Origin: Neptuniibacter sp. UBA6509
Lineage (GTDB): Bacteria; Pseudomonadota; Gammaproteobacteria; Pseudomonadales; Balneatricaceae
Direction: 5' to 3'
NCBI GenBank assembly: GCA_002435145.1
Contig: DJLT01000077.1
Coordinates: 1 to 53,310 of the forward strand
DNA: 53,310 nucleotides
The notes under the pieces were generated by a model. That model made no database searches, had not been told where the DNA came from, and worked only from the letters and a program-made list of their open reading frames with translations. Below, in pieces: positions 1-53,310 of the stretch. Positions within the stretch are counted from its first letter, which is position 1. Each line of letters starts with the position of its first letter. The position numbers were made by a program, and so were the translations under genes.

Positions 1-1
1 G

Positions 2-595
2 GCTGTAGGAATGATTGTCAGCCGAGATACCTCAGAGTTAAGAGAAGAAGCGATCGCTTCGGCGGCGACTGAGTCTGTTCTAGAAAATGGGGCAGATGCT
101 ATTTTTTCCGCTATTTTTTGGTTCTGTTTACTTGGAATTCCAGGCGTGATTCTTTATCGCCTGAGTAATACCTTGGATGCTATGTGGGGTTATAAAAGTG
201 AACGTTATTTGCAGTTTGGTTGGTGTGCTGCGCGTATGGATGATCTGTTGAATTATGTACCCGCTAGGCTAACCGCTTTGAGTTACTCCCTGCTGGGGGA
301 TAGCGAATTAGCATTTAAGGCGTGGCGTCAGCAAGCAAAAACTTGGAAAAGCCCTAATGCCGGACCTGTTATGGCGTCGGGTGCGGGTGCGATCAATGTC
401 TCCTTAGGTGGTGCAGCAATCTATCACGGTGAACTACAGCAGCGCCCAGCCCTAGGTCCGGAAGAGGGAGAGGCTCCTTCTGCGAAAAGTATTGAGGATG
501 CCTGTGAGTTGGTAAACCATGTGTTGGTGTTTTGGATTGCGGTTATCTATTTTGTTACGGCGGTAGTGGTTTCAGTACAGAGTAGCGCTTTGTGA
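2..595 (+). CDS. cbiB: Adenosylcobinamide-phosphate synthase CbiB, C-terminal part
   Basis: This is the end of an integral membrane enzyme that attaches the aminopropanol arm to adenosylcobyric acid in cobalamin synthesis. The reading frame is open to the window edge (GCT GTA GGA before the first ATG at 11), and the family motif DTSELREE follows at once, so the gene begins upstream and only about 197 codons are seen. Visible family features are the Glu/Ala-rich [13 protein letters not shown] stretch, a hydrophobic segment [16 protein letters not shown], the [10 protein letters not shown] motif and a last membrane helix near the C terminus. Its TGA overlaps the GTG of cobD by four bases, which implies translational coupling in one cobalamin operon. 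Confidence 0.93.
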
Positions 596-1707
596 GCCAA
601 TTGATTCATGGGGGTGATATAGTCACGGCAAGTGCGCAATACGGTGTGCCGGTTGATGATTGGATCGATCTTTCAACAGGCATCAATCCTTGCTCTTATC
701 CTTTGCCATCATTGGGTGAGCACTGTTTTCAGCAGCTCCCTTATCAAACAGATGCGTTCAAAGATGCAGTGACAGCGTATTATGGCGTTACAGATTTCCT
801 TGCCTGTAATGGCTCTCAGCATGTCATTGAATGTTTGCCCGGTTTTTTGCCTTCGCACCCTGTTTTACTGCCGGATCTTGGTTACCAAGAGCATCGCGAT
901 AGCTGGCAAAAGAAGAGTGCTGAATGTTGTTTTTATTCAGCGGATGATTATGACCAATCGGTCAGCGTTATCGAGCAGCGACTCGCTGAAGGTAAGCCGT
1001 TTCACTTAGTGGTGATTAATCCAAATAACCCTACAGGGCTAAGCTTTAGCGCAGAAAAATTGATGTATTGGGCTGAACAGATGCCCGAAGGCGGTTATCT
1101 AATTATTGATGAAGCCTTTATTGATCTAAAACCGGAACAGAGCCTTCTATCAGATTATGATGCGTTTACACGTTTAAATAATCTGTGGGTGCTGCGCTCA
1201 TTTGGTAAGTTTTTTGGCCTGGCCGGGGTGCGTTTAGGTTTTCTGTTTGGTCCTTCAGATCTGTTGAAAACCATAAGCGGGCATCTAGGCCCGTGGGCAG
1301 TAAACGGGCCAGCCCAAGCGATTGCTGTCAGTGCACTCAATGATAGTTCTTGGCAGCAAACAGCACGGATGCGGATTCAGCAGAACAGTGATGCGATGCT
1401 TGAATTGTTTAAGCCTCTTTTTCACAAGGTTTTTTCTCGTGGTGAAGATCTCATCGAGACTGATATATCTAAGATGGGAAACGCAGGGCTTTTTAATAGC
1501 GGGTGGATAGAGTCTTCGCTTGCCAACCAACTCTATGATTTTTTTGCTCAGCGTGGTGTCTTAGTTAGAGTGATTGATGGGAATGACTTAGCTCCTCAGC
1601 GAGCAGGTTACAGTCTGCTGAGATTGGGCATCGTAGATAAAAATGATGCTGCTGTGACTGAAAAGTTACAGCAAGTTATAAGTGAGTATATTTTAACGTT
1701 GGATTGA
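592..1707 (+). CDS. cobD: Threonine-phosphate decarboxylase (CobD/CobC)
   Basis: PLP-dependent class I/II aminotransferase-fold enzyme. By family knowledge it decarboxylates L-threonine-O-3-phosphate to aminopropanol phosphate, the arm used by CbiB just upstream. The sequence shows the N-terminal HGGD and DLSTGINP motifs, NPNNPTG, DEAFIDL, and the PLP lysine Lys206 in [10 protein letters not shown]. The length of 371 aa is normal. The GTG start at 592 overlaps the cbiB stop (GTGA), fixing the start. Threonine-phosphate decarboxylase is called CobD in Salmonella and CobC in pseudomonads, so the symbol depends on the nomenclature used. Confidence 0.95.
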
Positions 1708-1785
1708 TCTAGAAAAGAGGCTGCAATTAAGTTTCAGCTAGGTAAAATTCAGCAATTATTTTTTATGTTTTTTGGAGATAGCCCA

Positions 1786-2916
1786 GTGCCTAAAAAAGGT
1801 ATTATGGTGTGTGGTCACGGTAGCCGTGACAAAGATGCAGAACGTGAGTTTGGCCGAGTAGCGGCAGGATTAAAGAAACGTTTTCCTGATATGCCGGTAG
1901 AGTATGGCTTTTTAGAGTTTTCTGCACCTAATATCCATATGGGGCTCAATTCGTTGCTAGAGCAAGGGGTTGAAGATATCTATGCGGTTCCGGGCATGTT
2001 GTTTGCGGCCACTCATGCTAAAAATGATATCCCTTCAGTTTTGACAACCTATGCTGAAAAGAATGATGGGGTCGCTGTTCATTATGGTAAAGAGTTAGGC
2101 CTGCACCCGGCGATGATCGAGGCTTTCCAAGCGCGTATTTATGAATCACTGGGTCTTGATCCCGAGAACCCTCCAGAAAATTTGTATGACACTATGCTTG
2201 TGGTTGTCGGTCGCGGTACTTCAGATACTGAAGCTAATGCTGAAGCGGCAAAGTTAACCCGTATTGTAAATGAAAATATGGGCTTTGGTTGGGCTGATAC
2301 GGTCTATTCTGGGGTGACCTATCCATCGGTAGGCGTGGGTTTAGAGCGATTAACGAAACTAGATTTTAAGCGTATTGTTGTAGCGCCTTACTTCCTATTT
2401 ACGGGCCGTCTGATCAAACGTATCTTTGGCTATGTGGATAAAGTTGCGGCTGAAAATCCAGCGTTTGAATTTATTAAAACGCCTTATCTGAATGATCACG
2501 AAAAAGTGATTGATGCATTTGAAGTGCGGGTACGTGAAATACTGGATGATAACGCGCCTAGCGGAACTGAAAGTTTAATGGACTCTTTCCAGCGCCGCTT
2601 AGCTGCTGGAGAGGTGGATATCCACCATCATCATGCAGAATTTGATCCAAATGAAAATCTGGATAAAAGCACTGAGCATGGACACTCTCATTCACACAGC
2701 CATAGCCACTCGCACGATCATAACCACTCTCATGATAACGGGCATGGGCATTCACATGGTGTGTATAAGCATATTGGCCATCCATTAGGCCCACGCACTA
2801 TGATTGGTGAAGGTGTTTGTTGCTGCTTTATGAGCCAGTTTACGCAAGAAATTTTAGATGAAGAAAAAGAGCGTGTTCTCCTATGTAAGCCGGAGGACGC
2901 GTTGGCACATAAGTAA
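1786..2916 (+). CDS. cbiX: CbiX-type sirohydrochlorin chelatase with His-rich tail
   Basis: Two-domain CbiX/SirB chelatase that by family inserts cobalt into sirohydrochlorin early in the anaerobic cobalamin route. The active-site histidine is His11 in the CGHGSRD motif and a second is His77 in AATHAKND; the C-terminal half has the matching VGRGTSD motif. Residues about 280-325 form a long His/Asp/Ser-rich stretch (HHHH, then many HS and HD pairs), followed by GEGVCCCFM with three adjacent cysteines, a likely metal store and Fe-S or metal site. The GTG at 1786 has GGAG eight bases upstream; an ATG at 1765 is in frame but lacks a ribosome site. It follows cobD with a 78-base gap. Confidence 0.9.
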   Translation: MPKKGIMVCGHGSRDKDAEREFGRVAAGLKKRFPDMPVEYGFLEFSAPNIHMGLNSLLEQGVEDIYAVPGMLFAATHAKNDIPSVLTTYAEKNDGVAVHYGKELGLHPAMIEAFQARIYESLGLDPENPPENLYDTMLVVVGRGTSDTEANAEAAKLTRIVNENMGFGWADTVYSGVTYPSVGVGLERLTKLDFKRIVVAPYFLFTGRLIKRIFGYVDKVAAENPAFEFIKTPYLNDHEKVIDAFEVRVREILDDNAPSGTESLMDSFQRRLAAGEVDIHHHHAEFDPNENLDKSTEHGHSHSHSHSHSHDHNHSHDNGHGHSHGVYKHIGHPLGPRTMIGEGVCCCFMSQFTQEILDEEKERVLLCKPEDALAHK

Positions 2917-2941
2917 AGAGTTGATCAAATTGCTCTGCTCA

Positions 2942-3355
2942 TTAACGATAGAGTTCTTCGGGTGAGTAGAGCAACTCCAAATGTTGTCTTTCTGATTTTT
3001 TAAGCCCTTTCACTACCAGCCCATACGATCGGTCAATAAGTCTCTCTATCTCTTTTTCAGGCATAGTATCTTTAAGAACAACGCTGTTCCAATGCTTTTT
3101 GGACATATGGTAACCAGGCATGACCTCAGGGAAAATGTCTCTTAACATTGATGCTTCTTCTGGATCGCATTTCAAATTAATAAATGCATAGCCGGCATAT
3201 TCGATACCCAACTCTTTACCCGTGTCTCCACTGATGCCGAGTAAGCCAAACATTTTATTTTTAACTTTAAACACAGCAACGTCAGGACCAAAAGGGTAAT
3301 CTAACTCGGCTTTGGGGCGAGAAAGGCAGTAATTTTTAGCTTGTTCAAAGTCCAT
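2942..3355 (-). CDS. MmcQ/YjbR family protein
   Basis: Small cytoplasmic protein of the CyaY-like-fold YjbR/MmcQ family (137 aa). Family marks are the N-terminal DFEQAKNYCLSRPKAELDYPFG stretch, VKNKMFGLLG, NLKCDPEEA, MSKKHWNSV and the final LIDRSYGLVVKGL. The biochemical role of the family is not settled; single-strand or double-strand DNA binding has been suggested. The ATG at 3355 is preferred over the one at 3367 because AGGTG lies five bases before it. It converges on cbiX with a 25-base gap and is probably monocistronic. Confidence 0.9.
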   Translation of the reverse strand: MDFEQAKNYCLSRPKAELDYPFGPDVAVFKVKNKMFGLLGISGDTGKELGIEYAGYAFINLKCDPEEASMLRDIFPEVMPGYHMSKKHWNSVVLKDTMPEKEIERLIDRSYGLVVKGLKKSERQHLELLYSPEELYR

Positions 3356-3519
3356 TTTACACCTCATCTTGATTATCGTTGATTAGCTGTGAGCTTTTGG
3401 ATAGTACGCTTACCTAGAGCCAGATTAGTAAATGTTGCGAGGTTTGCGAAGCTGCCTTTAATTTAACAACTGATCGCATGATGGCTCAAATTTTATTGCG
3501 ATTACAAACTTGTTCTTAG

Positions 3520-3609
3520 ATACTTTCAAATTCATAGCTACTTTCTAGTTAATAGATACTTTCCAATTCATAGGCGCTTTCTAGTTAATAGATGCTTTCT
3601 AATTCGTAG
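3520..3609. repeat. Five tandem 18-bp repeats
   Basis: Five head-to-tail copies of an 18-bp unit begin at 3520, 3538, 3556, 3574 and 3592. The units share CTTTC and a final TAG. Two subtypes alternate, one ending in AATTCATAG and one in AGTTAATAG, so the array is really a 36-bp period made of two diverged halves. It sits in the 5' leader region of the lipoprotein gene at 3641 and ends 31 bases before its start. No spacers separate the units, so this is not a CRISPR array. Confidence 0.9.
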
Positions 3610-3640
3610 AAAGCTCCCTTAAGGGCTTGTTGAATTTAAA

Positions 3641-4138
3641 ATGGACTTAAACATGTTTTTCAGAGCGGGCTGTAAAGGTCAAAAGCTATTTGCAATTGCT
3701 GCATTATCGATATTTATTTCTGGGTGCAGTGATGATGAAGTTGGTGATGTTTCACTTGGTTTTTTGACTACCAAAGATATCAAAATCAGTGTGCTGGTGG
3801 ACCCGATAGTTTCAGGGGTAACTTGCCATGTAGCAAATATTGAAGCTGATCTGGACTTTGCAGATCCCAGTGATGGTTCTATTGCTTGTCGCCAGACAGG
3901 GGCTATAACCGCAGAGATGATCAGTAAAATAGACAAATCAAAATCAGGCGAGGTGGTCTTTAAAAAGTCTAAAAGTATTCTTTTTAAGTCACTTAAAATT
4001 CGTCGTATTTACGATGGCCAGTCACAAACACTTATGTATGTTTCTTACTCAACTAAAGAGACCTCTGGAAGCTATAAACATAGCTTATCTACAGTCCCTC
4101 TATGGGGAACCCAGGCCTACGGCGTAGTGACTAAATAG
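3641..4138 (+). CDS. CreA-family lipoprotein
   Basis: Predicted exported lipoprotein of 165 aa. Residues 12-28 form a signal peptide ending in the lipobox ISGC, with Cys29 as the lipidated residue. The mature part matches the CreA family along its length: VSLGFLTTKDIKISVLVDP, GVTCHVA, SIACRQTGAI, GEVVFKK, SILFKSLKIRRIYD, YVSYSTKE and a final STVPLWG. CreA is a conserved periplasmic protein of unknown function. An in-frame ATG at 3653 is an equally possible start; neither has a strong ribosome site. The 18-bp repeat array lies directly upstream. Confidence 0.85.
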   Translation: MDLNMFFRAGCKGQKLFAIAALSIFISGCSDDEVGDVSLGFLTTKDIKISVLVDPIVSGVTCHVANIEADLDFADPSDGSIACRQTGAITAEMISKIDKSKSGEVVFKKSKSILFKSLKIRRIYDGQSQTLMYVSYSTKETSGSYKHSLSTVPLWGTQAYGVVTK

Positions 4139-4159
4139 AATGGGAGCATTATGGTACAG

Positions 4160-4190
4160 CTCTAACTACCAGTATTTAGGGTAGTTAGAG
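4160..4190. terminator. Bidirectional terminator hairpin
   Basis: CTCTAACTACC at 4160-4170 pairs perfectly with GGTAGTTAGAG at 4180-4190 across a nine-base loop. It lies between the converging lipoprotein and HPP genes and overlaps the last codon of the HPP gene. Only a short T run follows, so termination strength is uncertain. Confidence 0.6.
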
Positions 4191-4675
4191 TTTCTGCTTA
4201 GGTTTAGGTAGATGAGCGCTATTAGTAAAATAAGTAGCGAACCGCTGAGTGTTGGAAAAAGCAAGAAATCCCAGTTTGGATACATCATAAATACGATCAC
4301 TGGATTGGAACCCGCAGGTGGATGGACGGTACGTGTTGCCATCATCACCGCAATAGCTGTTGCTACGGCCATAGCTAAGGCCCACCATGTTGCGCCAAAA
4401 AGTGCTAGAAAACTAAGGCCAACGAGCGAACTTAAAAAATGGCCGAGTACTAAATTACGCGGTTGCGAGAAGGGGGCATCTGGAAAACCAAAAACGAGTA
4501 CACAAGATGCGCCAAAAGATCCCAGTATAAGCGCTACTTGGAAGTTTTGAGCAAGCCCAGCGATTACAGCTATTGTTATGAACCCACCGAACCATGCTAA
4601 AAGAATATTCTGCCTACTTGGAAGGGGTGGGAGCTGTGTATTATCTCCCCTAAGTTTATCGAAGAAGTTTTCCAT
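4166..4675 (-). CDS. HPP family integral membrane protein
   Basis: A 169-aa membrane protein with four predicted helices and the diagnostic TVHPPAGSNP motif of the HPP family. Plant and cyanobacterial HPP proteins have been linked to nitrite transport, but the bacterial role is unclear. The ATG at 4675 is chosen; an upstream in-frame TTG at 4690 would only add five residues. It is transcribed divergently from the TetR regulator at 4887. A promoter with TTGACA as -35 lies upstream and contains TetR-type palindromes, so it is probably the main target of that regulator. Confidence 0.88.
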   Translation of the reverse strand: MENFFDKLRGDNTQLPPLPSRQNILLAWFGGFITIAVIAGLAQNFQVALILGSFGASCVLVFGFPDAPFSQPRNLVLGHFLSSLVGLSFLALFGATWWALAMAVATAIAVMMATRTVHPPAGSNPVIVFMMYPNWDFLLFPTLSGSLLILLIALIYLNLSRNSNYPKYW

Positions 4676-4717
4676 TATTGAGTTTCCCAATGTCTAGTTT
4701 TGTTTATTAATAGAGTT

Positions 4718-4770
4718 GTAGACCGATCTGTCTACTTTGTATGGTAGACAGGTCGGTCTACTTCTGTCAA
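4718..4770 (-). promoter_or_regulatory. HPP promoter with two TetR-type operators
   Basis: Two 18-bp palindromes, GTAGACCGATCTGTCTAC at 4718-4735 and GTAGACAGGTCGGTCTAC at 4744-4761, are separated by eight bases and are inverted copies of each other with one mismatch. On the minus strand a sigma70-like -35 TTGACA (4765-4770) and -10 TACCAT (4741-4746) with 18-bp spacing put the second operator inside the spacer and the first one at the transcription start. Binding would block the HPP gene. The core TAGAC-N6-GTCTA resembles boxes known for NemR-like TetR proteins. Confidence 0.75.
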
Positions 4771-4886
4771 GGTAGATTGCATTAAGTGACGAATGCTTGG
4801 ATAGAGCAGAAAAAATTAGGGTATGTTTAAGCCGTGAGCTTAAGCATTAAAATGCCTATTGATATTTATGCTGTAGAGGCGGGTTG

Positions 4887-5453
4887 ATGGAATCAAAGAG
4901 AAGTTTGCTTGTTACAGGAGCATTTGAGCTTTTTTATCAGAAAGGGGTTCATGCCGTTGGTATTAATGAAGTTTTACAGTATTCAGGAGTTGCTAAAAAA
5001 ACGCTGTATCACCACTTTTCAGGTAAAGATGATTTAGTTGTTGCGACTTTAGAGTATAGAGATCAGTGCTTTTATGACTGGTTGGCTAATCGACTTAACC
5101 AAGCAGAGGATGGAGAGGGAAAAGTTACGGCGCTTTTTGATGCGTTAGATGACTGGTTTAATGATCGGGTAGAGGAATTGCAGCCTTTTACCGGCTGCTT
5201 TTTCATTAATGTCAGCGGTGAGTATGCAGATCCTGATTGCGAGATACATCGACAATGTCGACAGCATAAACAAAGAATAGCCTTACTGATCGCTGAGCAG
5301 CTAAGTATGTTTATTCCTGATAACGATTCACGCCAGGTTCTGCTGGATGCTCTTTGTATACTCAAGGAGGGAGCGATTACTCTTGCTCATGTGCAGGGAG
5401 ATTTTTCAGCCGCTAAAAAGGCTAAGGCTACCGCGTTAATGCTTTTAAAGTAG
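4887..5453 (+). CDS. TetR/AcrR family transcriptional regulator
   Basis: A 188-aa repressor. The N-terminal TetR helix-turn-helix spans about residues 8-55 (VTGAFELFYQKGVHAVGINEV then SGVAKKTLYHHFSGKDDLV), and the ligand domain carries the PFTGCFFINVSGEY motif seen in a common subgroup of TetR proteins. The start is the ATG at 4887, preceded by GAGGCGGG seven to ten bases away. It is divergent from the HPP gene, and the paired palindromes at 4718-4761 lie between the two genes, closer to HPP. The inducing ligand cannot be read from sequence; the single cysteine in the ligand domain motif could be redox or electrophile sensitive, which is speculation. Confidence 0.92.
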   Translation: MESKRSLLVTGAFELFYQKGVHAVGINEVLQYSGVAKKTLYHHFSGKDDLVVATLEYRDQCFYDWLANRLNQAEDGEGKVTALFDALDDWFNDRVEELQPFTGCFFINVSGEYADPDCEIHRQCRQHKQRIALLIAEQLSMFIPDNDSRQVLLDALCILKEGAITLAHVQGDFSAAKKAKATALMLLK

Positions 5454-5608
5454 TTGGCATTTAGACAGTTAAACAGTTAGAAAAGCTGTCGTTAGGCTGA
5501 ACTAGGGTGTTAATGGTTTAAGATGAAGCTCTGGCTAATTTGATCTATGCAGTTCTAGCTACTTTTCAGCATGGCCCCATCAATGAATAGAAAGCGAGTC
5601 TGCTGCCT

Positions 5609-5764
5609 TTACGCTGACTCGTTTTGCTCGATACTGCTTTCCTGCAGTTTTTCTCTTTCCGCCTTAGAGATATAACGAGGTTTGTTCCCTGGAGGCGCGA
5701 GTTTAGCATTCGCTTTTTTAGCTCGTTTCTTTTGGATCTGAATAATTTTCTTCTTACGATTCAT
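5609..5764 (-). CDS. DUF2986 family small basic protein
   Basis: A 51-aa very basic protein. The sequence MNRKKKIIQIQKKRAKKANA followed by KLAPPGNKPRYISKAERE is characteristic of the short DUF2986 family found in gammaproteobacteria, whose function is unknown. The ATG at 5764 is preferred; a longer frame starting at 5791 adds nine unlikely residues. It stands alone, with about 155 bases to the TetR gene end. Its Lys/Arg content would suit nucleic acid or ribosome binding, which is inference only. Confidence 0.8.
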   Translation of the reverse strand: MNRKKKIIQIQKKRAKKANAKLAPPGNKPRYISKAEREKLQESSIEQNESA

Positions 5765-5842
5765 TTTGTAGCTCTTACAATTAAGGCCCAAACTAGGCTA
5801 ATGACACATTATAGGTTTTTGTCAGAGAAAATCGAATATTAA

Positions 5843-6192
5843 GCACTCTTCATTATGGCCTGAACGACTGCTTATGTTGATAGGAGTGCTTATAAGGAGT
5901 CCAGTAACACTTGGAAGCATTCGAAACCCCTCTGTTAAAACCTTTTTTCAGCGAGATAAGCTCGTTTGTAACTTGTCGCTTAAAGTTAAAAGAGCGTAGC
6001 CGTAACGATCAATTCTATTTCTCGAGTTGGCGTGTTTTTTTGATTGAGTCATGCATTGAGTCTTATTTATATGATGTTGTTTATTTAGAATTATTTATAA
6101 GTCTAGACGTTTAAACCTGTAAGTAGATGAGAGAGTGAAATTCATTAACAATGAACAGTAATGGATATAAGGGTTGAGCGCTTCAGTTGTTT
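5843..6192. other. Intergenic region without a supported gene
   Basis: About 350 bases between the DUF2986 gene and the cytochrome P460 terminator. A TTG-initiated frame at 5911-6114 is present but has no family features. No RNA gene or clear promoter was recognised. Confidence 0.5.
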
Positions 6193-6224
6193 AAAATCAG
6201 AGCGTGTTTCTGTACACACTCTGA
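6193..6224 (-). terminator. Terminator of the cytochrome P460 gene
   Basis: TCAGAG at 6197-6202 and GTGT at 6204-6207 pair with ACAC at 6214-6217 and CTCTGA at 6219-6224, leaving one internal mismatch and a six-base loop. On the minus strand the stem is followed by a T-rich run (complement of AAAA at 6193-6196). A second small stem, CCTCA with TGAGG near 6225-6241, lies between it and the stop codon. Confidence 0.65.
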
Positions 6225-6241
6225 CCTCATTCGTAGTGAGG

Positions 6242-6763
6242 TTATTTCATGCGTTGTTCTGAAATTATATGATCATAGGAAAATAAGTGATGGGATTCTG
6301 TTAGAGGTGCATGGCAGGCCGCACAGGCTGTTAGGTCTTTGCTAGCTCTTTCACCGCTTGGTTTGAATGCAGCAAAATCCCAATCATCATTACCTAAGCC
6401 TTTAGGGTATTCCTTGGCGGCTCCTTCTCGGCGTTCCATAACGGCGACTAGAGCGAATTTATTTGCCAGTCGTTCTCCTAAGCTGGAAGTTACAACTTTA
6501 CCATCTTGATCTTTTTGGGCTTTATAGACTTCACCGATAATGACAGTACCGTAGGGCAGCTGACCGTTTTCCTCTATACCGCTTAAGCCCTTGTCGTTAA
6601 TGTATAAACGTATGTATTGATCATGATTTTGTGTACGGTTTAAAGACAGATAAGGCGTGAACTTAGTTTTGTATTCAGCGGGAAAATCTACCTTATCACC
6701 TGGTCCTGCCCAGCATAATGTTGTAGTCAGTATTCCTGCTAAAAGTGCGGTTGTTTTTTTTAT
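6242..6763 (-). CDS. Cytochrome P460-family protein, apparent AUA start
   Basis: An exported 173-aa c-type haem protein. From the proposed start come a lysine pair, a hydrophobic stretch and a cleavable signal ending at CWA-GPGD (residues 1-19), then YGTVIIGEVYKA, DWDFAAF and the haem motif CAACH (Cys147, Cys150, His151) typical of cytochrome P460. The frame has no ATG, GTG or TTG between the upstream in-frame stop near 6835 and an internal ATG at 6439 that would remove the signal and half the domain. GAGGAG at 6775-6770 lies six bases before ATA at 6763-6761, making AUA the natural start; ATC at 6769 is too close to it. Either a rare start codon, a mutated ATG, or a read error explains this. 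Family members oxidise hydroxylamine or bind nitric oxide; this one's substrate is unknown. Confidence 0.8.
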   Translation of the reverse strand: MKKTTALLAGILTTTLCWAGPGDKVDFPAEYKTKFTPYLSLNRTQNHDQYIRLYINDKGLSGIEENGQLPYGTVIIGEVYKAQKDQDGKVVTSSLGERLANKFALVAVMERREGAAKEYPKGLGNDDWDFAAFKPSGERASKDLTACAACHAPLTESHHLFSYDHIISEQRMK

Positions 6764-7013
6764 TTTGATCTCCTCACAGTAGTTATTTTTGTAATGTGGT
6801 GAATATCGATGTCTATTTGTTAAGATGTATTTTTAGTGCATGTTAATTGGTATAGCAAGTAAAAAAATCAAAATATGAAATATAAAAGTCAAGTTAGTGA
6901 GAATTTTTTAGTGTTAGAAAATAAAATACTATTGCATGTTTAGGTAATTATTATGTGCACAACTAGTTGCTAGAAAGGTTATTAATTCTGTACCTAGTCA
7001 ATTCATAGCATAG

Positions 7014-7034
7014 GCATTTAGCATTTAGCATTTA
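7014..7034. repeat. Three tandem GCATTTA heptamers
   Basis: GCATTTA is repeated three times without interruption at 7014, 7021 and 7028, followed by a decayed GCGTTTTA. The unit has the same seven-base period as the array at 7312, but the sequence is different. Confidence 0.85.
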
Positions 7035-7311
7035 GCGTTTTACGATTTCACGTAGAGCTAAGTTTTGAAGATGAAAATGCATTCTGACTAATCCTATCTA
7101 TAATAATTATGTGGTTGATAGAAGTCGGGTCTAAATAGGTACAGCTAATATCGTTGATTTCTTTATTAACTATTTGATTTAAAAAGATAAAAACATAGTC
7201 TTTAGTTGATTTCTTGTGGTTCTTAAGTATTATTTTTGAGGGCTGTGCTTGTTCAAGGGAGGCAATAAAGTTTTTAATTGCTACTAATGTATAGAAAGTT
7301 GCAGTATTCGC

Positions 7312-7339
7312 GGTTTAAGGTTTAAGGTTTAAGGTTTAA
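7312..7339. repeat. Four tandem GGTTTAA heptamers
   Basis: GGTTTAA is repeated four times at 7312, 7319, 7326 and 7333 and is followed by related GGTCTTAG and TTTTAAGG pieces. It ends about 70 bases before the FIST-MCP start codon, so it falls in or near the promoter or leader of that gene. Copy number change by slippage could alter spacing there. Confidence 0.85.
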
Positions 7340-7408
7340 GGTCTTAGTTTTAAGGTATAGCTCCTTTTTTAGGCTAAGGAAGGAGTGTGATTAGAAAGGT
7401 GATGAAGT

Positions 7409-9421
7409 ATGTCCTGGTTTAGTCGTAGCAAGACTGCTAAAAACTCTTCAGTTGAAGAGCAAGTTATTAAAGTTAAATCAATTAGTAGTCGAGAGATTAC
7501 AAGTGATAGTCTGTCTTCATTAGCTTTTGAAAATGCATCAACATCATTAGTCATTGCATTTATCTCACCGCATTTAGATTTTGAGGGCACTGTTCGTCAG
7601 ATCCAGTCTGCAATGCCAACTGCATCGAAGATTGTCGGAATAATGACAGCCGGAGAGCTTAGCTCATGTGGTAGCTCTTTATATCATCAAGCTGATAGTC
7701 ATTGGGATCATATTGTTATACAAAGTTATAGCAGCGAAATATTCTCGGAAGTGGCTATCCGGTCTATTCCTTTGCACTGTGAGGATATTCGTTCTGGCAA
7801 TGTGACGATGACTCGCAAAGAGCGCGTGGCAAAATTCTCTCAAGAGTTCAAACGTATAAATGTACCTTTCGATATTAATTACCAAGATACGCTTGCGCTA
7901 ACATTTTTTGATGGTTTATCTGCCAGTGAAAACTTCTTTATGCAGGGACTTTATGAAAGCGGGCAATTCCCTTGCTATTTTGTGGGAGGCTCAGCTGGAG
8001 GAAAACTCGATTTTCAGCAAGCGTTAGTGTTTGACGGGGATCGGGTTGCGCATAACCAAGCTGTTGTGATTTTTGTGAAATTGGCTGCAAATACTCGCTA
8101 TGGTGTATTGAAGGCTCATAACTTCGAGAAAACATCGACCTCTTTTGTCATTGCAGAATCTGATGTCCATACGCGTGTGGTTAAGTCAGTTATTCCGGAT
8201 GGTAATCATGAACTCTCTACGATAGTCGATCTGCTATGTGACCACTTTAAGTGTTCCGCTTCTGGCCTTGGAGATGCGCTTAACGGTTATTCATTCGCGG
8301 TTGAGATTGGTGGGGAGCTATTTGTTCGTTCAATCGCAGCCATCAATGAAGATGATGGCAGTATTGCTTTCTTCTGTGATTTGGAGTTTGGCGATAGACT
8401 CTATCTAGTCAAAGCTAAAGATTTTGTGCAAGCGACGGGACAAGCTTATCGCAACTTTATGCATGGTAAATCAGGGCAGCCTGTTGCTATGTTGGCTAAT
8501 GACTGTGTATTACGACGGTTGAATAATGCAGTTAATCTCTCTCAGGTTCATGATTTTAAAGATATTACTGTTGCAGGCTTTTCCACCTTTGGTGAATTAT
8601 TAGGTGTGCATATGAACCAAACGCTCACCGCATTATTCTTTTTTAAAGTAAAGGAAGGTGAGTCGTTTCAGGATGAGTATGCGGATAAATTCCCATATCA
8701 CTACAGTAACTTCCGCCAGTACTTTCTGAATTCCCGTATTAATAGTTTGGAGCAGATCAACCAGTTACAAAGTAACTTGGTTGAATGTATGGGAGAGTAT
8801 CGTCCTTTACTTCGCAAGATGGTGGATAGTTTCGGTGAGGTGGCTGGCTATGCTCAGACAACCGGTAGTGTGCTTAATGATATTCAGCAGCGCTTTTTAG
8901 GTTTCTCCCAGGATATTGAAACTCAGTCTGATGACAGACAAGAGTTGCATACAAAGGTTGAAGATCTAAGGCAGAATTCTGAAGAGGTCTTGTCCATCTT
9001 AAGTGTGATTTCAGGTATTGCTGACCAAACCAATCTGCTTGCATTAAATGCGGCTATTGAGGCAGCCCGTGCTGGTGATGCGGGTAGGGGGTTTGCGGTT
9101 GTTGCCGATGAGGTAAGACAGTTATCCCATAATACTCAACACAGTTTGGATGAAACCGGAAAAACGGTTCATGCTGTAACTAGTTCGATTAGTTCAATCC
9201 GAGAGACGATTACAGATACTGAAGCCTTTATGACTAGGATTTCTGATAGTTCTAAGACATTAAGTTCTGAAATGGTGAGTCTGGTGGAGTCTTCTTCACG
9301 AGCAGATCAGCAAGTTAGAGACAGTATTGAATACATCTCTGATGTTGAGTCTGAAATGGATCATATTGATCGGGAAGTGGAGTCTATAGATCGCTTACGG
9401 CAGTTAGACACTAACCGTTAG
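7409..9421 (+). CDS. Soluble FIST-domain methyl-accepting chemotaxis protein
   Basis: A 670-aa chemoreceptor without any membrane helix. Residues about 35-235 fit the FIST N domain ([49 protein letters not shown]) and about 245-405 the FIST C domain. The C-terminal part (about 430-665) is an MCP signalling coiled coil whose hairpin tip, [20 protein letters not shown] near residues 551-570, is the conserved CheA/CheW contact. FIST domains are thought to bind small ligands such as amino acids. The protein would therefore report an internal signal to the chemotaxis array. It appears monocistronic, with no che genes in the window. The ATG at 7409 has AAGG upstream. Confidence 0.93.
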
Positions 9422-9513
9422 TTTAAAAAACTTGAGGTTGGCGTAAATACAGTTACGCTGACCTCATACTCGGTTACAAAAAACAACACCTATTGTTTAC
9501 TCTTATCTACATT

Positions 9514-9843
9514 AATGAAGTACCTGTTTGAAATGACTCACTTGGCTTTCTTCCCTTTATGGAAACGTTACCAACATTGGCACATGCGCCGAGTGTTATT
9601 ATTGGGTAATAAAGGGATGTTTCATGTTTGTGTTGGTTACAATCTTTTTTAAAGGGTAAAAATCAATCAGATATAAGAATCTATATAACGGGTGAGTTAA
9701 ATGAGCTACCTAGTTATGTATCTGATCATCCGTTGGTGAGTATTCATCAAGGAAGACTTTGTTGGAGTACTGTTTCTTCGGAACTATCAACAGAAAGTGT
9801 AGGTGATTGTTACATATGCGGGCCTAAAGTGATGATGAAATAG
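9514..9843 (+). pseudogene. Relic of an FAD/NAD(P)-binding reductase
   Basis: Two short frames look like pieces of one decayed ferredoxin-reductase-type domain. One, read from the ATG at 9514, encodes MKYLFEMTH and later VLLLGNKGMFHVCVGYN before a stop. The second, overlapping at 9628-9843 in another frame, reads LQSFLKGKNQSDIRIYITGE and ends in CYICGPKVMMK, close to the CGP-x-MM motif that closes the NAD-binding lobe of flavohaemoprotein and ferric-reductase families. No complete frame joins them and most of the gene is missing. The alternative is a short unrelated ORF, but the terminal CGP motif favours a relic. Confidence 0.5.
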
Positions 9844-9969
9844 GCAGGGGATCATTTAGGGCTAATCGTTGGAATGTGTTTAAAGAATCATTTTAATAAA
9901 GATAGTGATTCACATTATCTAGCGACTATCTCTTAGTTAAACCACAAAGAGTCCGTGCTTTATAAATGC

Positions 9970-9998
9970 TTGACTCTGATAAATTTTTTATATATGAT
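9970..9998 (+). promoter_or_regulatory. Sigma70 promoter of the cold-shock gene
   Basis: TTGACT at 9970-9975 and TATGAT at 9993-9998 are separated by exactly 17 bases, one mismatch from consensus in each box. Transcription would start near 10005, giving a leader of about 140 bases before the cold-shock start codon. Long structured leaders are usual for cspA-type genes, where they act as RNA thermosensors. Confidence 0.75.
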
Positions 9999-10145
9999 TC
10001 AGTCAGCTTGATATTTCTCCGCTATTTATGCACAACCATTTCGAAGTATTCCTGAATTCCTCGTCCTGTTTTCATAAGTAAAAGTAAAAGATCGTGCAAA
10101 ACTGGCTCATTAGAGCTCATTATTTATTTAAAATAGGATACGAAC

Positions 10146-10355
10146 ATGTCTAATACTACAACTGGTACTGTTAAGTGGTTTAACGAAGAGAAAGGTTTTG
10201 GTTTCATCGAGCAGCAGTCTGGTCCAGACGTTTTTGCTCATTTCTCTGCTATCCAGGGTGACGGCTTCAAAACTCTTGCTGAAGGCCAGCAGGTAGAATT
10301 TTCTGTTACTCAGGGCCAGAAAGGTCCACAGGCTGAAAACATTCGCCCTGTATAA
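10146..10355 (+). CDS. CspA-family cold-shock protein
   Basis: A 69-aa single cold-shock domain that binds single-stranded RNA and DNA through an OB fold. Both ribonucleoprotein motifs are present: [13 protein letters not shown] (RNP1 KGFGFI) and DVFAHFSAI (RNP2 VFAHF). Family members act as RNA chaperones. The gene has its own strong promoter, a leader of about 140 bases and its own terminator, so it is monocistronic. Codon use is biased toward that of highly expressed genes (CAG, GGT, GAA, TCT), unlike its neighbours. Confidence 0.97.
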
Positions 10356-10395
10356 GACAGAATTACTTTTTTAATTCGTAAGAATTAAAATGAAG

Positions 10396-10428
10396 AAGAG
10401 CATGAATTATTCATGCTCTTTTTATTTT
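10396..10428 (+). terminator. Rho-independent terminator of the cold-shock gene
   Basis: AAGAGCATGAA at 10396-10406 pairs perfectly with TTCATGCTCTT at 10410-10420 across a TTA loop and is followed by TTTTTATTTT. It begins 41 bases after the stop codon. Confidence 0.93.
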
Positions 10429-10633
10429 CCCCTCCGCTTTAATTTATCTATCTGAAATACCAAAGCGTTTTATACGCCTGTCTACAGCTACCTCTCTGTT
10501 ATATAGCTTAACTTCTTTTTGCTTTTACCTTTTATGTGGTTTTTACAGTTTTTGTCATTTCTATTGGCCTCGTGAACCAATGTTTATTGGTGTTTAGGTC
10601 TTAATTAGAGCCATATATTAGGAGTAAACTATT

Positions 10634-10855
10634 TTGCTGAGGAATCTTAGTGAAAATCTATGTGTATCAAAGTTTGAAGGTATAAACTATGATCAATGGG
10701 CTTGTTATGAGCCTCTTATGACTGAGCACAAGTCAAAACGGCAAACGTGGAAGCGTATTACTGGATTAATGTCTGCCGAATCAATGGACTCATTTTTGGC
10801 AAAAAACTATCCTGCAGAGCATGCCACCAATCAGTTCTGTGACATTATTAATTAA
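10634..10855 (+). CDS. Small hypothetical protein
   Basis: A 73-aa frame from a TTG preceded by AGGAG nine bases upstream. I do not recognise the family. The sequence has aromatic and basic patches (YDQWACYEPLM, KSKRQTWKRITG) and a compact C-terminal part, with no signal peptide or membrane helix. It is followed after 30 bases by another small gene and then by the DUF445 gene on the same strand, so a three-gene operon is possible. Whether it is really translated depends on the TTG. Confidence 0.5.
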   Translation: MLRNLSENLCVSKFEGINYDQWACYEPLMTEHKSKRQTWKRITGLMSAESMDSFLAKNYPAEHATNQFCDIIN

Positions 10856-10885
10856 GTCTTTACTAGATTAAGTGAACTTGAATCA

Positions 10886-11089
10886 ATGGATAAGCCTTTC
10901 ATTCTAGAACGTATAAGTATTTTTGCGGGTAAACCAATTGACCCGGCTTCTGATTATCAAGTAAAAATGCTATTACGCGATAAGTTTAATATACAGCTTC
11001 CTCAACGTCGTACTCTAAATGAGTCTTTAGCTGCTGTCGCAAGTGACCATGAAGTCATTGGTTTAATTCTTAAGTACCGCGATAGCTAA
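10886..11089 (+). CDS. Conserved small hypothetical protein
   Basis: A 67-aa soluble protein reading MDKPFILERISIFAGKPIDP, then a segment KMLLRDKFNIQLPQRRTLNE and a final VIGLILKYRDS. The regular amphipathic pattern and clean ATG support a real gene, and I believe similar short proteins occur in related marine gammaproteobacteria, though I cannot name a family. No enzyme motif is visible. It lies between the small ORF at 10634 and the DUF445 gene and may be cotranscribed with them. Confidence 0.65.
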   Translation: MDKPFILERISIFAGKPIDPASDYQVKMLLRDKFNIQLPQRRTLNESLAAVASDHEVIGLILKYRDS

Positions 11090-11165
11090 TTCATCCAGAT
11101 CTTGATCCTCTTTTAAAAGTATCAATTTTTCAATATGATGCGCGGTACTGTATGGAGCCTTCATT

Positions 11166-11873
11166 ATGAATAAAAGTTTACTGACTAATTTTTTAGCATT
11201 TTTAGTATTTTCTGCGGGTCTTATTGCTGAAGATGTTGTGTTACGCACTATAGGCTTATTTGCTTTGTCTGGTGCGCTCACTAACTGGTTAGCTGTCCAT
11301 ATGTTATTTGAGAAAGTGCCTGGATTGTATGGCTCAGGTGTTATCCCAGCTAGGTTTGAGGACTTTAAGCTTGGGATCAAATCGTTGCTCATGGAACAGT
11401 TTTTTACTGAAGAAAATATTGAGCGTTTTCTAGGTAGTGAAAATGGCCAGCAAGCAGACCTGCATTTAGCGCCTGTTATTGAAAAAGTGGATTTTTCACC
11501 CACGTTTGATTCTTTGATTGATGTTATCCAGGCCTCTTCGTTTGGCGGAATGTTGGCAATGGTTGGTGGTACTGATGCTTTAGAACCACTTAGAGAACCG
11601 TTCATTCAGAAAATGAAATTCTCTATTGAAGAGATGACTCGGGATGAACATTTCATCAAAATGCTACGTGATGAATTAGAAAGCCCTGATGTGATGGCAG
11701 AGATGCGTGTCAAGGTTGAATCAATCGTTCAGCAGCGCTTGAATGAGTTAACCCCTCAGTTGGTTAAAGAGATTGTGCAGCGAATGATCAAGGAACACTT
11801 AGGTTGGTTAGTTGTTTGGGGCGGCGTATTTGGTGGATTAATAGGTTTGCTCTCAGCAATGCTAGGCTTATAG
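11166..11873 (+). CDS. DUF445 family membrane protein
   Basis: A 235-aa inner-membrane protein of the DUF445 (YheB-like) family. The N terminus holds two close helices (about residues 5-45), containing the family motif GALTNWLAVHMLFEKVPGLYG followed by GSGVIPARFEDFK. A long soluble helical middle follows, and a C-terminal helix (LVVWGGVFGGLIGLLSAML) anchors the end. The function is unknown. The ATG at 11166 follows GGAGCC closely. It is well separated from the aldehyde dehydrogenase downstream (139 bases). Confidence 0.9.
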   Translation: MNKSLLTNFLAFLVFSAGLIAEDVVLRTIGLFALSGALTNWLAVHMLFEKVPGLYGSGVIPARFEDFKLGIKSLLMEQFFTEENIERFLGSENGQQADLHLAPVIEKVDFSPTFDSLIDVIQASSFGGMLAMVGGTDALEPLREPFIQKMKFSIEEMTRDEHFIKMLRDELESPDVMAEMRVKVESIVQQRLNELTPQLVKEIVQRMIKEHLGWLVVWGGVFGGLIGLLSAMLGL

Positions 11874-12012
11874 AAATAATATCTTAGGATTGATTAGGGC
11901 TGCTCATTGAGTGGCCTTTTTTATTTATATAATGAAATTTGTAACCTTAAAATAATGCTCTTATAGTTAAGAGGTTAAGTATATTTTATTAGGTAATCAT
12001 AGGTGCGATTTT

Positions 12013-13446
12013 ATGCATAATCTGAAGAAGTTTTATATCAACGGTCAATGGGTTGAGCCAAGTGGTTCAGATGTTTGTAATGTGCATAATCCTGCGACAG
12101 ATGAAATTGCCTCTCAGATATGTCTTGGTGACCAGGTTGATGTTGATAGGGCGGTCGATGCAGCGGTTATTGCCTTCGATTCCTTTAGTAAAACTGATAA
12201 AGCAGAGCGCGTAGCGTTGCTTGAGCGAATTATTAAATGCTACGAAGAGCGCGCGGAAGAGCTAGCGATTGCGACAACTGAAGAGATGGGCGCGCCTATA
12301 GTTTTTTCCCGCCAAGAGCAGGTAGGGGCAGGTCTTATGCATGTAAAAGTTGCTCTGAGTGTTCTTAAAAAGACCGATTTTAGTGAAGCGGTTGGTACGG
12401 CGACTATCGTTAAAGAGCCGGTGGGTGTGTGCGGTATGATTACCCCCTGGAATTGGCCGCTGAACCAGATTACGTGCAAGGTCGCTCCTGCACTCGCGGC
12501 GGGTTGTACTATGGTACTTAAGCCAAGTGAACTTGCCCCTCGTACCGCGCATATTTTTGCTGAAATTCTACACGAAGCGGGTGTTCCAGCAGGTGTTTTT
12601 AATTTAGTTGATGGTGATGGTCCTGTTGTAGGGGCGGCATTAAGTGCGCACCCTAAAATAGATTTAATCTCTTTCACCGGTTCGACTCAGGCAGGCAAGC
12701 AGGTTTCCATCGCAGCGGCTGCAAATCTTAAAAAGGTATCTTTAGAGCTGGGAGGTAAGTCTGCTGCAATTGTTCTGGATGATGCAGACTTCAATAAGGT
12801 GATCAAGCATAGCGTCAAGGGTGTGATGGGTAATACAGGGCAGTCCTGTAATGCGAAAACGCGTTTGCTCGTTCCTAAAGCTCGCTTAGCTGAAACGATT
12901 GAAATTGCACGTGCCGCAGCTGAATCGATACAGGTAGGTGATCCTATGGTGGAGGGGGCTCAGATGGGGCCTGTTGTGTCAAAATTACAGTGGGATAGAG
13001 TACAAGCGCTTATTCAGAAAGGTGTTGATGAAGGGGCTGTTCTTGTTGCCGGTGGTACAGGGCTTCCAGATAATTTAGGGGCAGGTTGTTACGTCAAGCC
13101 TACGGTTTTTGCGGAAGTAACACCGCAAATGACAATTGCTCGTGAAGAGATCTTTGGTCCTGTTGTAAGCATTATGACTTATGACTCGGAAGAGGAGGCG
13201 ATTACGATTGCTAATAACAGCATCTATGGACTCTCTGGTGGTGTCTATTCAGCTGACCTTGAACGTGCCAAAGCCGTTGCGGCGCAGATGCGTACCGGTA
13301 TGGTGCATATTAATGGTGCGCCAGTTGATGCGAGGGTGCCTTTTGGCGGCTATAAACAGTCAGGTAATGGCCGTGAATGGGGGCGTTACGGAATGGAAGA
13401 GTTTATGGAGACTAAAGCGCTGTTGGGGAGTATCCCAAGAGATTGA
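12013..13446 (+). CDS. NAD(P)-dependent aldehyde dehydrogenase family protein
   Basis: A 477-aa soluble oxidoreductase of the aldehyde dehydrogenase superfamily. Key residues are the general base Glu245 in LELGGKS and the catalytic Cys279 in NTGQSCNAK; the cofactor region shows TPWNWPLNQ and FTGSTQAG, and the C-terminal motif EIFGPVVSIM is intact. Length is normal. The overall pattern, including the KKFYINGQWVEP start, resembles the CddD-like ALDH subgroup, but the substrate cannot be assigned. It is monocistronic, ending at a strong terminator shared with the converging EamA gene. No regulator lies next to it. Confidence 0.93.
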   Translation: MHNLKKFYINGQWVEPSGSDVCNVHNPATDEIASQICLGDQVDVDRAVDAAVIAFDSFSKTDKAERVALLERIIKCYEERAEELAIATTEEMGAPIVFSRQEQVGAGLMHVKVALSVLKKTDFSEAVGTATIVKEPVGVCGMITPWNWPLNQITCKVAPALAAGCTMVLKPSELAPRTAHIFAEILHEAGVPAGVFNLVDGDGPVVGAALSAHPKIDLISFTGSTQAGKQVSIAAAANLKKVSLELGGKSAAIVLDDADFNKVIKHSVKGVMGNTGQSCNAKTRLLVPKARLAETIEIARAAAESIQVGDPMVEGAQMGPVVSKLQWDRVQALIQKGVDEGAVLVAGGTGLPDNLGAGCYVKPTVFAEVTPQMTIAREEIFGPVVSIMTYDSEEEAITIANNSIYGLSGGVYSADLERAKAVAAQMRTGMVHINGAPVDARVPFGGYKQSGNGREWGRYGMEEFMETKALLGSIPRD

Positions 13447-13465
13447 TGCTTGCTTATACCATATG

Positions 13466-13494
13466 AAAAAACGCACCTGATGAGGTGCGTTTTT
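13466..13494. terminator. Bidirectional terminator
   Basis: AAAAACGCACCT at 13466-13477 pairs perfectly with AGGTGCGTTTTT at 13483-13494 around a GATG-type loop. A runs on one side and T runs on the other allow it to serve both the aldehyde dehydrogenase and the converging EamA-type gene, whose stop is ten bases away. Confidence 0.95.
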
Positions 13495-13503
13495 GTATTT
13501 AAT

Positions 13504-14436
13504 TTAGGGTGTGTTAGTGGCTTTATTAAATCCTGGTAGGCGCTTTAGGGGGGTAGTTAAAAGCGCTAGGGCGAGGATGATTGTTAAAGCTGCAATAATT
13601 TCACCACTTGTTAAGCCTCTTCCCATCCAGATTGATTGCTCCAGCATCACAAGTACAGGCAGTCCGAAATGCCAACCACCGAGTTCAATAGTATCCAAAC
13701 TGTGAGCAGCGTATTGGTATAGGAACATCGGAGCCGCCGTACAAATAACACTAATCCAAATGATGGCGAACCAAGCATCCGAAGAGGGTATGTTTGTTTG
13801 GATTAGCTTGAGGTCAAAAGCCAAGCTGATGATCAGAAGGCTTAGCATCACTGCGCCTGATAGTAGAAGAATCCAAACGGACCGCCATAAAAGAGGCATT
13901 CCTTTTCCTACTGTTTTTATTAAAAAGGGATTGGCGGTAAATAATAAGCAGCTGAGAATATAAATATAAAGCCAAGGTTCTCCTTTGGCTTGATTGAGTG
14001 CCTCAAGGCTTCCACCCACAGCAATATATATGGCTGCCACTGACCCTAAAAGCATACTAAGCACTATTTGAGCAGATGCGCGTTGCTGTCGTAAGAAGCT
14101 TACTAGAACCGGTGTGAGAGGGGCTATTGTGAATAAAACGGCTAACACAACGGGAGATTGCGTCTTAGCGGCGGTAAACGTCGATATAAAATACAGTGCT
14201 AACGGGGCGGCTAGAAGTAGCAAGCGCCACCATTCATCTTTTTGTGGAAGCTTAGGTAGTTTCGTATTACGGGCTATATAGATAACTCCTAACGCGGCAC
14301 CTGCTATCCAAAATCGGCAGAGTACAGTCATGAGTGGGTCAACTTTATCTGCAAGCCAGCTAGCCAGCGGATAGGAACTGCTAATGACAACTAAGTAGAG
14401 AGCTGTGGCTGATCGCGCTTTTGAAAGTGAGGTCAT
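13504..14436 (-). CDS. EamA/DMT-superfamily transporter
   Basis: A 310-aa inner-membrane protein with about ten predicted helices arranged as two EamA repeats, the usual plan of drug/metabolite transporters. The first repeat starts with LYLVVISSSYPLASWL and the second near LYIYILSCLLFTANPFL. The substrate is unknown. It is divergent from the LysR regulator at 14523 with only 86 bases between start codons. That arrangement commonly means the regulator controls the transporter. Confidence 0.88.
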   Translation of the reverse strand: MTSLSKARSATALYLVVISSSYPLASWLADKVDPLMTVLCRFWIAGAALGVIYIARNTKLPKLPQKDEWWRLLLLAAPLALYFISTFTAAKTQSPVVLAVLFTIAPLTPVLVSFLRQQRASAQIVLSMLLGSVAAIYIAVGGSLEALNQAKGEPWLYIYILSCLLFTANPFLIKTVGKGMPLLWRSVWILLLSGAVMLSLLIISLAFDLKLIQTNIPSSDAWFAIIWISVICTAAPMFLYQYAAHSLDTIELGGWHFGLPVLVMLEQSIWMGRGLTSGEIIAALTIILALALLTTPLKRLPGFNKATNTP

Positions 14437-14485
14437 AGTTCATCAATTCTGGAGTGAGGCTAGATCATCCTTGAATTGAGGCTAT

Positions 14486-14508
14486 AATTAAATTTCATTT
14501 TATTAATT
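14486..14508. promoter_or_regulatory. Possible LysR site between EamA and LysR genes
   Basis: AATTAA at 14486-14491 and TTAATT at 14503-14508 form an inverted repeat with an 11-base spacer, the spacing expected of LysR-type sites (T-N11-A). It lies in the short intergenic region, 15 bases upstream of the LysR start. The A/T-rich composition makes chance occurrence quite possible. Confidence 0.3.
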
Positions 14509-14522
14509 GAAGTATTCGTTTT

Positions 14523-15431
14523 ATGCATATAAATCTGCAGAGCTTAGATCTTAATTTATTAAGGCTGTTTGCCTGCTTGTGGAAAACTCAGTCTGTAACT
14601 AAGGCCGCAGATTTAATGAACCTATCACAGCCTGCAACCAGTCATGCTTTAAAGCGCTTAAGGTCGCAGCTAGGTGACCCACTTTTTTCGTCTCAGGATG
14701 GAAAAATGCTTCCGAGTGTTAGGGCTCAGCAGTTAGCGGAACCTATTTTAAGTGCACTTAAGCTATTGGATGAGGCGGTAGGTGACAGTAGTAGTTTTGA
14801 CCCCTGTGTGGATGAGCGGGTTTTTCGTATTGCCTCTAACCCACATTTTGAACTGGTGGTTTTGCCTCAGTTAATTAGGCTGTCTAGGGAGAATCACTGG
14901 AAAGTTGGTTTTGAGATGAAGCTTCAGCCTGATAATCCACGGGAAGCCTTGCTAGCAGGTCAGCTGGATCTGATCACAGGTATTTCAAATTGGCCTGGAG
15001 AGCCGTTAGATCTTCGACGAAGCTGTTGGGGAGAGGAGCGGTTTGGGGTTTTAGCTAAGCGTGATCATCCGCTGCTTCAAGGGGAGTATGTTGATTTAGC
15101 CGCTTTTTCACGTCAAGCTCAGCTGCGTATAACGATGTTGGGTGATGGGCAAGGTTATCTTGATTCATATTTAGAAAGCCAAGGCTTGTCCAGAGAGGTC
15201 GCTTTGACTGTAAATGGTTTTGGGGCAACGACACGTATTTTAGAAGAAAGTGATTGGGTCGTAGCGGTTTCAGAGCGTGTTGCAGAACACTATGTTACCG
15301 ATGAGCTTAATTGGTTACCTCTAGAAAACCCTAACCACCTAATACAACTTACTGCATACTGGCACCCGTTGCAGGGGGTTGATGCAGGTATTCGTTGGTT
15401 ACTCGATCAACTCAATCTGTGTCTACAATAA
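14523..15431 (+). CDS. LysR-family transcriptional regulator
   Basis: A 302-aa regulator with the N-terminal winged helix-turn-helix (residues about 8-66: LDLNLLRLFACLWKTQSVTK, then LSQPATSHALKRLRSQLGDPLF) and a periplasmic-binding-protein-like effector domain from about residue 95. The FSSQDGKMLPSVRAQ stretch is typical of the NodD/SyrM-like branch. The effector is unknown. It is transcribed away from the EamA transporter gene and probably regulates it and itself. The downstream methyltransferase-like gene starts 45 bases after its stop and may be read through. Confidence 0.94.
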   Translation: MHINLQSLDLNLLRLFACLWKTQSVTKAADLMNLSQPATSHALKRLRSQLGDPLFSSQDGKMLPSVRAQQLAEPILSALKLLDEAVGDSSSFDPCVDERVFRIASNPHFELVVLPQLIRLSRENHWKVGFEMKLQPDNPREALLAGQLDLITGISNWPGEPLDLRRSCWGEERFGVLAKRDHPLLQGEYVDLAAFSRQAQLRITMLGDGQGYLDSYLESQGLSREVALTVNGFGATTRILEESDWVVAVSERVAEHYVTDELNWLPLENPNHLIQLTAYWHPLQGVDAGIRWLLDQLNLCLQ

Positions 15432-15476
15432 GTATGCACAGGGTGGCTTACCTTCAATTCAAAGATGGAGACTTTT

Positions 15477-16241
15477 ATGTTTAATGGCAGATGTCTAGCG
15501 TTAGCGCTGTTAGTAATCATGGGGATATCTTTACCGTATGATGCATCGGCTTCTGATGAGCGTATTCAGAAATCTATAGCGTCTGATATTCGAACGGCAG
15601 AAGAAAAGCTTAGAGATTCTCGGCGTAAGCCATTAGAGACACTTCAGTTTTTTGGTCTTAAAGAAGATATGAAAGTATTGGAGTTATTCCCTGGAGGTGG
15701 TTGGTATACCAAAATTTTAGGTAATGTCTTAAAAGGGACAGGTGAGCTGCATTTAGCGATGGGTCTGAACTTTATGTCTGATGAGGTTAAGGCGTGGGGG
15801 CAGGGGCATCTGAATTATGTCAGTGAGGATAACCATGTGTGGCAGCGCTCTAAAATGCATCGGTTTATTCGCTATTATGACAAAATTGAGTTTGGTCTGG
15901 CTGATTTAGATATGGTTCTGACTTTTAGGAATATGCACAATATGACGCCTCAAAGTCGGATGTTGTTGAACCGGGAAGTTTATAAATCGCTTAAGCCTGG
16001 CGGTATTTATGGTGTGATTGATCATACAAGACGGCATATGGAGCCTTATGCTGTTGAGCGCTGGCGTAGAGTAGACCCTGTGAGAATCATTAAAGAGGCG
16101 CTTGATGCTGGCTTTGAGTTGGAGGCTTGGTCTGATCTCCACGCGAGAGCTGAAGATGGGCTTATTTATGATTCGGTACATCCAGCTATCGATAAATACA
16201 GTGATAGATTCACACTCAAATTTAGAAAACCCACTCGCTAA
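15477..16241 (+). CDS. Exported SAM-dependent methyltransferase-like protein
   Basis: A 254-aa protein combining a cleavable Sec signal peptide (residues 1 to about 26, ending near DASAS) with a class I methyltransferase fold. Motif I is VLELFPGGGWYTKIL, and the motif IV area reads LADLDMVLTFRNMHN. It resembles a group of predicted methyltransferases annotated from gammaproteobacteria and known only by sequence. An exported SAM-dependent enzyme is puzzling because SAM is cytoplasmic, so the fold may bind something else. The ATG at 15477 is chosen over 15465 because GGAG lies six bases before it. Confidence 0.85.
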   Translation: MFNGRCLALALLVIMGISLPYDASASDERIQKSIASDIRTAEEKLRDSRRKPLETLQFFGLKEDMKVLELFPGGGWYTKILGNVLKGTGELHLAMGLNFMSDEVKAWGQGHLNYVSEDNHVWQRSKMHRFIRYYDKIEFGLADLDMVLTFRNMHNMTPQSRMLLNREVYKSLKPGGIYGVIDHTRRHMEPYAVERWRRVDPVRIIKEALDAGFELEAWSDLHARAEDGLIYDSVHPAIDKYSDRFTLKFRKPTR

Positions 16242-16264
16242 ATTTTGCATGTCTGGTTTAGGTT

Positions 16265-16972
16265 ATGTTTGGCTTTATTAAAAGAGGAAAAACATTGAAG
16301 CTACCTTTACGTTTAGAAGTGCTACAAAAGATGATTGCTTATCCTTATGGGCATGTATGGGATTGTTGCTGCGATCATGGTTATTTGGGATATTCAATTC
16401 TGAACGACCCGTCTATTCAAGGTGTTGTGCATTTTCTTGATGTGGTTGAGCCAATAGTTACCAATGTTAAAAGGGACCTAGAGAATTCAAGCTTTGATAA
16501 TGAGCGTTGGAAGACACATTGTTTAGATTTGAAATCGTTAGTTTTACCGTTATCAGATAAAAAACAGTTACTGATTATTGCAGGGGTCGGTGGTGATTTA
16601 ACGATAGATTTTGTTGAGGCTGTACTACGTAATAACCCAAATACTGAGGTGGAATTTTTACTGTGCCCCATTCGACAGCTTTATAAAGTGCGTGTCGAGC
16701 TTGATAAATTAGGTCTTAGTTTAGTTGAGGAGCGGATCGTAAAAGATAATGGCCGCTGTTACGAAATTATTTATTTATCAACAGGGAATAAGAGGAAACT
16801 TCATCCTGTAGGCGATCTTATGTGGGATTTAACACAGGATGATCATAGAGAATATCTTAATCAAAATATTCAACACTACCAGCGTGTGGAGAAACAGTTG
16901 AATGGCGCAGCATCACCTGCTTTAGCTGCCTATCTTGAAATAAAAAAATTAAGGGCTGCAAAGCAGCCCTAG
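16265..16972 (+). CDS. trmK: TrmK-type tRNA (adenine-N1) methyltransferase
   Basis: A 235-aa cytoplasmic methyltransferase of the TrmK family (COG2384), which in Bacillus methylates A22 of tRNA. The sequence shows LPLRLEVLQKMI at the start, motif I as VWDCCCDHGYLGYSIL, and the family motif IIAGVGGDLTIDFVE followed by FLLCPIRQLYKVR and ERIVKDNGRCYEI. A TTG at 16295 with AGAGG seven bases upstream is an attractive alternative start and would match the usual family N terminus. The final codons are part of a hairpin that terminates the converging pyrC gene. Its gammaproteobacterial substrate has not been established as far as I know. Confidence 0.85.
   Translation: MFGFIKRGKTLKLPLRLEVLQKMIAYPYGHVWDCCCDHGYLGYSILNDPSIQGVVHFLDVVEPIVTNVKRDLENSSFDNERWKTHCLDLKSLVLPLSDKKQLLIIAGVGGDLTIDFVEAVLRNNPNTEVEFLLCPIRQLYKVRVELDKLGLSLVEERIVKDNGRCYEIIYLSTGNKRKLHPVGDLMWDLTQDDHREYLNQNIQHYQRVEKQLNGAASPALAAYLEIKKLRAAKQP
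16937..16970 (-). terminator. pyrC terminator inside the trmK 3' end
   Basis: AGGGCTGC at 16952-16959 and GCAGCCCT at 16963-16970 form a perfect eight-pair stem with an AAA loop. On the minus strand it is followed by a run of T residues (complement of the A run near 16941-16948), so it terminates pyrC transcripts. The stem spans the last six trmK codons and the first base of its stop. Confidence 0.8.
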
Positions 16973-17011
16973 TTATTATCTTTATTACTTAAAAGTACTT
17001 GTAGTTTGATG

Positions 17012-18043
17012 CTAGGATTTTACTTTCCACTCAATTTTTTCATTCGCGCGAATAGGCACTACATTATCTTCACCTAGTGGATAAGTTGCTGGAACATCCC
17101 AACTTTCTTTGACTAGGGTGATAGTGTCTTGGTTACGCGGAAGATTGTAAAAATCGGGTCCGTTAAAACTCGCAAAGCCTTCTAACTTATCCAGCGCTCC
17201 AGCTTCATCAAATACCTCTGCGTACAATTCAATTGCCGCGTGTGCTGTATAGGAACCGGCACAGCCGCATGCTGCTTCTTTAGCATGCTTCATGTGGGGC
17301 GCAGAATCCGTACCTAGGAAGAACTTCTTGCTTCCTGAGGTTGCTGCTTTTATCAGAGCTTCTTGGTGAATATTTCTTTTTAGAATGGGTAGGCAGTAGT
17401 AGTGGGGGCGAATCCCGCCTGCAAGCATATGGTTACGGTTAAAAAGTAGATGGTGAGCGGTGATGGTTGCCGCTACATTGTCACCGGCAGCTGCAACGAA
17501 TTCAGCGGCATCTTTTGTTGTTATATGTTCTAGAACAATTTTTAAGTTTGGAAAATCATTAACTACATCTTTTAAGATTGAATCAATAAAGATTTTTTCA
17601 CGATCAAAAATATCGATAGATGAATCGGTTACTTCGCCATGAACCAATAAAAGCATCCCCGCTTCCTGCATAGCTTCAAGAACAGGGTATATATTTTTGA
17701 CAGATGTTACGCCTGAATCTGAATTGGTTGTTGCGCCAGCTGGGTATAGTTTTGCAGCAAAAATTTTGCCTGTAGCTTTTGCCTTGGTGATCTCTTCAGG
17801 CTGAGTATTGTCTGTCAGATAAAGAACCATAAGTGGCTCAAAATTACCTTGAGGCTGTTGAGCCATTATACGCTGGTGGTAGCCAAGCGTTTCTTCTGTA
17901 TTGGTAACCGGTGGAACCAAATTGGGCATAATAATAGCGCGGCCCATATAGCGGCTTACGTCGCGAACTGTGTCTTTTAGTTGTACGCCATCTCGTAGGT
18001 GTATGTGCCAATCATCAGGGCGTTTAATCGTAATGGAAGTCAT
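17012..18043 (-). CDS. pyrC: Dihydroorotase
   Basis: A 343-aa zinc enzyme that interconverts carbamoyl-aspartate and dihydroorotate in pyrimidine synthesis. It is the short class II (PyrC) form. Metal and catalytic residues are present: DWHIHLRDG (two zinc histidines), [13 protein letters not shown] (the lysine that is carboxylated), LLVHGEV, VLEHITT and the catalytic aspartate in GTDSAPH. It stands alone on the minus strand with its own terminator. The cytoplasmic homodimer is the known form in the family. Confidence 0.97.
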
Positions 18044-18248
18044 AGGTAAGCTCGCAAATCAATTCACTAAAATAGGGCTTATTATTTCATGGATAGGGCT
18101 GAAATGCTCAGCCGTATTAGAAATAGTACGAAATAATTATAGGGTTTTGTAAGGTCTTTATGTGCTTCAAGGTAATGTTCTACTCAACTAATAGAAGTTA
18201 TTATATTAAACTATTTGAATGTAAGTCTGCTTGTTTTTTGTGGTTATT

Positions 18249-20201
18249 ATGAAGTATCGAACGAAGTATGTATTAACAGTCGCCGTTGTGGGGATGTTGT
18301 TTCTATTTGGCCTGGCTGCATTAACATCCAGTCTCTTGCGCAGTATTACCTCAGAAGAGGTGGAGCATCGTGCCAAAGTGATCAATGACATGGTGAGTAT
18401 TTTATTGCATCCAAGCATTGAAAGTGGCGAGTTTGCTCAGCTGAAAAAGCATGTGTCTTCTCTTATGGCGACGAACGAGTTGGTGTATCTGTATATCTAC
18501 GCAGAAGATGGAACGTTGCTTGTTTCAGAAGGGATACATGATCATGATCACGATCATCAGCAACCATTGTTTTCTGAGAACTATGGTGGTTACCTTGATC
18601 AAGCTATTATGCTTTCGAACAGTGAAAATCAAGAATTTAATATTCACTATGGCGTTAAAGCCAGTGATCTTCTTGCATTGATTAAAAAGGCGGATCAAAA
18701 GGTATACACATTAGTCAGTTTAGAAGTATTGCTGATGATAATCGGGTCATACTTTGCGTTGAAGGTAGTATCACGCCAATTATCTCATCTTAGAAAAGCC
18801 AGTCATCATATAGCGAATGGGCGCTTCTCTTATCGGATACCTGCAGAAAGTTGCGGTGATCTGGTTGAAACGGCTGCAGCTTTTAATTATATGTGCAGTC
18901 GCTTAGAGCATTATGAATATATTCAGGATAAAAAGCATTTAAGGCTTAAAGAGCTTTCGCGAGCGGTTGAGCAAAGCCCTGTAGGGGTTGTGATGACAGA
19001 TAGCGAGGGTGTTATTACTTATGCTAATCCGCGTTTTTATGCAGTTTCTGGGTATAAACAAGAAGAGGTGATCGGTGAAAACCCTAGGTTGCTCCAATCT
19101 GGATTGACCGAGACTCAAGAGTATTCTGAGCTTTGGGAAACAATCTCTAGCGGTGAAACTTGGCAGGGAGAGCTTCGAAATAAAAGGAAAGACGGCACAC
19201 TCTATTGGGATAAAACCATCATCTCGCCTGTTAGTTCTGATGATGGGGAAGTTACGCATTATATTTCTGTTAAAGAAGATGTGACGGCATACAAGAAAAT
19301 AGAGGAGCGAATGAGGGTCGCTACGACTGTTTTTGATGCGGCTTCTGAGGCGATCATGGTGACTGATCTTGAGGGAGTTATTACGATGGTAAACCCTGCC
19401 TTTTCTGAAATTACAGGTTTTAATTCTCAGGAGGTCTTAGGAGAAAGCCCGAGAATACTTAATTCAGGTCACCATGATGAACATTTTTATAAAGAGATGT
19501 TTGAAGAGTTAAAGCGGAGTAATCGTTGGGAAGGAGAGATCTGGAATCGACGTAAGTCAGGGGAGGTGTATCCTCAGTGGCAAACGATAGCGATGGTTCG
19601 TGATGAGGACGGTGAGCCTTTAGAATTTATTGCGCTGTTTTCTGATATTAGTAAGAGGAAACAAAAAGAGGATGAGATTCGTTATCGAGCTAACTACGAT
19701 CCTTTGACGGGTATCCCGAACCGTAGCCTATTTAATGAACGTTTGGAGCAAGCGTTGCTTCTCTCTAAACGTAATAAAGTCGGCATGGCTTTGCTTTATC
19801 TCGATCTAGATGGATTTAAGCAGGTTAATGATAGTTATGGTCATCTTTTAGGTGATCAGGTGTTGAAGCATGTGGCGTCAAAGTTACAGGACTGTGTGCG
19901 GGAGTCTGATTCTGTAGGGCGTTTAGGCGGTGATGAGTTTGTTATTTGTTTGCCGAGCATAAAAAACTCCACTTGTGTGGTGAACGTTGCGGATAAAGTT
20001 ATTCAGTCCCTTTCGCCCGCATTAGATCTTGGTGGTAAAAGGGTTCATATTGGGGCGAGCATCGGTATTGCAGTTTATCCTGCTGATGGTGAATCTTCCC
20101 AAGAGTTGTATGAACATGCAGATATAGCGATGTATCGTGCTAAGCATCGAGGGAAAAATCAATATTGTTTTTATGAAGACTGTGTATTAGCTAAAAGTTG
20201 A
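18249..20201 (+). CDS. Membrane HAMP-PAS-PAS diguanylate cyclase
   Basis: A 650-aa inner-membrane enzyme predicted to make cyclic di-GMP from GTP. Order: membrane helix (about 8-28), short periplasmic sensor with an HDHDHDH cluster near residue 100, second helix (about 155-175), HAMP linker, two PAS domains (about 240-345 and 355-470) and a GGDEF domain with the intact motif GGDEF at 560-564. RESD five residues upstream of it is an intact inhibitory site. The ATG at 18249 is chosen over a TTG at 18231. It is monocistronic, divergent from pyrC. The His/Asp cluster suggests metal sensing, an inference. Confidence 0.93.
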   Translation: MKYRTKYVLTVAVVGMLFLFGLAALTSSLLRSITSEEVEHRAKVINDMVSILLHPSIESGEFAQLKKHVSSLMATNELVYLYIYAEDGTLLVSEGIHDHDHDHQQPLFSENYGGYLDQAIMLSNSENQEFNIHYGVKASDLLALIKKADQKVYTLVSLEVLLMIIGSYFALKVVSRQLSHLRKASHHIANGRFSYRIPAESCGDLVETAAAFNYMCSRLEHYEYIQDKKHLRLKELSRAVEQSPVGVVMTDSEGVITYANPRFYAVSGYKQEEVIGENPRLLQSGLTETQEYSELWETISSGETWQGELRNKRKDGTLYWDKTIISPVSSDDGEVTHYISVKEDVTAYKKIEERMRVATTVFDAASEAIMVTDLEGVITMVNPAFSEITGFNSQEVLGESPRILNSGHHDEHFYKEMFEELKRSNRWEGEIWNRRKSGEVYPQWQTIAMVRDEDGEPLEFIALFSDISKRKQKEDEIRYRANYDPLTGIPNRSLFNERLEQALLLSKRNKVGMALLYLDLDGFKQVNDSYGHLLGDQVLKHVASKLQDCVRESDSVGRLGGDEFVICLPSIKNSTCVVNVADKVIQSLSPALDLGGKRVHIGASIGIAVYPADGESSQELYEHADIAMYRAKHRGKNQYCFYEDCVLAKS

Positions 20202-20252
20202 GGCGCATTAAGTTTGAAAACTTAGTCAGAGTGTATGCCGTTATTGTATTGG

Positions 20253-20582
20253 TTATTCATCAACCCAGATTGTTCGGACTGGATCACCAAAGTCATCATA
20301 TATGACCTTTTCCTTCGGTGTTTTTAATCGGGTTGAGTTTTTAGAGGGGGAAGCCTTTTTCTTGCGGCGTGAATCTATCGCAGAGAGTAAGCCGTGAACT
20401 GGGGTGCGTTCTTGGGGTGAGGGACGGTCTAGGCTTGATTTATGCTGGTTGTAACGGCCATCAATTAGTGCAGATTCACCCATTTCTACTTGTTCTATTT
20501 CACCACCTTTTTTCAGAAACTGGGCGACCTCAGCATTAAGCTGATCTCGAAGTTCTGATTTAGATGTTCTTTTCTTAAACAT
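20253..20582 (-). CDS. Hypothetical protein with SutA-like segment
   Basis: A 109-aa highly charged, probably disordered cytoplasmic protein. Residues about 17-33 (NAEVAQFLKKGGEIEQVE) resemble the AMEEFLSRGGKVQEIE segment of the Pseudomonas transcription factor SutA, which contacts RNA polymerase. The rest is rich in Lys, Arg, Ser and Pro and ends in KVIYDDFGDPVRTIWVDE. The similarity is short and recalled from memory, so a transcription role is a weak inference. It is monocistronic, transcribed away from dnaX. Confidence 0.6.
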   Translation of the reverse strand: MFKKRTSKSELRDQLNAEVAQFLKKGGEIEQVEMGESALIDGRYNQHKSSLDRPSPQERTPVHGLLSAIDSRRKKKASPSKNSTRLKTPKEKVIYDDFGDPVRTIWVDE

Positions 20583-20726
20583 GGGTGCTTGTCCACAAGA
20601 ATTCTTGCCTAATTTTAAACCTAATTCTTATTGCTGGCGAGTTTCTCTGTAATTTATCTACAGATAAGGCTTAAGGGCTAGTTTGAAAGCGTTTGTTTGG
20701 GGGGGAGATGCGTATTTGTTAAGACG

Positions 20727-20755
20727 TTGTGTGAATCACGCGGTTGCCATAATAA
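20727..20755 (+). promoter_or_regulatory. Possible dnaX promoter
   Basis: TTGTGT at 20727-20732 and TAATAA at 20750-20755 are separated by 17 bases, about 90 bases before the dnaX start. The -35 box is poor. It is the best-spaced pair I see upstream of dnaX. Confidence 0.3.
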
Positions 20756-20845
20756 GGGGATAAATCAAAAGGTTTCACTAGCGAAAAATAGGCGCAAAAG
20801 GTAGCATAGGAAACTGAATTTTAGACGATAAGCTGCATATATTCG

Positions 20846-22948
20846 ATGAGTTATCAGGTTTTGGCGCGTAAATGGCGCCCCGCACGATTCCAAGAGATGG
20901 TAGGGCAAGAACATGTGTTAAAAGCGCTTGTTAATGCTCTAGATGATGATCGGCTTCACCATGCCTATTTGTTTACTGGTACACGTGGTGTGGGTAAAAC
21001 CTCGATTGCTCGCCTTTTTGCAAAATCACTTAACTGTGAAACAGGCGTTTCTTCAACACCCTGTGGGCAATGTTCAGCGTGTACAGAGATTGCTGAAGGG
21101 CGTTTTGTCGATCTGATAGAGGTGGATGCGGCTTCTCGAACTAAGGTTGAGGATACACGTGAGCTGATGGAAAATGTGCAGTATGCACCGACCCATGGCC
21201 GCTACAAAGTATATCTAATAGATGAAGTTCATATGCTATCAACGCACTCTTTTAATGCGTTGCTGAAAACATTGGAGGAGCCACCTCCGCATGTGAAGTT
21301 CCTTCTTGCGACAACCGATCCACAAAAGCTTCCTATTACGATTTTGTCACGTTGTCTGCAATTTAATCTGAAAAATCTAATACCAGAACGAATTGTTAAG
21401 CATCTAACGTTTGTTCTAGGCGAAGAAAACATCGCGTTTGAAGAGCCTGCACTATGGTTGTTAGCTCGCTCGGCGGATGGTTCGATGCGTGATGCAATGA
21501 GCCTTACCGATCAGGCGATAGCGTTTGGAGCGGGGGCTATCAATGAAGCTGATGTCCGTGCAATGCTTGGCACAATTGATCAGCGCCTAGTCTACCAAAT
21601 GCTTTATTGCTTAGCTGCGGGTGATGCGAAGGCATTGATGGCTGCTGTGACTGACTTAGCTCAATTTTCACCAGATTATAATACCGTCCTCGGTGATCTG
21701 ATTAGTGTTTTACATCGTATTGCTTTGGCTCAGGCTATTCCTGATGCTGTGGATAACAGTATGGGGGATGTGGTTCAAATCAAAGAGTTGTCGGGTCAAC
21801 TGACAGCTGAAGATATACAACTATATTATCAAGTGGCGTTAATGGGACGTAAGGATATTCCTTTTGTTCCAGACCCTCGTGAAGGGCTTGAGATGGTACT
21901 TTTAAGAATGCTTGCATTTAGACCTGCGGGTGCAGCGTCTCGGTCCGTTGAGCTGAGTAACACTGCAGCCCCTTCTGCTATAAGCGATCAAGCCAATTCG
22001 GAGCCTCAAGCAAAAATAGAACAGGGTCCTGTATCTACTGTTGCAGATGTACATCCTTCAGGCGTTTCCAGTACAACTACTGCTAATCCTAGTCATGAGG
22101 TTTCTGCATCAGCGGTTCAACCAGAAGTACCTCGATCGCAAGAGGTGACGCAATTACAAGAGCTTCAATTACAACATCCCCAGGAAACATCGACCGAGTC
22201 TCAGGCTGCAGCGCATTTTAACTCCAATGCTTCTGAAAACCCTGGTTTGGTGCCATCAAGTACACACTCAGGTCAAGAACAGCCGAGTGTTATGCCTGTT
22301 TATGAATCGGAAGCTCCACTGCAGTATGGTGAGCCAGAAGGGCACTTTAGCGGGGTAGCCCCAGCAAAAAAGTCTGAGGCTGAAAGCCTTGGAGGGAATC
22401 CCCCTCCATGGGACCTTGATGATCCGGTTGAGAGTAATAACGGACAGACGATTTCTCATGATGCTCAGGATGAACTCGCGGTACCTGCTGCGGTTGCTGA
22501 TGAAATTTTTGAGATCGCAAAAAGTGATGTAGCAGTAGATGAATGCCCTAGGGATTTGCCTTCAATACAGCCACCTCACTGGGTTCATATCAGTCGCAGT
22601 ATCGGTCTAAGCGGAATGACCGAAAGCCTTGCCACTCACCTTTCGTTAGAACAGGTAAGCTCGGATGGCGTAGTTTTACACTACACAAAAGATCAAAAAA
22701 CGATGCTAAATGATATTCAACAGCAGCGTATTAGTGAGGCGTTATCAGCATACTGCAATGTTTCAGTCGATGTAGCATTTATCCAGGCAGAACAACAGCA
22801 AGAAACGCCCGCACAGTATTTGAACCGTAAGCGTGAAGAGCGACATTCTGCTGCTATCGCGTCAATTCGTAATGATGAAACGGTAAAGTTATTACAGCAG
22901 CATTTTGGTGCGCAGATCGAATTGTCATCTGTGGTACCTATCGATTAA
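20846..22948 (+). CDS. dnaX: DNA polymerase III tau subunit (and gamma by frameshift)
   Basis: The clamp-loader ATPase and organiser of the replicase, 700 aa as tau. The N-terminal AAA+ domain has Walker A GTRGVGKT (residues 45-52), a zinc module with four cysteines (NCETG to CGQCSAC), Walker B LIDEVHML and sensor 1 LLATTDPQK. After about residue 360 a long Pro/Gln/Ser/Glu-rich linker leads to the C-terminal domain that binds the polymerase and helicase. A perfectly phased A AAA AAG slip site at 22366-22372 followed by hairpins and a -1 stop would give a gamma form of about 510 aa. It heads the dnaX-ybaB-recR cluster. Confidence 0.97.
22364..22408 (+). promoter_or_regulatory. Programmed -1 frameshift signal in dnaX
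   Basis: The slippery heptamer A AAA AAG occupies 22366-22372 in the X XXY YYZ phase (codons 507-509 are GCA AAA AAG). After a -1 slip the next codons are GTC and then TGA at 22375-22377, so the product stops one residue after the slip. Two hairpins follow: AGGCT with AGCCT (22377-22381 and 22385-22389), then TGGAGGG with CCCTCCA (22390-22396 and 22402-22408). A weak Shine-Dalgarno-like GGGG lies ten bases upstream of the heptamer. The layout is the same as in E. coli dnaX. Confidence 0.88.
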
Positions 22949-22964
22949 TGAAAGAGGAGAGAAA

Positions 22965-23291
22965 ATGATGAAGGGTGGAATGGGCAATTTAATGAAGCAA
23001 GCCCAGCAGATGCAGGAAAACTTGCAGAAAGCTCAGGAGCAGATTGCACTTGCGGAACAGACCGGTGAGTCCGGCGCTGGCCTTGTTAAAGTTGTAATGA
23101 ATGGGCGTCATGATGTTAAAAGTATTAATATCGATGACAGCTTGATGGAAGAAGAAAAAGAGATCGTAGAAGATTTAGTAGCCGCGGCAGTTAATGATGC
23201 GGTTAGAAAAATTGAAGCTTACACTCAGGAAAAAATGGCTGATGTAACCGGTGGTATGGGTATGCCTCCTGGTTTTAATATGCCGTTTTAA
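22965..23291 (+). CDS. ybaB: YbaB/EbfC nucleoid-associated protein
   Basis: A 108-aa DNA-binding dimer of the YbaB/EbfC family, known to bind DNA as a nucleoid-associated protein. The family signature [21 protein letters not shown] forms the N-terminal helix, and [17 protein letters not shown] the central sheet. It starts at an ATG pair (22965 or 22968) preceded by GAGGAG. It sits between dnaX and recR, 16 bases after dnaX and three bases before recR, the classical conserved order. Confidence 0.96.
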
Positions 23292-23294
23292 TCT

Positions 23295-23894
23295 ATGTCG
23301 TTTAGTCCTTTAATTCAGCAGTTAATAACGGCTTTACGCTGTTTGCCGGGTGTAGGCCCCAAATCTGCTCAGCGTATGGCATTTCACCTTTTAGAACGAG
23401 ATTCTGAAGGGGCGTTATCTTTATCTGACATACTCGCTAAAGCGGTTTCAGATATTGGGCGATGTAAACAGTGTCGTACATTATCTGAGCAAGAGCTCTG
23501 TGATATTTGTCAGTCTGAGAGCCGTGATAAATCTACGCTATGTGTGATCGAGTCACCAGTAGATGTTTTAGCTGTGGAACAAACTGGCGGTTATAACGGC
23601 GTGTATTTTGTGCTTTCTGGACATCTTTCACCTATTGATGGTGTAGGGCCTGAGGATCTTGGTATTGATCAGTTGCTCGAGCTTGTTCAGAACACGGAAG
23701 TGAAAGAGATTATATTGGCAACGAACCCTACTGTAGAGGGTGAGGCTACGGCTCATTTTATTGCGGCGCAGTTGAAAGACCAAGATATCAAGGTATCACG
23801 CATAGCGCATGGTGTACCTGTTGGTGGTGAACTAGAGTTCGTTGATGGCGGTACTTTAGCACACGCTATGGCGGGTAGACGCTCTCTTCTTTGA
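23295..23894 (+). CDS. recR: Recombination mediator RecR
   Basis: A 199-aa protein of the RecFOR pathway that helps load RecA at gaps. It has the helix-hairpin-helix near the N terminus ([20 protein letters not shown]), a four-cysteine zinc module ([17 protein letters not shown], about residues 57-75), and a Toprim domain ([17 protein letters not shown] onward). Length is standard. Only three bases separate it from ybaB and ten from rnd, so it belongs to the dnaX operon. Confidence 0.98.
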
Positions 23895-23904
23895 GGATTT
23901 AAAG

Positions 23905-25080
23905 TTGTCGGATTACGATTGGAAAACATTAGAATCTTCTGCAGATCAGCCTATTTGGATATCTTCTGAGGAAGCACTTAGAGAGTATTGTCTGCATTGG
24001 CGTACTCTACCGCTCATTGCTTTAGATACAGAGTTTTTACGTGTAGAAACGTTTTACCCTATCGCAGGTTTGATTCAGGTTGCTGATGAAAAGCAGTGTT
24101 ATTTAATCGATCCTCTAGAGATATCAGATTTCTCTGCGTTAGCTGAATTATTTGAAGATCAGTCTGTCATTAAATTAATGCATGCAGCAACCGAAGATCT
24201 TGAGCTATTTCTTAAAGTACTCGGAGTACTTCCACGGCCTGTCTTTGATACACAAATAGGTGCGGGACTGCTGAATTGGGGCTTTTCAATGGGTCTTCAG
24301 CGGATGTTAGAGCAGAAGCTTGATGTCCACATGGCAAAACATGAAACTACCTCAGATTGGTTGAAACGGCCCCTCACAGAGAGCCAGGAGCGTTATGCCG
24401 CTTTAGATGTTGCTTATCTGCCAGCTATCTATGAATTACAGAAGAAAGAATTTATAGATAGGGATACGTATACTTGGGCCGAGCAAGAAAACCAAGCGAT
24501 GCTTGATAATGCCTTAGTTGATGATGTCGAGGGTTATGAGTATTACCTACGATTCACCCAGATGTGGCGTTGCCCTGAGCATAAGTTAGCTGCACTAAGA
24601 GATTTAACCGCTTGGCGTGAACGTATTGCGCGTGAACGAGATGTGCCTAGAAACCGCATTTTGCGTAACCAAGCTTTGTTGCAAATTATTGAAAATTGGC
24701 CGCGCAGTTTAGGTGAATTATCTAAATTAGATGAGATTAAGAAGCGGATTTTGCGTACTGATGGTGAAACTATATTAGGTTTCCTTCAGGGTGGTGCCAG
24801 TAGTGCTGAGCAATCCTCACCTAAGGCTATTCCTAAGCCGCTGCACTTTTTCTGGAATAAACATCTAAAGAAATTGAAAGCTATTTCTCGTAAGGAAGCT
24901 GAGGCTAACAATATCGCTCCTGAGATACTGTTAAGACGTAAAGAGTTGGAAGTACTTATACGTTCGGGTGTAGATCATGGTGAATATAGGCTGCCTATTC
25001 AGATGAGTAAGTGGCGACAGGAACTGATTGGACCTGCGCTGTTGGCTGAGCTGGAAAAAATTGATTGTCTAAGAAATTGA
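23905..25080 (+). CDS. rnd: Ribonuclease D
   Basis: A 391-aa 3'-to-5' exoribonuclease that trims tRNA 3' ends. The DEDD catalytic residues are visible: ALDTEFLR (first D and E), HAATEDLELF (second D), and the Exo III box RYAALDVAYL (third D with Tyr). An HRDC domain occupies about 215-295. The TTG at 23905 with GAGG eight bases upstream is the only good start. The 3' end of the coding region runs into a 16-bp tandem repeat array, so the last residues (IDCLRN) come from the first repeat unit. Confidence 0.96.
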   Translation: MSDYDWKTLESSADQPIWISSEEALREYCLHWRTLPLIALDTEFLRVETFYPIAGLIQVADEKQCYLIDPLEISDFSALAELFEDQSVIKLMHAATEDLELFLKVLGVLPRPVFDTQIGAGLLNWGFSMGLQRMLEQKLDVHMAKHETTSDWLKRPLTESQERYAALDVAYLPAIYELQKKEFIDRDTYTWAEQENQAMLDNALVDDVEGYEYYLRFTQMWRCPEHKLAALRDLTAWRERIARERDVPRNRILRNQALLQIIENWPRSLGELSKLDEIKKRILRTDGETILGFLQGGASSAEQSSPKAIPKPLHFFWNKHLKKLKAISRKEAEANNIAPEILLRRKELEVLIRSGVDHGEYRLPIQMSKWRQELIGPALLAELEKIDCLRN

Positions 25081-25139
25081 TTGTCTAAGAAATTGATAGT
25101 TTAAGAAATTGATAGTTTAAGAAATTCAGATTAAAGAAA
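25061..25139. repeat. 16-bp tandem repeats across the rnd stop codon
   Basis: TTGATTGTCTAAGAAA is repeated exactly at 25061 and 25077, then as TTGATAGTTTAAGAAA at 25093 and 25109, and a degraded 15-base copy follows at 25125. The first unit encodes the RnaseD C terminus and the stop codon is in the second. The array fills almost the whole rnd-ycgL gap. Confidence 0.92.
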
Positions 25140-25154
25140 TTAAGGTGCTAGTTC

Positions 25155-25442
25155 ATGAAAATTTGTTCAGTTTATCTGAGTACTCGTAAGGACGAAATGT
25201 ATTTATATGTTGATAAACGAGATCAGCTAAACAAAGTGCCGGACGCGCTAAGAGAGATGTTTGGTACACCTAAATTGGTGATGGATATCCCTTTGACTGC
25301 TGACCGTAAGTTGGCGCGGGTTGATACCGAGAAGGTTTTGGCTGGTATTGAAGATCAGGGATATTATTTGCAAATGCCGCCGCCTAAAGATGATTACATG
25401 TTAGATCTACACAAAGATCGCCCTGAAAGTGGTGTGCGATAA
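25155..25442 (+). CDS. ycgL: YcgL domain-containing protein
   Basis: A 95-aa cytoplasmic protein of the YcgL (DUF1269) family with the compact alpha/beta fold known from E. coli YcgL. Matching segments are CSVYLSTRKDEMYLYV, FGTPKLVMDIPLTADRKLARV, DTEKVLAGIEDQGYYLQMPP and the C-terminal LHKDRPES. Function is unknown. It is followed without a gap by ycgN, and it commonly follows rnd in gammaproteobacteria. Confidence 0.95.
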   Translation: MKICSVYLSTRKDEMYLYVDKRDQLNKVPDALREMFGTPKLVMDIPLTADRKLARVDTEKVLAGIEDQGYYLQMPPPKDDYMLDLHKDRPESGVR

Positions 25443-25883
25443 GTGTCGTCACAAGAAGTTTTTTGGCGTAGCAAAAGCTTAGATCAGATGAGCTCCCGTG
25501 AATGGGAGTCGCTCTGTGACGGCTGTGCTTTGTGTTGCTTACACAAGCTTGAGGATGAAGACACCAAAGAGGTCTTCTATACAACGGTTGTTTGTAACTT
25601 ATTAGATTTTGATACCTGTCGTTGTACTAAGTATGAAGAGCGTTGCTCGCTTGTTCCTGATTGCGTAAAACTAACCCCTAAGGATGTTGATGCGTTTCAT
25701 TGGCTCCCACCTAGTTGTGCGTATCGTTTGGTGCATGAAGGAAAAGACCTGCCTGAATGGCATCCATTAGTTAGTGGTGATCAGGCCACAGTGATCCAGT
25801 CTGGTGCTTCAGTGCTTAGCTGGTATGAGGTAAAAGATAACGAGATTGATGAAGAGGATTTTGTCGATTACGTTATTGAATAA
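25443..25883 (+). CDS. ycgN: YcgN family cysteine-cluster protein
   Basis: A 146-aa UPF0260 protein with a conserved cysteine cluster, CDGCALCC near residues 23-30, and later VCNLL, TCRCTKYEERC and PDCVKL. By family it may coordinate zinc or iron, but no role is established. The GTG at 25443 follows the ycgL TAA directly, indicating coupling. Its last 73 bases recur, 84 percent identical by hand count, at 27463-27535. Confidence 0.94.
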   Translation: MSSQEVFWRSKSLDQMSSREWESLCDGCALCCLHKLEDEDTKEVFYTTVVCNLLDFDTCRCTKYEERCSLVPDCVKLTPKDVDAFHWLPPSCAYRLVHEGKDLPEWHPLVSGDQATVIQSGASVLSWYEVKDNEIDEEDFVDYVIE

Positions 25884-25887
25884 ATAG

Positions 25888-25910
25888 AAAGCGCCTAGGG
25901 CGCTTTTTTA
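25888..25910 (+). terminator. Terminator of the rnd-ycgL-ycgN run
   Basis: AAAGCGCC at 25888-25895 and GGCGCTTT at 25899-25906 form a perfect eight-pair stem with a three-base loop, followed by TTTTT. It begins five bases after the ycgN stop. Confidence 0.92.
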
Positions 25911-25972
25911 TTGCATGAGGCTAATTTGCGGAGAAGTTTCTTCTAGCATAAAGTGCATATGATCAGTTGGAG

Positions 25973-27286
25973 ATGAATGTTTTGAGTCAGCCTGATCAGT
26001 TTGACCACCTACCTATACTCGAAAATTTTAATGCGGTTACTGCATTCGATTTTGTACCTGATGTTATCTGGATTTTTGATTTGGATCGGCATGGCTTCTG
26101 GTGGGGCAATACACGAGCGTTAGAATTTTGGGGGCTGGATAACCTTCAAGCACTAATTGATAAAGATCTATCTGCTGATACTGAAGGTGCTCGTAAGCGT
26201 ACAGAGCATACGTTCTATAAAGCCGCTTCGCAGGGGCTAACTTCAGACCCTTGGACAACTTATCCCAACGGTCAGGCTAAAACGCTCCTAATGCGACATA
26301 AAGCCGTGCTTTTAGGTCCAGAACGTCACCGTGGAATTATTGCTTTCATTAGTGAGCCGGTCGATTTAGGTAAGCAGCCTGAACATCTGCTTTTTTCTGA
26401 AGCTATTCGATATACATCTGTGGCCGTAACGAGTTTTGATATGTCGGGTAGACCATTGTTTGAAAATCCTGCAGCGGCCTCGCTCTATGGTTACGTCGAT
26501 GATCAAGAAGGTGGTGTTTCTATTTTTGAGCGTCGTTTTCATGATGGTGCAGAAGGGCTCGAACGTCTTTCGCAGGGGCGAAAGCATGAGGATGGGAAGC
26601 ATGAGCATTTGATGGTTACCAGCAAAGGTGTGAGGCGGCATGTTGTTGATATCCGTACAAGCCGGCATCCGCTTACAGGCGAGTATCTTCTACTAGTTTC
26701 TGAATATGATGTGACGCAGTTACATAACGCGGTGCAGCAAGCTGAAAAGGCAAAAGATCGATTAAACAAACTAGCTCATTATGATGCTTTAACAGGATTG
26801 CCGAGCTTGAGGCTGTGTCGTGACCGTATGGAGCAGCTTATCGCTCGATCGCAGCGTGAGCGGAAGTCAGCGGTCATAATGTTTGTTGATTTGGATGGTT
26901 TTAAATCAGTAAATGATAATTTTGGCCATGATGCTGGAGATCAGGTGTTGATCGAATCCGGCAAGCGTTTAGTAGAGCAGATCAGAGCTGTTGATACTGT
27001 AGGGCGCATAGGAGGGGATGAATTTATTATTCTGATGTCTGATATTAGCTCTATAGCGGATGCTGAATCTGTGGCGGCTAAGATTATATCTGCAATGGAT
27101 GAGTCTTTTGTGATTACTGACATTCGGGATAAGTCTCAGAGTGTACAAATCAGCAGTAGCATAGGCATTTCATTGCTGGATATTGAGGGGCCCTTTAAGG
27201 ATGCTGAGCAGCTATTACGCGAGGCTGACCATGCAATGTATAAAGTAAAGCGAAGTGGAAAGCGAGGCTATCATTTCGCGCGTTAG
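25973..27286 (+). CDS. PAS-domain diguanylate cyclase, soluble
   Basis: A 437-aa cytoplasmic protein with no membrane helices. Two PAS-like regions (about 20-125 and 140-255) precede a coiled linker and a GGDEF domain with the motif at 347-351 (GRIGGDEF) and an intact RAVD inhibitory site. It should make cyclic di-GMP in response to an internal cue. The ATG at 25973 is used; a TTG at 25982 has GGAG nine bases upstream and may be the true start. It lies between ycgN and a short relic of ycgN, so it may have entered this locus by duplication or insertion. Confidence 0.92.
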   Translation: MNVLSQPDQFDHLPILENFNAVTAFDFVPDVIWIFDLDRHGFWWGNTRALEFWGLDNLQALIDKDLSADTEGARKRTEHTFYKAASQGLTSDPWTTYPNGQAKTLLMRHKAVLLGPERHRGIIAFISEPVDLGKQPEHLLFSEAIRYTSVAVTSFDMSGRPLFENPAAASLYGYVDDQEGGVSIFERRFHDGAEGLERLSQGRKHEDGKHEHLMVTSKGVRRHVVDIRTSRHPLTGEYLLLVSEYDVTQLHNAVQQAEKAKDRLNKLAHYDALTGLPSLRLCRDRMEQLIARSQRERKSAVIMFVDLDGFKSVNDNFGHDAGDQVLIESGKRLVEQIRAVDTVGRIGGDEFIILMSDISSIADAESVAAKIISAMDESFVITDIRDKSQSVQISSSIGISLLDIEGPFKDAEQLLREADHAMYKVKRSGKRGYHFAR

Positions 27287-27463
27287 TGTCTAAGCAATAT
27301 GCGATCAAAGATTAGTAAATCTAAATTTAAGAGTGCTAATTGTCATTATCAGAAGCCCTATATTTGGCGGTAATTTGTATTCTCTTAAACTTTGGATCTT
27401 CTTGCATAATTCAATGTGAAGAGTATTTCCTGTCAGTTCCTGAGAATTTAATACCGGCTTTAA

Positions 27464-27535
27464 GTACTTAGCGAGTATGAGGTGAAAGATAATGATATTG
27501 ATGGTGAGGGTTTTGCCGATTACGTTATAGAGTAA
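27464..27535 (+). pseudogene. Fragment of a second ycgN copy
   Basis: These 72 bases encode VLSEYEVKDNDIDGEG then FADYVIE and a stop, matching the C terminus of YcgN (VLSWYEVKDNEIDEED, FVDYVIE). The nucleotide match is 61 of 73 with no gaps, counting one base before the frame. A TAA directly upstream ends the frame, and nothing further upstream resembles ycgN, so only the 3' end survives. The rest of the interval 27287-27696 holds no gene I can support. Confidence 0.85.
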
Positions 27536-27696
27536 CAAGTTTAAAATATCTCCTTTCTTTGTTTGAATGTATTCCTAGGTTTTATTTTTCAATTTTATTT
27601 ACAGCTGCAAACAATGCAGCTATGTTCAATAGATAGAGGGATTTTTTAGTGAAAGGGATAGTTTTTTCTGCTTGTTGTTAGGCTTCACGGCCTAAG

Positions 27697-30600
27697 GTGC
27701 TTTGTTTGAATAAAAATACGCTCCCACAAGGTGCTGCAGCCTTTGGTATGAGGGGTAAGTTAGTTCTTCTCTTTGTCTTAATAAAAGTTTTTCCTCTCAT
27801 TCTCATCGCTTGGGTGGCTTGGAACCAGTCATCTAAACTAGCTGAAATGCTAGGGTTTAGGTATGAAAGTTTAGCGGAGCTTTCTCGTGAGAGTTTGTCA
27901 GAGACAGGAGAACTAGCTGTTAATGATGCTGTGAAGGCACTTGATGAGAGAGCGCGTAACGAAATAGAACGTATAACAACGGATACGGCCAAATCTATAG
28001 CTCGTTTTTTGCATGCACGTGATCAAGATATTAGATTAGCCGCTGCATTAGTGCCTGATGAAGCTACCTATCAGACTTTTATTGCACATCGTCAATCTAA
28101 GCTAATGAACAGGGCTGATTGGGAGTTAAAGCCTGATGGTAGTGGTTGGGTCACTAAAGATAATAAGCAGCCAGGTGTTCCGGTTGTTTCATCGTTAGAA
28201 GCTAATGCTAAATCTTTCCATTCTTACCCTGCTGATACTAATGTCGACTTAAAAGATTCCTCGTTATATTTGGAGATGACCTTTATTGATTTGGAGGGCG
28301 TAGAGCGTTTAAAAGTCGTCAAATCTGAGCTTTTCACATCTGAGCTTAAAGATATCTCTGTAAAAGAAAATACCTTCATCAAAGCTGAATCTTATTTCCC
28401 TGCATTAAAAAAACTTAAGCCAGGCGATATCTATGTCTCTGATGTAATTGGGGCTTATGTTCCTTCTAGGATTATCGGGAAATATACACCTAAATCAGCT
28501 AAAAAAGCTGGCATTGAATTTGAGCCAGAAAAAGGGGCTTATGCGGGTAAAGAGAACCCCCTAGGAAGGCGCTTTCAGGGCATTATTCGTTGGGCAATGC
28601 CTGTGACCCGTAATGGTGTGAAGGTGGGTTATGTATCTTTGGCGCTGGATCATCGCCATGTGATGGCTTTTACCGATCATATAATGCCTACGGAGCAGCG
28701 GTATACGAATACGCCTGATGCTTCGGAGGGTAATTATGCGTTTATCTGGGATTATAAAGGCCGGAATATCGCTCATCCTAGGCACTATTTTATTGTGGGG
28801 TATGACCCTGAAACAGGGCAGCCGCAGGTCCCTTGGCTAGAGCAAAGTGTCTATGATGATTGGCAAGCTTCGGGCCTTTCTTATGCAGAATTTGAGCAGC
28901 AAGCAGCTACTTTTCGTGATCAAAGCTTAGAGCGTAAACCAGCTAAAGATTTAATGAAAACCGGGAATCGTGCTTTAGATTGTCGATACTTAAACTTTGC
29001 CCCTCAGTGTACAGGCTGGTTTGATTTGACTGAAAAAGGGGGATCCGGTTCGTTTACCATATATTGGAGCGGCTTATGGAAGCTCACGACAGCAGCCCCA
29101 ATTCCTTATTTTACTGGTCAATATGGAAATAGTGTGAGGGGATTTGGGTTTGTAACGGTTGGAGCTAACGTGAATGATTTTCACTTAGCTGCAGTGGCAT
29201 CCCGAAAAAGAATTGATAATAAGATTGACCTGATTGATGGGAAGATTCAGGAGGAGGCGTTAAAGGGACGATCAGTAATTGTAAGTAATTTGAGAGAGAT
29301 GGCGGAAAGGCTTACCGCTTCTACGTTGTTAATGATTGTGATTGTCATAATTATAGCAACTTGGATAGCATCTTATCTTACGCAAAGAATTACAGCTCTT
29401 ATTGCGGGTATTGCGTTATTTAAGCAGGGTGATAGGCAGTATAGATTTAAAACAACTGAAAAAGATGAGATGGGCTCTTTGGCGAATGCTTTCGATGAGA
29501 TGGCTGATGAGGTGGAGGGTCATCTTGTCCAGTTAGAGGATGAGGTTAAGCACAGGAAGAGTACAGAAGGAGAGTTGCGGCGCGTTCAGGAGGGATTAGA
29601 AGAGAGCGTAGCTGAGCGAACTCAGGAATTACTCGTTCAGATTGAAGAGCGCGTAAAAGCTGAGGAAGTAGTGAGGCATATAGCGCATCATGATGCGCTA
29701 ACAGGTTTGGCAAACAGGCGAGGTTTTCAGGACCAGTTAACTGAAGCATTAAAGCGTGCTGATCGTAATTCTAAGAAAGTCTCTTTAATGTTATTTGACC
29801 TAGATGGCTTTAAAGAGGTGAATGACACTTTAGGTCACGGGGTTGGTGATGAATTGCTTTGTGCTGTGGCTGCTTTACTTGAGGCGAATATTCGTGAGCA
29901 GGATATTGTTGCGCGCTTAGGGGGAGATGAGTTTGCAGTAGTTATGACCGATCTCGATAAGTCTGAGGGTGTTGTGAATACTGTACTGAGAGTGATTGAT
30001 ACTCTAAGTCAGCCTATACCGTTATCTGGTCATATGATTCGTACAGGGACAAGTGTTGGGATAACAGTGTACCCGGAAGATTCGGGTGACCCTGAGCAGC
30101 TTATGTTACATGCAGATTTAGCCATGTATCAAGCCAAGGAGAGTGGCGGGCAATGCTATAAGTTTTTTGAATGTCTTATGCATGACGATATCGTATTAAA
30201 GAAAAAAATAGAAAATGATCTGCATAGGGCAATACAAGAAGGTGAATTTTGTCTCTATTTCCAGCCTAGATATGACTATCAGTCATCAAAAGTTGAAGGT
30301 GTAGAAGCCTTGATACGCTGGAATCATCCAGAAAAAGGGGTGTTGTTACCGGGTGAGTTTTTACCTGTAGCGCAGCGATCAGGTTTACTACCTAGTATCG
30401 AGCGCTGGGTAATATATGAGGCATGCCATAAGGCGCTTAAATGGCAGTCATTAGGATTAAGTTTTGGTCGTGTGGCTATAAATGTATGCGCGACGGAGCT
30501 TCAGCAACCGGATTTTTATGATCGTGTTAAAGATGTTTTGGATCGATCAGGTCTAGAGCCCTCATTGTTTGAAATCGAGATTACAGAGCGTGCATTAATT

Positions 30601-30960
30601 GGTCATTATGGTGATGTTGTAAGTAATTTACAGAAACTGCGTGAGTTGAATGTTAGTGTGGCACTGGATGATCTAGGAGCTGAGCATTCGTCGTTGCAGC
30701 GTTTAATTGAGTGCCCTATAGATGTCATAAAAATAGATCGATTTTTTGTTGAACGTATAGGAGAGGTTAAATCTGAGGCTGTAATTGCTGCCTTGCTCAC
30801 TATGGCTAAAGCGACAGGTATACGTGTGGTTGCTGAAGGTGTCGAAACGGATAAGCAGTTAGATTTCTTATGTCGTTCTGATTGTGCGGTTATTCAGGGG
30901 TACTTGCACGCGAAGCCAATGCCTTCTGATGAACTTGAAGACTATTTGGCAAAGAATTAA
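27697..30960 (+). CDS. Membrane sensor GGDEF-EAL protein with large periplasmic region
   Basis: A 1087-aa dual-domain cyclic di-GMP protein. A membrane helix (about 22-40) is followed by some 500 periplasmic residues of Cache-like type, a second helix (about 547-570), a HAMP domain, a coiled coil, GGDEF (motif 742-746, REQD inhibitory site intact) and EAL (motif EAL 870-872). EAL metal and catalytic residues are kept (EITE, DD, IKID, VAEGVET), but the usual DDFGTGYSSL loop is changed to DDLGAEHSSL, which may reduce phosphodiesterase activity or dimer control. The GTG at 27697, a TTG at 27706 with TAAGG upstream, and an ATG at 27748 are all possible starts. Confidence 0.92.
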   Translation: MLCLNKNTLPQGAAAFGMRGKLVLLFVLIKVFPLILIAWVAWNQSSKLAEMLGFRYESLAELSRESLSETGELAVNDAVKALDERARNEIERITTDTAKSIARFLHARDQDIRLAAALVPDEATYQTFIAHRQSKLMNRADWELKPDGSGWVTKDNKQPGVPVVSSLEANAKSFHSYPADTNVDLKDSSLYLEMTFIDLEGVERLKVVKSELFTSELKDISVKENTFIKAESYFPALKKLKPGDIYVSDVIGAYVPSRIIGKYTPKSAKKAGIEFEPEKGAYAGKENPLGRRFQGIIRWAMPVTRNGVKVGYVSLALDHRHVMAFTDHIMPTEQRYTNTPDASEGNYAFIWDYKGRNIAHPRHYFIVGYDPETGQPQVPWLEQSVYDDWQASGLSYAEFEQQAATFRDQSLERKPAKDLMKTGNRALDCRYLNFAPQCTGWFDLTEKGGSGSFTIYWSGLWKLTTAAPIPYFTGQYGNSVRGFGFVTVGANVNDFHLAAVASRKRIDNKIDLIDGKIQEEALKGRSVIVSNLREMAERLTASTLLMIVIVIIIATWIASYLTQRITALIAGIALFKQGDRQYRFKTTEKDEMGSLANAFDEMADEVEGHLVQLEDEVKHRKSTEGELRRVQEGLEESVAERTQELLVQIEERVKAEEVVRHIAHHDALTGLANRRGFQDQLTEALKRADRNSKKVSLMLFDLDGFKEVNDTLGHGVGDELLCAVAALLEANIREQDIVARLGGDEFAVVMTDLDKSEGVVNTVLRVIDTLSQPIPLSGHMIRTGTSVGITVYPEDSGDPEQLMLHADLAMYQAKESGGQCYKFFECLMHDDIVLKKKIENDLHRAIQEGEFCLYFQPRYDYQSSKVEGVEALIRWNHPEKGVLLPGEFLPVAQRSGLLPSIERWVIYEACHKALKWQSLGLSFGRVAINVCATELQQPDFYDRVKDVLDRSGLEPSLFEIEITERALIGHYGDVVSNLQKLRELNVSVALDDLGAEHSSLQRLIECPIDVIKIDRFFVERIGEVKSEAVIAALLTMAKATGIRVVAEGVETDKQLDFLCRSDCAVIQGYLHAKPMPSDELEDYLAKN

Positions 30961-31007
30961 CTTTAGGAGCAAGCAAATTCGCTTTTTGACGTTGCTAGTG
31001 GAATTGT

Positions 31008-34000
31008 TTATCCACCGCTATTATCGAGCTTTAATTCAGCGGTGGAGTGAGAACATGCTGTTACCTTAACTTCTAGAATGCTCTCGTCGGATGGTATTAG
31101 CAGTGCCGCTATTTTTTCAGCGCTAAGGGGTTTGTGAAAGAAATAGCCTTGGAAAACTTCACAGCCAAGTTGGAGTAAAGTGTTTAATTGTTCCTTGGTT
31201 TCAACACCTTCTGCGATGGTATCTAAATTTAGGTTTTTGGCTAGATTGATTATGGTGGCGCATATTTCACTATCTTCTTCTTTACTATCACACTCTTCAA
31301 TAAAGGATTGGTCTATTTTTAGAATGTCTAAAGGTAACCTTTTTAGGTAGTTTAAGGAGGAATAGCCTGTCCCAAAATCATCGATAGATATACTGATATC
31401 TAGTGCTTTTAATTCTTCGAGTACTTTTATACAGCTTTCTATATCTTGTATTAATACTCCCTCAGTTATCTCTATCTCTAGTAATGTTCCAGAAATTGAG
31501 TAAAGGGTAAGCTGCTGCTTTATGAAGGGTAGAAGCTCATCGGATATCAGGTGTTTTCCTGAAATGTTAACAGCAACAGGCACTGGTGTTAGTCCTTGAG
31601 CCATCCATTGATGAAGCTGATTCAAGGCTTGGTTTATGACGACCTCACCTAATTGGATAATAAGATTGCTCTCTTCTGCAATAGGGATGAATTCTGCTGG
31701 TGGTATTAGCCCTTTTTCAGGGTGCTGCCAGCGAATTAAGGCTTCAAGGGCGATGACATTTTCTTGGCTACGGAATACCTTTGGCTGGTAGACAAGATGA
31801 AACTGTTGTTCAGCAATGCCAATTTTCATTAAACGTTCATAATTGATCGCTTTTGTAGCATTTTCAGCCATGTAGGGTTGAAAGATTTGATAGTTGTCTC
31901 GGCCGTTTTCTTTTGCGGTATACATCGCTATATCAGCTTCTTGGATAAGGTTGTCGGTTTCAACCTTTCCGTTAACTGATAGTGAAATTCCTATGCTAGT
32001 GGGGATATTAAATTGCTTTTGGCTAATCTCCACAGGCATTCTCATAATCTCCAAAATATTCCTGGCTTTGTTGCTTATTATCTCGTTATTGATCTCTCCT
32101 TTTATAACGACAACAAATTCGTCACCACCCCAGCGTGCGATGAGGTCCTCTGTTCTAGATACCTTAGTTAATCTGTTAGCAACTTCGCATAAAAGCTCGT
32201 CTCCTGCTTTGTGCCCGAGCGTATCATTAATCTTTTTAAACTTATCTAGATCTAGGAAAAACAGAGCGACGGTTTCACTATGTAATTTCGCCATACGTAT
32301 CGCTTCTGATAGGGATTTCATCATAAACGTACGATTAGATAAACTCGTTAAAGGGTCTTTATAAGCAAGAAATTTAAGTCGTGATTGAAGCTTTTGTTCA
32401 CGGGTAACATCACGAATATGTAATGTGAATTCTATAGGAGCATCATCCTTCATGCGTGTACTGGTTATAGTGACTTCAGCAGGGAAAGGGTGAGCAGATA
32501 TACGCTTAATTTGTATCGCATTGCGTCTATCTAGAAGAAGACCACTAGCCGAGCTGAACGAGTGGCGTAAGCTGTATTCGACAGACTGTCTATCGTCATC
32601 AAGTACAAAATATTGAGTGAATTTTTTTCCAACGACCTGCTTTTTTAAGCACCCTAAAGTACGTTCAGCCGAAGGGTTAAACTCGATGATTTTGCCTTCC
32701 CAATCGATTGATATAATACAATCCATAGACGAATCAAGAATAGCACTTTTGCGCTTCTCGCTGGCTTGAAACTGATCAATTGCAAAGTCTTTTTGTGACA
32801 TCTCATGGTTAATACGCGTTATAACCTGATTGTATTTTTGTGCGATTTGCCCCACTTCTGTAAAGGGTTCTTCATTTACGGGGGAGGTGAAATTACCTAA
32901 GTTTTGTTGTTGCTCCATCTCTCCTAGTAGATCGATCAGTTCTGTCGAAGCACGGTGCTCGGCGATATTCAGTCCCTGTTTTTCATCCTCTTCAGATACT
33001 CTTAAAGGGACAAAGCTATTTACAATACGCAGTAAAATATAGCTGATAGTAAAGCTATAAAGGCCAATAGAAATGATACCTGTAAGTTGACTAATCAGTT
33101 GCTGGGAAGAGGTTAAACCCGTATCTAACTGTTCAGGATTAGCAAAGAATGCGACGGCTAAAGTTCCCCAGATACCGGCCATAAGATGTGCGGGTATAAC
33201 CGCGAGAGCATCATCTATACGCTTTCTTTCCAGCCACAGTGTTCCGTAATACACTACTATGCCGGATACCATGCCGATAAAAGCTGCTGATAAAGGAGAG
33301 ACCGCATAGCAAGAGGCTGTGATGCCTACTAAGCCTGCAATAATACCATTAAGGATGTAACCAACATCGATAAAGCGTTTATCAAAATAATGTAAGCAGG
33401 ATGCAATGAGCCCTCCCCAGATAGCTGCAAGGAAGGTGTTTAGTAAGATTTTAGGAACTTGGTCATTGATCTGTAATACGCTGCCACCATTAAAGCCAAA
33501 CCAGCCAAACCATATTAAAAGTGTACCCATAGTTGCCATAGGTAGGTTGCTACCAGATGGAAACCTGCTTCTGCGATCATAGCGACCTAAGCGGGGACCT
33601 ATAATCAAAACGGCTGCTAAAGCCACCCATCCGCCTACAGAATGAACAACAGTGGAGCCTGCAAAATCTATAAAACCAATGGATTCTAACCAGCCTTGTT
33701 GCTCGCCTTGGTAAATGCTTGCCCATGCCCAATGTCCAGTAATGGGATAAATCACTACGCTGAGTATTGCTGTGACATATATGTACCCCATAAAGGTCAT
33801 TCTTTCTGCCGTTGCACCAGAAGTGAGCGTTGCGGCAGTACTACAGAACATCATTTGAAATAAGAAAAAGCATATTTCATAGGCTGAATTATCTAAGCCA
33901 AAGAGAAACTTATCACCACCTATAAGCCCAAATTGACTATTACCGAACATTAGTCCGAAGCCTAATAACCAGAAGAGAGATGTTGAAAGGATAAAGTCTG

Positions 34001-34127
34001 CAATGTTTTTAGCTGCAACGTTAATGCTGTTCTTACTGCGTGTGCGGCCACTTTCAAGGCACAAAAAACCTGCTTGCATCAGGAATACCAGCAGAGCAGA
34101 TACAATTAGCCACAAATTATTAAGCAT
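31008..34127 (-). CDS. Ammonium-transporter-domain PAS-GGDEF-EAL fusion
   Basis: A 1039-aa fusion. Residues 1 to about 395 are an Amt/Rh ammonium transporter domain of eleven helices; the twin histidines of the pore are present at His162 (STVVHSVGG) and His314 (PAHLMAGIWG), and the DFAGSTVVH motif keeps the conserved Asp. A linker, a PAS domain (about 450-570), GGDEF (motif 667-671 with intact RTED site) and EAL (motif 795-797, DDFGTGYSSL intact) follow. It probably reports ammonium availability or flux as cyclic di-GMP change. Start: ATG at 34127 with GAGGAG. No glnK gene accompanies it. Confidence 0.95.
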   Translation of the reverse strand: MLNNLWLIVSALLVFLMQAGFLCLESGRTRSKNSINVAAKNIADFILSTSLFWLLGFGLMFGNSQFGLIGGDKFLFGLDNSAYEICFFLFQMMFCSTAATLTSGATAERMTFMGYIYVTAILSVVIYPITGHWAWASIYQGEQQGWLESIGFIDFAGSTVVHSVGGWVALAAVLIIGPRLGRYDRRSRFPSGSNLPMATMGTLLIWFGWFGFNGGSVLQINDQVPKILLNTFLAAIWGGLIASCLHYFDKRFIDVGYILNGIIAGLVGITASCYAVSPLSAAFIGMVSGIVVYYGTLWLERKRIDDALAVIPAHLMAGIWGTLAVAFFANPEQLDTGLTSSQQLISQLTGIISIGLYSFTISYILLRIVNSFVPLRVSEEDEKQGLNIAEHRASTELIDLLGEMEQQQNLGNFTSPVNEEPFTEVGQIAQKYNQVITRINHEMSQKDFAIDQFQASEKRKSAILDSSMDCIISIDWEGKIIEFNPSAERTLGCLKKQVVGKKFTQYFVLDDDRQSVEYSLRHSFSSASGLLLDRRNAIQIKRISAHPFPAEVTITSTRMKDDAPIEFTLHIRDVTREQKLQSRLKFLAYKDPLTSLSNRTFMMKSLSEAIRMAKLHSETVALFFLDLDKFKKINDTLGHKAGDELLCEVANRLTKVSRTEDLIARWGGDEFVVVIKGEINNEIISNKARNILEIMRMPVEISQKQFNIPTSIGISLSVNGKVETDNLIQEADIAMYTAKENGRDNYQIFQPYMAENATKAINYERLMKIGIAEQQFHLVYQPKVFRSQENVIALEALIRWQHPEKGLIPPAEFIPIAEESNLIIQLGEVVINQALNQLHQWMAQGLTPVPVAVNISGKHLISDELLPFIKQQLTLYSISGTLLEIEITEGVLIQDIESCIKVLEELKALDISISIDDFGTGYSSLNYLKRLPLDILKIDQSFIEECDSKEEDSEICATIINLAKNLNLDTIAEGVETKEQLNTLLQLGCEVFQGYFFHKPLSAEKIAALLIPSDESILEVKVTACSHSTAELKLDNSGG

Positions 34128-34294
34128 TTCTGTTACTCCTCAAGTGCAAGGTGGGTGAGCTTTTAGAAATGTACGCTCTAAACCTCGGTTTTTTGAGGTG
34201 ACGACTAGTATGTGCAATGCAAAAAGCATGCCTTGGATTGGTATGGTCGTTATTTTGCTTTTTGTGCGAGGAGGGATGGGGCAAGGTTGGCCAA

Positions 34295-34330
34295 AAAAAA
34301 CCGCAAACAGTTAACTGCTTGCGGTTTTTT
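34295..34330. terminator. Terminator downstream of rpsA
   Basis: AAAAAACCGCAA at 34295-34306 pairs with TTGCGGTTTTTT at 34319-34330; the loop contains CAGTTAACTG, itself able to pair. A and T runs on both sides make it bidirectional, but its natural role is to end rpsA transcription, whose stop is about 30 bases away. Confidence 0.93.
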
Positions 34331-34358
34331 GTATTAAGCCCTAAGGCTTAAAAATATT

Positions 34359-36038
34359 TTACTTCTGGTTGTCTAGCTGAGCTTTGATTAGGTCACCAAT
34401 TGTAGTTGGGCCTGATACTTCAACTTCAGCGTTGCGTACAGCAGAGATAGCTGCTTTTTCTTCAGCCTGTTCTTTCGCTTTGATAGACAGGTTGATTACG
34501 CGGTTGCGACGATCCATAGTGATGATCTTAGCTTCAACAGCATCACCAACGTTCAATACTGTAGATGCATCATCGATACGGTCAACAGAGATCTCAGATA
34601 CTTTCAGAGTACCTTCGATACCTTCAGCAAGCTCGATGATAGCCGCTTTAGCTTCAACGGAAAGTACTTTACCGTTTACGATAGCGCCTTTGTCGTTTGC
34701 TGCAGCGTATTCAGCGAAAGGATCGCTTTCAAGCTGTTTGATACCAAGAGAGATACGCTCTTTCTCTGCATCGATAGAAAGGATAACTGCTTCAACTTCT
34801 TCGCCTTTCTTGAACTGGCGTAGAGCTGCTTCAGCATCAGCTTCCCAAGTGATGTCAGACATGTGAACTAGGCCGTCAAGCTCGTCCTGTAGACCAACGA
34901 AGATACCAAAGTCAGTGATAGTTTTGATAGTACCAGTAACTTTGTCGTTCGCAGCAAACTGCTCAGCGAAAGTAACCCAAGGATTAGCAGTACACTGCTT
35001 GATACCAAGAGAAATACGACGACGCTCTTCGTCAACATCAAGAATCATAACTTCCACTTCATCACCAATGTTTACAACTTTTGATGGGTGGATGTTTTTG
35101 TTAGTCCAAGACATTTCAGAAACGTGTACTAGACCTTCTACGCCGTCTTCAATAGAAGCGAAGCAACCGTAGTCTGTAAGGTTAGTGATACGAGCCTGGC
35201 ACTTAGCACCAGATGGGTAACGCTCTTTGATAAGCGCCCATGGGTCCATAGATAGCTGCTTAAGACCAAGAGAGATACGACCAGATTCTTTGTCGAACTT
35301 GATGATCTTAACTGTGATTTCATCACCTGGGTTCAGCATCTCAGATGGGTGAGAAATACGCTTCCACGCCATGTCAGTGATGTGAAGTAGGCCGTCAACG
35401 CCGCCTAGATCGATGAATGCACCGTAGTTAGTTAGGTTCTTAACGAAACCTTTAACTTCCTGACCTTCTTCCAGAGTAGCTAGCAACTCATCGCGTTGAG
35501 CGCTGTTAGCTTCCTGTAGAACCGCACGGCGAGAAACAACAATGTTGTTACGCTTAGGATCTAGTTTGATCAGTTTGAATTCAAGCTCTTTACCTTCCAG
35601 GTGATCAACATCACGTACTGGACGAACATCAACCAAAGAACCAGGTAGGAAGCCCTGGATATTGTTGATGCTAACAGTGAAGCCGCCTTTAACTTTGCCG
35701 CTGATGTAACCTTTAACAGTTTCTTCAGCTTCAAATTTAGTCTGCAGAACTTCCCAAGCTTCAGCGCGTTTCGCTTTTTCACGAGACAGACGAGTCTCAC
35801 CAAAGCCATCTTCAACCGCTTCTAGTGCAACTTTAACGTCGTCACCGATTTTGATTTCTAGTTCGTTAGCATCGTTAAGGAACTGAGAACGCGGGATGAT
35901 TGCTTCAGATTTAAGACCAGCATGTACAGTAACCCAGTCGCTGTCGATATCGACAACTTCACCAATTACAAGTTTACCTGGAGTCATGTCTAGTGATTGA
36001 AGGGATTCTTCAAACAGATCAGCAAAGCTTTCGCTCAT
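34359..36038 (-). CDS. rpsA: 30S ribosomal protein S1
   Basis: A 559-aa protein of six S1 (OB-fold) repeats that holds mRNA on the 30S subunit. Repeat marks [40 protein letters not shown] and [16 protein letters not shown] are clear. The start is the ATG at 36038 ([13 protein letters not shown]), preceded by AGGA; the longer frame from 36074 is not natural. Codon use is that of a highly expressed gene. In most gammaproteobacteria rpsA lies between cmk and ihfB; here it stands alone next to a sensor fusion gene and a hypothetical gene. Confidence 0.98.
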
Positions 36039-36192
36039 TGAAAATGTCCTATAAGTAAGGGCTACATTCCACATTTATGGAAGAGTGGAGAGTGCAGCGC
36101 TTCAGCCTGTAATGCCAGTTTAACAGGGTCAGTTTAAGTAATTTTAAAGAGGGTGTTTTGACTGGCGTAGCACCCAATTCAATATAATTTGA

Positions 36193-36227
36193 GCGCGCAT
36201 TATACAGTATCTTAGTAAGATATTACA
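36193..36227 (-). promoter_or_regulatory. rpsA promoter with GC discriminator
   Basis: On the minus strand TATAAT (36199-36204) is followed by GCGCGC (36193-36198), a GC-rich discriminator typical of promoters under stringent control. The -35, TGTAAT at 36222-36227, is weak, with 17-bp spacing. The spacer contains the perfect inverted repeat ATCTTA-G-TAAGAT (36209-36221). The leader is about 150 bases, consistent with the known autoregulation of rpsA by S1. Confidence 0.65.
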
Positions 36228-36274
36228 GGTGTTTATTGTATTGAAGGTAAAAGATTACTCTGCGGTTGTATCAC

Positions 36275-37054
36275 TCACATGGGGGTGTCGTAATCGCTAA
36301 GTCGTGCATAGAGAGCGGTTTGGCATGGCTTTATCACAGTATCTAGGTCTGTTTTTAAGCTAGATGAGAGGATGCTGCTGTCTTGTTTTCGGAAAAAAGT
36401 AGTAATGAGTCTCTCTTCACGAGGGGAGTTAGCAGCAATATCAATACCGTCACCAACGCAAAAAGAAAAAGCGGGCATGTAGTCTTTTACAAGAGCTTCG
36501 CGTTCTATATCGGAAAGAATCAGTCGCTTACCACCGATGAATTTCTTGTACTCGTTACCGGCAGATGCGGACATGGCTTCAATTTGTAAGTTAGAGAACC
36601 TGCGGGCGTCAGGCATATCTATAAGTAATTTTTTTAATTGTTGTTCTACGGCGGCGACTTCTTCAGTAATGGTTAGCGGTGCGAAATGCTCATTAAGCTT
36701 TTTATACTCTTGTAGAGCATTTATTTCGGCCTTAAGTGATGAAATTTGTGCTTGGAGTACTTCTTGCTCCGCTATGAGTTGTTCATTGTCGTCCATTAAC
36801 CCTTTAATGACTTTTTGAGTGGGAGTGGTTTTTTTTTCAGCAAATGTGGCCGGAAGCTGTTTTGCACCAAGAGCCCCGGTGGTTTCGGAGTGTGTGTTGA
36901 GAGGAATGACAGAGAAACCAAACTTTTCAAGATCCTTAAGATTATCTGCATGCTGCCCTTGAAGTTCATTATAAGCAAGATATCCACCACCACTTAAAAG
37001 TATGAGTATAAGTGGGATGATAATACTTAAAATAATGATCTTTTTGGTCTGCAT
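36275..37054 (-). CDS. Hypothetical membrane-anchored coiled-coil protein
   Basis: A 259-aa protein I cannot place in a family. A single membrane helix at residues about 5-28 is followed by a predicted coiled coil (about 85-120: DNEQLIAEQEVLQAQISSL) and a C-terminal domain with two cysteines (FCVGDGID and KPCQTALY) that could form a disulphide in the periplasm. The topology and cysteines suggest a periplasmic domain tethered to the inner membrane. It sits between prc and rpsA on the same strand, 71 bases downstream of the prc stop. Confidence 0.75.
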   Translation of the reverse strand: MQTKKIIILSIIIPLILILLSGGGYLAYNELQGQHADNLKDLEKFGFSVIPLNTHSETTGALGAKQLPATFAEKKTTPTQKVIKGLMDDNEQLIAEQEVLQAQISSLKAEINALQEYKKLNEHFAPLTITEEVAAVEQQLKKLLIDMPDARRFSNLQIEAMSASAGNEYKKFIGGKRLILSDIEREALVKDYMPAFSFCVGDGIDIAANSPREERLITTFFRKQDSSILSSSLKTDLDTVIKPCQTALYARLSDYDTPM

Positions 37055-37125
37055 CTAGAATACATCTCTCTTTAGAAAAAGCTTAAATGCCTGGGTCTCT
37101 TATATAGAGGCCCCTTATTTAGGGG

Positions 37126-39210
37126 TCACTTGCTCTCTTCTGTTTGTGCCGCAGAGTACTGTAACTGCATTAACGTTGCATCTAACAAAATGCGGCCGCT
37201 TTCAATTAACATAGCTTCTGACTCTGGATTAATCGGACGCCCTTGGCTGTCCTTTTTGAGTTCGTCATCTAACTCTGAAAGTTTTGTAATAGGTTCTAGT
37301 TTCTTTTGTAAACGGCGTTGATTCTCTGTTTCTATTTGCCACGCTTCTGCGCTGTCTCGTTCCTCTTTGAGTAACGCTTCTTGTAGAGGAATAAGACTGC
37401 TTTCTTTACGTATTTCATTTAGTCGTTCAACTTGTTTACGCATAAAAATGAAATCAGGGTCAGTCATTGTGCGTGCTTTATGTCGCTCGTTAATTTTGTC
37501 CATAAATTGTTGGGTGCTTGGGTAAATTCCGTGTGGTGCGGACCTGACTTTATCCCATGCAAGTGCATGGTCAAGCGCGCTTTCACCAATGATTTCTGGA
37601 TCGTATAGGGTTGGGAAATAGATGTCTGGAAGGACTCCTTTGTTCTGAGTGCTTTCACCAGAAATTCGATAAAATTTCGCATGTGTCAGTTTAAGCTGGC
37701 CGTGGTTTAGGGGAAGAAGCGTTTGTACAGTGCCTTTACCAAATGTTTGTCCGCCAATTACGATGCCGCGGTTATAGTCTTGTATTGCTCCTGCAAAAAT
37801 TTCTGAAGCTGAAGCGGATAAACGGTTGACCAATACTGACATTGGGCCGGTGTAGGTGACTTGAGGGTTTCTATCACGGTAGCGTTCTACGCGGCCTGAA
37901 GAATCTTTAACTTGAACTGTTGGGCCTTGCTGAATGAAAAGCCCTACCGTATCGTTTGCTTCTCGTAAAGAGCCGCCGCCGTTGTTGCGTAGATCTATTA
38001 TTAGTCCGTCAATACTTTCTTCTTGTAGTTCATTGATAAGCTTTTCAACGTCTCTTGATGTGCTTTTGTAATCTTCATCACCGCGTTGCAGTGCTGCAAA
38101 ATCGATATAGAAAGCAGGGATTTCGATAACGCCTATACGGAAGTTTCGGCCAAGGTGGTTAACATCAAGAATACGCTTTTGGGCAGATTGTTCTTCAAGT
38201 TTGACCTTGTTACGCACAATCTTAACTATTTTAGAGGGGATCTCTTCCTGTTCTGAACTTTTGATTTCAAGTCGAACAGTGGTGCCTTTTGCGCCGCGAA
38301 TAAGTTGCACTACGTCATCCAAACGCCATCCAATAACATCCTCAATTTCGCCATCGTCTCCTTGGCCTACGCCAATTATCCTATCTGTTGCTTTTAGCAA
38401 CCCTGTTTTGTCTGCAGGGCCCGCGGGCACGAGGCGTACAATCTGAGTAAATTCGTTTTCACTTTTAAGAACTGCGCCAATACCTTCAAGAGATAGGCTC
38501 ATGTTAATTTTAAAGTTTTCGGACTTTCTCGGTGAGAAGTACTGCGTATGGGGGTCGTACTGTTTTGTAAATGAGTTTGCAAACGTTTGGAAAGCGTCTT
38601 CACTGTTAACTTGTAAAGAACGTTTTAGTTGGTTGTTGTAGCGCTTTATCAGTATATCGCGTGCTTCTTGGTCTGATTTGTCAGCCAGTTTTAGATTAAG
38701 TAGGGCGCTTTTTAGTCGGCGATCCCAGAGCGCATTCATCTCGGTTTCGCTGGATATCCAAGGTGCGTTTTCGCGATCAGCGTCAAGGCTTTCGTTTATG
38801 CTGAAATCAAACTCTTTACCCGTTTCAAGTTCGTCTATCGTAAAACCAAGGCGGCCTTCCAGACGTTCTTCAAAGCGATTAAAAATCAGGAATGCTGAGT
38901 CTAAATCCCCATTTTTAATGCTGTCATCTAATGTAAGCCGGTATTTTTCAAATTCATCAATATCGCTTTTATAAAAATAACTTCTTGATGGATCAAGATC
39001 TTTTAAATATTGATCAAAAATTTGGCTCGATAAAGTGTCATCAAGTGGAATTCGGTTATAGTGTCCAAGCTTTAAAGACTCTGTTATTTCAAGCAGGGTT
39101 TGTTTATGAACAGGTTCTGATTCCAGCGGTGTTGTTAACGCAAAGGCTGTGGCAGGAATTAATAAAGAAAATGCGGTAATGAAGAGTGGCTTTAGCAGCG
39201 ATGTATGCAT
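37126..39210 (-). CDS. prc: Tail-specific carboxy-terminal protease
   Basis: A 694-aa periplasmic serine protease (Prc/Tsp, S41 family) that degrades proteins from nonpolar C termini and trims lipoproteins and cell-wall hydrolases. There is a signal peptide (residues 1 to about 24), a PDZ domain near 245-335 (SLEGIGAVLKSENEFTQIVR), and the catalytic core with Ser467 (ASASEIFAG) and Lys492 (TFGKGTVQTL) as the dyad inferred from E. coli spacing. Length is close to E. coli Prc. The ATG at 39210 gives a proper signal peptide; the frame from 39255 does not. Confidence 0.96.
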   Translation of the reverse strand: MHTSLLKPLFITAFSLLIPATAFALTTPLESEPVHKQTLLEITESLKLGHYNRIPLDDTLSSQIFDQYLKDLDPSRSYFYKSDIDEFEKYRLTLDDSIKNGDLDSAFLIFNRFEERLEGRLGFTIDELETGKEFDFSINESLDADRENAPWISSETEMNALWDRRLKSALLNLKLADKSDQEARDILIKRYNNQLKRSLQVNSEDAFQTFANSFTKQYDPHTQYFSPRKSENFKINMSLSLEGIGAVLKSENEFTQIVRLVPAGPADKTGLLKATDRIIGVGQGDDGEIEDVIGWRLDDVVQLIRGAKGTTVRLEIKSSEQEEIPSKIVKIVRNKVKLEEQSAQKRILDVNHLGRNFRIGVIEIPAFYIDFAALQRGDEDYKSTSRDVEKLINELQEESIDGLIIDLRNNGGGSLREANDTVGLFIQQGPTVQVKDSSGRVERYRDRNPQVTYTGPMSVLVNRLSASASEIFAGAIQDYNRGIVIGGQTFGKGTVQTLLPLNHGQLKLTHAKFYRISGESTQNKGVLPDIYFPTLYDPEIIGESALDHALAWDKVRSAPHGIYPSTQQFMDKINERHKARTMTDPDFIFMRKQVERLNEIRKESSLIPLQEALLKEERDSAEAWQIETENQRRLQKKLEPITKLSELDDELKKDSQGRPINPESEAMLIESGRILLDATLMQLQYSAAQTEESK

Positions 39211-39367
39211 AATGTATATCTTGATTTTCTCAGCTTTGGATTCAGTTGTGACCATGTTTGTGGGCTATTAGTTCCCAAACAAAGTTAGTTGAGTGTAGTC
39301 ATGCTGAGCAGTGTTGTAAAATCAATTGCTTATAATCTATTCCTTTATTCTAAGTTAGGATGAAAAT

Positions 39368-39883
39368 ATGAAACGTGCCTTAGGTTTATCTGGCTTAATT
39401 TTGATGTCAGTTGTGTTGAGTGGTTGTGGTGATGATGCAGCGAAAGAAAAGTTCAGAAGTGAATTAATTGAGAAGGCGCTGAATGATGATGTTAAGAAAG
39501 CTGGTGAGGCTTTTTTAAAGGAAAACACTCTGCTTGAAGGGGTTGTAACTACTAAGAGTGGTTTGCAATATAAGGCATTGAAAGCTGGCGAAGGAGAAAA
39601 GCCAACGTTAACTGATATCGTAACAGTCCATTATGAAGGAACGACAATAGATGGGCAGGTATTTGATAGCTCCTATCAGCGCGGTAAGCCCGCTAACTTT
39701 CCATTAAATAAAGTTATTAAAGGATGGACTGAGGGGTTATCTTTAATGAATAAGGGAAGTGAGTGGATGTTGTATATACCTTCTGAACTAGCGTATGGGG
39801 CAACAAGTCCATCGCCAATGATTCCTGCTAATTCAGCGCTAGTGTTTAAAGTTGAATTGATTGATTTTAATGCTGAGAAGTGA
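39368..39883 (+). CDS. FKBP-type peptidyl-prolyl isomerase lipoprotein
   Basis: A 171-aa lipoprotein. The signal peptide ends in the lipobox VLSGC (Cys20), so the enzyme should be membrane-tethered in the periplasm. The C-terminal FKBP domain (about 60-168) has VHYEGTTIDGQVFDSSYQRG, INKVIKGW-type NKVIKGWTEG and ELAYGATSPSPMIPANSAL, and is related to FklB/Mip proteins but with a short N-terminal helix. It helps proline isomerisation during folding. It is divergent from prc and is followed 12 bases later by the M18 peptidase. Confidence 0.94.
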   Translation: MKRALGLSGLILMSVVLSGCGDDAAKEKFRSELIEKALNDDVKKAGEAFLKENTLLEGVVTTKSGLQYKALKAGEGEKPTLTDIVTVHYEGTTIDGQVFDSSYQRGKPANFPLNKVIKGWTEGLSLMNKGSEWMLYIPSELAYGATSPSPMIPANSALVFKVELIDFNAEK

Positions 39884-39895
39884 ATAGGGTTTTAG

Positions 39896-41179
39896 ATGTC
39901 TGATTTATTGAATGATCTTAAAGTTTTTTTACAGCAATCTCCCACCCCTTATCATGCAGTTAAGCAGATGAGCGCTCGTTTAGATTCTGCAGGTTATAAA
40001 TGTCTTGATGAAGGTGATGCATGGGATATTGCTGAGGCAGGGCGTTATTACACATTGAGAAATGGTTCTTCCATTGTTGCTTGGGCTATGCCTGAGGGAA
40101 AATCGTTGCTGGAATCAGGCATAAGGATGGTCGGTGCTCATACGGATTCACCTTGCTTGAAGGTTAAACCTCAGCCTGAAATACACAAGCATGGTTATCA
40201 TCAACTTGGTGTGGAGGTTTATGGTGGTGTACTTCTAAATCCTTGGTTTGATCGTGACCTCTCAATGGCAGGCCGAGTCAGTTATTTGGATGTAAATGCG
40301 AAAAGGCAGCAAGCACTAATCGATTTTGAAAGGCCTGTCGCAGTGGTTCCTAGTCTTGCGATACATCTTGATCGTGAGGCTAACAAAAGCCGAACAATCA
40401 ACGCACAAACTTATCTGCCTCTGATTATTGGGCAGGGTGAGGAAAAGTGTGATTTCAAGCAACTGCTATCTGATGAGTTGGAGCGAAAGGGCGTAGCCGA
40501 CATTGATAAGGTCCTTGATTACGAAATATCACTATATGATAGCCAGCCTCCTTCTTTAGTTGGTTTATCTGAAGAGTTTATAACTTCAGCTCGTTTGGAT
40601 AATTTGTTGAGTTGTTTTATCGGTCTGCAGGCTCTTTTAAATGCAGATCCTACAGAGGGTGCGCTACTCGTTTGTAATGATCATGAGGAAGTTGGCAGTA
40701 TGAGTGCTTCGGGTGCTCAAGGACCTATGTTAAGCCAGGTGATCGAACGTTTGGTCCCTGATGTTGAAGCGCGTGCGCAGATGCTTAACCGCTCAATGAT
40801 GATATCAGCGGATAATGCTCATGGAATACATCCTAATTTTCCTGAAAAGCATGATGCCAACCATGGGCCTCTTATTAACTCAGGACCTGTCATTAAATTA
40901 AATGCAAATCAGCGCTATGCAACCAATAGTGAAACAAGTGGATTATTCAGGGACTTGGCAGAGCAAGTGGATGTTCCGGTACAGTCTTTTGTGGTTCGCA
41001 GTGATATGGCGTGTGGAAGTACGATTGGCCCCATTACGGCAGCTGAGTTGGGTGTAAAAACACTCGACGTAGGTGTGCCGCAATTTGCAATGCATTCAAT
41101 ACGTGAGTTAGCGGGTGCCAAAGATGTTGAGGCTCTTACCAAGGTTCTACAGCGTTTTTATTGTGAATCTAAAGTGTAA
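39896..41179 (+). CDS. apeB: M18 family aminopeptidase
   Basis: A 427-aa cytosolic zinc aminopeptidase. Metal-ligand and catalytic motifs are seen in order: [34 protein letters not shown] (the HEE motif), [11 protein letters not shown] and [18 protein letters not shown], ending with MHSIRELAG. Family members cleave acidic or hydrophobic N-terminal residues as dodecamers. It is probably cotranscribed with the FKBP lipoprotein gene and ends at a clear terminator. Confidence 0.96.
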
Positions 41180-41196
41180 CGAACTGGTTTGAAGTA

Positions 41197-41229
41197 TGAA
41201 TGTAGCTAGAGAAGGCTGCATTCATTTTT
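41197..41229 (+). terminator. Terminator of the FKBP-aminopeptidase unit
   Basis: TGAATGTAGC at 41197-41206 pairs with GCTGCATTCA at 41215-41224 with one G-U pair, followed by TTTTT. It begins 18 bases after the aminopeptidase stop codon. Confidence 0.88.
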
Positions 41230-41458
41230 CTCTATTGAGTTTAAATCTGCAGCTTACGAAATAGTTTAGTTAATGGTTTTGCTTATTAAGTTTGTTTATT
41301 GCGTCTATCGATAATGTCCGGGAGCTAGGGAACCTGCGATTAGGTCCCGTATTTTAGGTGGTTGAACTGTCTGAATGGATTTCGGCTATTTTTAGGCGTT
41401 TTTACCCCGTTCTGGAATGTCTATATGCTCTTTTTTACAGCATATAGACGGACTTACC

Positions 41459-41845
41459 CTAAGCCCTCATCATCTGATCCACCCGAACCCTATTAGCCAG
41501 AGCTAGAAGCATCGCTAATTTATTATCATTCTTCTTCAGCCCTCGATACCGAGCTTTAGTAAATCCAAACTGGCATTTAATTATCCTGAACGGATGTTCT
41601 ACTTTTGCCCTGATGCTGGCTTTCATATACTCAATGCTTATCGGTGCTTTATTGATACGAGGATGGCGTTTTAATGCGCTAACTTTGCTGGGACGTTCGG
41701 CGATATACCAATCAGCCTCAACGTCTTGCAGCTCTGACCTCTTATCTGCACCTCGATAACCCTCATCAACAAATATAAAGCGCTCTTCACCATGTAACAG
41801 TCTGCAGGCTTGGTTTAGGTCATGCTCATTGGCAGAAGTGGGTAG
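41459..41845 (-). mobile_element. Truncated IS5-family transposase
   Basis: About 130 C-terminal codons of an IS5-family DDE transposase: [22 protein letters not shown] (second catalytic Asp), [20 protein letters not shown] (catalytic Glu) and LANRVRV near the end. The N-terminal half, including the first catalytic Asp, is absent, so the element is dead. The 5' side is fused to an EAL gene fragment near 41840. A perfect 11-bp inverted repeat at 41419-41429 and 41439-41449 lies just after the stop codon. No terminal inverted repeat of a complete IS was recognised. Confidence 0.88.
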
Positions 41846-42263
41846 AGTATCTAAATGACCAAGGCATTGATCCAAAAACAATAGTTGTGGAAATAACTGA
41901 AGGGTTATTCTTAGAGGCTAATGACAATAATTTATCTGCACTTTTATATTTTCGTGATGCAGGTATTCAGGTCTCATTAGATGACTTTGGAGAGGGTTAC
42001 TCATCCTTAGCATACATTCAGAAATACGATATCGACTATCTGTAAATTGATAAAGAATTCGTACAAAATTTGCTTGCTTCAACAGATTCTAAAGTGTTGT
42101 GCGAATCTATTATTGTAATGGCTCATAAGTTGGTAATTGAGGCAATAGCTGAAGGGGTTGAAACTGAAAAGCAAATCAGACGTTAGCTTCTATGGGGTGT
42201 GATTTTGTCCAAGGCTATCTTCATTCAAAGCCCATCCCATTAAATGAATTTATAAAGTTACAA
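41839..42263 (+). pseudogene. Broken EAL-domain (c-di-GMP phosphodiesterase) gene
   Basis: The plus frame from 41839 reads [21 protein letters not shown], then SLDDFGEGYSSLAYI, IEAIAEGVETEKQ and, in a shifted frame, CDFVQGYLHSKPIPLNEF, the C-terminal half of an EAL domain. A TAA at 42043-42045 replaces the Lys of the KID motif, a TAG lies at 42184-42186, and a -1 shift follows before 42198. The N-terminal part, including the EAL motif itself, is missing and replaced by the IS5 transposase fragment. It is not functional. Whether it once carried a GGDEF domain cannot be told. Confidence 0.85.
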
Positions 42264-42467
42264 CTCTGGGTAAAGCTATTCGCTGTTAGGTCGGCTAGCA
42301 CAAACCAAACATCGCTATCCTTCACCTTTCCCCAAAATCCTGTCCTATAAACTAAAGTTTATGCGCATAAGCTGCTGTTTAAATTGGAAAAATCATAACT
42401 TAAGTTTATCGCTATTATCAGTAATTTCTTCTGTAATTAGCTTGTCATTTACATAAGGAGAATATCA

Positions 42468-42734
42468 ATGCTGAAGTTCACCAAACCTCGTTTGCTACTT
42501 ATAAGCATCACTCTAGGCTTGTGCAGTACATTTGCAATTGCCAGTGATAGTGATCTTTGTCTAAGCGGTGAAACGAAAAAAGAAATCACATCGCAGCTCA
42601 CTGACAACGGCTATGAAGTACGTAAGATAAAAACCGAAGATGGTTTTTATGAAGCATATGCGATTAAAGATGGTATTAAGTATGAAGTTTATATGGATAA
42701 ATCTTTAGAGATCGTTCGTGTAAAAGAAGATTAG
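42468..42734 (+). CDS. Exported PepSY-type small protein
   Basis: An 88-aa protein with a signal peptide (residues 1 to about 25, ending in TFAIA) and one PepSY-like repeat: LTDNGYEVRKIKTEDGFYEA then YAIKDGIKYEVYMD, the short form found next to di-haem cytochromes. PepSY domains are thought to inhibit or bind partners in the periplasm. It begins an operon with cytochrome b561 (19 bases downstream) and a membrane HTH regulator. AAGGAG lies seven bases before the ATG. Confidence 0.88.
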   Translation: MLKFTKPRLLLISITLGLCSTFAIASDSDLCLSGETKKEITSQLTDNGYEVRKIKTEDGFYEAYAIKDGIKYEVYMDKSLEIVRVKED

Positions 42735-42753
42735 TCTGCACGGGAGGTAAGTT

Positions 42754-43278
42754 ATGAAATCTATCTATGTTTGGGATTTAGGCGTACGTTTATTTCACTG
42801 GAGTTTAGTGGTTGCTTTTTTTGCAAATGCTTTTTTGATTGATGATGATAGCGACCTGCATAACTATGTAGGATATTTTGTTCTCGGATTCCTGACCTTC
42901 CGTCTTTTGTGGGGCTTTATTGGAACGAACTACTCGCGCTTTAATAGTTTTCCTGTATGTTTTGAAAGTTGTTTCAAACAGTTACAAGATATAGCGTTAC
43001 AACGCAATCATATACATATCGGGCATACTCCGTTAGGTGCTGTAATGATATATAATCTATTGCTATCTATAGCATTAATCGGATTGTCAGGGTATTTGAT
43101 GACGACTGATTGGCTATGGGGGGCTGAGTGGGTAGAAGAATTGCATGAAGGATTTGTTACTTGGGCTGAAATCTCAATTGTTCTTCATATTCTTGCTGTT
43201 ATTTTCGAGTCAAAGCGCAGCTCAGTTAACCTACCTCATGCAATGTTAACGGGTGTTAAAGAAATACCTGACCCTTGA
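42754..43278 (+). CDS. Cytochrome b561-type membrane protein
   Basis: A 174-aa four-helix di-haem cytochrome b of the bacterial b561 family, the type that moves electrons between quinone and periplasmic partners. It begins with the family motif YVWDLGVRLFHWSLV and has haem-ligand histidines in HWSL, DLHNYVG, HIGHTPLGA and IVLHILAV, with LLWGFIGTNYSRF between helices 2 and 3. The second gene of a three-gene operon, it overlaps or abuts the HTH gene. The redox partner is unknown. Confidence 0.92.
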   Translation: MKSIYVWDLGVRLFHWSLVVAFFANAFLIDDDSDLHNYVGYFVLGFLTFRLLWGFIGTNYSRFNSFPVCFESCFKQLQDIALQRNHIHIGHTPLGAVMIYNLLLSIALIGLSGYLMTTDWLWGAEWVEELHEGFVTWAEISIVLHILAVIFESKRSSVNLPHAMLTGVKEIPDP

Positions 43279-43286
43279 GGAAAACC

Positions 43287-43781
43287 ATGTTAAGTACAGA
43301 TCGTATTTCACACCCTTTTTTTATTTTAGCGATAATATTGCTGCAATCGGTCTGTGCTATATTTTTTATCTTTGATGTAGTTGGTGATCTTTCTAACTAT
43401 GAACTATCTAATGCAGAAAAACTCCATCTTGCTGCTGAATCAGTAGCATCAATTGCCCTTATAGTTGCGATTCTTTTAGAAATTAGTGTACTGCGAAATA
43501 TTTTATTACGTAAAGCTCACCTAGAAGATCAACTAACCCGCTCGCAGAAAAATTTACATGAAATTGTTGAGTATCAATTGCGAGAATGGAAACTTACGCC
43601 TGCAGAATTTGATGTTGCTATGTTCGTGTTTAAAGGCCTTAATCCACCAGAAATTGCAGAACTTAGGGGGACATCCGAGGGTACTATCAAAGCTCAATTA
43701 AGTGCTGTTTATCGCAAGGCCGACGTACAGAATCGCGCAGAGTTATTAGTATCAATAATAGATAATATATATTTAAATTAA
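43287..43781 (+). CDS. Membrane-anchored LuxR-type HTH regulator
   Basis: A 164-aa protein with two predicted membrane helices (about 8-30 and 47-67), a short coiled linker, and a C-terminal LuxR/GerE-type helix-turn-helix (about 102-160: LTPAEFDVAMFVFKGL, PPEIAELRGTSEGTIKAQLS). It lacks a receiver domain, so it resembles membrane-bound one-component regulators. The ATG at 43287 with GAGG six bases upstream is the likely start, in the tail of the preceding gene's intergenic gap; a TTG at 43275 overlaps the cytochrome stop. It probably controls its own operon in response to redox or membrane state. Confidence 0.88.
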   Translation: MLSTDRISHPFFILAIILLQSVCAIFFIFDVVGDLSNYELSNAEKLHLAAESVASIALIVAILLEISVLRNILLRKAHLEDQLTRSQKNLHEIVEYQLREWKLTPAEFDVAMFVFKGLNPPEIAELRGTSEGTIKAQLSAVYRKADVQNRAELLVSIIDNIYLN

Positions 43782-43802
43782 GTGGTTAATTAGTCGGCTT
43801 TG

Positions 43803-44132
43803 GGCACAGACTGTGTGAAAACGAACAAAACCCTTCCCGGAGTTTACTCAGGCTTAAGTTGGGAAAATGGTCAGCGAACGCATCAAGGTTCCGCTGATAT
43901 GTCACCCCACATTCAAGGCCTGGGTCGATCACAGGTCACGTTGTTTCCTGAAGTTCTCGACGACTTCATTTTTCCGTACAAAGCCTATAGGTTTGCAGTA
44001 GATAAATTAGGCGCTAATCTGGCTTTGCCTGAAAGTAAGTCCCTAAAATGACTCATTATGGCGATCTGAATGGATAATTTCTCCTTCATGCTTGAAGGCT
44101 GATCCTCAAACCGAGTTTTTACACGGTCTGGG
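43803..44132 (+). mobile_element. Collapsed IS1182-family element with both ends
   Basis: The left end GGCACAGACTGTGTGAAAAC (43803-43822) is an imperfect inverted copy of the right end near 44112-44132, whose complement reads GCCCAGACCGTGTAAAAACT. Between them lies the start of a transposase, IQGLGRSQVTLFPEVLDDFI, the conserved N terminus of IS1182-type transposases, after which the frame decays and stops at 44051. The element is only about 330 bases, so it is an internally deleted, MITE-like relic. Its left end starts about 20 bases after the HTH gene. Confidence 0.75.
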
Positions 44133-44174
44133 CACATAGCAGAAGTAGGCTAAGCTCAGTTATCGACAAAGCGG

Positions 44175-45860
44175 TCATTGCTTATAAATGCGATAGCAAT
44201 TTTTACCTGCCGCTTTTGCATGGTACATAGCGTCATCAGCCTCGCGTAGCAGCTCTTTAAGGTTTAATCCGTTTTTCTCATAAAAGGTCACCCCAATACT
44301 TACGGATATATTAACTGGGTTCATTGAGTTCCCTTTTGATGTAACTATGGCCTCGTTTACAGTACTAATAATACGCCCTACTAATGGGATGGCATCGTTT
44401 GGTGATGATAGATTTGTTAACACTGCTAAAAACTCATCTCCCCCTTGTCTAGCAATGATGTCAGCTTCTCTTATTGCATCTTTCATCCTTTTAGATGCGC
44501 ATATCAGCACTTCATCACCTACATCGTGACCAAAGGTGTCATTAATTTGTTTAAAACCATCTAAGTCTATAAAGAGTACTGCTATAACTGAGTTGTCACG
44601 AATACTACGTTGCTGCTCTTTCAAAAAGAGTTCTTTAAAAAGGTACCGATTAGGCAGTTGAGTGAGACTGTCATGTTTTGCAGAATGCTCAAGTTGCTCC
44701 GTTAATTTATGCCTTTCTGTTATGTCGTGCCCGTAGCCAACTACGCCGGTGATGGTGCCGTCATCATTTTTCAATGGAGTTTTTGTGATTTCGAGTAAGA
44801 CTTGTTGCTTTGATACTGGTGAAGTTACCCATGTTTCATTTTTCGAAGGCACACCAGAAGTTATTACTTCCTCTTCAATGGGTAAAACTTCATCGCATAG
44901 CTGTTGAGGAAATACGCTATAGCTATTTTTTCCAATGATATCTTCCTCATCTTTCCCTGCTAATAATGCAAAGCTTTGATTACAAGCGATGATATTACTG
45001 TCGAGATCTTTAAGACATATTGGATCTTGTATAGCATCTAGAATCTGTTTTTGGATACCTTGCAAGCGAAGTATCTCTTTGCGTGCTCGCACCCTTGCTG
45101 TTGTGTCTACCCAAGTTGCATGGCAGCGATCAGACTCTGCGCCACTGCTATTAACAATAGATATATTCAACAGTACATCTCGGGAGGAACCATCCGCCTG
45201 AGCTAACAGCAAGTGTTTATTTTCAACTTTATCATACCCACTTGTTAATAGTTGAGTATGGATTGCTTCAGCTTCTTTTAGGGAATCGGCATGATAAATA
45301 TCAAGTACATCCATGCCGATGAGGTGATTAAACTTCCAACCTAAACTCTTGGCTAAGGTCTCGTTGCAGTTAATAATTTTTCTGGTTTTAAGGTCGAATG
45401 TTGCGTGATAAATAGGAGAGTTGTGATAAAGATCTTTATACGAAGCCTCACTATGAGTCAGTTTCTGATATAACGCTGCTCTATCTAGGTTGTAATGAAT
45501 AATTCGTTCTAATGTAAAATCATTCAGTTCTGATTTTGGCAGACAATCATCGGCACCTTTATGAATAATGTCCAAAAGAGTTTGTTTATCATCTAGTGAG
45601 GTAATAACGATAACAGGGCAAACTGCTTTGATCTTCTCGAGCTGCCCAAGGGTACTTGTTACTACGCTGTCCCTCAGTGACAAATCAATAAACACCAAGT
45701 CATAGGGGGACTTGTTTAGTAACTCTAAACCTACGAATAGTGAATCATAATTATCTACAACAGCATTATGAAAAGAAGTTAGTTCCAGAATCGAAATAAA
45801 TAAATCAACGTGGTCTGGGTTATCTTCAAGTAAAAGTATTTTGATTGGGGTATCACTCAT
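44175..45860 (-). CDS. Response-regulator REC-PAS-PAS diguanylate cyclase
   Basis: A 561-aa cytoplasmic output protein. Residues 1-125 are a receiver domain (acidic pocket LLEDNPD, phosphoacceptor Asp59 in VFIDLSL, ITS as the Ser/Thr switch). Two PAS domains follow (about 140-260 and 270-385), then GGDEF (motif 473-477, intact READ inhibitory site). Phosphorylation by the linked histidine kinase would be expected to activate cyclic di-GMP synthesis. It is the last gene of the binding protein / kinase / regulator cassette, one base after the small regulator, so the genes are translationally close. Confidence 0.94.
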   Translation of the reverse strand: MSDTPIKILLLEDNPDHVDLFISILELTSFHNAVVDNYDSLFVGLELLNKSPYDLVFIDLSLRDSVVTSTLGQLEKIKAVCPVIVITSLDDKQTLLDIIHKGADDCLPKSELNDFTLERIIHYNLDRAALYQKLTHSEASYKDLYHNSPIYHATFDLKTRKIINCNETLAKSLGWKFNHLIGMDVLDIYHADSLKEAEAIHTQLLTSGYDKVENKHLLLAQADGSSRDVLLNISIVNSSGAESDRCHATWVDTTARVRARKEILRLQGIQKQILDAIQDPICLKDLDSNIIACNQSFALLAGKDEEDIIGKNSYSVFPQQLCDEVLPIEEEVITSGVPSKNETWVTSPVSKQQVLLEITKTPLKNDDGTITGVVGYGHDITERHKLTEQLEHSAKHDSLTQLPNRYLFKELFLKEQQRSIRDNSVIAVLFIDLDGFKQINDTFGHDVGDEVLICASKRMKDAIREADIIARQGGDEFLAVLTNLSSPNDAIPLVGRIISTVNEAIVTSKGNSMNPVNISVSIGVTFYEKNGLNLKELLREADDAMYHAKAAGKNCYRIYKQ

Positions 45861-45861
45861 A

Positions 45862-46293
45862 CTACTGTCCCGGCTGGCTCAATACATGATGTTGGTCAAG
45901 CTTCCAATAGTCGATCATTTCTTCTAATACGTCACCGTACATGCCTAATTCCGTGGGCTTTAGAATATAGCTGTTAGCTTTCAAGTCTAATGCCTTTTTA
46001 ATGTCCTTATTTGAGTTAGATGTAGTGAACATCACCACTGGGCATTTAAGTAAATTTGTTGATGACTTTATTTTGGTTAGAATTTCATGACCATCGTACT
46101 TGGGAATTTTCAGATCCAGTAAAACAAGCCATGGTAAAGGCTTTTCATTGTTTTCCAACAGAGCGATATAACTCATAGCCTCTTCACCATCGGATAGGCG
46201 TACAACCTCAATATCACAGTAGTTGTTGATATGAAATTCAGCGAGTTCAGCATGATCATCATCATCTTCTACCAGTAAAATATATTGGTTCAT
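45862..46293 (-). CDS. Single-domain response regulator (Rcp1-like)
   Basis: A 143-aa stand-alone receiver of the Rcp1/phytochrome-regulator type. Acidic residues are in LVEDDDDHAELAE, the phosphoacceptor is Asp60 in VLLDLKIPKYDG, the Thr switch is in MFTTSN and the Lys in YILKPTEL. With no output domain it likely relays phosphate or binds a partner. It overlaps the histidine kinase by four bases (ATGA) and is followed after one base by the REC-GGDEF protein, which fits a shuttle between the two. Confidence 0.95.
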   Translation of the reverse strand: MNQYILLVEDDDDHAELAEFHINNYCDIEVVRLSDGEEAMSYIALLENNEKPLPWLVLLDLKIPKYDGHEILTKIKSSTNLLKCPVVMFTTSNSNKDIKKALDLKANSYILKPTELGMYGDVLEEMIDYWKLDQHHVLSQPGQ

Positions 46294-48146
46294 ATTGCCT
46301 CCGCAGATTTTTCCGGCGATAAGTTAGTAATTAGTTCTTTGGGGAATGATAACCAGAAAGTTGCTCCATTTCCGGGTGATGATTCAACCCAAATTTTACC
46401 ACCATGATTAGTCATAACTTTTTTCGATACTGTAAGCCCAATTCCTGTACCTTCAAAATTTGAATCTAAACGGTAGAATAAACCAAATATTTTTTCTTGA
46501 TACTCGGTAGGAATACCTTGTCCATTATCTGCGAAATACAAAAAATGGTGTTTGGGGTCATCTTTTATACCCACTTTAATCGAGGTTCCATTATTCCCCG
46601 AACCATATTTTAGGGCATTAGAGAGTAAGTTTTCAAAAACTTGTAGAACTCTGCTTTCATTTGCAAAAATTGTAGGAAGGTTTCCTTCAATTTCCATAGT
46701 AGCACTAGAGCGCTTCATGCGTTCGGCTTGGCTGCTATAGAAAGCCCTAAACAGTTCATTGAGATCAATGCTTGTTTTATCCGAATCAGTACGCCCAACT
46801 CGGCTAAGTTCTAGTAAATCGTTAACCAATTGGCTCATTCGCCTGTTCGAGTTAACTACGCGATCAAGTTTTTCGATTGCCTGCTCAAATTTACCTTGTT
46901 TAGCTAGTTTTTGGATGATTCCAATAAATCCCATACTGGTAACTATGGGAGATTTTAGATCATGAGAAACCGTGTATACGAACTGTTCCAGCTCATCATT
47001 TGAGCGTTCCAGTTCTTGTTTCTTATGTTCGAGTTCAATATTGCTTTCTTTGTAACTCGTAGCCGCTTTAGTAAGCTCACCAATCTCGTCCATTTGTTCA
47101 TAATGTGGAATTTCCACATTCAAAGAACCTTTTGTAAGTTTATTAAAAGCATTGGTTATACGCTTAATCGGAAGCGTAATACTTCTGCTGATAGCCAAAG
47201 AGAGAAAACCTACACCTATTATGAAAATAAAACTTGAGCTAATTAGAGCATAAACGGTATTTTCAATGCTCTTAAAAACGTTAGTTTTAGTTTGTTGTGT
47301 TTGAGCTTTAATTAGAGCTGCATATTGTTTTGTTTGGTATAGGGTTTCATAGGCTTCAGCAGCCATCACTACATTCACTAAGAAAAGATAGCCCCGTGTC
47401 CGCTGCACAGCTTCGTAATAACTATTCTCATATTTGATTAACGCTGACGTTATAGCTCTATGCTCAGCGGACTTAGTAGGGTCTTCAGATTTAATTAGCG
47501 CCATCAATTTTTCAGTTTCTGCAATGCTGATGGATGCTTGTTTAATTCTTTCAGAATTCAGTGTATCGAAATAACGATATGCATTTTTTTCGATCTTCAG
47601 GAATGAAATCAGCATTTGGTTATAGAGTAGTTTAGTGTTTTCTTCTTTTTCGTTTGTAGAGGAAGATGCTATCAATTGTTCGATGAGCGTTTGTGCTTTA
47701 TTTGCATTGGAGCGAAGTGTTGTAATTACCAGAGTATTTTGTAATTGGCGTTGTTGACGTACTTCTTGAAAAGTTTTGAAATAGTTTTCTAAGTGTTGTT
47801 CTGTTGTGAATAACCTCTGATTTGCTACAGTATTGTTATGTAGGGCTTGGGATTTTAGTTGTTTGATCATTCCTTGATATATTTCAGCAACTCGATCTCC
47901 TGCGCTGTCATGCCCTTCGTAGATATATATCAGAGCTTGCCGTTGCATCTCGGACATTTGAACTGAGAAGTTAACGTTTTCGATCGTGCCGTCGGTGAAG
48001 GCAGAGTAATCTTGGAATTCTGTTTTTAGTTTATTTAAGGAAAAGAATGCAACAACTGCAATGAGTAGAGCAACGGCACCTAAAAGAATATAGCCAGAGT
48101 ATATACGTGATTTTAGGCCAAGTGCCTTTATTAAAAAATCGATCAT
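46290..48146 (-). CDS. Membrane sensor histidine kinase
   Basis: A 618-aa kinase. Helix 1 (about 12-35), a periplasmic helical sensor of about 240 residues, helix 2 (about 280-305), HAMP, a coiled coil, HisKA with His395 in VSHDLKSPIV, and HATPase_c with N (NLLSNALKYG), G1 (FADNGQGIP) and G2 (GTGIGLTVSKK) boxes. It ends with TFWLSFP. The periplasmic sensor is of the helical-bundle type able to meet a binding protein. It lies 12 bases after the Tat substrate-binding protein gene and overlaps the regulator gene by four bases. Confidence 0.95.
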   Translation of the reverse strand: MIDFLIKALGLKSRIYSGYILLGAVALLIAVVAFFSLNKLKTEFQDYSAFTDGTIENVNFSVQMSEMQRQALIYIYEGHDSAGDRVAEIYQGMIKQLKSQALHNNTVANQRLFTTEQHLENYFKTFQEVRQQRQLQNTLVITTLRSNANKAQTLIEQLIASSSTNEKEENTKLLYNQMLISFLKIEKNAYRYFDTLNSERIKQASISIAETEKLMALIKSEDPTKSAEHRAITSALIKYENSYYEAVQRTRGYLFLVNVVMAAEAYETLYQTKQYAALIKAQTQQTKTNVFKSIENTVYALISSSFIFIIGVGFLSLAISRSITLPIKRITNAFNKLTKGSLNVEIPHYEQMDEIGELTKAATSYKESNIELEHKKQELERSNDELEQFVYTVSHDLKSPIVTSMGFIGIIQKLAKQGKFEQAIEKLDRVVNSNRRMSQLVNDLLELSRVGRTDSDKTSIDLNELFRAFYSSQAERMKRSSATMEIEGNLPTIFANESRVLQVFENLLSNALKYGSGNNGTSIKVGIKDDPKHHFLYFADNGQGIPTEYQEKIFGLFYRLDSNFEGTGIGLTVSKKVMTNHGGKIWVESSPGNGATFWLSFPKELITNLSPEKSAEAI

Positions 48147-48158
48147 TTGCAGCGCCTC

Positions 48159-49421
48159 TTAAGCCAAGACAAACTCATTCCACTTCTGCAATGTATATTC
48201 ATAAGTGTCCATTACCGTGTTCCAGACGGCTACATTCTCAAAGCGTTTGACGTATGAACCACCGTTTCTAATGCTTCCTTCAGGTACTGATATCTTTCCG
48301 TCCGTCCCGTACAGAGCTTCTTGTGCGGGTTTTCCTTGATACCAGTAATCCCATTCTGCAGCTGACATATGCTTTTTGGAACGCTCTGGATTTGAGATGT
48401 AATAACCTTGCCTTGCAATGAAAGCACCGGGTTCACCTGATAACCACCAGTTCATAAATTGATAAGCGGCATCTTGTCGTTCACCTACAGATTTACGAGA
48501 TAAACACATAACACCATGCCAAGCTCTATAGCCTTCTTTAGGCGCAGCATAAATACAAGGAAAGCCTTGGCCATTCAGTGCACTAACACCGGGAGAGAAC
48601 ATGCTTTGTAGGTGTACTTCCTTGGAAGCCATCAATTCCACAGAATGAGGAACGGAAGTCCATACGCCCCTGAAATGCCCTTTTCGTTTCTTTGCAATAA
48701 TGATGTCAAATAGCTGATCCACTTCCGCACGAGTCATATTCCCCATATTTTTGAATGTCATTAAACCTTGGGCTTTAACCGCAAGAGCGAGGTCAAATAG
48801 ACCGATTGTGGGTGCGTTGACTATCGCGACTTTTCCATGGTGCTTTTCATCCAGTAGCCAGCCCCAACTCTCTGTTTCATATGGAATTCCTTTGGGGATG
48901 ATATCGGAGTTATATCCATAAGAGTCGGTGTTATGGACATAAGGCATAAAACTAATATGATTAGTTTGTGCAGAACTCAAGCTACCGTCTGGCTGAGCGT
49001 AAAGCAGCTTATAGGGAGCGTCTCCTAGCCCTAAGTGAGCGTTTGGGGAAATACGCCCCGTCTTACAAAGATTGTTTACTTCATCCCAGTAGGTCAGTTT
49101 TTTCGTATCAATTGCCTGTATGGCGTTGGCTTGCCATAAAACTTTTATACTGTTCGACCACTGTTCATAGAGATCAAATGAATCAGGATCAGTAGAGGCT
49201 CTGAGAAGCACCTCTGCACTACCGCCCGGATAAAATTCAATATTAATACCAAGATCTTTTTCAGCTTTTTGACGTATTTGCTCTTGAAGGGTTACGTGCG
49301 TGCCAACCACTTTAATGGTTGGTTTGGCGTTGTAAGCTTTTACAATTGACGGAAAAGCAATGCTAGCTGTAACAGCTATGCCGACATCTCTGCTGGCTCT
49401 GAGAAAGACTCTACGATCCAT
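48159..49421 (-). CDS. Tat-exported substrate-binding protein (polyamine-type)
   Basis: A 420-aa extracellular solute-binding protein of the PotD/PotF-like type. The N terminus MDRRVFLRASRDVGIAV carries a twin-arginine motif and hydrophobic stretch, so export is probably by Tat. The rest shows TIKVVGTHVTLQEQI, SFDLYEQWSN, PYVHNTDSYGYNSDIIP, and late WNTVMDTYEY. No ABC permease or ATPase gene is near; instead a kinase and two response regulators follow. That context suggests the protein delivers a ligand, perhaps a polyamine, to the sensor kinase. AGGAG lies before the ATG at 49421. Confidence 0.9.
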   Translation of the reverse strand: MDRRVFLRASRDVGIAVTASIAFPSIVKAYNAKPTIKVVGTHVTLQEQIRQKAEKDLGINIEFYPGGSAEVLLRASTDPDSFDLYEQWSNSIKVLWQANAIQAIDTKKLTYWDEVNNLCKTGRISPNAHLGLGDAPYKLLYAQPDGSLSSAQTNHISFMPYVHNTDSYGYNSDIIPKGIPYETESWGWLLDEKHHGKVAIVNAPTIGLFDLALAVKAQGLMTFKNMGNMTRAEVDQLFDIIIAKKRKGHFRGVWTSVPHSVELMASKEVHLQSMFSPGVSALNGQGFPCIYAAPKEGYRAWHGVMCLSRKSVGERQDAAYQFMNWWLSGEPGAFIARQGYYISNPERSKKHMSAAEWDYWYQGKPAQEALYGTDGKISVPEGSIRNGGSYVKRFENVAVWNTVMDTYEYTLQKWNEFVLA

Positions 49422-49461
49422 ATATACAGCTCCTAGTCATATAAAGAATCCTTTCTATTTT

Positions 49462-49487
49462 TCAGGTGAGCATAGCGCTTGACCTGA
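49462..49487. promoter_or_regulatory. Inverted repeat upstream of the sensory cassette
   Basis: TCAGGT at 49462-49467 and ACCTGA at 49482-49487 form an inverted repeat with 14 bases between, about 40 bases before the binding-protein start. It could be an operator for the four-gene cassette. Confidence 0.4.
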
Positions 49488-49657
49488 TGAAACACTATGT
49501 TTTAGATCAATATTAAGAATATGGAAGATGGACTGTTGGGTTTATATGGTTTTTGTTGAGTATTAGCACCTTTTATCAAGCTAAAAGGCATCTGCTATTG
49601 ACACAGGCTGACCTCAAAAAAATAAATGGATGATCCTCCTAACCACCGAAGAAGGGC

Positions 49658-49941
49658 AGTCAGGAGGTGAGTTAAAGTATCTTATTCATAACTATCCATG
49701 ACCAAGCATCCGGCACAAGTCCGACTCCCAATCTGTCTGCCACTTTCAGAATTTTCAACCGCACAATACCAATTGAGATGCCCAGCCCTCGGTTTCGCCA
49801 GAGGTGGGCAGCGAGGGACAACTTGGGCCCCTCTGGTGGCAATTTGTGAGTGGGAAATTCGGTGCTAATTCAGCTTTTGGTTTTGGCTGATTTTGGCGGT
49901 ATCATATTGGCGATTTTTGCCGTTTTGAGCGCACCGAATTC
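49658..49941. repeat. Direct repeat copy 1 flanking a GGDEF-EAL gene
   Basis: About 284 bases that match 52752-52994 in the same orientation. The shared parts include AGTCAGGAGG at the start, GTCTGCC in the middle, and a 79-base core at 49822-49900 that differs from 52874-52952 at only six positions. This copy carries about 40 extra bases in the middle. The repeat lies between the Tat binding-protein gene and the GGDEF-EAL gene at 50035. No transposase was recognised in it. Confidence 0.85.
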
Positions 49942-50034
49942 TATCGATAATTTGTATTCACTTACTGCCATAACCGCCGATTTTGGTCTCAATCTCAATC
50001 AAGTAATAGAGATCTATCCATTTAATTGTCTAAA

Positions 50035-52644
50035 TTACAATATTCTCTCTATTTCTTCAGCGCATATAGGCTTGCTATACAGGTAACCTTGACCTTCATT
50101 GCATTTGGAGTCTTTTAAATATGCTTCTTGGGTTTTGTTTTCAATTCCTTCTGCAATGACAGTCAGCCCTAAACTTCTACCCATGCTGATTATCGCATTG
50201 ACTATTGCTTTATCGTCATTGTCATCAGGAATATTTTGAACAAAGCTCATGTCAATTTTCAGTTTGCTTATAGGCAGTTTCTTCAGGTAGCTTAATGATG
50301 AATAGCCAGTGCCAAAATCATCTACTGACAACATTATTCCCATTTTTCTGAGTTGTTCCAATTGGGCAATGGCACTGTCTGTCTTTTTCATAATAGCCCC
50401 TTCTGTCACTTCTAGCTCAAGACGAGATGGTGGTAGGCCGCTTTCTATTAATGCAGATGAAACAATATCTACCAATTCATTTTTATTAATCTGAACACTG
50501 GATATATTCACGGCAATACGACCAAATTCAAGTCCCTTATCCATCCATTCCTTACCTTGGCGGCATGCTTCATTTATCACCCATTCACCTATTTGATTGA
50601 TTAGCCCAGATTCTTCTGCCAGAGTGATAAACTTGTTTGGTGGAACTATCCCTAATGTAGAGTGATTCCATCTTACTAAGGACTCTAATCCAGCGATATG
50701 TTGCGACGATAGGTTAAATTGAGGCTGATAGAAAAGAAGAAACTCATTTTTCTCTATAGCGTTGCGTAACTCATTTTCCATGATTACACGTTCGAAAGCC
50801 TTCTTCGTTAAGTCTCTTGTATAAAATTGGAATGTATTACGACCTTCTTCTTTTGCTCGATACATTGCTGCATCAGCATTACGAATGAGGTTGACAGGAT
50901 TATCTCCGTCCATCGGAAACAGGCTCACACCAACACTCGCTGAAACTTGAATACTATGACCCTCAATCTCAAACTTTGAGGAGATTATGGTCATTATCTT
51001 CTCTATAGCACCAATGATGTGATCAGTATTATCGATATCTTCAAATAGAATGATAAATTCATCACCACCAATGCGAGCTACAGTATCTTCCTTTCTGGTA
51101 ATCGATTTCAAACCGGTAGCTATGTATTTTAGTAAGTTATCACCGGCGTGATGCCCGAAACTATCATTAATGTTCTTAAAGTTATCTAAGTCTATAAAAA
51201 GAATTGCCAATTTAGAATTGCGACGATTAGCATGCTTCAATGCTGCTTCTAGTTTTGAATTAAAACTAACTCGGTTTGGAAGACCAGTTAAAGCATCATG
51301 AAAAGCGAGGTGATCGAGCCTTTCCTGCGATTCTTTAATTGATGTTATATCACTAAAAACAGCAACATAATGTATTACCTCGCCTTTTTTATTTTTAACT
51401 TCGCTTATCGTTAGCCACTCTGGATAAATTGTATTATCTTTTCTTTTGTTCCAGACCTCTCCTCGCCATCTCCCAGTATTTTGTACGGTATTCCACATCT
51501 GTCTATAAAAATCATCATCATGTTTTCCAGAGCTGAGTATGCGAGTATTTTTACCAACTACTTCTTCTTTTAGGTATCCAGTAATTTCCGAAAATGATTG
51601 GTTAACATCTAAGATATCTGAGGCTTTATCAGTTATAATTACACCTTCTGTAGTACTTTCAAATACAATTGCTGATTGCCTCAACCTCGCTTCATTCTGT
51701 GCTCGTTGAGTGATGTCATGGGCGACACCAAGCACTCCAATGATTTGCCCATCGCTACCGTATATTGGAGTTTTGATTGTTTCTAGTAATACATCCTTTC
51801 CATCAGTAGCAAAATTAACCCACTCCTCATTTTTTGATTGGCAGCCAGAAGCTATAACCTTTTTGTCCATTGCGCGAAACAAATTTGCCAATGTCTCATC
51901 TACATAATCATAATCCGTTTGTCCCCTTATTTCAGACTCAGGTGCCCCAAAAAACTTTGCAAATTGATGATTACACATCAGGTAAACGCCATTAATATCT
52001 TTGAGCCACATCAAATCAGGGCTGGCATCAAAAAGTCCTTTTAATTGCGCAGTAGATGAAACAAGCTGTTCTTCTATGTCATGTTTCCTTTCGATGAAAT
52101 TTATTAAATATCCCAAGAAAATTGTCATGGGAGGATAGATAATGAAGAAAGGAATAGAGAGGTTTTTAATAACTGCCCACATGATTTCGTTTGGAAGTGC
52201 AAATAACCCAAACAAGGCGATAAAATGGCTGAAAAGTCCAAAAATAAATAAATTAACGACAGTTACAGGCAAATAGTTTGCTTTACGCAAATAGTATGCA
52301 GTTAGGCCTGAAACGGTACTTAACAGCACGACAAGCATACCAGCGATAGCTCCACTTCCTCCGAGCCATAGACGATATCCACCTGCCAGTATTCCTGCAG
52401 GTATTGCTGTCAATGGTCCACCAAATAAGCCGGCTACAGATACTAAAACTGAACGTGGGTCAATAATAACTCCAGTAGAGAAATGTACAGGCATACTCAT
52501 CCCTACAATGGCGATGAAACCAAATAGTATTCCCTGTAACAGACTGCTTCGTGGGTTGTTTTTACCAACGGCCCGAAATACAAAGGTAAGAAGCATCGTA
52601 AATGCGAGTAAAAGCGCAATGAGCTTTATAAGTTCAATCCACAT
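50035..52644 (-). CDS. 5TMR-LYT PAS-PAS-GGDEF-EAL membrane protein
   Basis: An 869-aa protein. Residues 1-190 are a six-helix 5TMR-LYT sensor (IIDPRSVLVSVAGLFGGPLT, ILAGGYRLWLGGSGA), as seen in murein-fragment-linked LytS-like proteins. Two PAS domains (about 200-320 and 325-445) follow, then GGDEF (motif 526-530, intact RKED site) and an EAL domain whose signature is ESL at 654-656; the other catalytic parts (VTEG, DDFGTGYSSL, LKIDMSFV, AEGIEN) are kept. It could make or degrade cyclic di-GMP. It is flanked on both sides by the long direct repeats, which suggests it moved or was duplicated as a block. Confidence 0.94.
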   Translation of the reverse strand: MWIELIKLIALLLAFTMLLTFVFRAVGKNNPRSSLLQGILFGFIAIVGMSMPVHFSTGVIIDPRSVLVSVAGLFGGPLTAIPAGILAGGYRLWLGGSGAIAGMLVVLLSTVSGLTAYYLRKANYLPVTVVNLFIFGLFSHFIALFGLFALPNEIMWAVIKNLSIPFFIIYPPMTIFLGYLINFIERKHDIEEQLVSSTAQLKGLFDASPDLMWLKDINGVYLMCNHQFAKFFGAPESEIRGQTDYDYVDETLANLFRAMDKKVIASGCQSKNEEWVNFATDGKDVLLETIKTPIYGSDGQIIGVLGVAHDITQRAQNEARLRQSAIVFESTTEGVIITDKASDILDVNQSFSEITGYLKEEVVGKNTRILSSGKHDDDFYRQMWNTVQNTGRWRGEVWNKRKDNTIYPEWLTISEVKNKKGEVIHYVAVFSDITSIKESQERLDHLAFHDALTGLPNRVSFNSKLEAALKHANRRNSKLAILFIDLDNFKNINDSFGHHAGDNLLKYIATGLKSITRKEDTVARIGGDEFIILFEDIDNTDHIIGAIEKIMTIISSKFEIEGHSIQVSASVGVSLFPMDGDNPVNLIRNADAAMYRAKEEGRNTFQFYTRDLTKKAFERVIMENELRNAIEKNEFLLFYQPQFNLSSQHIAGLESLVRWNHSTLGIVPPNKFITLAEESGLINQIGEWVINEACRQGKEWMDKGLEFGRIAVNISSVQINKNELVDIVSSALIESGLPPSRLELEVTEGAIMKKTDSAIAQLEQLRKMGIMLSVDDFGTGYSSLSYLKKLPISKLKIDMSFVQNIPDDNDDKAIVNAIISMGRSLGLTVIAEGIENKTQEAYLKDSKCNEGQGYLYSKPICAEEIERIL

Positions 52645-52751
52645 TGGGAGCCTAATGTTTATAAAGTTTTATTTATAGTGAAGCGAAACCGAAATTTGTT
52701 AATGGTCAAAGTCGTCAATATAGCAGAGTTATCATTCTAATCTATGTTCTT

Positions 52752-52994
52752 AGTCAGGAGGCGAGTTAAAGCATCTTAATTATCTCTATTTATCACAAAG
52801 CACCCTGTAAAAGTTCGACTTCTAAGCTGTCTGCCGCGCTACCGATTTTTCTGAGGCGGGCCGAGAGAGGCAGCTTGGGTCCCTCAGGTGGCAATTGTTG
52901 AGTGGGAAATTCGGTGCTAATTCAGCTTTTAGTTTTGGCTGATTTTGGTGGTGCCTAATTGGCAACTGCTGACGTTTTTCGATGCAACGAATGC
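52752..52994. repeat. Direct repeat copy 2 flanking a GGDEF-EAL gene
   Basis: About 243 bases matching 49658-49941. It starts with AGTCAGGAGG and holds the 79-base core at 52874-52952. On the minus strand both copies keep an open frame that reads STEFPT followed by LPPEGPKL with similar residues after, so the repeat may derive from a piece of a coding sequence. I do not recognise that sequence. Confidence 0.85.
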
Positions 52995-53310
52995 CTCCTG
53001 ATCCCCGTAGTTGGCCTCCACTTTTAGAGTGAGGTGCTTCACGGTGAAATGGCTATCGAGCGCCGAACCTGGATAGAGCTGTAAGTTCATCTAATGAAAG
53101 AAAGCGTTCATCCCGCAACTTTTTCTTTGTGTCTAAAGAGATATATAGTTGATACGAATCGTTATGTCATACAGGCACTGTATATGCACAGTTTTATCTT
53201 ATTTATCGTAGTACATTAATTAAACATAACTTGATTTATTTAAGTAATTTTCCATTCTGAGTGCGTTTTGGCAGGAAGTTGATGTATTAGGGAAATGGGA
53301 TGGACTCCCC
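52995..53310. other. Terminal region without a supported gene
   Basis: About 316 bases to the window edge. No coding frame longer than a few dozen codons shows family features, and no RNA gene was seen. An ACTGTATATGCACAGT palindrome-like string at 53178-53193 is too short in the spacer for a LexA box. Confidence 0.5.

Follow-up and report, generated by a model that had tools for sequence, protein, structure and literature searches.

Receptors driven by a binding protein (SBP) are thought to be widespread, according to an excerpt of PMC9602780. A described example close to the locus considered here is NspS, a PotD-like SBP whose target is a GGDEF-EAL protein (PMC9993111, section 17), and the original prediction took this example as its model: a polyamine sensor of the NspS-MbaA type, in which a two-component system has come between sensor and cyclase. 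Our own reading is a different one. We consider it probable that the cassette is a binding-protein-dependent receptor, in which the SBP would signal to a kinase, the kinase to a receiver and a cyclase, and the level of cyclic di-GMP would change.

The window, i.e. the whole stretch of 53,310 nucleotides that was analysed, carries the following features.

48159..49421, minus strand: SBP of 420 aa with a Tat-like signal and a PotF/PotD fold, belonging to a receptor-linked group (SBP_bac_8, 3.6e-15; model pLDDT 90.6; Foldseek; tree).
46290..48146, minus strand: predicted sensor histidine kinase of 618 aa, arranged as TM, periplasmic six-helix bimodular sensor, TM, HAMP, HisKA (H395) and HATPase_c (Pfam and model; TM by eye).
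47148..48146, minus strand: N-terminal sensor module of the kinase, residues 1-333, with the McpS HBM/PilJ/TorS fold (model pLDDT 93.3; Foldseek).
45862..46293, minus strand: predicted single-domain response regulator of 143 aa with phospho-acceptor D60 (ORF list; Pfam Response_reg; motif check).
44175..45860, minus strand: predicted REC-PAS-PAS-GGDEF diguanylate cyclase of 561 aa with D59, GGDEF and the I-site RxxD intact (ORF list; Pfam; motif check).
50035..52644, minus strand: neighbour outside the cassette, a 5TMR-LYT-PAS-PAS-GGDEF-EAL protein whose gene lies upstream of that of the SBP, 613 bases away (ORF list; Pfam/NCBIfam).

That four genes are tightly packed on the minus strand was part of the original prediction, and the ORF list and Pfam bear it out. 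From the SBP to the cyclase the genes are spaced by a 12-base gap, a 4-base overlap and a 1-base gap, and their products carry SBP_bac_8, HAMP-HisKA-HATPase_c, Response_reg and Response_reg-PAS-PAS-GGDEF, respectively. The active-site motifs of the cassette are intact in a sequence check (H395 of the kinase, D60 of the receiver, D59 of the cyclase REC), and both aspartates that had been proposed as phospho-acceptors are indeed present. The cyclase has GGDEF at 473-477, READ in its I-site at 464-467, and T87 and K109 besides D59; judging from these motifs, it is predicted to combine an intact GGDEF with a phosphorylatable REC. The N-terminus of the SBP, MDRRVFLRAS, looks by eye like a Tat signal. 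RRxx followed by a hydrophobic residue stands ahead of the mature part in the SBPs of 60 of 80 relatives, and the remaining 20 all have KR there. A promoter scan of the cassette gave 12 promoter-like sites against 16.8 in shuffles. Terminator-like sites were more numerous (14 against 5.1 in shuffles), but all of them lie inside the four genes and are therefore uninformative on operon ends. A repeat scan around the cassette found no direct repeats; one overlapping palindrome lies at 42348-42381.

The SBP is paired with the kinase. Our relatives are the 80 SBP loci kept by the scan, at 59-77% identity to the window SBP. In 80/80 of them the next ORF on the same strand after the SBP matches the kinase, in agreement with the prediction that this SBP goes with a kinase and not with a permease; a permease always following the SBP, which would have spoken against it, is not what this close group displays. 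(The sensor genes of two of the paired loci, L009 and L024, are in broken frames.) A stricter test, which required the match to lie near the SBP and within the sensor region, holds in 77/80 and fails in L038, L041 and L056. When 398 genomes were searched, strong SBP matches (above 500 bits) and sensor matches (above 220 bits) were found in the same 31, with both cut-offs chosen after gaps in the lists were visible. The two genes are adjacent, on the same contig and strand, in 31/31; the search scored the 4-5 best candidates per genome, so that weaker unpaired copies could escape it. The distances among SBPs and among sensors correlate as well (57 loci, Mantel r 0.83, with 0 of 2000 permutations as high), a value inflated by shared ancestry. 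The adjacency of SBP and kinase, recurring in 80/80 relatives and 31/31 genomes, is beyond chance. By gene linkage, i.e. an SBP with a receptor and without a permease, the locus classes with the predicted SBP-dependent receptor systems.

Could the SBP instead serve a transporter encoded elsewhere, its place beside the kinase being without function? There is a precedent in Pseudomonas aeruginosa, where, in the part of PMC11113362 concerned with AgtS and AruS, no binding of these kinases to the neighbouring SBPs was seen; hence adjacency of an SBP_bac_8 protein and a kinase is not always functional. The genome also has 13 BPD_transp_1 matches. None of these, however, is on the contig of the window, and 21 seed proteins detected no ABC permease or ATPase in the 61 window ORFs of at least 80 aa, just as the original prediction had it. 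Searching the 80 loci with the same seeds, up to 6 kb from the SBP, likewise gave no PotBC-type permease pair; in 14 loci the sequence on one side is shorter than 6 kb. ABC-like genes occur within that distance only in L002 (ATPase-like, other strand), L005 (an ATPase-like ORF of 231 aa, upstream) and L019 (OppB/OppC-like, downstream), none of them a PotBC-type pair. Moreover, the only other SBP_bac_8 match in the genome lies in a separate cluster, together with a fused permease and an ATPase-like gene. Given in addition the co-occurrence and adjacency of SBP and sensor in 31/31 genomes, and the permeases that accompany transporter-linked cousins in their operons in 14/14 loci, we regard this explanation as highly improbable, the least probable of those we considered.

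Those cousins are instructive in their own right. They are distant (35-41% identity; loci L113-L118 and L171-L178), and all 14 examined sit in ABC-transporter operons. In the tree one branch (SH-aLRT 99) sets apart the 58 receptor-linked SBPs, and another (100) the 12 ABC-linked cousins. Since the distant cousins sit in transporter operons, the receptor-linked group appears to have been co-opted from ABC transport, which is the direction we infer. An Asp/Glu/hydantoin racemase-like gene is found in 9/14 cousin loci, a hint of amino-acid- or hydantoin-like ligands of the cousins that is too weak to claim. One cousin locus, L117, has hydantoinase B and LamB/YcsF genes.

The description of the SBP as polyamine-like stands for the fold and falls for the ligand. 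The model is of the PotF/PotD/SpuD type (Foldseek, E 1e-17), hhalign against 16 PotF-like proteins gives E 1.5e-9, and the box aromatic W301 is retained. The pocket is another matter. PotF W37, D39, E185, D247 and D278 align with T41, V43, I206, P277 and G303, and these five residues are invariant in 58/58 receptor-linked SBPs, with members from several phyla. By contrast, the 16 PotF-like proteins keep D247 and D278 in 16/16, W37 and D39 in 15/16 and E185 in 13/16; the carboxylates D39, E185, D247 and D278 are given as at least 96% conserved in the relevant part of PMC8666671. NspS itself retains W41, D236, W261 and D263 (PMC9993111). There is also a warning from experiment: according to a section of PMC11113362, SBP_bac_8 proteins predicted to bind polyamines turned out to prefer GABA or 5-aminovalerate. 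We thus reject a polyamine as the ligand, all four PotF carboxylates and W37 being replaced by other, invariant residues in 58/58 SBPs; the ligand is probably not a polyamine, as far as aligned residues can tell. The original prediction of an NspS-MbaA-type polyamine sensor, despite a fold that favours it, is in our opinion very unlikely. PotF is the one NCBIfam match of the window SBP and scores 20.3 bits, where the cut-off is 636; at 1e-5 NCBIfam matches none of the SBPs of L017 and L042 (receptor-linked), L113 (ABC-linked) and L168 (signal-less).

The sensor module of the kinase matches no Pfam family at E 0.01. Its modelled fold resembles McpS HBM (Foldseek, E 3.4e-5), with TorS as a weak match (E about 3e-3), and at the level of the fold the predicted structure is a helical-bimodular, McpS/TorS-like domain. 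Among 65 sensor domains scanned with Pfam only HAMP matches more than 3 members, and the Pfam HBM family matches 1 of them (E 0.0027). With NCBIfam, the best 25 of 70 families all score under their cut-offs for the kinase, TIGR02956 far under.

The output side is less constant. A single receiver directly follows the kinase in 13/79 relatives by a script that missed at least L050. RR plus REC-GGDEF straight after the kinase, as in the window, occurs in 2/79 (L002 and L079); L028 and L042 reach this pair via a second kinase-type gene, and L005, L008 and L023 have REC-PAS-HK-REC instead. The receptors themselves end differently among relatives, as HK, as hybrid HK (with REC and Hpt in L011, L016 and L070) or as GGDEF. 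Because output modules are swapped in this way, the kinase is loosely linked to the genes for receiver and cyclase.

It may accordingly be asked whether SBP and kinase cooperate in a function directed at other targets, with receiver and cyclase loosely attached and cyclic di-GMP interchangeable or coincidental. The alternation of outputs fits this, as do the 50/79 relatives with neither a single receiver beside the receptor nor a GGDEF ORF downstream (script). GGDEF matches number 99 in the genome, a few being fragments of a single domain, and 6 lie on this 53-kb contig, which makes a GGDEF neighbour less surprising. On the other hand, the window genes overlap by 4 bases and then lie 1 base apart, and the first 180-210 residues of the cyclase (REC and the start of PAS) are 46% identical to the downstream protein of L008 and 37% to that of L005, i.e. 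a REC partner recurs. Furthermore, the sensor is fused to GGDEF itself in 8/79 relatives, and in 10 further ones a GGDEF ORF (in one case a 126-aa piece) belongs to the run of genes downstream. Among genes of at least 150 aa in such runs behind the 71 receptors without the fusion, GGDEF is found in 9/52; elsewhere in these loci, at a distance from the cassette, it is found in 10/328 genes. We think this explanation unlikely, although it keeps a real share of our belief. The flow to cyclic di-GMP thus gains from the fused and downstream GGDEF domains and loses from the swapped outputs; as the output of this cassette cyclic di-GMP is plausible, and it is not fixed across relatives.

A phosphorelay between sensor and cyclase, as originally proposed, finds no support in its strict form. 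Pfam finds no Hpt in the cassette; the genome, 91% complete, has 12 Hpt matches, among them no short stand-alone frame, the smallest open frame being 369 aa, although an Hpt domain within one of these larger proteins could still serve. With neither a cassette Hpt nor a short stand-alone frame in the genome, a strict His-Asp-His-Asp chain is unsupported. It is simpler to suppose that one kinase feeds both receivers.

Returning to the binding-protein-dependent receptor, we propose the following course of events. The Tat-exported SBP, from a family of ABC-transporter SBPs and no longer tied to a transporter, would bind a small ligand, probably not a polyamine. The loaded SBP would dock on the periplasmic helical-bimodular sensor, the kinase would autophosphorylate at H395, and phosphate would pass both to D60 of the stand-alone receiver and to D59 of the cyclase REC. 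The level of cyclic di-GMP would change as a result. What sequence comparison shows is that SBP and sensor are paired, that no transporter is detected next to them, that the SBP is kin to transporter SBPs, that the polyamine residues are lost and that the catalytic motifs are intact; the steps just given, and the sign of the switch, are inferred.

We also lean, with less conviction, towards a broader view: that the cassette belongs to an unnamed two-part receptor family present across phyla. A strongly conserved Tat-exported SBP would have departed from ABC transport a single time and been joined thereafter to kinases, hybrid kinases or diguanylate cyclases through a new helical-bimodular sensor subfamily. 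Since the sensor is far less conserved than the SBP, the members of the family would all report the same extracellular, non-polyamine compound, and the signalling that they feed would in part control cyclic di-GMP; they would do so in many bacteria, mostly from aquatic genera. No description of such a family was found by title or abstract in the open-licence literature, which is weak evidence of absence. If one SBP group and one sensor type do serve outputs from kinase to cyclase, they are a natural set of chimeras with which to study the switching of a helical sensor by an SBP. With the pocket conserved, finding the ligand is one problem of manageable size, and its solution would name the signal that these bacteria couple to kinases and cyclic di-GMP. 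There is a caution as well, since the fold alone is poor ground for naming such SBPs 'spermidine/putrescine-binding'.

Among known systems, the ABC cousins belong to the same SBP family, keep R299, W301 and P277 in 12/12 aligned and have Tat-like starts by eye, but their operons contain an ATPase and two permeases and no sensor gene. The ligand-binding domain of McpS, which comes from a chemoreceptor and whose crystals contained malate and succinate, matches the periplasmic sensor in fold (TM-score 0.84, normalised by target length) at 12% identity. In TorT-TorS, too, a periplasmic binding protein controls a kinase with a related helical sensor fold (a weak Foldseek match), and several relatives of the window kinase are likewise hybrid kinases with REC and Hpt, whereas the window kinase has neither. 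TorT and the window SBP belong to different classes of binding protein. The arsenite-sensing AioX-AioS-AioR, as presented in part of PMC5908839, is likewise a cluster of SBP, kinase and response regulator, with signalling members in a family otherwise made of ABC-transporter SBPs; however, AioX has PhnD as its structural homologue and AioR works on a promoter, while the window has a PotF-like SBP and a cyclase. Close too is NspS-MbaA of Vibrio cholerae and Sinorhizobium meliloti, where, according to PMC9993111 (section 17), a PotD/PotF-like SBP gene adjoins a HAMP membrane receptor with cyclic di-GMP output. Relatives in Marinobacter, Halomonas, Marinobacterium and Guyparkeria, with an SBP and a sensor-GGDEF, have nearly the same layout. 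The window differs in an SBP without the polyamine-coordinating residues (W, D, W/F, D), in a receptor that is a HisKA-HATPase_c kinase without EAL, with kinase and receivers between sensor and cyclase, and in a GGDEF with RxxD, against SGDEF without RxxD in MbaA.

The four-gene cassette occupies 44175-49421 on the minus strand, tightly packed as the original prediction had it, with gaps of 12, -4 and 1 bases between reading frames whose Pfam domains, in gene order, are the following.

48159-49421, minus strand: solute-binding protein (SBP), 420 aa; SBP_bac_8
46290-48146, minus strand: kinase, 618 aa; HAMP-HisKA-HATPase_c, preceded by an N-terminal region matching no Pfam family
45862-46293, minus strand: single receiver, 143 aa; Response_reg alone
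44175-45860, minus strand: cyclase, 561 aa; Response_reg-PAS-PAS-GGDEF

The kinase H395, the phospho-acceptors D60 (receiver) and D59 (cyclase), the GGDEF motif and the I-site RxxD are all intact. It was also predicted correctly that no ABC transporter gene lies nearby: the 61 window ORFs, searched with 21 seeds, include no ABC permease or ATPase, and none of the genome's 13 permease-family matches is on this contig. About 2.3 kb from the cassette end there is a partial DDE transposase ORF (41459-41881, minus strand, 140 aa, TTG start); no direct repeats were found around the cassette. At 42754-43781 (plus strand) a cytochrome b561-like gene overlaps by 4 bases an ORF ending in a C-terminal LuxR-type helix-turn-helix, before which membrane helices are seen by eye.

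Sequence comparison pairs the SBP with a receptor rather than with a transporter. Scanning one genome per species gave 114 confirmed stretches, of which the best 80 were kept as loci (SBP identity 59-77%); they come from Gamma-, Beta-, Zeta- and Alphaproteobacteria, Magnetococcales, Desulfobulbaceae, SAR324, Planctomycetes and Verrucomicrobia. The next same-strand ORF after the SBP matches the kinase, at least in part, in all 80, the sensor-side gene being in broken frames at L009 and L024. When the match had to fall inside the sensor region (kinase residues 1-333) and start within 500 bases, 77 loci passed and L038, L041 and L056 failed. A PotBC-type permease pair within 6 kb of the SBP was found in none of the 80, though in 14 of them the sequence on one side is shorter than 6 kb; a permease always following the binding protein is not what these close relatives display. 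Whole-genome searches covered 398 genomes of the phylum. Of these, 31 have an SBP match above 500 bits, and the same 31 have a sensor match above 220 bits (both cut-offs set post hoc, in gaps of the two match lists); in all 31 the two genes adjoin, sharing contig and strand, and sensor matches in other genomes reach at most 187 bits. Only the 4-5 best candidates per genome were scored, and weaker unpaired copies could exist. Several organisms are common to this set and the 80 loci. A class draw gave a receptor-type SBP in 4 of 369 genomes, our own counted. At L119 (genome G365, 5501-5902) a 133-aa ORF matches the C-terminal part of the SBP only, at 48% identity, with no adjoining sensor match.

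No Pfam family was found in the window sensor. Its predicted model (65 sequences, pLDDT 93.3) consists of a short first helix followed by six long ones. Foldseek ranks McpS HBM first (E 3.4e-5), ahead of PilJ and TorS (both at E about 2-5e-3); the HBM Pfam family matches 1 of 65 members, weakly. On the model, the sensor is a predicted helical-bimodular domain. Its most conserved part is a motif close to RGYLFLVNVVMA, ahead of the second membrane helix. Mean column identity is 57% in the SBP versus 26% in the sensor, a difference that a constant ligand and a drifting sensor would produce. Distances of the two proteins correlate (r 0.83, 57 loci), which shared ancestry alone could also yield. 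For SBP and sensor alike, the window's closest relatives are from Desulfobulbaceae (L006, L013), of another phylum than further near relatives such as Nitrosomonas, which suggests that the two genes travel together.

Where did such an SBP come from? Matches at 35-41% identity share an operon with genes for an ATPase and two permeases in 14 of 14 loci examined (L113-L118, L171-L178). Proteins of a third group lack an evident signal sequence, their frames opening directly at the mature region, and the neighbouring gene is by eye a CobW-like GTPase; in this group the fold may serve in the cytoplasm.

Signal-less relatives, 44-46% identical to the SBP
L167, 8527-9747
L168, 5139-6314
L169, 4988-6163
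L170, 5642-6838

A maximum-likelihood tree of 74 proteins (58 receptor-linked, namely the window's and those of 57 of the 80 loci, 12 ABC-linked and 4 signal-less; L118 and L171 omitted because of uncertain ORF starts) puts each group on its own side of a branch, with SH-aLRT of 99, 100 and 95, respectively; it was a quick, unrooted search with long branches flagged. The receptor-linked group appears to have been co-opted from transport, a direction that we infer. Nine of the 14 ABC loci (L113-L118, L171-L173) have an Asp/Glu/hydantoin racemase-like gene, L117 has hydantoinase B, and L116 and L117 have LamB/YcsF, a possible clue to the substrate of these cousins.

The original "polyamine-like" label is right for the fold but probably not for the ligand. 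Structures of PotD, PotF, YdcS and SpuD match the SBP model, with E values from about 1e-17 to 1e-15. In PotF, according to PMC8666671, the ligand is contacted by S38, D39, D247, S85, S87, A182, E185, D278 and L348, together with an aromatic box of W37/W244/F276; among homologues W37 is 100% conserved and D39, E185, D247 and D278 at least 96%. Profile alignment with 16 PotF-like proteins replaces W37 by T41, D39 by V43, E185 by I206, D247 by P277 and D278 by G303. None of these five residues varies among the 58 receptor-linked SBPs, nor does W301, the counterpart of the box aromatic F276. The change of D278 to G recurs independently in an hmmsearch alignment to PotF chains; the register near D247 and E185 depends on the single profile alignment. 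The ABC cousins have most of these replacements too (at each position, 8 to 12 of the 12 proteins), which suggests that the polyamine residues were lost before the SBP changed partner. Judged by these residues, a polyamine is an unlikely ligand. SBP_bac_8 proteins with a polyamine prediction proved to prefer GABA or 5-aminovalerate (PMC11113362).

That all four genes keep together is true of the SBP and kinase but not of the receiver and cyclase. Output is modular: the 79 downstream receptors scored comprise 41 kinases, 28 kinases with REC, 8 GGDEF proteins (Marinobacterium, Marinobacter, Halomonas, Guyparkeria; Pfam check on 3) and two that are neither (L009, L024), the one-sequence phmmer scoring missing some hybrids whose REC Pfam detects, e.g. 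L004, L016 and L070. A single receiver follows in 13 of 79 by a script count that misses at least L050. The order SBP, kinase, receiver, REC protein recurs in the following loci, for which the last protein was read with Pfam.

L002: REC-PAS-GGDEF-EAL
L079: REC-GGDEF
L005, L008, L023: REC-PAS-HK-REC

In L028 and L042 a receiver and REC-GGDEF come after a second gene, a PAS kinase in L042. Within up to three same-strand ORFs after the receptor, 10 of 71 receptors not fused to GGDEF have a GGDEF ORF, one (L024) being a 126-aa piece behind the broken sensor; among genes of at least 150 aa it is 9 of 52 in these runs versus 10 of 328 for genes of the same loci that lie apart from the cassette. In the window, cyclic di-GMP output is plausible as a variant that recurs among relatives rather than as a fixed feature. 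The argument from neighbourhood alone is weakened by the 99 GGDEF matches (a few being pieces of one domain) in this 3.88-Mb genome, six of them in the window.

18231-20201: GGDEF gene
25967-27286: GGDEF gene
27697-30960: GGDEF gene
31008-34127, minus strand: ammonium transporter (Amt) fused to PAS-GGDEF-EAL, 1039 aa; possibly an ammonium transceptor acting on cyclic di-GMP
44175-45860, minus strand: the cassette cyclase
50035-52644, minus strand, upstream of the cassette: 5TMR-LYT-PAS-PAS-GGDEF-EAL, closely resembling the DibA-type phosphodiesterases (NCBIfam, E 3.4e-223 but under the family cut-off); possibly a counter-enzyme

The window also encodes, at 7409-9421 (plus strand), a 670-aa protein that joins a FIST sensor to the signalling domain of a chemoreceptor (MCP).

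By co-occurrence, the ligand would load the SBP, which would dock on the bimodular sensor; HAMP would relay the signal to the kinase. By gene order and intact motifs, H395 would pass phosphate to D59 of the cyclase and also to D60 of the free receiver; the latter may act as a sink or form a second branch. The phosphorelay proposed between binding protein and cyclase would, strictly, need an Hpt domain; none is in the cassette and none of the genome's 12 Hpt matches is in a short stand-alone frame, so its strict form finds no support.

The proposed parallel with NspS-MbaA fits in part. Its working mode (PMC9993111) is like that of the GGDEF-fused relatives, whereas the window matches neither the NspS pocket residues nor the MbaA receptor type. 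TorT-TorS has a sensor fold in common with the window kinase, at a distance. AioX-AioS-AioR (PMC5908839) has the same SBP-kinase-regulator order and a signalling group that arose within a transporter SBP family, as here. A 2022 survey (PMC9602780) describes SBP-driven receptors as widespread, kinases and cyclic di-GMP enzymes included. Taken with these parallels, the cassette would be a variation on already known SBP-driven receptors.
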